Shown here: in pieces, positions 1 through 21,699 of the stretch
Layout of the letters: every line of letters starts with the position of its first letter
How positions within the stretch are numbered: position 1 is the first letter of the stretch
Origin: a virus
DNA: 21,699 nt
Virus record (IMG/VR): IMGVR_UViG_3300013372_001890
Coordinates: 1 to 21,699 of that record
Direction: 5' to 3' (one strand)
The notes under the pieces: generated by a model
Databases searched by the model: none
What the model saw: only the letters and a program-made list of their open reading frames with translations
What the model was told of the DNA's origin: nothing
Program-made: the position numbers and the translations under genes

Positions 1-389
1 GTCGTATCCCGCAGCTCTGCGGTTAGGGTGCGCGAGAATCCAGCGGCAATCTCCGCCGTAGAAGAAGTGAAGGCAATGTTGCGAGCAACGACGCTGAACG
101 ACTGCGTTCCGTCCGCCGTAGCGGTGCTGTAATGCGCCCTGATGTTTACCTGACCAATGCCAGCCGCTGTGACCACAGACGTGGCAATGCCAGCAACTGC
201 TGTAGCACTTGCCGTGCCGATAGAAATGGTTCCAATTGATGTTGTGTCAACAGAGAAAGCGATGACGCCAGTGAAGGAAGTGTCAACCGTATTCGTCGCG
301 CTGTCGTAGACAGCCGCCGAAATGGTTCGTGTTCGGGTAAGAGTTAGGTCGGCAGTGCTGCTGGAAAACTGAATGTAGTTAAACGCCAT
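1..389 (-). CDS. Ig-like (Big-type) domain virion protein, N-terminal part, open at left edge
   Basis: Reading from the ATG at 389, the frame has no stop down to base 1, giving about 129 residues of an incomplete protein beginning MAFNYIQFSSS. The sequence is rich in Thr, Ser, Ala and Val and alternates as beta strands. Residues about 25-102 resemble one bacterial Ig-like (invasin/Big-type) domain: a variable N-terminal strand, a TGVIAFSVD stretch, a GTASATAVAGIATSVV stretch and a closing FSVVARN. A second similar unit begins at about residue 103. Such domains decorate phage tails or capsids and bind weakly to cell-surface sugars. The start codon overlaps the stop of the preceding gene as TAATG, with a GTGAGG ribosome site about 11 bases upstream. 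The family assignment rests on pattern only; the full length and any C-terminal function lie outside the window. Confidence 0.6.
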   Translation of the reverse strand, partial: MAFNYIQFSSSTADLTLTRTRTISAAVYDSATNTVDTSFTGVIAFSVDTTSIGTISIGTASATAVAGIATSVVTAAGIGQVNIRAHYSTATADGTQSFSVVARNIAFTSSTAEIAAGFSRTLTAELRDT

Positions 390-1357
390 TAGTACCACGC
401 CTCACGGTATGTCGCGGTAATAAGCCCGAGAGTGTTCCCAGTGTAAGATGTTGTAAGAACGGTTGCCGCATCATCCGTAGGCGGGATAGTTCCAAAATTA
501 TAGACCGCAGTATCAATCACGTCTTGTCTAAGGGTCGTAACGTACGATCCTCCCGAAGTAGATCTAAGTCCGCGAAGAACGGTTTGGTTTTCGAAGTTAA
601 CGTACCATCGGACTTCGTTTGTCGACGTTTTCTGGATAAAGTCCAGGTTGTTTAGTTTGAGAACCTGAGAGTCCATCGTAAATGTTACGGACGCGACAGT
701 TGCAGCCGCATACGATACTGCCGAGGAATAGATTAGCTCAAACGTTGGGTAAGCAACAGCCGATCCAAGATTTGGAAATGAAGTACTGGCAGAAGATACC
801 GTGATAGAGATACTTCGCTCAGTGGCGGAATATCGATACGGCGCTTTTGCCAACAGCGTAAAGCCAACCGTTGCAGCAAATCCTTTAGAGGATGCCCCAA
901 TTGATTGGGATGACGTTAGCGTAACCGTTGGGATAGTTGCTGGACGAACAAGCATCATCATTGGAACAAACCCAGTAGAATAGTTTGCAGTGTCAATAGT
1001 AGCTTGAGAAAACGCTAACTGCCGGAACCCGTAGTCTGCTTCGTAAGTCCTAGGGATTGGGCGCATTGCGTCGAGGAAGGCTTGAACCTTATCGCCAAGG
1101 TCACCGCTTGATGTACCGAATACTCCGCAAACAATAGACAATGTGCGGGTACCAATATAAGTGTCTGCAATGTCGGCACCATCACGGAGCGCCCGTTTGT
1201 CGACGTATCCTACAAGTGGGGCTTCGTTGAATCGCGCAGACAGCACTTTATACCCACCGCGAGCAGCAGGTGTAGTAACGTCAGAAACGGCAATGCTGTT
1301 AAAGTCAATGGTTGACCCACCAGCAACCTGATAAGTAATTGGTCGATTAAAATCCAT
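389..1357 (-). CDS. Distal-tail (Dit)-like tail protein
   Basis: The 322-residue protein has an N-terminal part typical of phage distal tail (baseplate hub) proteins: after a short beta region, residues about 64-100 read as an IGTRTLSIVCGVFG strand pair followed by a LGDKVQAFLDAMRP helix. In Dit proteins this segment joins the beta-sandwich ring that attaches the baseplate or fibres to the tail end. The C-terminal half (about 180-322) is beta-rich and may be the galectin-like carbohydrate-binding or fibre-docking half. The gene starts with TAATG coupling to the adaptor-like gene upstream (GGAGG about 9 bases before the ATG) and ends with TAATG coupling to the Ig-like gene. It follows the head adaptor directly, with no tube or tape-measure gene between, which is unusual for a siphovirus. 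A different short-tail structural protein is possible. Confidence 0.5.
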   Translation of the reverse strand: MDFNRPITYQVAGGSTIDFNSIAVSDVTTPAARGGYKVLSARFNEAPLVGYVDKRALRDGADIADTYIGTRTLSIVCGVFGTSSGDLGDKVQAFLDAMRPIPRTYEADYGFRQLAFSQATIDTANYSTGFVPMMMLVRPATIPTVTLTSSQSIGASSKGFAATVGFTLLAKAPYRYSATERSISITVSSASTSFPNLGSAVAYPTFELIYSSAVSYAAATVASVTFTMDSQVLKLNNLDFIQKTSTNEVRWYVNFENQTVLRGLRSTSGGSYVTTLRQDVIDTAVYNFGTIPPTDDAATVLTTSYTGNTLGLITATYREAWY

Positions 1358-1992
1358 TATCCGAGCCTCCGCATTTTGCGGAGACGGGCTTCCTCCCGTT
1401 TGACGCGTTGCTGGTTAGACAGTGCAATCTGGTTCATGGACAAAGCTGACACGTCAGAGTTTCCAGACTGGACTTGCCACTGTTGAAACGCTACTCGGTC
1501 GGAAAGCAATCGGTTAAAAGCTTCCGCCTGAGCCCACACTCGAACAGCATTGATGGCAGAGGTATCCATGTCTGTCGTAGATGTGCTAGAAGACAATTGA
1601 ATAAACGTGCTGTATCCAAAAATGCGAAGCGTACCTGGAGAAGAAAGGGTGTAGTGCGGAGGAAAAAAGACAATGTTGTTGTGAATTTCCCATCCAGAGT
1701 TTGGACCATCTGAAGTGGTGGGTAAAACTGTTTCCTTAAATTTTCCTGCAGCATCATATGCGTCGACTCTAAATGGCCATGAAACATCCGTTGCTGCAAC
1801 AGAAAACACAGAGCCAGAAATTGGTTGAGTAAACGCTGTTGTTTGAATTGCTTCCTTTGGGTAAAATCCATTGACCCAGTCAATACCAGAGTTGATTAAA
1901 TCATCAACCTCTGAGTCTGACCAGGTTGCACCGTTTGCGTCACGAAGATCCCTGCGGACCATCGTTCGAAGACTGCTGAGTGTTTCTGCCAT
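1357..1992 (-). CDS. Head-tail adaptor/connector-like protein
   Basis: This 211-residue protein starts with a helical segment (LRTMVRRDLRD, residues 8-18) and then WSDSEVDDLINSGIDWVN (24-41). This resembles the N-terminal helices of phage adaptor proteins that dock under the portal and join head to tail. A beta-rich middle (about 50-135) and a C-terminal helix (about 145-211) ending in many Arg and Lys residues follow. The ATG at 1992 lies 53 bases inside the end of the glycosyltransferase gene; it has a weak GGAA-type site just upstream, while the next Met (codon 11) has none, so I keep the longer form. Position shortly after the capsid gene and before a tail gene supports a connector role. 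T7-type tail-tube protein A or another head-completion protein is an alternative. Confidence 0.5.
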   Translation of the reverse strand: MAETLSSLRTMVRRDLRDANGATWSDSEVDDLINSGIDWVNGFYPKEAIQTTAFTQPISGSVFSVAATDVSWPFRVDAYDAAGKFKETVLPTTSDGPNSGWEIHNNIVFFPPHYTLSSPGTLRIFGYSTFIQLSSSTSTTDMDTSAINAVRVWAQAEAFNRLLSDRVAFQQWQVQSGNSDVSALSMNQIALSNQQRVKREEARLRKMRRLG

Positions 1993-3214
1993 GCTTCCAA
2001 ATCCCCTTATGCTCTACTGCCCATTTGAAGGCATCGGCCCATTCCTTGGCCCGATCCTTATAGTCGTATTCTTTAAGCACTCGTTCTTTAGCGGCGCCTG
2101 CAAGCTGATCCCGCAGGTCCTTGCTTCTAACTAAACTCTTTACTGCGTCAAACCATTGCTGTCGACCACGGACAACGAGTCCGTCAACGCCGTGGTTGAC
2201 CATTGAGTAGGGGGCTTCTCCGTACTTGAATCCTTCGCCAATGAATGCCGCCCCAACCATTGCGTATTCCAGCCAATGGAGTTCTGATTTGCAGCGGTCA
2301 AAGTCATCCCCTCCGAGCGGCGCAATCCCAATGTCTGCGTGGCTTCCTGCCAGCGTTTGGGAGAACTGTCGGATGTTCTCAACGTAGGGATACGCCTCAT
2401 CAAAGAACGGGACAATGACGTGTTCCGTCCCTGGGTTAACGCCGATGAAGACATTCCAGAGTTCCTTACGAAGGTCCTCTATCGCTTTACCAGCGTATCC
2501 GCCTTCCCACTTTCCGCCAACACCGCTGGGGTATCCAGCGTAGTCACGCATTCGCGCCGTGCTGCCGTAATAGACCACGCGTGGTTTGCTACCACCGTGT
2601 TCTGGGCGAGTAGCATCTGTTGTATAAATCGAAGGATCAATTGCATTTCTAATCACCTGAATGTTTTCGTTGAGATGTGAATACGCATCCTTGATTGGAC
2701 CCGTGCTGACAGTAACGAGGTCAGCCCTCCGTGCCATCCGTTCAATAAGCGGTCGCTCTGCCTGAACGTCTGGGTGGTATCCATTCCACGTACGGATCTG
2801 GAAGTGATTGTCGTCCGTCTCGTAGATGACCGCTTTATTAAATGTTTCAGACTCAAAGGCTGGCCACATCCACTCAGTGATGGCGTCGCGAAACTCCATC
2901 TTGTGTGGGTGTACCTGAATGGCGGCTGGATCTTTTGTCGCCGCGCCACAGGTGTTGCACTTGGCGGAGCAGTTGTAGTAGCGGCGGAACATCACAATGT
3001 CTGCCCAGTCAATGTCGCTGGTGTCTACCGACAGCAGACCTTTTCGCATCGCCTCATCCTGGGAGAGGCCCTGTGCGCCATCCTTGGCAATGAAGTTGAC
3101 TTTGTCAATGTGCTTGACGTTGATGCCCATCTTTTTCCACTCTTCGTCATACATATGACCACGGAAATAAGCGCAAGGACCTTGTTCGGCAGTGCCCCAA
3201 ACTAATACATTCAT
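1940..3214 (-). CDS. GT-B fold glycosyltransferase (GT4-like) with a cysteine cluster
   Basis: This 424-residue protein looks like a GT-B glycosyltransferase. The C-terminal donor-binding half holds ADIGIAPL (293-300), then KSELHWLEYAMVGAAFIGE (309-327) and HGVDGLVV (341-348), the usual family pattern of an acidic, Lys-containing loop followed by a helix and a G-x-DG-L-V stretch. A central RVVYYGS (212-218) opens the second Rossmann half. The N-terminal half carries CSAKCNTCG (82-90, CxxxCxxC) followed by VHPHK (101-105), which could bind zinc and is not standard for the fold. Donor and acceptor cannot be read from sequence; virion protein or host envelope glycan are both possible. It is the first gene after the strongest promoter in the window and has a GAGGAG ribosome site before ATG 3214. 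Its last 53 bases overlap the adaptor-like gene. Confidence 0.72.
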   Translation of the reverse strand: MNVLVWGTAEQGPCAYFRGHMYDEEWKKMGINVKHIDKVNFIAKDGAQGLSQDEAMRKGLLSVDTSDIDWADIVMFRRYYNCSAKCNTCGAATKDPAAIQVHPHKMEFRDAITEWMWPAFESETFNKAVIYETDDNHFQIRTWNGYHPDVQAERPLIERMARRADLVTVSTGPIKDAYSHLNENIQVIRNAIDPSIYTTDATRPEHGGSKPRVVYYGSTARMRDYAGYPSGVGGKWEGGYAGKAIEDLRKELWNVFIGVNPGTEHVIVPFFDEAYPYVENIRQFSQTLAGSHADIGIAPLGGDDFDRCKSELHWLEYAMVGAAFIGEGFKYGEAPYSMVNHGVDGLVVRGRQQWFDAVKSLVRSKDLRDQLAGAAKERVLKEYDYKDRAKEWADAFKWAVEHKGIWKHGRNTQQSSNDGPQGSS

Positions 3215-3246
3215 CTTACTCCTCTGGGTATTTAGGCATGATTGCC

Positions 3247-3282
3247 CAGAGTTATTCTAGTAGGGTTTCCCCCCGATGTCAA
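3247..3282 (-). promoter_or_regulatory. Near-consensus sigma-70 promoter
   Basis: On the minus strand TTGACA (3282-3277) is followed after exactly 17 bases by TAGAAT (3259-3254), 6/6 and 5/6 matches to the sigma-70 consensus. Transcription would start near 3247, leaving a leader of about 33 bases that contains GAGGAG before the ATG at 3214. It sits in the only gap of about 100 bases in the window and would drive the glycosyltransferase, adaptor, Dit-like and Ig-like genes. The -35 box lies inside the loop and distal arm of the capsid-gene hairpin. Confidence 0.65.
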
Positions 3283-3295
3283 GCGACATCGGGGG
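3270..3295 (-). terminator. Hairpin after the major capsid gene (terminator or transcript-end stabiliser)
   Basis: Bases 3270-3280 pair perfectly with 3285-3295 (11 bp, five G-C pairs at the base) around a four-base loop. The hairpin lies 19 bases past the capsid stop codon. On the minus strand it is followed by GAAACCCTAC, so the U-tract of a canonical intrinsic terminator is absent. It could still pause or partly terminate transcription, or protect the 3' end of the abundant capsid message. Termination efficiency cannot be judged from sequence. Confidence 0.45.
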
Positions 3296-3314
3296 TACTC
3301 ACCTGTCTAAACGA

Positions 3315-4286
3315 TTAGACGGCGACTGTTGCCTGCGTCTTCAGGATGCGATAACGGGCGCCAGCCTCATCGAGGAGGAGGGAGCCGAAGCGCATCTTGT
3401 AGCCGACCAGTGCCTTCTGAGCGAGCGGATCAGTATGATCGCCGCCTGGAGCCACGAAGTACGACTGAAGCGTCTGCGAATCGCCAATCGTGTAAGCGTC
3501 TGGTCCGAGGAACAGAGCGTTGTACACGTTGCCGCTCGAAGCACCAGCGGTCGCGTAGACCTTGGCGTCCGAAGACACAATAAAGCGCACGCCAGCAAAC
3601 ATACCAATCTCATTCGTGAGAAGTGGCATCTGGTTGACGTACTTGTTTGCTTCGATCCAGCCGTTTACCGAAGTGTCTGACACAAGGTCATACTCCTGTG
3701 AAGGGTGGATGATGCAGCGGAACGTGCCATCAGCGAACTGTGGAACGTTGCTGCCCTTGAGCCGAGCAACCATCTGCTTCACGAACGCTCCCGTCAACAC
3801 ACCAGCAGCGGCAACAGCCGAGTTAGCAGTGTTTGCGGTAAGCGTCGTTGCGCCAGTGGCGCCAAAGATTGCGCTCGTCTTTGCGGTGCTGTGAATCTCG
3901 TCGCGGACAAGAACGTCCATCGAGCGGGTCGCATTGTAAGCAATGCGCTCTGCAGCGATAGAAATCAGGTCATGCGGCGAGTCGATCTGAGCAAGGTCAG
4001 AGACTGCAACCGTCGCACCGAACTGTGCAGCGGTGAAGTACTCGGACGAAATGGTCAGAGCGCCATCGGTTGGAGCGGTACCTTCCGTAAGCGCCGTGGT
4101 GTTGACCGCAAGGTCAGCATAACGTGCGTAACGAAGGGTATTCGTTCCCTTAATGAAGCGAGCAGGGACGTAAAGCCCTGGCATCGCATGAACGGCTCGT
4201 GCTCGCAGTTCCTCTTGCGCTCGTGCAGAAACAAGTTCCTGTACGAGATCAGAAAAACCTGAGGTTGCCGTAGTGGTGGTAGCCAT
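3315..4286 (-). CDS. Major capsid protein, HK97 fold (N4 gp56-like family)
   Basis: This 323-residue protein has the features of the N4 gp56-type branch of HK97-fold capsid proteins. There is a short N-terminal arm, then a region about 44-85 corresponding to the E-loop and strands, and a long spine-type helix region (about 105-135, with DLISIAAERIAYN). The signature FRCIIHPSQEYDLVSD then leads into a WIEANKYVN helix and EIGMFAGVRFIVS. The C-terminus has a DPLAQKALVGYKMRFG segment and a closing beta strand. No N-terminal propeptide or protease gene is evident, and a separate scaffold gene lies 16 bases upstream, so assembly probably uses the scaffold rather than a fused delta domain. An AAAGGAG ribosome site precedes ATG 4286. 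It is followed by a strong hairpin and a new promoter. Confidence 0.85.
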   Translation of the reverse strand: MATTTTATSGFSDLVQELVSARAQEELRARAVHAMPGLYVPARFIKGTNTLRYARYADLAVNTTALTEGTAPTDGALTISSEYFTAAQFGATVAVSDLAQIDSPHDLISIAAERIAYNATRSMDVLVRDEIHSTAKTSAIFGATGATTLTANTANSAVAAAGVLTGAFVKQMVARLKGSNVPQFADGTFRCIIHPSQEYDLVSDTSVNGWIEANKYVNQMPLLTNEIGMFAGVRFIVSSDAKVYATAGASSGNVYNALFLGPDAYTIGDSQTLQSYFVAPGGDHTDPLAQKALVGYKMRFGSLLLDEAGARYRILKTQATVAV

Positions 4287-4302
4287 CTACATTCTCCTTT
4301 GT

Positions 4303-4860
4303 TTATCTACTAAATGGATTGCCAAGAGCCTTCAATCGATCACTGATTTCAGCACTCGTTGACGTTGATTTCTCCACTACTGGCTCTCGTCGTGGATTAT
4401 TTGGATCAATTCGAGGCTCCGACTCAACCTCAGAAACGCGGGAAGCAAGGAACTTTTCAAAGGCGGCCGCTCGGCCCTCTTCATCCAAGTTCACAGTGTC
4501 CTGGCGAAACTGTGCGTAGAGTGGGTGCTGCCTCGATAGCCGCTCCTGACGAGCTTCATCCTGCTGTTTAGCAAGAGTCTCCTCAAGCGTCTTGATCTTA
4601 AGTTGAGCCTTGTCGTATTCCGAAAGGTTCTTCTCTTCGATCTCAGCCTTCCACCTCTTCAGGTCATCGGCTTCCTTACGGATAGCATCGAGTTCCTTCT
4701 TGGTGGCGGTCAGGGCTTGGTCCTTACCAGCCAGCCGCTTCTTATAAGTGGCGACATCTTCACCCTCAGCCTGAGTGAGCGTGTCCTCAGCAGGGGCCGT
4801 AGCCTCTGCTGGAACTTGAGCTGACTCTACTGGAGCTTGTGCCACGACTTCATCCGGCAT
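4303..4860 (-). CDS. Capsid scaffolding protein
   Basis: A 185-residue, highly charged protein placed directly before the major capsid gene, the normal place for a scaffold. The N-terminal 35 residues are Ala, Glu and Pro rich. Residues about 38-110 form a long predicted coiled coil (heptad-like Leu/Ile and Ala positions among Lys and Glu), and a flexible Pro/Ser segment leads to a basic C-terminal end (RLKALGNPFSR), which in scaffold proteins often contacts the coat protein. I choose ATG 4860 because AGGAG sits 7 bases upstream; a GTG at 4884 in frame would add eight residues but has no clear ribosome site and lies in a hairpin. In cells it would fill the procapsid and leave or be degraded on packaging. 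No protease domain is seen. Confidence 0.75.
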   Translation of the reverse strand: MPDEVVAQAPVESAQVPAEATAPAEDTLTQAEGEDVATYKKRLAGKDQALTATKKELDAIRKEADDLKRWKAEIEEKNLSEYDKAQLKIKTLEETLAKQQDEARQERLSRQHPLYAQFRQDTVNLDEEGRAAAFEKFLASRVSEVESEPRIDPNNPRREPVVEKSTSTSAEISDRLKALGNPFSR

Positions 4861-4882
4861 TACTGTACTCCTATCTATTACC

Positions 4883-4899
4883 ACCCAGATTTTCTGGGT
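4883..4899 (-). other. Small hairpin between the giant 1753-aa gene and the scaffold gene
   Basis: Bases 4883-4889 pair with 4893-4899 (7 bp, three-base loop) right at the TAA stop of the 1753-residue gene. There is no following U-tract on the minus strand. It could separate translation of the rare giant protein from the abundant scaffold and capsid, or stabilise a processed message. It is short enough to be chance. Confidence 0.3.
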
Positions 4900-7800
4900 T
4901 TAATTCTTTCCTTGCAGAATGTCTGTAATGTTCAGACTATCTGGGGCCAAATCCGCGACCGGATTCTGTGTGAATATCTGGTTTGCAGCATTGAATCCAA
5001 GTCGCCACGACCCAGGTAGCGAAGCAGATACAACCTGATTGAATCCCTCTTGTGGGAAACGTCCAACATCAAACCCTTCTCCAGCCATACCCTTGGCCAC
5101 GCCCAACTTTCGCACCGTTGAGGAGAGACCAAACCCAATGTTGTCTGGGGTGTATGGAAGAAGCCAGTTAATAAGAATCCAGGCTTCTGGATTGTCTTGA
5201 ATCCATGAGCTAAACTCTGGATCGTATTGCGTTGCTGCAACCGTAGCCTCTGCCGTAATCCTCAGTGCCTCAACGCCAAGGAACGGGCGTGTCCCGCCAA
5301 GCGCCTTAGCAAATGGGGTTGCAACAAGCAATCGAGTAAACTCTGGGATAACCTTTCCTACCATGTAGGAGAGTGGATAAAGCGCAAGCAGTGGGTGGTT
5401 AAGACTTCGCTCAATCCACGGACGGTTAGGGTCGAAGTAAATTGCCCTCTGCGCACGCTTGCCCTCGTCAGCAGCCGCCTTACGGAATCCTGCTACAATG
5501 TTCTGATACGACTGAACTTCTGCGTCAGTCTTTCCTACTGTCTTATACATAAAGTCAGGAGGGGCCATCATATTTTCAATTGAATCGTATTGGTTAGTTG
5601 TCTTTTTAAATCCAAGCTTATAATAAAATGCCTTAGAGCTATCTGTTACATCATGGACATACATCCCGATACCCTCAGCCTTAGCTGCTCGATGGGCATC
5701 AGCAAGCAGTGCAGACCCAGTCCCGCCACCTTTCTGGAACGCGCCAAGGTGTGTGACGGCAATGTTATCTAGAATGTCTTCTCCAGTAAGTCCAGCACGA
5801 AGCTTCTCTGGGACAAACAAGGCAAAGCCAGAGATGTTCCCATCAGCGTCATATGCGACCTTCCACTTCGCGGCCTTGCGAACCTTTGGGTCCCACATGA
5901 AGTACCTATTCAAACCGTCCTTTAGAACTGAGAATGCAGTCCCTGCCTGTTCGCTCTGCTTAAGAGTCTTGATGTACTCACGGCCTTGGTCAGGGAACAC
6001 CTGGAATCCATTTTTAAAGTTTCTAATATCTATGGTACCGTTTTTTAGGTTACCCTCAATATCATCAAAAATGTCAGATATATCTTCTTCATTAAAACCA
6101 ATTTTTCCGTAGGAGTTTTTTGATTTTTCAACATAAAATTTAGCATCTGGCTTGCCAGAATAGAACTCTTCTGGGTTTGGATTTCTATTAAGATAATCTT
6201 TCTTTTTTGCAGGATTGTTTTTAACAGCATTCCAGTCTGGAAGTTCTTCTTCTAAGGCAAAAAGTCTTTCTTCCTCTACCCTCTTTGCGGCAGTTTCCCA
6301 GGTGTCGTCATAGTTAAACATGTGACGAGCAATTGCACGACCTTTTGGTGTTGCAAGCATTTCTTGTGAGATAGATTTTGACCCGCCATAATAATCTTCT
6401 ATAGCCTGAATTGCTGATACCTCATCACGTTTGTAGCTTGAAAGTGGCCTTGGTCCAGTGGCCTTAGTCCCAACAGACCTAGCCCTATCAACCGTTGCAG
6501 ACATATGCTTGTTCAAAAGTCCTTGAATGTCAGAAACAGCCCCCTGCTCATCCCACCATTTTCCATCAAAACCCGAGCTTCCGCCAGTCTTTGTTTTAAC
6601 TTCTCCAAAATCCTTAAGAACTCTTGCCGTTGCATCAGCAACGTCTTTCTTTGTTGGATTTTTCCCAAGTTCCTTTATTGCCTTTGCAAGCATCGCATCT
6701 TGGTCTGCACTTTTCTTTTCAAAGAAAAGTGTTCTAGCATCATCTATCGAAACATTTTCTTTAACTGCCATTTTTAGTATGCCTTTGTTATAATTGTCTG
6801 CACCATACTGAAATAGCTCTTCTAGTGTTTTACCTTCCTTTTTAAAAGCTTCTTGCTCAAAAGCTTCTTGCTCGGCAGTAAGATTATAATCGTCAACAAC
6901 ATCATCAACAACATTATCAGCAGAATCAAAATCAGTAAAGTCGTCAAGGAGCTGCTTCAGGTCCTCTGGGTCATCCAGCTCTAGAATTTCACCGCCAGCG
7001 TCAACAAACCTTTTTTCGTTGACAGCAACTTCTGTTGCAACAACTCCACGGCTAGTAAACCCTCGCATCATTGCAACATCGACACCAGCATCCATCAGCC
7101 TTTGTGCTGACACTGGGTCAGTTCGGCCAATAAAGTCAAGACCAATAATATGCATAACGTCTTCTGGTTCTGACGTTCCAAAGAACCTCTCTAGGTTTGG
7201 AAGCTCTTCTGGAAGGTGCTCGGCAAATACGCGATTAGCTCGAAGCGAAGCACCGCGAGAAATCATTGCCTGCATGGTTCGTTTCTTTCGATCAGTTACC
7301 GCAAGGATGCCGTTCTTCATGGAAAGACGTACGTCCTTAAACTCGGCGTTTCCTCGGGCAAAACTTCCAATGGCCTCCCAGAACGTAGGAGCCTTAGTCC
7401 CCATCTGTTGAGCAGTCTGATTTCCAGCAACCATGAAGACCGTCTGTGCATCGCCAACTTCTCGGACAGCGGCGTACTCTCCAATGATTGCACGAGTTCG
7501 AATATCATTCTTTGTAAGTCCAGCAATACGTTCTTCACGTACGCCAGCGCCAGTGGTAAACCTAAAGAACACTGGCTCAATGTTTTCTTGGATGTATTGG
7601 AATTGTGGAGCAAGTGTACCGAATCGGCTTGCTGGGTAAAACCTGTCGGTAACGATTGCGATCTTAGGGAACTGCATCTTTATCCGCGACGTAAGCGCAG
7701 GCATGATACCAATGTCATCAATATGCCCAGCATACGCCCTCATCAACCCATTGAAGACTTGTGTCCACGCCTCCTCTACTGGAACTCCAGCCTTTGCGGC

Positions 7801-10161
7801 AATGCGCGCAAGAGCTTCTTTTCCAAGAGCAGCGTTGATTGCCTTGGCAAGAGGATTACCTGGCCCCATGACTGCCTCGTAGGAAAGACCTCGAGGCAAT
7901 GTCTTATATTGGTCCGCCAAGTCATTCATGACATTCCACACAGCACGAGACTCTGACTGGTTTAGCCCAACGGCGGTTGTCTCTTCCACAAATCGGTTGG
8001 TAGCCTTTGCCTGAATCAACGATCCATAGCGAGGGCTAAAGGCGTAGCGAAGCATCTCTTGAAGCGGATTTCGCTTGTAGGTGAGAAGGTCTCCGCCAAG
8101 GTTTTGCGGGTTGGTAAACGCAGTATCAACAAGATCCGCGTATGGTGAGTATGACTTAGCGTGGTAGTATCGGCCATACTTGTCCTGCAGCGTTGACCAC
8201 TTCTGGATGACCCCATCCTCTGGTGCAATGCCTAGACGATAGCCAACCTTTTCCGCCTGGACCCAGTACTGCTTTGCTTCATCGCTAAGTTCCATAAGCT
8301 CATCAGCCTGAATATCAACAGCAAACGTCTTGCTGTTATCGTTAAGGAAGTTTCTCATATCATCCTTAAGTTCTTCTAGCTGCTTTTCGTCAAGAGCATC
8401 AAGATCAATACGACCAAATCGACCATAGAGCTCGTCGTACTGGTCAGTACTTTGCCGAATTGCGGCCTTCAATTCTTTTCCACTAAGTCCCTTAATCGTT
8501 GTATCGATCTCACTCGCTCGTGCGCGTGAGAGCGTTCTCTGGGAGATAAGTGTAATACGAGACCCAATGCCAGTCATTGTCTGTCGGACATTGGCGATCC
8601 CCTGGGCAAGCTTGCCGTAGGCTGGTGCGCGAACAAACTCGAGGAAGTCAAGCGCGTCGCTGACGTTTCCAGCGTTGATTGCAGGAAGGATTAGTTCGTC
8701 AAAGAACTGGTCAGCCTGCACTGTGCTTCGCCCCAATGCATACCCAAGGCCGTTGCGAACAAAGGCACGAGCTGCGTTTACGTCAGTTGTTAGCGGAAGT
8801 AGTTCCTGCTTACCAGAGATAAGAAGTTTTGCCCCAGCAACAACAACGCTATTTCCGTGGAGTCGACCCTGGATTGCAAGCGCCTCTTCAGCGGACTGTG
8901 CGCTATCGATAGCAAGAGCTCGAAGCTGTAGATTTGCCTGAATAGAATCTTTAATTTCTTTAATCTCTTCAGGGAAATTAATTGCCCTGCTGACAGAATT
9001 AATAAGTTTTCCTCGTGAGTTATTTGGAATCATCCCGGCATCAAGTAATGGGGTAACAGCAGCAAGTGCTCCCTTTTCGTCACCAGCTTCAACAAATGGG
9101 CGGACTGTTTCTATAAGAGAGTTAACAAAATCGTCGGCACTACCTTGCACAGCAAGCGCCGCCTGGTCCTCAATGAGCGCAGCAGCCCCACCCTTGGCCG
9201 CTTTGCCCATGGTAAAGGAGGTAAGTTCGGAAGCGGTCTTAATAACGGTGTCGGCTTCTCCAGGAGATGACCTAGCAAGTGCGGCAACAGCAGCCCTAAT
9301 GTTTCTTGGCTTATATGCCATCTCGAGGATGGTGTGCGCTCGGCCAGCAATGGCGCTTGCGAATGCCTTAGAAGTACCGCTCAACGTTCCGCCGATAGCG
9401 TTGTACACCTGACCAACTGGCTGCCATAGGCGCATGAACTCTGAGTCTTTGGCTGCAAGAAGCGCCCCAGTCTTTACTGCCTTAATCAATCCTCCTGCTC
9501 GAGCAGCGCCAGAGGCAATTGCTCCACCAGGAATGTATGTAATTGGGTCAGTAATAAGACCAAGGACAACGTCGCGGACAATGTCCGGTTTTGCTCCAAA
9601 CGTTCGTCCTTCGCTGTAGATAGTTTGGGCAATCTCGTCGACCGTCGCACCAGCATCAACCATAGCTCGGATTGAGCCGATGTCGTAGTAATCTTTGACG
9701 CTCTGGAAATTAGATCCAGACTGATCCTGCAAGAGTTTCTCTGCGGCGGACTTGGCAATAATATCCTTTTGGACAAATCGAGAAGGAGCCGAGATGACAT
9801 CTAGTGCGGCGCCAGGGATTCCAGACACCACATCGCCAACACTTGGACCAGCCTCAAATGGTCGAATCGATCCGACAACATTGCCAACGGCACCAACTGC
9901 ACCACCGACTGTCTCAACGGCTCCCTTGAGGAGTCCGCCAACACCAGGCACCGATCCGATAAGTCCAAGAAATCCTTGGCCAAGACCCTCTAAAGACTCA
10001 CCAAACGTATCTGGTTTAGTAATATTTACCGAAGCACGACCTGGTCCAGCACCAAAGCGAGACGACCCAGTAGATCCGCTACCCTGGGACGGGAGTGAGA
10101 TGTCGCTATCAAGAGCGGTATATCCACCAGTTCCTGGCTTAACAGAAAAGATACTTGGCAT
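4900..10161 (-). CDS. Giant (1753-aa) putative injected virion protein with GNAT acetyltransferase domain
   Basis: I do not recognise the whole protein. A Gly/Ser-rich start leads to a hydrophobic glycine-zipper-like segment (about 58-99, GGAVGAVGNVVG pattern) and then long helical regions to about 1065. Residues about 1067-1390 are very acidic and charged and are encoded by AT-rich DNA. Residues about 1405-1525 form a GNAT domain: a GNISGFALFVPE strand pair (from about 1442), an IAVTHLGAFQ strand (about 1467-1476), acetyl-CoA loop GGGTGSALL (1478-1486) and a terminal AFYYKLGF (about 1511-1518). A hydrophobic helical region follows (about 1588-1650). The size, the mosaic build and the location between portal and scaffold fit the 'polyvalent protein' class of phage proteins thought to be delivered into the cell with the DNA. 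The substrate of the acetyltransferase is unknown. The start is TAATG-coupled to the 928-aa gene, with a strong GGGGGAGG site. Confidence 0.6.
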   Translation of the reverse strand: MPSIFSVKPGTGGYTALDSDISLPSQGSGSTGSSRFGAGPGRASVNITKPDTFGESLEGLGQGFLGLIGSVPGVGGLLKGAVETVGGAVGAVGNVVGSIRPFEAGPSVGDVVSGIPGAALDVISAPSRFVQKDIIAKSAAEKLLQDQSGSNFQSVKDYYDIGSIRAMVDAGATVDEIAQTIYSEGRTFGAKPDIVRDVVLGLITDPITYIPGGAIASGAARAGGLIKAVKTGALLAAKDSEFMRLWQPVGQVYNAIGGTLSGTSKAFASAIAGRAHTILEMAYKPRNIRAAVAALARSSPGEADTVIKTASELTSFTMGKAAKGGAAALIEDQAALAVQGSADDFVNSLIETVRPFVEAGDEKGALAAVTPLLDAGMIPNNSRGKLINSVSRAINFPEEIKEIKDSIQANLQLRALAIDSAQSAEEALAIQGRLHGNSVVVAGAKLLISGKQELLPLTTDVNAARAFVRNGLGYALGRSTVQADQFFDELILPAINAGNVSDALDFLEFVRAPAYGKLAQGIANVRQTMTGIGSRITLISQRTLSRARASEIDTTIKGLSGKELKAAIRQSTDQYDELYGRFGRIDLDALDEKQLEELKDDMRNFLNDNSKTFAVDIQADELMELSDEAKQYWVQAEKVGYRLGIAPEDGVIQKWSTLQDKYGRYYHAKSYSPYADLVDTAFTNPQNLGGDLLTYKRNPLQEMLRYAFSPRYGSLIQAKATNRFVEETTAVGLNQSESRAVWNVMNDLADQYKTLPRGLSYEAVMGPGNPLAKAINAALGKEALARIAAKAGVPVEEAWTQVFNGLMRAYAGHIDDIGIMPALTSRIKMQFPKIAIVTDRFYPASRFGTLAPQFQYIQENIEPVFFRFTTGAGVREERIAGLTKNDIRTRAIIGEYAAVREVGDAQTVFMVAGNQTAQQMGTKAPTFWEAIGSFARGNAEFKDVRLSMKNGILAVTDRKKRTMQAMISRGASLRANRVFAEHLPEELPNLERFFGTSEPEDVMHIIGLDFIGRTDPVSAQRLMDAGVDVAMMRGFTSRGVVATEVAVNEKRFVDAGGEILELDDPEDLKQLLDDFTDFDSADNVVDDVVDDYNLTAEQEAFEQEAFKKEGKTLEELFQYGADNYNKGILKMAVKENVSIDDARTLFFEKKSADQDAMLAKAIKELGKNPTKKDVADATARVLKDFGEVKTKTGGSSGFDGKWWDEQGAVSDIQGLLNKHMSATVDRARSVGTKATGPRPLSSYKRDEVSAIQAIEDYYGGSKSISQEMLATPKGRAIARHMFNYDDTWETAAKRVEEERLFALEEELPDWNAVKNNPAKKKDYLNRNPNPEEFYSGKPDAKFYVEKSKNSYGKIGFNEEDISDIFDDIEGNLKNGTIDIRNFKNGFQVFPDQGREYIKTLKQSEQAGTAFSVLKDGLNRYFMWDPKVRKAAKWKVAYDADGNISGFALFVPEKLRAGLTGEDILDNIAVTHLGAFQKGGGTGSALLADAHRAAKAEGIGMYVHDVTDSSKAFYYKLGFKKTTNQYDSIENMMAPPDFMYKTVGKTDAEVQSYQNIVAGFRKAAADEGKRAQRAIYFDPNRPWIERSLNHPLLALYPLSYMVGKVIPEFTRLLVATPFAKALGGTRPFLGVEALRITAEATVAATQYDPEFSSWIQDNPEAWILINWLLPYTPDNIGFGLSSTVRKLGVAKGMAGEGFDVGRFPQEGFNQVVSASLPGSWRLGFNAANQIFTQNPVADLAPDSLNITDILQGKN
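5990..6950 (-). other. AT-rich insert inside the giant protein gene
   Basis: Within the 1753-residue gene this stretch is much poorer in GC than its flanks. By direct count lines 6061-6120, 6121-6180 and 6181-6240 hold 16, 22 and 18 G or C of 60, while line 8461-8520 has 28 of 60. It encodes about residues 1070-1390, a Lys/Glu/Asp-rich helical region immediately before the GNAT domain. The reading frame stays open across both borders. The contrast suggests a domain acquired from another source, although biased codon use in a charged linker would also lower GC. The borders are estimated by eye. Confidence 0.5.
6844..6873 (-). repeat. Perfect 15-bp tandem duplication
   Basis: The 15-base unit at 6844-6858 is repeated exactly at 6859-6873, giving two copies of the pentapeptide EQEAF in the giant protein. 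It keeps the frame and lies near the upstream edge of the AT-rich block, just after an acidic DVVDDVVDDY run. A recent replication-slippage event is the simplest explanation. Confidence 0.85.
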
Positions 10162-12947
10162 TAACGACCTCCCCCGCCCTTACCAGCAACAATTGTTGGA
10201 ACTGACGAATTGATTGGAGTAACTGACCCATTTAGAGGAGCTATCTCTCCAGCCCGGAATGCGTTAAATGCCGCCTGGGCCGCTGGGGTAACAGATGCAG
10301 CCTTAACAGAAGTCATAACTGGTCCGTACCCTTCTACTCCAACAATGTTTACCGCTGGAGAAACCCCGCCGCTACTCATCCTTGGAGTGATAGTAGAAGC
10401 TGGCCTGAGTCCTGGAGAAATTGTTACGCTTGATGGGCCAGGAGCGGTAATCTTATTGAACATTCCAACAGCTCCTTGGCCAATTACATTTCCAATTGCA
10501 CCAGCTACACCTATTGGATTTGCAAGCGTTGCAAGACCACGGAAAACAAATCCAAGGTCAAATTCAGTTTTGTTGCCAGCACCAGTTGGTGTAGCCTGAT
10601 TAATCCCATTGTACGATATAGGCTGCTGCGGCTGAACCGCACCGCCAGTCTGATAATTAGTGCCAAACGATCCCCTTGTATCAATTGGTCTAATGGTTGC
10701 TAGCTGTACAAATTCTTCTTTCTTCTTTTGAACTTTTGCTGCCGCAAGTTCTGCATTCATCATGGCAATTCGTACGCCAGGATCTTGGCTGACACTTGCC
10801 ATGTTTGATAACTCCGTTTGAGTTTTAGTTGTTTTTTCAATAAGTGCAAGTGTTTCAACAGCTAGTGCGCTATTTGCTGGAACGGTATCAAGAATTGACT
10901 GAAGAATAATGTTGGTACCTTGAATTCCAACTAACGCAGGGTTGTCCGAGTTAACCCTTGCGTACGGGTTTACCATAAGCGACTGAGCCTTAGTCGAAGC
11001 GTTTGGATTTACAAGGTCTGACAATACAGCTTCTGTTCCAGAAATAGTTGACTTAATCTGGTATACCTCTTGATTGTTAGGAAGGACTGTCTTCTTTGAT
11101 TCACGGGAAATAATGCTCTTCCCGTCAGCGGCAAGCATCAGTTTTCCAATATCCAAAGGTGGCGTCTTATAAATAATACCATCCTTAGAGGCATACATTG
11201 GACCTACTGAAGTTTCAATCTTATAGCCCCAAAGCCCCATGTCAGAGGTGTCTGGCTGCCCAGCATATGATCCGTAGATTGGAACTCCCTGATATTGCGC
11301 TGCGTAGTTGTTTCCAGCGGCGTCCTGTTCAAGTCGAGTAATATAACCAGCTCCTGGTGCGGGAGATTTTATGTCAGTAATCAATGGTGGTAGGCTAGGA
11401 TCTGATGGATAGCTAATTTGCTTTGTCCCATTAAGGAAACCAGCATCATATTCTACTGTATCAATAACATTTGAAAACTCAGCAATGCTGTACCTATTGT
11501 CACCAGTTGTGGTAGTATCTGGAAGTTGAGGAAGGAACCCAGACGATACAAGTGAAGGAATTACCTCATCCATAAGCGTACTTGGGATTTGAGTAATTTT
11601 TTCACCACGAAGTGCAGCTTCATAAAGTCCTGCTTCGTTATCGATCTTTACCTGGATTTCATCTAATGCTGGATTGGTAATCGTTTCAAGTCCATCTCCA
11701 AACATTGTAGTAGTTTTTCCACGGAGGAACATTGCCCACTGGGTCATCACAATCTTTTCATTTCCAGGAATATTACCTGCGGCAGTCATGAAGATTGCCT
11801 TTTTCTGCACGCCAGTAATGTATTCGTCGTACGACGTGTTCTCACCAGAAACCTTTTTGGTAGCAGTAACTGTTGCTGAGGCGGTAAGCGCCTCCTCGGA
11901 GTTACCCTTACCTTGGCTGTTAAGCACGTTGACGTATCCCTTTGAAGCTCGAGCTGCCTCATCGAGAGCCACTTGCACCTCAATGCGTGTGCTCTCTGGC
12001 TGTGATTCAAGCCAAGCAGTAAGACCAGCAGGGCTGGCCTTCTGAAGATCAGCAAATCCAAACGTAGCAGAAGATGTATCTACGCCAAGTGTTGATCCAA
12101 TTGCCTTTGCAAACGCATTAAGTGTTCCCATCGCGGAGTCGTATGATTCCTTGCGTTGCAACAGGAAAGATGCTGCGGCTGCATTTGATGCATCAACCTC
12201 TTGCTTCTTGATGAGATCCTTAGTGTTTTGGATTTCAGTTGTTATATTAGAATAAAATGTTCCACCAATACCTGCTGTTTCAAGTTTGGTTTTCCACCCT
12301 TCATACCACGAAAGAAGTTCTTTATTTGCGGCAATAACCTTTGAGGCCTTTTTCCCATTGGCCTTATCAACCATGTCCTGAACCAGAACTAGTTGGTATT
12401 TGTACAAATTGCTATTAACATCAAATTTAACATCGTTGTAGGTATTAGCGTCATCGACAACAGCAGAAAGTGCTTTCTGAGACAGCGAGTCATACTCTTC
12501 CTCTGTGATGTTTGACTTTACAAGGTCATTGTATGCATATGTTACATAGTTCTTTACAACTTGCTCTAGGTCAGTGCCATACTTTCCAGCACCCTCTCCC
12601 TTGAGGAATGCGACGTACTCTTCAAAATTTGCCCCAGTGTTTGCAGTAAATGATTCGCTAAGACTTTTGTTGGTTTTATCTGTCTGAAAACCTTTTGCAT
12701 TTGCCAACAGATTATCATAATACGCAATCTCAGCTTGGCTAAGATTTCCCTCAGCAAGTCGTCCGTTAACAAAATTTTGAAGATCTGAGAAATTGGTATT
12801 TTCGCCACCATAAAGACTGCCATCGTAGAATGAGTTAAACAGTGCGCTCTGTTCGAGGTTCCTATTCTGTGTAGCAAGACTTCTAATAAAGGAACTTAAA
12901 TTTTGCTGCCCAGACGTTGATCGTCCGAACCTACCAATCCTTGCCAT
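10161..12947 (-). CDS. Large (928-aa) putative internal virion/ejection protein
   Basis: No family is recognised. The N-terminal two thirds (about 1-500) look mainly helical and charged, with coiled-coil-like stretches, for example around KKQEVDASNAAAASFLLQRKE. The middle (about 500-650) is beta-like and Gly/Pro rich, followed by more helix. Near the C-terminus residues 801-831 form a Gly/Ala/Ile hydrophobic segment containing GVAGAIGNVIGQGAVG, similar in flavour to the one near the N-terminus of the 1753-residue protein. The last 80 residues are Ser, Pro and Gly rich. The gene is TAATG-coupled at both ends, with a GGAGGT site inside the end of the portal gene, so it is probably made together with portal and the giant GNAT protein. 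Podovirus-type ejection proteins or a minor head protein are the best guesses. No enzyme motif is seen. Confidence 0.45.
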   Translation of the reverse strand: MARIGRFGRSTSGQQNLSSFIRSLATQNRNLEQSALFNSFYDGSLYGGENTNFSDLQNFVNGRLAEGNLSQAEIAYYDNLLANAKGFQTDKTNKSLSESFTANTGANFEEYVAFLKGEGAGKYGTDLEQVVKNYVTYAYNDLVKSNITEEEYDSLSQKALSAVVDDANTYNDVKFDVNSNLYKYQLVLVQDMVDKANGKKASKVIAANKELLSWYEGWKTKLETAGIGGTFYSNITTEIQNTKDLIKKQEVDASNAAAASFLLQRKESYDSAMGTLNAFAKAIGSTLGVDTSSATFGFADLQKASPAGLTAWLESQPESTRIEVQVALDEAARASKGYVNVLNSQGKGNSEEALTASATVTATKKVSGENTSYDEYITGVQKKAIFMTAAGNIPGNEKIVMTQWAMFLRGKTTTMFGDGLETITNPALDEIQVKIDNEAGLYEAALRGEKITQIPSTLMDEVIPSLVSSGFLPQLPDTTTTGDNRYSIAEFSNVIDTVEYDAGFLNGTKQISYPSDPSLPPLITDIKSPAPGAGYITRLEQDAAGNNYAAQYQGVPIYGSYAGQPDTSDMGLWGYKIETSVGPMYASKDGIIYKTPPLDIGKLMLAADGKSIISRESKKTVLPNNQEVYQIKSTISGTEAVLSDLVNPNASTKAQSLMVNPYARVNSDNPALVGIQGTNIILQSILDTVPANSALAVETLALIEKTTKTQTELSNMASVSQDPGVRIAMMNAELAAAKVQKKKEEFVQLATIRPIDTRGSFGTNYQTGGAVQPQQPISYNGINQATPTGAGNKTEFDLGFVFRGLATLANPIGVAGAIGNVIGQGAVGMFNKITAPGPSSVTISPGLRPASTITPRMSSGGVSPAVNIVGVEGYGPVMTSVKAASVTPAAQAAFNAFRAGEIAPLNGSVTPINSSVPTIVAGKGGGGR

Positions 12948-15247
12948 TAAACGTTACCTCCTGCTGGTGGCATTAGTTGTTCACCATTTGCCAATGTTTG
13001 ATCGATTGGTTGCCCAGATGAAAGAGGGGCTCCGTTTGGTGCTAATGCATTGGATGGAACTGCACCCGCTGGTGGCTGTGCTTGATTCTCAAGCTGGTTA
13101 AGCGATTGAGATCCAGACGGCTGCTGTTGAAGCATCCGTGCAGTATTTTCCACGCTTGCCTGCTGCTGCGCAAACTGCTCCTGAGCCGCCTGTTGCTGCT
13201 GCAACTGCATCTGCTGGAACATCTGAACAAGGTTTGCCATAGCCATAACAGCGGATGGATTGAGCGTTGCATCGGTCTGTTCGTCTCGAATGACTCCCAT
13301 CTCGCCCTCTGGGTCCTCGACACCAACGCGATCCATTGCGCGGCTTGCGCTCCAGATACGGTTCTGTACAAGGTTGATAGCGGTCTGAGCAAGCTCGAGT
13401 GTGTCTCGAGGAGTTAGCTCAGGTGGGGTAATCTCAATTCGGTAGTTGCCGCCAAAGATGACGCCAACCTTCTTATCCTTTGTCTCCCAGATCTTGGCGC
13501 ACAAACGCCATACCTGCTTGATCCATGAATAGAGTAGCTTGCGCTTTGGAGCAATGCGTGCTTCATAGTTAGCCACGAGCGACGCGATGGCGCGGGATGA
13601 CCCGAGCACGCCCGAAGGAGCAAGCCCGAGGAGGAGGTCATTGAGTCCCGTCACCACCGCAATCTCACGGTCGATACGCTTGTTGTAGTCTTCAATCTGG
13701 AACTGAGGAATAAACGGCGAGATTGAGCGAATTTCATTGCCAGGTCCAGGTGCTGCCATCTTTCCAGGCTTTGGGATAGCATTGGCCGGAATCTCATCTG
13801 GTGCCTCTGCGCCAACCAACTGGAACATCTGACCACCAATAACTGAGTGGATCATCTGTGCCTGGTTAGTAATACGTTCGTCCTTCTCCCTTAGGAGTTG
13901 CTCAACGTCATACAGTTCCGGTTTGCCGTAAGGGCTTCCAGGAACCTTGGCGTTGGGGAGAAGGATGTATGGTAGGTCCCCTCGGAACTCTGCATGCTTT
14001 GTATTCTTTACCAGTGTGTTGCCGACAAATATGGCGTTATAAACTGTTGGAGCCTTGCCTGCAACTCCAGGAACCTTGTACCAGTAGTCGTATACTTCAA
14101 CCTGCTGCATCTCGTACGGTGTTTCGCGTCGAAGTGGGTTGCGCTCAAATTGGTTTAGGTAAACGTTGGCAATTGGATCATCATGGGTTGAGGCGGTGTA
14201 GTTGTACCACTTGCCACCCTGCTGTGTTGGGACAACTCGAATGCCATAATCCTCTTCAACTGCCTGCGGAGACATGCCGTAGCAGTAAAGAGCCCAGTCT
14301 ACTCGGCTAAAGTCAGACACGCCAAATCCAAGGTAGAGGTTTTCTGGTGACTCTACAATGCGTACCTTTGGCATCTGCTTTTCTGCATCCCAATAAATCT
14401 TAGCTGCAGTGTATCCGTAAAGCGCCTTAATAAAGCATGCGTCTTCAAGAACAAGGTCAAACTCATTCTCTTCAGCCCAGCGAAAAAACAGCCTTTCTGC
14501 GTTAGCTGCCTTAGCGCGTGAATCATTATCCTGTCCCTCTGGGACGTAGTTAATCACTGGCATCACTGCCTGCAACGAAGCTGGAATGTTGACGTACGCA
14601 GCATGGACGTTGACTGAAACGTGGGCTCGACCAGCGGTTCGAGCTGTTGCGTCATCTGCCCAATGGTCTGCTCCACCAAGCGTCACAATGTTTGGATGGT
14701 AGAGGTTATCAAAACGTCGGAAGATTGCACGAAGTCGGTTCTGCTCTGGCTCCGTTGTCTGCTTGCGCATAAGCACTTCACCAAATAGTTTGAACCCAGG
14801 GTCTTCTTCTGGAATAACGTTCTGAATCTCAAGAGAAGCCTTAAGCATTTTAATGGATGCAGTCTGAGATTCACTCAACTTACTAACATCAAGTTTTGCG
14901 TAATTCTTTTTAATTGGGGTGCCCTTTGACCCAGTTGAATAATTAAGAATTGTAGGAGAAGTTACAATTTCAGGAGAAGTTGCGGATACGCCCTGGCTCG
15001 CGGGGGCAGGGGCCCTCTCCGTCGCTCCTGGGCCTGTTTTAGGGGCTTTTAGGGACGATACTAGAGGGCTAGACTTAGGCATCAGGGTATCAACGCGCTG
15101 TCCCTGTCCAATTTTCTTTGCCTTGTCAAGGGCTGTCCCAATAGAACGGATCTGTTCAGGCGTGGCGATATCAGGGTCAGTAGTATACTGCCCTGGAATT
15201 GCTCGCGTTCCCTGGAACGCCTTTGGGATTCCTCGAACCTTAGCCAT
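12947..15247 (-). CDS. Portal protein
   Basis: At 766 residues this is a long portal. A low-complexity N-terminal extension (about 1-130) precedes the core. Typical portal pieces are a two-helix start (QNRLRAIFRRFDNLY), a wing region with VNVHAAYVNIPASLQAVMP, and a clip and stem region with LYDVEQLLREKDERITNQ and RIDREIAVVTGLNDLLLG. A long helix ahead of the crown carries SSRAIASLVANYEARIAPKR. From about residue 675 it is rich in Gln (LQQQQAA) and later Pro, Asn and Gly, a tail likely to sit inside the capsid as barrel or linker. It forms the dodecameric DNA gate, binds the large terminase during packaging and later the adaptor. The start is TAATG-coupled to the terminase stop with GGAGGAAG upstream, and its own stop couples the 928-residue gene in the same way. 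Confidence 0.88.
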   Translation of the reverse strand: MAKVRGIPKAFQGTRAIPGQYTTDPDIATPEQIRSIGTALDKAKKIGQGQRVDTLMPKSSPLVSSLKAPKTGPGATERAPAPASQGVSATSPEIVTSPTILNYSTGSKGTPIKKNYAKLDVSKLSESQTASIKMLKASLEIQNVIPEEDPGFKLFGEVLMRKQTTEPEQNRLRAIFRRFDNLYHPNIVTLGGADHWADDATARTAGRAHVSVNVHAAYVNIPASLQAVMPVINYVPEGQDNDSRAKAANAERLFFRWAEENEFDLVLEDACFIKALYGYTAAKIYWDAEKQMPKVRIVESPENLYLGFGVSDFSRVDWALYCYGMSPQAVEEDYGIRVVPTQQGGKWYNYTASTHDDPIANVYLNQFERNPLRRETPYEMQQVEVYDYWYKVPGVAGKAPTVYNAIFVGNTLVKNTKHAEFRGDLPYILLPNAKVPGSPYGKPELYDVEQLLREKDERITNQAQMIHSVIGGQMFQLVGAEAPDEIPANAIPKPGKMAAPGPGNEIRSISPFIPQFQIEDYNKRIDREIAVVTGLNDLLLGLAPSGVLGSSRAIASLVANYEARIAPKRKLLYSWIKQVWRLCAKIWETKDKKVGVIFGGNYRIEITPPELTPRDTLELAQTAINLVQNRIWSASRAMDRVGVEDPEGEMGVIRDEQTDATLNPSAVMAMANLVQMFQQMQLQQQQAAQEQFAQQQASVENTARMLQQQPSGSQSLNQLENQAQPPAGAVPSNALAPNGAPLSSGQPIDQTLANGEQLMPPAGGNV

Positions 15248-16743
15248 TAATCACTTCCTCCATAATACGTAAATGCCGGGTCTTTAACTGGTTGCTCTGG
15301 GTTTCTTGATGCGTGCCATGCCGCAAGGGCAAGTGCCATTACCGCATCGGTAGTAAGTTTCTTGTCGTTAAGCTTGTATGAGAACAACTGTCGTCGAAGG
15401 TCATCCCATGGTTGCCCACGAGGAATAACAATCATCTTCTTATCGAGCATTGACTTTAACGTGGCAAGAAGATTAAGCTTCTTTGCTTTTGTGCCGCCAA
15501 AGTCGTACCCACGAAGTGGCTTGATAATGCTAAACTCTTGTCGGAAAAGTCTTCCACCAAGGCCAGTCTCATCAACAATCGTTGTGCAGAATGCTCCGTC
15601 TTGCTGATAAAGCAAGGCATTCTCCCTAACCATATTGACTACTGCTGGGATCGTCTGCTTTCCCTCACGCTTTCGTGCGCGAACTGCGGTGATGCGAGTT
15701 CGGTCCGTATAATCGAGTACGACCGTCCATGTTGCGTCAGAAGAAATACCGGGGTCACATCCTTGGACGTACCGATGTCCCCTGTGTGGCGGAAGCTCTG
15801 TAGGTGCGTCAGTATCAAAGGCTCCTTCGATTGACTGCGACGCGAAGTATGCGTCTCGTGATTCGATGAAGTATCCATCGACGTTCTGGGGTACGAGGTA
15901 TTCTGCCTGTTGTCGTACAATGGAGTCGAAGTTAGCTGCTGTGAGTCCGTATCCAACATTGTCGCGGGTTGAAAGCCGAAAGGAGATAAACTGTGGGTCC
16001 CTGCTCGGGTTCTCGGTATTTCCCATTTCCCAGAGGTCTGAGTAGTCTCCGATGCCTTCCGTCGGCGTACCGATGAAGTGGAGCGGACCACCCGTTGAGA
16101 GGCGCCGAAGGTTGAGTACCTCTTGGTAGATCTCCACCAAGTGTGGCTCGAATGCCGCCTCGTCGAACGAGATGCCATTCATGTCCTTCCCGAGAAGCGC
16201 CTTAGCTTTCTCCTGCGTTGTACGGAAATGGATGCTTGCTCCACCGACCAAAGGATGGAACTTGATCCAGAGATACTCTCCTCGGTACTTCTTATCCAGT
16301 GTTGCAATTGTCCCAAGTTCATCCTTGAGTGGGCATCCCTGCCCTTTTTGCGCTGGATGGTTACCGCTTAGAATAGATGATATTTCGCGGTGAACAAGCT
16401 CGGCGGTCTCTTGCTGAATTCCAATGTGATACCAGTCGTACGGTACGTTGGACCATCTTCGAGCGTCATCGGGATCGTTTGGATTTGGCTGTTGAATGCC
16501 CATTTTGTACAAGGCATGGTGAAGGCAGAGTACCGCCATCGCCATTGTTTTCCCCGCACGATTCCCTGCGGATACGACAGTAGTGAGGTATCGGGGACGA
16601 TACCCTGATTCATCTCGCTCCTGGCATGCATTCCACCAACTGACTTGTCCTGGGTGGCCTTTAATGCCAAGCCAGCGCCGAGCAAAGAACTCGATGTCAG
16701 TGCGACCGAGAGCCAGATCTCGTGCAATTTCATTATCGAGCAC
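15247..16743 (-). CDS. Terminase large subunit (packaging ATPase-nuclease)
   Basis: This 498-residue protein has both terminase domains. ATPase: Walker A SAGNRAGKT (58-66), Walker B GISFDE with D194 and E195, and coupling motif FIGTPTEG (223-230). RNase-H-like nuclease: first acidic residue in GCDPGIS (D330), second in TTIVDETG (D391), third in TTDAVMALALA (D466). It drives genome packaging through the portal and cuts the concatemer. The only upstream start in frame is GTG 16743, preceded by AAGGGG with short spacing; it overlaps the end of the preceding small gene by 11 bases. The stop is TAATG-coupled to the portal gene. All key residues are present, so it looks functional. The packaging strategy (cos, headful or terminal repeats) cannot be read here. 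Confidence 0.93.
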   Translation of the reverse strand: MLDNEIARDLALGRTDIEFFARRWLGIKGHPGQVSWWNACQERDESGYRPRYLTTVVSAGNRAGKTMAMAVLCLHHALYKMGIQQPNPNDPDDARRWSNVPYDWYHIGIQQETAELVHREISSILSGNHPAQKGQGCPLKDELGTIATLDKKYRGEYLWIKFHPLVGGASIHFRTTQEKAKALLGKDMNGISFDEAAFEPHLVEIYQEVLNLRRLSTGGPLHFIGTPTEGIGDYSDLWEMGNTENPSRDPQFISFRLSTRDNVGYGLTAANFDSIVRQQAEYLVPQNVDGYFIESRDAYFASQSIEGAFDTDAPTELPPHRGHRYVQGCDPGISSDATWTVVLDYTDRTRITAVRARKREGKQTIPAVVNMVRENALLYQQDGAFCTTIVDETGLGGRLFRQEFSIIKPLRGYDFGGTKAKKLNLLATLKSMLDKKMIVIPRGQPWDDLRRQLFSYKLNDKKLTTDAVMALALAAWHASRNPEQPVKDPAFTYYGGSD

Positions 16744-17044
16744 GAGTCCCCTTGTTTCTTGCGCTGATTGATTGAGCCTTTGACTTTGCGTCAGCCTTGC
16801 TGCTCGCTCCCCACGCCTGTAGGCTTAGAAGTAAACGGGTTGGTCGACCCTTAGCATCGCGCTCTGGTCCTGGCATGCCACCCATTCGCGCAAGGAATGA
16901 TGCGCGTCGTGGGTTGTCGCCTCGCTTTACTGGAGCCTTAAGCGTCCCGCCAGTCTGGGCTTTATATGACGCTCGACCTTTGGCATTCAATCCGCCAGCA
17001 GGGTTCTTCCCTTCACTGCGCTGCCATGCCGCGCTTCGTGCCAT
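16733..17044 (-). CDS. Small basic conserved phage protein (DUF6321-like)
   Basis: A 103-residue, very basic protein (pI high by eye) with a recognisable two-block pattern known from many uncultured and aquatic phages: GKNPAGGLNAKGRASYK (12-28), then GGTLKAPV (32-39), RRASFLARMGGMPGP (46-60) and KGRPTRLLLSLQAW (65-78). I recall this as DUF6321 but cannot check it. Function is unknown; a nucleic-acid-binding or packaging-related role fits its charge and its place directly before the large terminase. ATG 17044 is TAATG-coupled to the glycosyltransferase, with GAGGTGAAG upstream; an in-frame upstream Met at 17083 lies well inside that gene and lacks a ribosome site. The last 30 residues are Ser, Lys and Ala rich and probably disordered. 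Confidence 0.65.
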   Translation of the reverse strand: MARSAAWQRSEGKNPAGGLNAKGRASYKAQTGGTLKAPVKRGDNPRRASFLARMGGMPGPERDAKGRPTRLLLSLQAWGASSKADAKSKAQSISARNKGTRAR

Positions 17045-17586
17045 TACTTCACCTCGTTGTGGTAATATAGAACTCGATTGCAAAAGGCGATAGATTTTGC
17101 CTTCTCAACAATCTTGTCAATGAAGGTACCGTCAGCCTCGTAGTGGCGATCGGAGTACCCAACAGAGCGACCCTTGTCGATCTGTACAATGTAGTTTCCA
17201 GAAGTTGAACTTCCAGACTTAAATTGCGGAGTATTATTCCTAGACCATCCACAGTATACCACATCGTTCCCAGACTCTGCAAGTCTCATCATGTCTACAA
17301 CGTAGTCTGGGTGGTAGGAGTCATCATGGTTAAACCATCCAGCGTAATCTGAGGTTGCAAGGTCGAGACCCTTTGCTCGCTTTGCATGACCCCAGTCCCC
17401 AAGGTTTGGCTCCTCGTAGAAGCGAACTAGTGGGAACTCTTCCCTGAGTTTGTCCAGACTAATGTCCGAAGCTAGGGCAATGATTTCATCTGGCTTTCGT
17501 ACCTGCCAGGTATAGAGGTCTGTCAGTATCCTTCGAAGGTTCTGTTCATCTGCATGAGCAGTCACAATCGCTGTCAGCGTCGCCAT
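17044..17586 (-). CDS. GT-A glycosyltransferase, family 2-like
   Basis: A 180-residue protein with the nucleotide-sugar-binding half of a GT-A fold. It has an LTAIVTAH opening strand (4-11), a PDEIIALASD segment (32-41), a helix with GHAKRAKGLDLATSDY (66-81), and metal-binding acidic pair HDD (87-89) in GWFNHDDSYHPDYV. A possible acceptor-site YEADGTF lies at about 149-155. At 180 residues it is shorter than typical family 2 enzymes (usually 230 or more) but holds the core motifs, so it is probably a compact active enzyme rather than a fragment. GGAGG sits 6 bases before ATG 17586, inside the cytidylyltransferase gene, which it overlaps by 41 bases. That tight pairing suggests the two enzymes work on one product, a glycan on the virion or host wall. 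Donor and acceptor are not readable. Confidence 0.75.
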   Translation of the reverse strand: MATLTAIVTAHADEQNLRRILTDLYTWQVRKPDEIIALASDISLDKLREEFPLVRFYEEPNLGDWGHAKRAKGLDLATSDYAGWFNHDDSYHPDYVVDMMRLAESGNDVVYCGWSRNNTPQFKSGSSTSGNYIVQIDKGRSVGYSDRHYEADGTFIDKIVEKAKSIAFCNRVLYYHNEVK

Positions 17587-18007
17587 TTATCCTCCGAATA
17601 ATATCTGTGCTAGAAATTGATGGTGTATATGGGATGTAGACCATTTCTATTGCTCGGTCCTTAAGCCATGTCCTAGTGATGCCTAGCTGTCCAAGAAGCG
17701 ATTCCCCAGTCCAGTCGTCACCATGGGCGATGTACCCAATCTCTCGATTAGTAATCTTGTCGATTGTTAGTCCGGTGTCCTCATCGCCAATGTTGATGCA
17801 GACATCGTCTACGTACTTGCAGCCAATCAATGACTCCATGCGCTCACCGACAGTTAGGATCGGTGGCCTCTTGTATCGAGAAGCAAAGTCATCGGTATTC
17901 AACGACACAATGACTGGTCCATGTTTCTGTGCTTGCTGGAGGAACTTCATGTGTCCGTAGTGAAACAAATCAAATGTTCCGCCAACGTAGACCCATGGCT
18001 TATTCAC
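17546..18007 (-). CDS. TagD-type cytidylyltransferase (CTP:alditol/polyol phosphate)
   Basis: A 153-residue nucleotidyltransferase of the glycerol-3-phosphate/ethanolamine-phosphate cytidylyltransferase group. Its opening strand VYVGGTFDLFHYGH contains the HxGH motif (H16, H19); KRPP follows at 46-49, VGERMESL at 53-60, GDDW at 96-99 and the second signature ISSTDIIRRI at 131-140. It should make a CDP-alcohol, such as CDP-glycerol, from CTP. I choose GTG 18007 because GAGG lies 6 bases upstream and the family begins right before the first strand; ATG 18019 in frame would add four residues but lacks a ribosome site. The C-terminal tail DADSDCDCSCR is unusual and is encoded where the next gene's start overlaps. 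It follows the putative small terminase with an 8-base overlap. Confidence 0.82.
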   Translation of the reverse strand: MNKPWVYVGGTFDLFHYGHMKFLQQAQKHGPVIVSLNTDDFASRYKRPPILTVGERMESLIGCKYVDDVCINIGDEDTGLTIDKITNREIGYIAHGDDWTGESLLGQLGITRTWLKDRAIEMVYIPYTPSISSTDIIRRINGDADSDCDCSCR

Positions 18008-18488
18008 CTTCAACCTCATAGACTGGAGTTGCTTCAATAACCTGGTAGGTTGCCGATGCTCCCCCAAGGATCTGGGCAAGCGATACGACCAGGTCGCGGT
18101 CAGCGGTCTTATCGTTTCGCTTGTCCATCATCTCCTGAGCTCTCAGGCCCTCGGAGAGTGTGGGAGTCATGCTCCCAGACTCTACCTCAGAGAATACGTA
18201 ATCACGCACAAGCGTTGCAAGGTCTCGATGTTGCGCCTTAATGGTTTTCTGGGATTGCTCCATTTTCTTTACTGCAGCAATCCTAGCCGACTCATGTGGC
18301 GATGTAAGATGTTCTCGCTTATGCTTGCCAAGCGTGTTACGACTAATGTAATAACCCTCGTCTTTTAGCCAAGACGCAATCTTAAGATCTGGCATTCCGT
18401 CTTTCATCCTCTTGTTGATTAGCTCAACCAGTGGACTCCGACAGACATGGCATCCAGTCAATACTGGAGCAAGGTCTGAGACCTGCAT
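18000..18488 (-). CDS. Putative DNA-binding protein, candidate small terminase subunit
   Basis: A 162-residue protein. The N-terminus has CHVC (13-16), then a helix-turn-helix-like run: MPDLKIASWLKDEG (32-45), YYISRNTLGKHKREHL (46-61). This arrangement, a Cys pair followed by a helix-turn-helix ending in HxxxH (H56, H60), is common in small phage proteins and could bind zinc. The rest is helical (about 65-140), with a long basic and acidic helix that could oligomerise. Location a few genes before the large terminase and the DNA-binding look make a small terminase the best guess, but two or three genes separate them. A transcriptional regulator is the main alternative. ATG 18488 is TGATG-coupled to the holin gene. 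Confidence 0.45.
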   Translation of the reverse strand: MQVSDLAPVLTGCHVCRSPLVELINKRMKDGMPDLKIASWLKDEGYYISRNTLGKHKREHLTSPHESARIAAVKKMEQSQKTIKAQHRDLATLVRDYVFSEVESGSMTPTLSEGLRAQEMMDKRNDKTADRDLVVSLAQILGGASATYQVIEATPVYEVEGE

Positions 18489-18700
18489 CAGTCTCCCTTA
18501 TAGCCAAACGCTACGTCGTTAGGGTTTAGCCAACGAAGAACAACTGGTAGAATGGCAGCAATGCCAGCAGCGAAGACGCTCTTAATGGCGTCTCCATTGA
18601 GGTCAAATGCCGTACCTCCGAGTGCGAGGAATTGCGCCACACAAGCGGCAGCAAATGATCGACCCCACGATGCGAGCAGTGCCTTCTGTTCCTTATTCAT
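18488..18700 (-). CDS. Holin-like small membrane protein
   Basis: A 70-residue protein with a short charged N-terminus (MNKEQK), a hydrophobic helix at about 13-30 (FAAACVAQFLALGG), a polar turn with DLNGD, a second hydrophobic helix at about 40-56 (SVFAAGIAAILPVVL) and a polar tail. Two membrane helices, small size and position right after a peptidoglycan-hydrolase-type gene fit a class II holin that opens the inner membrane at lysis. ATG 18700 has AGGAGAT 4-5 bases upstream, beginning in the stop of the peptidase gene; a longer form from 18730 lies inside that gene and has no such site. Holins vary greatly in sequence, so the call rests on topology and context. Confidence 0.7.
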   Translation of the reverse strand: MNKEQKALLASWGRSFAAACVAQFLALGGTAFDLNGDAIKSVFAAGIAAILPVVLRWLNPNDVAFGYKGD

Positions 18701-18708
18701 AGTATCTC

Positions 18709-19278
18709 CTACTTCTTGACAATGATGCAACGCTTAAACGGTGCATCACCCTTGCTGGAGGCAATTGCCTTCAGTTCCTTGTCCGTCACCGTGACGGCAA
18801 ACTTTTCCTTACCCTTACCAGTAAATGTTGGGTCCGCGAACTGGAACCCGTGGTCTTCGCACCAGGATGCGGCAACCATGTGACCGTACGTCGCGCCAGC
18901 GTGCCTACCAATGTATCTCTTGTGCCACGCGCTGAGTGCCTGTGGCGGGTAATTCTTTGCTGCGTCCACGTTGATGATGAGTGCTGCGCCCTTCCTGAGG
19001 CTTGCCACGCAGTCGTCCCAGTCTCTTGGATATCTGGCGTTGGCGCCAAGTACTTTGCAGGTCTTGATTAGATCCCACAGACTTGAACCGTTGTCGCTGA
19101 CACCCTGCTTCTCCTTGAATCCAGTAGCCTTCTCTTTTGCCGCAATACCTTCAGCGGCAGTAATCTCTTTGCCAAGGACCCAGGAGGACGCGCACGCGGC
19201 GCTTGATGGTCCACAGTCGTCTAGGATGCCGCCAGCCTCTACGTGGTCAAGTTGTGACCTGATTTTTAACTCGGTCAC
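18709..19278 (-). CDS. C39-like cysteine peptidase, candidate endolysin
   Basis: A 189-residue protein with the core of papain-like C39 peptidases: Gln 9 near the N-terminus (possible oxyanion residue), catalytic Cys 22 in DDCGPSSAACA, His 133 in GHMVAASW and Asp 149 in FADPTF. The middle holds SLWDLIKTCKVLGA (66-79), as in other C39-type proteins, and GAALIINVD (97-105). No signal peptide or cell-wall-binding domain is visible. C39 enzymes cleave peptides such as bacteriocin leaders, and related ones cut peptidoglycan cross-links. With a holin-like gene 8 bases downstream and no other lysin in the window, this is the best endolysin candidate. Start GTG 19278 overlaps the upstream stop by four bases (GTGA), with only a weak ribosome site. 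Confidence 0.7.
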   Translation of the reverse strand: MTELKIRSQLDHVEAGGILDDCGPSSAACASSWVLGKEITAAEGIAAKEKATGFKEKQGVSDNGSSLWDLIKTCKVLGANARYPRDWDDCVASLRKGAALIINVDAAKNYPPQALSAWHKRYIGRHAGATYGHMVAASWCEDHGFQFADPTFTGKGKEKFAVTVTDKELKAIASSKGDAPFKRCIIVKK

Positions 19279-19541
19279 TCAGGCGTCTCTTCTAGTACTG
19301 GGGTAGGCGCGGTAACAATATCAAATTCAAATGAGAACGTTGTCCCGTCCCAGTCCCAACCCTCTGCTGGGTTCTGCCCAGGGTATTCAGAAAGATCTAC
19401 CAGGGTAAAGTCGTTTCCGAACTTTGCTTTGACCGATCCGTCGCAAGACGCTGGCAGATCAAAGAACTCCCTGTCTGCTACAGCACAGAGTTTGACCTTG
19501 CCGTTAACGACGACTGCCCATTCCTTAATTATTCCTGCCAT
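19275..19541 (-). CDS. Small tail-fibre-associated protein
   Basis: This 88-residue protein is not assigned to a known family. It has an N-terminal beta hairpin (IIKEWAVVVNGKVKLCAV), a charged middle, and then GQNPAEGWDWDGTTFSFE (55-72). The GW-x-x-DGTTF pattern often closes small phage fibre-tip or fibre-assembly proteins. The C-terminus is acidic and Pro/Thr rich. It overlaps the glycine-rich adhesin by 13 bases, with GGAG before ATG 19541, and its stop overlaps the peptidase start. Translation coupled to the adhesin suggests a role in folding or capping of the adhesin, but this is inference. Confidence 0.45.
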   Translation of the reverse strand: MAGIIKEWAVVVNGKVKLCAVADREFFDLPASCDGSVKAKFGNDFTLVDLSEYPGQNPAEGWDWDGTTFSFEFDIVTAPTPVLEETPE

Positions 19542-20530
19542 ACAATCTCCACATATCCGTTTCCGCCAGTTCCACCATTTGCAACTGTAGCATTACTCCC
19601 GCCAGCAATGGCACCACCGCCACCAGCCCCAGTATTTGCTCGACCATCTGTTGCGTTTTTTGAATAACTTGAAGTGGCTGCTCCAAAATCGGGAAATACT
19701 CTACCAGCACTTGGTTCAAGGATTACATTAAAATCATTAACTGGAATAGCCGACCCAATACCATTTGCCATTAGAGACATTCCTCCAGCCCCAAGACCCT
19801 TCCAACCAAATCCAGGGAGATACGTAGTATGCGTCCTCATAAAGGAGACAATAGAGGTTCTTTTTACTCCATAGTAATGGGTTGTGTTTGTATCTGTATT
19901 TGCCAGAATTGACGCCTGACCATCGGTCCCAGTTTCGTAAGAGTGGACAACTGGTACTGTAATATTGTTAAACCCATTAAAAAATGTAAACAAGGATGGT
20001 TGATATATGTCATTAAGCGTAGCCGCGCTGGAGCGAGATGCCAACAAGATTGGGGTTGACGCGCCGCACCCGTGACCCGAAGTTATAGGATCGCTATTGC
20101 CTGTATTGAATCCCCATCCGCCCATAGACCCACCTGGGTTTGATGTCGGGCGTGCTGCCGTCCCTATATTATTACTAACTCCTCCCTGTCCACCTGGAGC
20201 AGTAAACAGTGAACCAAACGTTGTATCGGTCCCATTTGACCCAGGCGCAGTAGTTGTATTTGCACCAGCTCCACCAGTTCCAATTGTTACCGTATACGTT
20301 GTTCCTGGTACCACTGGGAAAATATTATCAATTACACCACCTCCGCCGCCGCCACCGCCAGAGACGAAATTAGAAGAAAATCCACACAGCGCGGCCCCGC
20401 CGCCGCCGCCGCCGCCAACGGCAAGCGCCTTAATGGAGTAAACCCCAGCAGGGGCAACCCACGATCCAGATGCGGTAAAACGTGCAATTCTTTCTTTTGC
20501 TTGCAAATTTTGATTATTATTAACGCTCAT
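19529..20530 (-). CDS. Glycine-rich tail adhesin (receptor-binding candidate)
   Basis: A 333-residue protein. After a short polar start, residues 16-38 (RFTASGSWVAPAGVYSIKAL) match the opening of glycine-rich phage fibre-tip domains. It is followed by seven glycines (39-45) and eight glycines (58-65), more Gly-Asn and Gly-Thr repeats to about 160, a less repetitive middle (about 170-280) with aromatic residues, and a final Gly-rich zone (300-328) ending VEIVWQE. This resembles adhesins in which polyglycine helices pack in a sandwich and the loops between them bind the receptor. It has AGGAG before ATG 20530 and follows the fibre genes. The middle region may be the variable receptor-contact part. 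The fold is inferred from composition only. Confidence 0.65.
   Translation of the reverse strand: MSVNNNQNLQAKERIARFTASGSWVAPAGVYSIKALAVGGGGGGGAALCGFSSNFVSGGGGGGGGVIDNIFPVVPGTTYTVTIGTGGAGANTTTAPGSNGTDTTFGSLFTAPGGQGGVSNNIGTAARPTSNPGGSMGGWGFNTGNSDPITSGHGCGASTPILLASRSSAATLNDIYQPSLFTFFNGFNNITVPVVHSYETGTDGQASILANTDTNTTHYYGVKRTSIVSFMRTHTTYLPGFGWKGLGAGGMSLMANGIGSAIPVNDFNVILEPSAGRVFPDFGAATSSYSKNATDGRANTGAGGGGAIAGGSNATVANGGTGGNGYVEIVWQE
20335..20359 (-). repeat. Imperfect trinucleotide (Gly-codon) tract
   Basis: A run of GGN codons on the minus strand coding Gly 58-65 of the adhesin, read as mixed CAC, CTC and CGC triplets on the plus strand. A smaller relative of the tract at 20397. Gains or losses of one triplet would change loop length without a frameshift. 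Confidence 0.7.
20397..20416 (-). repeat. Perfect CCG (GGC) trinucleotide tract
   Basis: Six full CCG units plus two bases on the plus strand, coding glycines of the 39-45 run in the adhesin. Pure trinucleotide tracts are prone to slippage; here each step would only add or remove one glycine. It lies in the N-terminal Gly domain. Confidence 0.85.
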
Positions 20531-20540
20531 TGTTTATCTC

Positions 20541-20870
20541 CTACGCAATCTCTGATCCGTATGCCGAAAAACTTAGATCTACAGCAGATGCATATACGGT
20601 AATTACATCCGCAGCGTTAATGCACAACGCGATGTTGTACACCGTCGTTGTATTTGGGGCGATCACTGTGTCGTATGCAAGGTAGTGCTTGTTTGCAAGG
20701 ACTTCCCCATCTGGTCGAACTGCAATCCGATATGCAAGGGTTGACGTAGAGATGTTTGCCACTACCAGGCAAGAGATCACCGTCTCGGTTGCTGAAGGAA
20801 CGGTGTAGAGCGTGGTCGCAGAAGCAGCAGATGGGCTGATCTGTCCAAGAACCTTATAACTTGTTGCCAT
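20541..20870 (-). CDS. Small beta-rich virion-associated protein
   Basis: A 109-residue protein made of alternating beta strands with no clear enzyme motif. The recurrent pattern is a SPSAASATTLYTVPS start (12-26), VVANISTSTLAYRIAVRPDG (36-55), LANKHYLAYDTVIAPNTT (58-75) and an ITVYASAVDLSFSAYG end (90-105). I know this type as a common small protein next to tail fibres in uncultured phages; function is not established, probably a tail or fibre decoration. It is one base after the fibre stop, with AGGAG before ATG 20870, and leads to the adhesin after 10 bases. It is not a receptor-binding protein by itself as far as can be seen. Confidence 0.55.
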   Translation of the reverse strand: MATSYKVLGQISPSAASATTLYTVPSATETVISCLVVANISTSTLAYRIAVRPDGEVLANKHYLAYDTVIAPNTTTVYNIALCINAADVITVYASAVDLSFSAYGSEIA

Positions 20871-20871
20871 C

Positions 20872-21699
20872 TTATACTCCTGTCAAAAATAGTGGCGTGA
20901 ATCCGCCGCCACCAGATGCGGCTTGAAATGATGCGTTACCAGCACCGTCTGCTGTTAGTACCGTACTTGCGGCTGCTGCCCCAGAGCCAATTTTAGATGT
21001 CGTCACCGCTAGGCTAATGAGTTGGCTAGAGCCAACAGAGGTTGCGCTGAGGTGGCTGGAGTTGATGCTTCCAGCCACGATGGAGACCGTAGAGGTCCCA
21101 GATGCGGTAGATACAGAGGCTGGAGAGGTCCCAATGACAGCATTGACGTATGTCCCAGAGGCCTGATAACTACCCGATGACTGGAATCCAGTGGTGTCAA
21201 TGGAGATACTTACTGCCCCCGCTGTAGAGAGCGAAGCAGAAATCGGTAGCGTTGCACTCACGCTAGAAGCATAATTTCCAGATGCCTGATAACTTCCTGC
21301 GGTCTGGTAGTTGGCATTGAGGGAGATTGTCGCCGTCGTGCCAGAGACTGCGGCACTGATGGGGGAGGTCCCAATGATGTTGGTGATCCCTGTGGCGTCT
21401 GCTGGCAGTGCGGCCCACGTCGTGGCGCCAGTACCGTCCGCTCGGAGGTAGTACCCTGCCGGGTTGGTTGACGATGAGATGGCAATAACCTTGCCAGAGG
21501 TTGTTGATGTGACCGAGATCGGGATGGTCCCAGTGAGGGTGGTGACGGAGACGGAGTTGGAGAGGGTCTGGAACTCATTGGTGTCTACCCACGCCAGGGT
21601 CGGCTCTACTGGAGCAATGTCGTCATTGAACTCATCGTAGAGCTGGTCTGGGATGGAGAAGACAGTACCCGCTGGACCTACGACCTCATAGCCCTGCCA
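20872..21699 (-). CDS. Tail fibre protein, C-terminal part, open at right edge
   Basis: The frame ending at the TAA at 20872 stays open to base 21699, giving 275 residues of an incomplete protein; its start is outside the window. A GTG at 21261 could be mistaken for the start, but the upstream frame continues in the same style (a piece with EVVGPAGTVFSIPDQLYDEF, then WVDTNEFQTL). From about 21440 inward, there are degenerate repeats of about 40 residues ending in GSYQASGNY and GSYQASGTY. The end has LAVTTSKIGSGAAAASTVLTADGAGNASF-like sequence (split here: LAVTTSKIGSG, then STVLTADGAG), a motif common in phage fibre ends. It is the first of a group of fibre genes and most likely forms a trimeric fibre shaft. 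Confidence 0.7.
   Translation of the reverse strand, partial: WQGYEVVGPAGTVFSIPDQLYDEFNDDIAPVEPTLAWVDTNEFQTLSNSVSVTTLTGTIPISVTSTTSGKVIAISSSTNPAGYYLRADGTGATTWAALPADATGITNIIGTSPISAAVSGTTATISLNANYQTAGSYQASGNYASSVSATLPISASLSTAGAVSISIDTTGFQSSGSYQASGTYVNAVIGTSPASVSTASGTSTVSIVAGSINSSHLSATSVGSSQLISLAVTTSKIGSGAAAASTVLTADGAGNASFQAASGGGGFTPLFLTGV
21157..21306 (-). repeat. Degenerate tail-fibre repeat, two clear copies
   Basis: The peptide GSYQASGxY occurs at about 21154-21174 and again at about 21271-21297, roughly 120 bases (40 residues) apart. Each copy is followed, in the direction of translation, by a similar Ser/Thr/Ile-rich strand region containing P-I-S or S-P-A-S. The DNA matches well only over about 20 bases around the motif (CAGAGGCCTGATAACT and CAGATGCCTGATAACT), so these are old, drifting shaft repeats. 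Confidence 0.6.

Follow-up and report, generated by a model that had tools for sequence, protein, structure and literature searches.

The 70 bases that follow the major capsid protein gene of the phage studied here could well be a gene-boundary cassette, in which a fold for processing or protecting the 3′ end of the capsid message is combined with a promoter for the next gene, a reading to which we give an even chance. The DNA analyzed, called the window hereafter, is the whole IMG/VR virus record IMGVR_UViG_3300013372_001890 (positions 1–21,699). An outline of the proposed process is as follows: messages reading out of the capsid gene would fold into a first hairpin (H1) and a second, S-turn-bearing hairpin (H2), and this fold would most likely serve not as a U-tract terminator but to mark and protect the 3′ end of the capsid message, whether as a site of processing or by blocking exonucleases, and an RNase III-like enzyme might cut it. 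The same loop and distal arm, read as DNA, would also supply the −35 box for a host sigma-70-type promoter, from which a separate message for the glycosyltransferase-like gene and the genes behind it would start near 3247. What stays constant among relatives is a robust RNA fold that follows the capsid stop codon directly and lacks a U-tract; the promoter lies in its 3′ half in four of six groups.

The minus strand of the window carries phage structural genes, namely those for a terminase, a portal, a 1753-aa protein, the capsid, the glycosyltransferase-like protein and an adaptor-like protein, and the element lies in the 100-base gap between the capsid stop codon and the glycosyltransferase start codon (Table 1). 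The capsid protein matches 29 records, including Streptomyces, Bacillus, Bacteroides, gut and spring phages, at no more than 34.3% identity, and the glycosyltransferase matches an Arthrobacter phage (21.4%) and a Manatee Spring record (25.6%). The terminase has no match among 50,697 phage records, and a search of genome contigs with the capsid alignment gave no relative; an actinobacterial host is a guess. The 1753-aa protein, encoded at 4900–10161 (−) between the portal-side genes and the capsid gene, has a single sub-threshold match, to GNAT acetyltransferase (residues 1435–1520, E 0.00088, below the Pfam cut-off). At 4883–4899 a small hairpin, ACCCAGATTTTCTGGGT, occupies the gap between two other structural genes, followed on the plus strand by a T-rich tail.

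Table 1. Features at the boundary between the capsid and glycosyltransferase-like genes (window coordinates).
Feature	Position	Strand	Basis	Detail
Major capsid protein gene, 323 aa	3315..4286	−	PHROG 1357 major head protein, E 1e-41; Pfam Phage_capsid_4, E 3.4e-10	Upstream of the element
H1 hairpin over capsid stop codon	3305..3320	−	Fold	GTCTAA (3320–3315) pairs with TTAGAC (3310–3305); stop codon TAA at 3317–3315
Outer helix around H2	3264..3303	−	Fold	GGT (3303–3301) with ACC (3266–3264)
GAGTA, 5′ strand of putative S-turn (sarcin-ricin-like) internal loop	3296..3300	−	Flank motif in 18/59 spacers	AGTA in 11/11
H2 main hairpin, 11-bp stem	3270..3295	−	Sequence and fold	CCCCCGATGTC (3295–3285), loop GCTT (3284–3281), GACATCGGGGG (3280–3270)
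GAAA, 3′ strand of the same putative loop	3266..3269	−	GAA in 11/11 group A sequences	Also in promoter spacer
−35 box TTGACA	3277..3282	−	Invariant in 11/11 group A sequences	
−10 box TAGAAT	3254..3259	−	TAnnnT invariant in 11/11	Amid variable sequence
Predicted transcription start, G	3247	−	Spacing only	Seventh base past −10; G in 11/11 group A sequences
Second hairpin, CTCTGGG (3251–3245) / CCCAGAG (3228–3222)	3222..3251	−	Fold	Spans predicted start, touches Shine-Dalgarno
Shine-Dalgarno AGGAG of glycosyltransferase gene	3219..3223	−	Sequence	
Glycosyltransferase-like gene, 424 aa	1940..3214	−	PHROG 7162 glycosyltransferase, E 1.3e-19; Pfam Glyco_trans_1_2, E 4.3e-6	Downstream of promoter

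Relatives were collected by scanning IMG/VR with the capsid query (76 loci) and the glycosyltransferase query (56 loci), many loci being one contig retrieved through both proteins. The 133 sequences examined yielded 127 usable ones and 59 distinct capsid-to-glycosyltransferase spacers; six were left out, two having no recognized downstream gene (L050, which was re-used in alignment A3, and L061) and four having no capsid C-terminus (L064, L068, L069 and L075). The spacers are referred to as groups A to F, a lettering of our own, and the window belongs to group A (11 distinct sequences, alignment A2). In the capsid tree, A, D, E and F each form one side of a branch, and B and C interleave.

It is nearly certain that an RNA fold exists at this place. 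Every one of the 59 spacers has a G+C-rich stem of 10–16 bp in the same position, and since this hairpin persists in the groups that lack the promoter, the stem has a task of its own. RNA of positions 3190–3325 folds with the H2 stem at z = −4.8, and none of 200 shuffles folds as well; such predictions ignore ribosomes, which must cover H1 on reaching the stop codon. Across group A, 98.6% of cells pair, two of 19 pairs are compensatory (22–60 and 35–48), and none of 500 shuffles reaches the covariation score. The H2 stem contributes one compensatory pair (A-U to G-C) among the 11 sequences; one of the three pairs of the outer helix changes on both sides (G-C to A-U, 3/11 sequences), with 90.9% of cells paired in the A2 register, for which the window itself needs a one-base shift. 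The five pairs counted for H1 are formed in all cells of the 11 sequences, one of them alternating between U-A and U-G. In group D, 7 of 24 pairs are compensatory (whole-structure covariation score 0.281 against 0.172 in shuffles, reached by 0 of 500). Here pairing between the stop-codon hairpin's loop and bases just past the main stem makes a pseudoknot. Its five pairs are formed in all 14 distinct rows and three of them change on both sides. The group C sequences are compatible with this pseudoknot, four of the five pairs being formed in all six distinct rows and none covarying.

An inverted repeat over a −35 box could also be a binding site for a repressor or an activator on DNA, a dyad at this position being a common location of operators. 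However, the stem sequence is not conserved between relatives and its changes are compensatory. Because the stems change completely from one relative to another and use G-U pairs, which are frequent in group D (for example in 5/14 and 4/14 sequences at single pairs), the fold should be one of RNA; covariation largely refutes an operator, which is in our judgment highly improbable. An Rfam search with the window and five loci gave nothing above the gathering cut-off (best E 4 for the window element and 0.71 for L067), and assignment to a known RNA family was rejected.

In the group A fold, AGUA faces GAA between two helices, which is the consensus of the sarcin-ricin, bulged-G or S-turn motif. 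As far as can be read from sequence, H2 would therefore carry an S-turn loop. AGUA stands opposite GAA in 12 of the 59 spacers in this strand order and in six in the swapped order (GAAA before and GAGTA after the stem), the latter all in group B (L027, L031, L036, L083, L087 and L088). The bases just outside the AGTA and GAA flanks vary within group A, and the distant L121 has GAGUA/GAAA flanks like those of group A around an unrelated stem. In ten genomes, S-turn flanks occur on 6 of 1576 hairpins, all six being the capsid hairpin, and in three shuffles on 2, 0 and 1 of about 1100 hairpins each. What differs from the sarcin-ricin motif is the setting, as here the motif would act as a hinge in a 3′ hairpin of a phage message and would occur in both strand orders. 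A literature search on the sarcin-ricin consensus returned no match.

The closest precedent for the fold, by analogy, would be RNase III-type processing as at the R1.1 site of phage T7. A stem of 12 bp capped by a tetraloop is a substrate of RNase III, and R1.1 and other T7 sites are imperfect stems between phage genes, cleavage of which matures and protects the mRNA (PMC8708148). Compared with an R1.1-type yardstick (a stem of about 12 bp or more, a tetraloop and imperfections), the window has an 11-bp stem, an internal loop and a 3-bp outer helix, and relatives have 10–16 bp. In contrast to R1.1, the element has an S-turn-like internal loop and an arm that also belongs to a host-type promoter, and its cleavage is putative. 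No paper on hairpins of phage capsid genes in connection with mRNA stability and RNase III turned up in a literature search.

Does the fold end transcription? The bases after the H2 stem are GAAACCCT, without a U-tract, and none of the 59 spacers has one, the next eight bases containing only 0–2 T. Ten related genomes have 11 hairpins followed by at least six T in eight bases, against 3, 3 and 1 in three shuffles, which suggests that U-tracts are used by these phages at other sites and not at this one. A canonical intrinsic terminator was rejected on this ground. The first-pass annotation had called the hairpin terminator-like, supposing that it could lower read-through from the capsid gene and that a cruciform might interfere. 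The term holds for the stem alone; the supposed lowering of read-through by a terminator loses its support with the missing U-tracts, and the cruciform is likewise unsupported, as the turnover of stem sequences and the G-U pairs point to RNA. What survives of its interpretation is the promoter, the overlap with the hairpin and the gene boundary.

The main rival to processing or protection is a U-less intrinsic ("I-shaped") terminator, which would release part of the polymerases, with the overlapping promoter restarting transcription. The element is indeed a G+C-rich hairpin without a U-tract downstream of a gene, strong stems stand in the same place in 59/59 spacers, and they adjoin a first hairpin at the stop codon; according to a computed survey (PMC8355165), hairpin clusters can terminate without poly-U. 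As an I-shaped hairpin without a U-tract cut GFP expression in a mycobacterial reporter (PMC5335608), some termination at H2 is possible, and restart has a parallel in bacterial polymerase that can remain on DNA after termination and start again at nearby promoters (PMC11347151). Nevertheless, the U-tract missing in 59/59 spacers is present on hairpins elsewhere in these phages, M. bovis polymerase reportedly does not terminate without it (cited in PMC5335608), and the conserved S-turn flanks or pseudoknot are not needed by a terminator. The I-shaped terminators known from actinobacteria and the phiC31 early region share with the element the G+C-rich hairpin without poly-U, but here an S-turn or a pseudoknot is conserved, the −35 box lies inside the stem and termination is putative. 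We consider termination with restart somewhat unlikely. No description of a phage promoter lying inside a terminator hairpin emerged from a literature search judged by titles and the beginnings of abstracts.

The promoter is likely to be real, as judged from its conservation. TTGACA and TAGAAT, 17 bases apart and hence within the 16–18 bp spacing of sigma-70-type promoters, score 11/12 and make the best of 14 promoter-like sites in positions 1–20000 of the window. The first-pass annotation had placed both hexamers and the spacer correctly on the minus strand and had described the −35 box as the loop and distal arm of the hairpin; the physical overlap is borne out by conservation in relatives, but it is limited to six bases, two at the end of the loop and four at the start of the distal arm. 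Its separate restart for the next gene fares similarly: a gene boundary with its own expression remains the best reading, and the start near 3247 is a prediction. A site scoring 11/12 is not rare by chance, at least one arising somewhere in 27 of 120 shuffled windows; on the minus strand of the 100-nt intergenic stretch it arises in 4 of 5000 shuffles, the stretch having been picked post hoc. Because the site is unremarkable window-wide and the spacer was chosen after the fact, we rely on the relatives.

In group A all six −35 columns are invariant. Within columns 58–75 of alignment A2 only 61, 65, 66 and 70 are invariant, and the last three are the T, the A and the final T of the −10 box, a placement with P ~0.005 if four invariant columns fell at random there. 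As the group A stem varies at only one pair, TTGACA could be held in part by the stem. Throughout the 59 spacers a −10 box is in register in 38 (the accepted hexamers having been chosen after seeing them), and 37 of these have either a −35-like hexamer (a match of at least 3/6, found in 30) or the TG of an extended −10 (found in nine): 28 have a −35 without TG, seven TG without a −35, two have both, and one, L045 of group C, has neither. The tie between TG and a missing −35 has a Fisher p of 2e-5 with relatedness ignored, the independent gains being perhaps three. Groups C and D have stems of unrelated sequence, and their −35-like hexamers TTGACT, TTGGCT, TAGACT, TGGACT, TTGAGG and CTGAGG again occupy loop and distal-arm positions, with 17 or 18 bases between them and a downstream TAGAAT or TAAAAT (CAAAAT and CAGAAT in L051 and L107). 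Group B and L055 lack a −35 and have TG one base ahead of the −10. Since the −10 box of groups B to D sits inside a conserved block, AGAATCAACG, its conservation alone proves less there.

It is conceivable that the resemblance to a promoter arose by accident in a palindromic stem and that only the RNA hairpin matters. The frequency of 11/12 sites in shuffled windows fits such an accident, as do the imperfect −35 matches of group D, in which the second base is altered in 7 of 14 rows, and the 21 relatives (groups E and F) that keep the stem without this promoter. Against it, TAnnnT is conserved, the spacing is right in groups with unrelated stems, and TG appears where the −35 is missing; we therefore think a coincidence improbable. 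In 14 related records TTGACA-N16/18-TAnnnT occurs 41 times and the reversed pattern six times. Several such promoters cluster in the first 4 kb of three related records, L145 (1–2200), L147 (700–1850) and L153 (380–3700), partly between genes, possibly marking an early region.

If the promoter fires as predicted, its message would begin inside the second hairpin of Table 1. This anatomy recalls the leaders of T4 genes e, soc, 49 and I-TevI, which have a promoter within the 5′ strand of an RNA structure and use it as a switch (PMC3014915): read-through RNA would hide the Shine-Dalgarno sequence and start codon of the glycosyltransferase gene in the hairpin, the 5′ arm of which lies in the −10-to-start region, and promoter-started RNA lacking that arm would be translated. 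In L004, L011, L014 and L015 the start codon is predicted to be unpaired at 0.01–0.06 in read-through and 0.97–1.00 in promoter-started RNA, and in the window it rises from 0.56 to 0.90. However, accessibility of the Shine-Dalgarno sequence rises only in L005, L013 and L018 of 11 sequences folded (0.42 to 0.37 in the window), and the start codon is less open in promoter-started RNA of L007–L009 and L018. The switch mostly failed and is unlikely: the anatomy fits, the Shine-Dalgarno accessibilities do not. In contrast to the T4 leaders, most relatives show no predicted freeing of the ribosome site, and the promoter is host-like, not T4-late.

The leader has further features. A seven-codon reading frame at 3239–3216 (−), ATG CCT AAA TAC CCA GAG GAG TAA, starts eight bases past the predicted start and ends just before the glycosyltransferase start; similar frames occur in some relatives, but L008 has no ATG, for which reason a conserved upstream reading frame was dropped. 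In groups B, C and D the leader past the −10 is a conserved stretch of 80–115 nt, CAACGTAGAGGCAC...AGGAGCC... (alignment A6; L043:6004–6116, L067:6028–6137, L031:6000–6110 and relatives). Longer A6 leaders add GCGAG-CCTCTATG-CTCGC, with a loop complementary to the leader 5′ TAGAGGC, a possible long-range or kissing pairing.

Relatives differ not only in the sequence but also in the kind of the fold. L031, with the swapped S-turn and an extended −10, and L037, with the pseudoknot and a −35, are 96.3% identical in the 3′ halves of their capsid genes and 90.7% at the glycosyltransferase starts but only 51.7% from the stop codon to the −10, a stretch in which L031 and L036 are identical. In addition, the two gene trees disagree: by its glycosyltransferase the window falls with group B and by its capsid with group A, and in the glycosyltransferase tree D joins F. 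On account of these identities and discordant trees, the stretch behaves as a recombination boundary at which folds replace each other, and the tree conflict suggests frequent recombination at this junction. A tentative extension is that, in a family of uncultured phages, the part of the spacer that ends at the −10 works as an interchangeable regulatory cassette, in which three unrelated folds (the S-turn hairpin, the strand-swapped S-turn hairpin and the pseudoknot closing over a hairpin) have been swapped by recombination at the same place, each retaining a promoter that is built with its own distal strand or saved by an extended −10. Such 3′-end structures of phage messages, doubling as promoters, would form a class not described before.

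If the gene-boundary reading is true, one 70-base stretch would serve two readers, polymerase on the DNA and a nuclease or ribosome on the RNA. Relatives would resolve this conflict differently, either placing the −35 box in the loop and arm or trading it for a TG before the −10, and would thus provide a set of natural variants in which the joint evolution of a promoter and an RNA structure can be tested. Both the S-turn form and the pseudoknot form are candidate new structured RNAs, and the arrangement would explain how neighboring genes could give much capsid and little of the next product without a classical terminator.

Follow-up and report, generated by a model that had tools for sequence, protein, structure and literature searches.

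Organization of the Locus

The stretch of DNA analyzed here (the window) is a virus record of 21,699 bases, which lies inside a 41,111-base IMG/VR contig, as judged from exact matches at a constant offset. The genes considered below are encoded on the minus strand, in the order terminase, portal protein, a 928-residue protein, and a 1753-residue protein, with a one-base overlap at each junction. The terminase large subunit (498 aa; 15247..16743) was identified by phrog_2 (E=1.1e-17), and the portal protein (766 aa; 12947..15247) by phrog_156 (E=1e-11) and, weakly, by SPP1_portal. Downstream of the 1753-residue gene lie the genes of a scaffold-like protein, the capsid protein, a glycosyltransferase, and an SU10-type adaptor. 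The major capsid protein (323 aa; 3315..4286) matches phrog_1357 (E=1e-41) and Phage_capsid_4 (E=3.4e-10). The 193-residue product of 4303..4884 has no above-cutoff family match in Pfam or PHROGs, and we regard it as a putative scaffold protein from its place before the capsid gene and its charged, coiled-coil-like sequence. The glycosyltransferase gene (1940-3214, minus strand) is located between the capsid and adaptor genes, while a gene upstream of the terminase (17546-18079, minus strand) encodes a heptose-phosphate adenylyltransferase-like protein, the same gene in contig L233 matching phrog_7878 at E=3.9e-24; the virion gene cluster thus includes sugar-metabolism genes. The 928-residue protein (P0002; 10161..12947), whose gene overlaps the next by one base, has homologues of 914-929 residues in the related contigs L005, L006, and L012, and no family match in Pfam or PHROGs. 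It is possibly a second ejection protein.

The 1753-residue protein (P0001; 4900..10161), which we propose to be an ejection protein with a cargo slot, is an open reading frame with a family of 71 distinct homologous frames. Judging from identity to relatives and alignment occupancy, residues 1-1030 (7072..10161) form a conserved core, which shares 46-64% identity with the proteins of L005, L006, and L012. Residues 1031-1395 (5977..7071) form a variable, AT-rich linker, defined by composition and low alignment occupancy, in which no domain was recognised. Residues 1396-1546 (5524..5976) form the GNAT acetyltransferase domain described below on the basis of profile matches, AlphaFold, and Foldseek, and residues 1547-1753 (4903..5523) form a conserved C-terminal domain with the motif ERSLNHP...YPLSYM (72% identity to L005 and 62% to L012). 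Contigs L002 and L003 carry the gene without a single nucleotide difference, and neither stops nor frameshifts were found across the three contigs. An assembly chimaera or a frameshift is therefore unlikely, and both readings were rejected in view of these identical near copies in separate contigs and the unbroken frame.

A GNAT Domain in the 1753-Residue Protein

The first-pass annotation had placed a GNAT acetyltransferase at 5580-5950, that is, at residues ~1405-1528, and its motifs are located as claimed: GFALFVPE at residues 1445-1452 (5806-5829), GGGTGSALL at 1478-1486 (5704-5730), and AFYYKLGF, which contains the conserved Tyr1513, at 1511-1518 (5608-5631). Acetyltransf_7 of Pfam matches residues 1435-1520 up to the profile end (E=8.8e-4; 20 bits vs. 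a curated cutoff of 27), and the acetyltransferase family phrog_3810 matches the protein at E=1.8e-4, while NCBIfam added nothing. The L005 homologue (1610 aa), which is 32% identical to the window protein in the GNAT region, independently matches Acetyltransf_1 (E=5.5e-4; 20.6 bits vs. a cutoff of 20.7). The majority of matches were GNATs when either sequence was searched singly against the PDB, and a profile built from the two had a best E-value of 1.2e-3 in the PDB and matched 42 chains at E<=1, of which almost all are acetyltransferases by name. The best PDB match was 3fb3 for the window GNAT and AAC(3)-XI for the L005 form. The similarity to GNAT-superfamily profiles therefore consists of several independent weak matches, all to GNATs and in two divergent members, with single scores below the curated cutoffs. 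A GNAT-only scan of viral contigs returned no contigs beyond those already in the set.

The acetyl-CoA loop, GGGTGS at residues 1478-1483, was judged to agree with the consensus Q/R-x-x-G-x-G/A, reading K-G-G-G-T-G in the window and R-E-Q-G-I-G in L005, with K instead of Q/R at the first motif position in the window. The G-x-G loop and the FYxxxGF tyrosine are kept in both forms despite their 32% identity, as would be expected for an active enzyme. A VOC/bleomycin-resistance reading of FYxKLGF (Ble-like_N, E=0.042) was rejected because the match covers no more than 18 residues and does not reach the CoA loop, which is located upstream.

The AlphaFold model from the two-sequence alignment was poor (pLDDT 43.5), yet the PDB matches listed for it were still acetyltransferases. 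An alignment of eight sequences, namely those of the window and L005 plus six picked by the AFYxKLGF motif, gave a pLDDT of 72 and a pTM of 0.68. The best PDB match of this second model in Foldseek had an E-value of 4.5e-5 and a probability of 1.00, with TM-scores of ~0.5, and among the matches listed (best 50 PDB) all were acetyltransferases or complexes containing one. It also matches viral acetyltransferases. The test with the eight-sequence model is partly circular because the alignment already held GNATs, while that with the two-sequence model is not. Weak Pfam and PHROGs matches, the two-sequence profile against the PDB, and two AlphaFold models agree, and we find the assignment convincing because these individually modest tests do so; residues ~1396-1546 are thus confirmed, by profile comparison and predicted structure, as a GNAT acetyltransferase domain.

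The linker that precedes this domain has a GC content of 0.401 and a GC3 of 0.301, compared with 0.50-0.51 and 0.41-0.47 in the flanks, and values this low occur in only 0.4% of equally long windows of the 41-kb contig. In L005 the linker is likewise low, at 0.422 (as low in 3.1% of windows), and the composition of the GNAT itself is closer to background than that of the linker. The AT-rich linkers of foreign composition in both GNAT lineages are signs of acquisition. Since the residues directly after the GNAT match in the two lineages (APPDFMYK and APQDFLYT), the two inserts are probably of one origin and diverged quickly thereafter.

An Undescribed Protein Family with a Variable Slot

A search of 50,697 phage records for relatives of the large protein, the portal, and the terminase gave none, and the large proteins of two relatives were likewise without a match there. 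Capsid relatives in these records were all below 32% identity, and the family profiles did not match three phage records with a distantly related capsid. A search of GTDB genomes with the C-terminal domain found no relative, and for this reason we draw no inference about the host. IMG/VR contains many relatives of the large protein, on contigs that are presumably mainly of freshwater origin. The conserved scaffold of the window protein has no family match in Pfam or PHROGs, and the protein, judging from its homologues, belongs to an undescribed phage protein family encoded in the terminase-portal-928 aa-1753 aa operon. In L033, L036, L040, and similar loci, the portal is ~83% identical to that of the window and the large protein only ~26%, a sign of between-phage exchange inside the operon.

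The family set comprises 71 distinct open frames with the C-terminal domain, which is present in all of them by construction; because near-duplicates and some truncated frames are included, the counts given below are of distinct sequences and not of independent events. In an alignment of 26 members, mean column occupancy is ~0.85-1.0 up to residue 1000 and 0.72 at 1001-1050, falls to 0.05-0.20 over 1051-1550, and returns to 0.88-1.0 over 1551-1750. The insert lies between the conserved core of ~1030 residues and the conserved C-terminal domain of ~200 residues, and the GNAT is its distal end. The length of the slot was measured between two flanking profiles, its start being approximate in some long members since the core profile matched only partly. 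The slot is empty (40-66 aa) in 41 of the 71 frames, including that of L012, in which the core joins the C-terminal domain almost directly. It measures 190-270 aa in 17 frames, of which the members tested gave no domain match, and 795-2061 aa in a further 11. The two GNAT forms, L005 (395 aa) and the window protein (549 aa), are the only ones found among the 71. What the first-pass annotation overlooked is thus the main point, namely that the GNAT sits in a dispensable, hypervariable slot and is absent from most relatives.

Alternative Cargo in Relatives

ADPrib_exo_Tox matches the slot of four relatives of 2668-3021 residues, encoded at L106:521-9106(-), L107:457-9006(-) (weakly), L108:776-9841(+), and L139:2591-10597(+). 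The first three have in common a stretch of ~200 residues after the ADP-ribosyltransferase (ART), to which no domain was assigned; a kinase reading of this stretch was a motif impression only and gained no support from a PDB search. HExxH motifs, which are motif matches only and mark putative peptidases, occur within the slot of L139/L137/L141, L183, L167, L185, L181, and L184. The L139 slot has the ART and the HExxH motif together, as well as weak Alt-like PHROG matches. A short match to the designed eight-bladed propeller Tako8 (E=3e-4) was also seen at L139:5798-10000(+), so that beta-propeller repeats may be present in the slot in addition to the ART.

Two relatives, L089:5761-12213(+) and L166:4070-10555(+), have a short main slot (49 aa) and, at a different site, an insert of ~750 residues that contains an HExxH (zincin) motif. 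Because this insert is more N-terminal, the scaffold possibly accepts insertions at more than one place. The zincin region of L089 shows homology (E=5e-12) to that of a 1657-residue phage protein, L220:7047-12020(+), which has a GNAT-like stretch and a HEAGH zincin region and is typical of described polyvalent proteins. The profile of the window GNAT matches the GNAT-like stretch of L220 at E=0.45, and the two GNATs are not close. In the podovirus record MW202801.1 (L236), which has a distantly related capsid, a late-region gene (24392-24979) is annotated as a ribosomal-protein-L7/L12-serine acetyltransferase and is possibly a stand-alone GNAT among virion genes.

Relation to Known Systems

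The polyvalent proteins encoded by phages and conjugative elements fuse several functional domains, including GNAT, ART, and MPTase domains, in one polypeptide. Their packaging, injection, and action on host proteins have been proposed, as a prediction for most members (Iyer et al., 2017; PMC5512222). GNATs in such phage proteins are already known; two families have been described, which belong to a RimI-like, protein-modifying clade, and the phage type is tied to an ART beside it in the polypeptide (PMC5512222). The first-pass annotation had likened the window protein to this group, and the likeness is borne out by the gene order and by relatives whose slot contains an ART or zincin-type motifs. 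The protein is very large and encoded among virion genes, adjoining those of the terminase, portal, and capsid, and its relative in L089 shares the zincin region with the polyvalent-style protein of L220. In contrast to polyvalent proteins, however, the window protein has one recognised enzyme domain plus conserved regions without assignment, the family has a single principal slot, flanked by a conserved part on either side, with no enzyme in most members, and the GNAT and the ART occur in separate relatives rather than in one polypeptide.

The ejection genes of gp15 and gp16 are adjacent in T7-type phages, and entry of gp16 into the cytoplasm has been proposed. Proteins of the gp16 type differ from one another in size and domains, some of them with an enzyme domain that is missing from others (PMC8954989). 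P0002 and P0001 are likewise two adjacent large late proteins, of which the second is larger and variable in size and domain content. There is no detectable homology, however, and the window genes are located between those of the portal and the scaffold and capsid, with slot cargo of the host-modifying type and not a cell-wall hydrolase. Alt of T4 is an ADP-ribosyltransferase that enters the cell together with the DNA and acts on host proteins (PMC5512222), and it serves as a model for the possible role of the slot enzymes, although Alt is a separate head protein, while the window enzyme would use acetylation chemistry and forms part of a large structural-locus protein.

Proposed Function and Its Alternatives

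No tape-measure-like gene was recognised among the late genes of the 41-kb contig, which suggests, as an inference from absence, that the tail is short; a weak Sipho_tail match in a 322-residue protein does not fit such a tail. A profile of 26 members gave no credible PDB match, and clear transmembrane segments were not seen, hydrophobic stretches being moderate and confined to the N-terminal part. Because homology of the core to solved ejection proteins was undetected, the comparison is to proteins that work alike and not a claim of membership. The one-base-overlap operon with terminase and portal, the adjoining second large protein, and the lack of a tape-measure-like gene make packaging and injection of the 1753-residue protein plausible.

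Our proposal is that this phage, whose tail is probably short, carries the protein inside the virion as an ejection protein. The core and the C-terminal domain would serve a structural and DNA-entry role and would flank one exchangeable cargo slot. The slot of this lineage is filled by the AT-rich linker of ~365 residues ending in the GNAT, and that of sister phages by ADP-ribosyltransferases, HExxH (zincin-like) stretches, unassigned sequence, or nothing. During infection, the protein would leave the virion with the DNA and enter the host, where the GNAT would use host acetyl-CoA to acetylate a host macromolecule before phage gene expression. We lean toward this reading as a whole, an ejection protein with an exchangeable enzyme slot and a GNAT acting on host molecules at entry, with modest confidence. 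The more specific early targets named in the first-pass annotation (a defence protein, toxin, or polymerase component) have no specific support.

The GNAT may instead be an inactive fold, either a spacer or binding module or a domain decaying since insertion, which would agree with family scores below cutoff, a CoA-loop motif that opens with K rather than Q/R, the quick divergence from the L005 form (32%), and its absence from most relatives. We consider this unlikely, given that the G-x-G loop and the FYxxxGF tyrosine are preserved in two strongly diverged lineages and that the frame is free of stops and frameshifts in three contigs. It is rather improbable that the GNAT is delivered but has a non-protein substrate, whether aminoacyl-tRNA, as for toxins of the TacT/AtaT type, or a small molecule, for example an antibiotic or a polyamine. 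The best structure and sequence matches do include GmvT, KacT, TacT2, and AtaT, along with acetyltransferases of small molecules, but such matches are expected for nearly any GNAT, and TM-scores of ~0.5 do not discriminate substrates. Polyvalent GNATs were moreover placed in the RimI-like, protein-modifying clade by Iyer et al., a clade that may include the window GNAT.

The enzyme might also work in assembly, with no host target, by acetylating proteins of the phage itself (capsid, portal, or ejection proteins), and its gene does lie among co-expressed head genes, so that it would meet phage structural proteins first. Close relatives whose portal and capsid are well conserved (62-87% identity), as with L012, are however without the domain, and the slot of other relatives contains ADP-ribosyltransferases, a pattern that does not point to a fixed assembly step; we therefore regard this explanation as quite improbable.

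Implications

One fixed site that is empty or differently loaded in sister phages suggests a cargo bay for host-modifying enzymes. We put forward, as a tentative generalization, that a widespread ejection-protein family with one swappable slot, into which enzymes (acetyltransferase, ADP-ribosyltransferase, and perhaps peptidases) are inserted by recombination, might be a general delivery platform with cargo that differs among phages. ADP-ribosyltransferases of freshwater phages have been read as anti-predator toxins (PMC6802176). The position of the ART in the slot of L106, L107, L108, and L139 suggests delivery to the bacterial host rather than such a toxin. If the cargo bay is true, some of the ADP-ribosyltransferases reported in freshwater phages are possibly injected host-modifying enzymes like T4 Alt. 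In that case, a scaffold that occurs in nature both with and without cargo would also be a ready experiment on which enzymes phages deliver with their DNA, and why.
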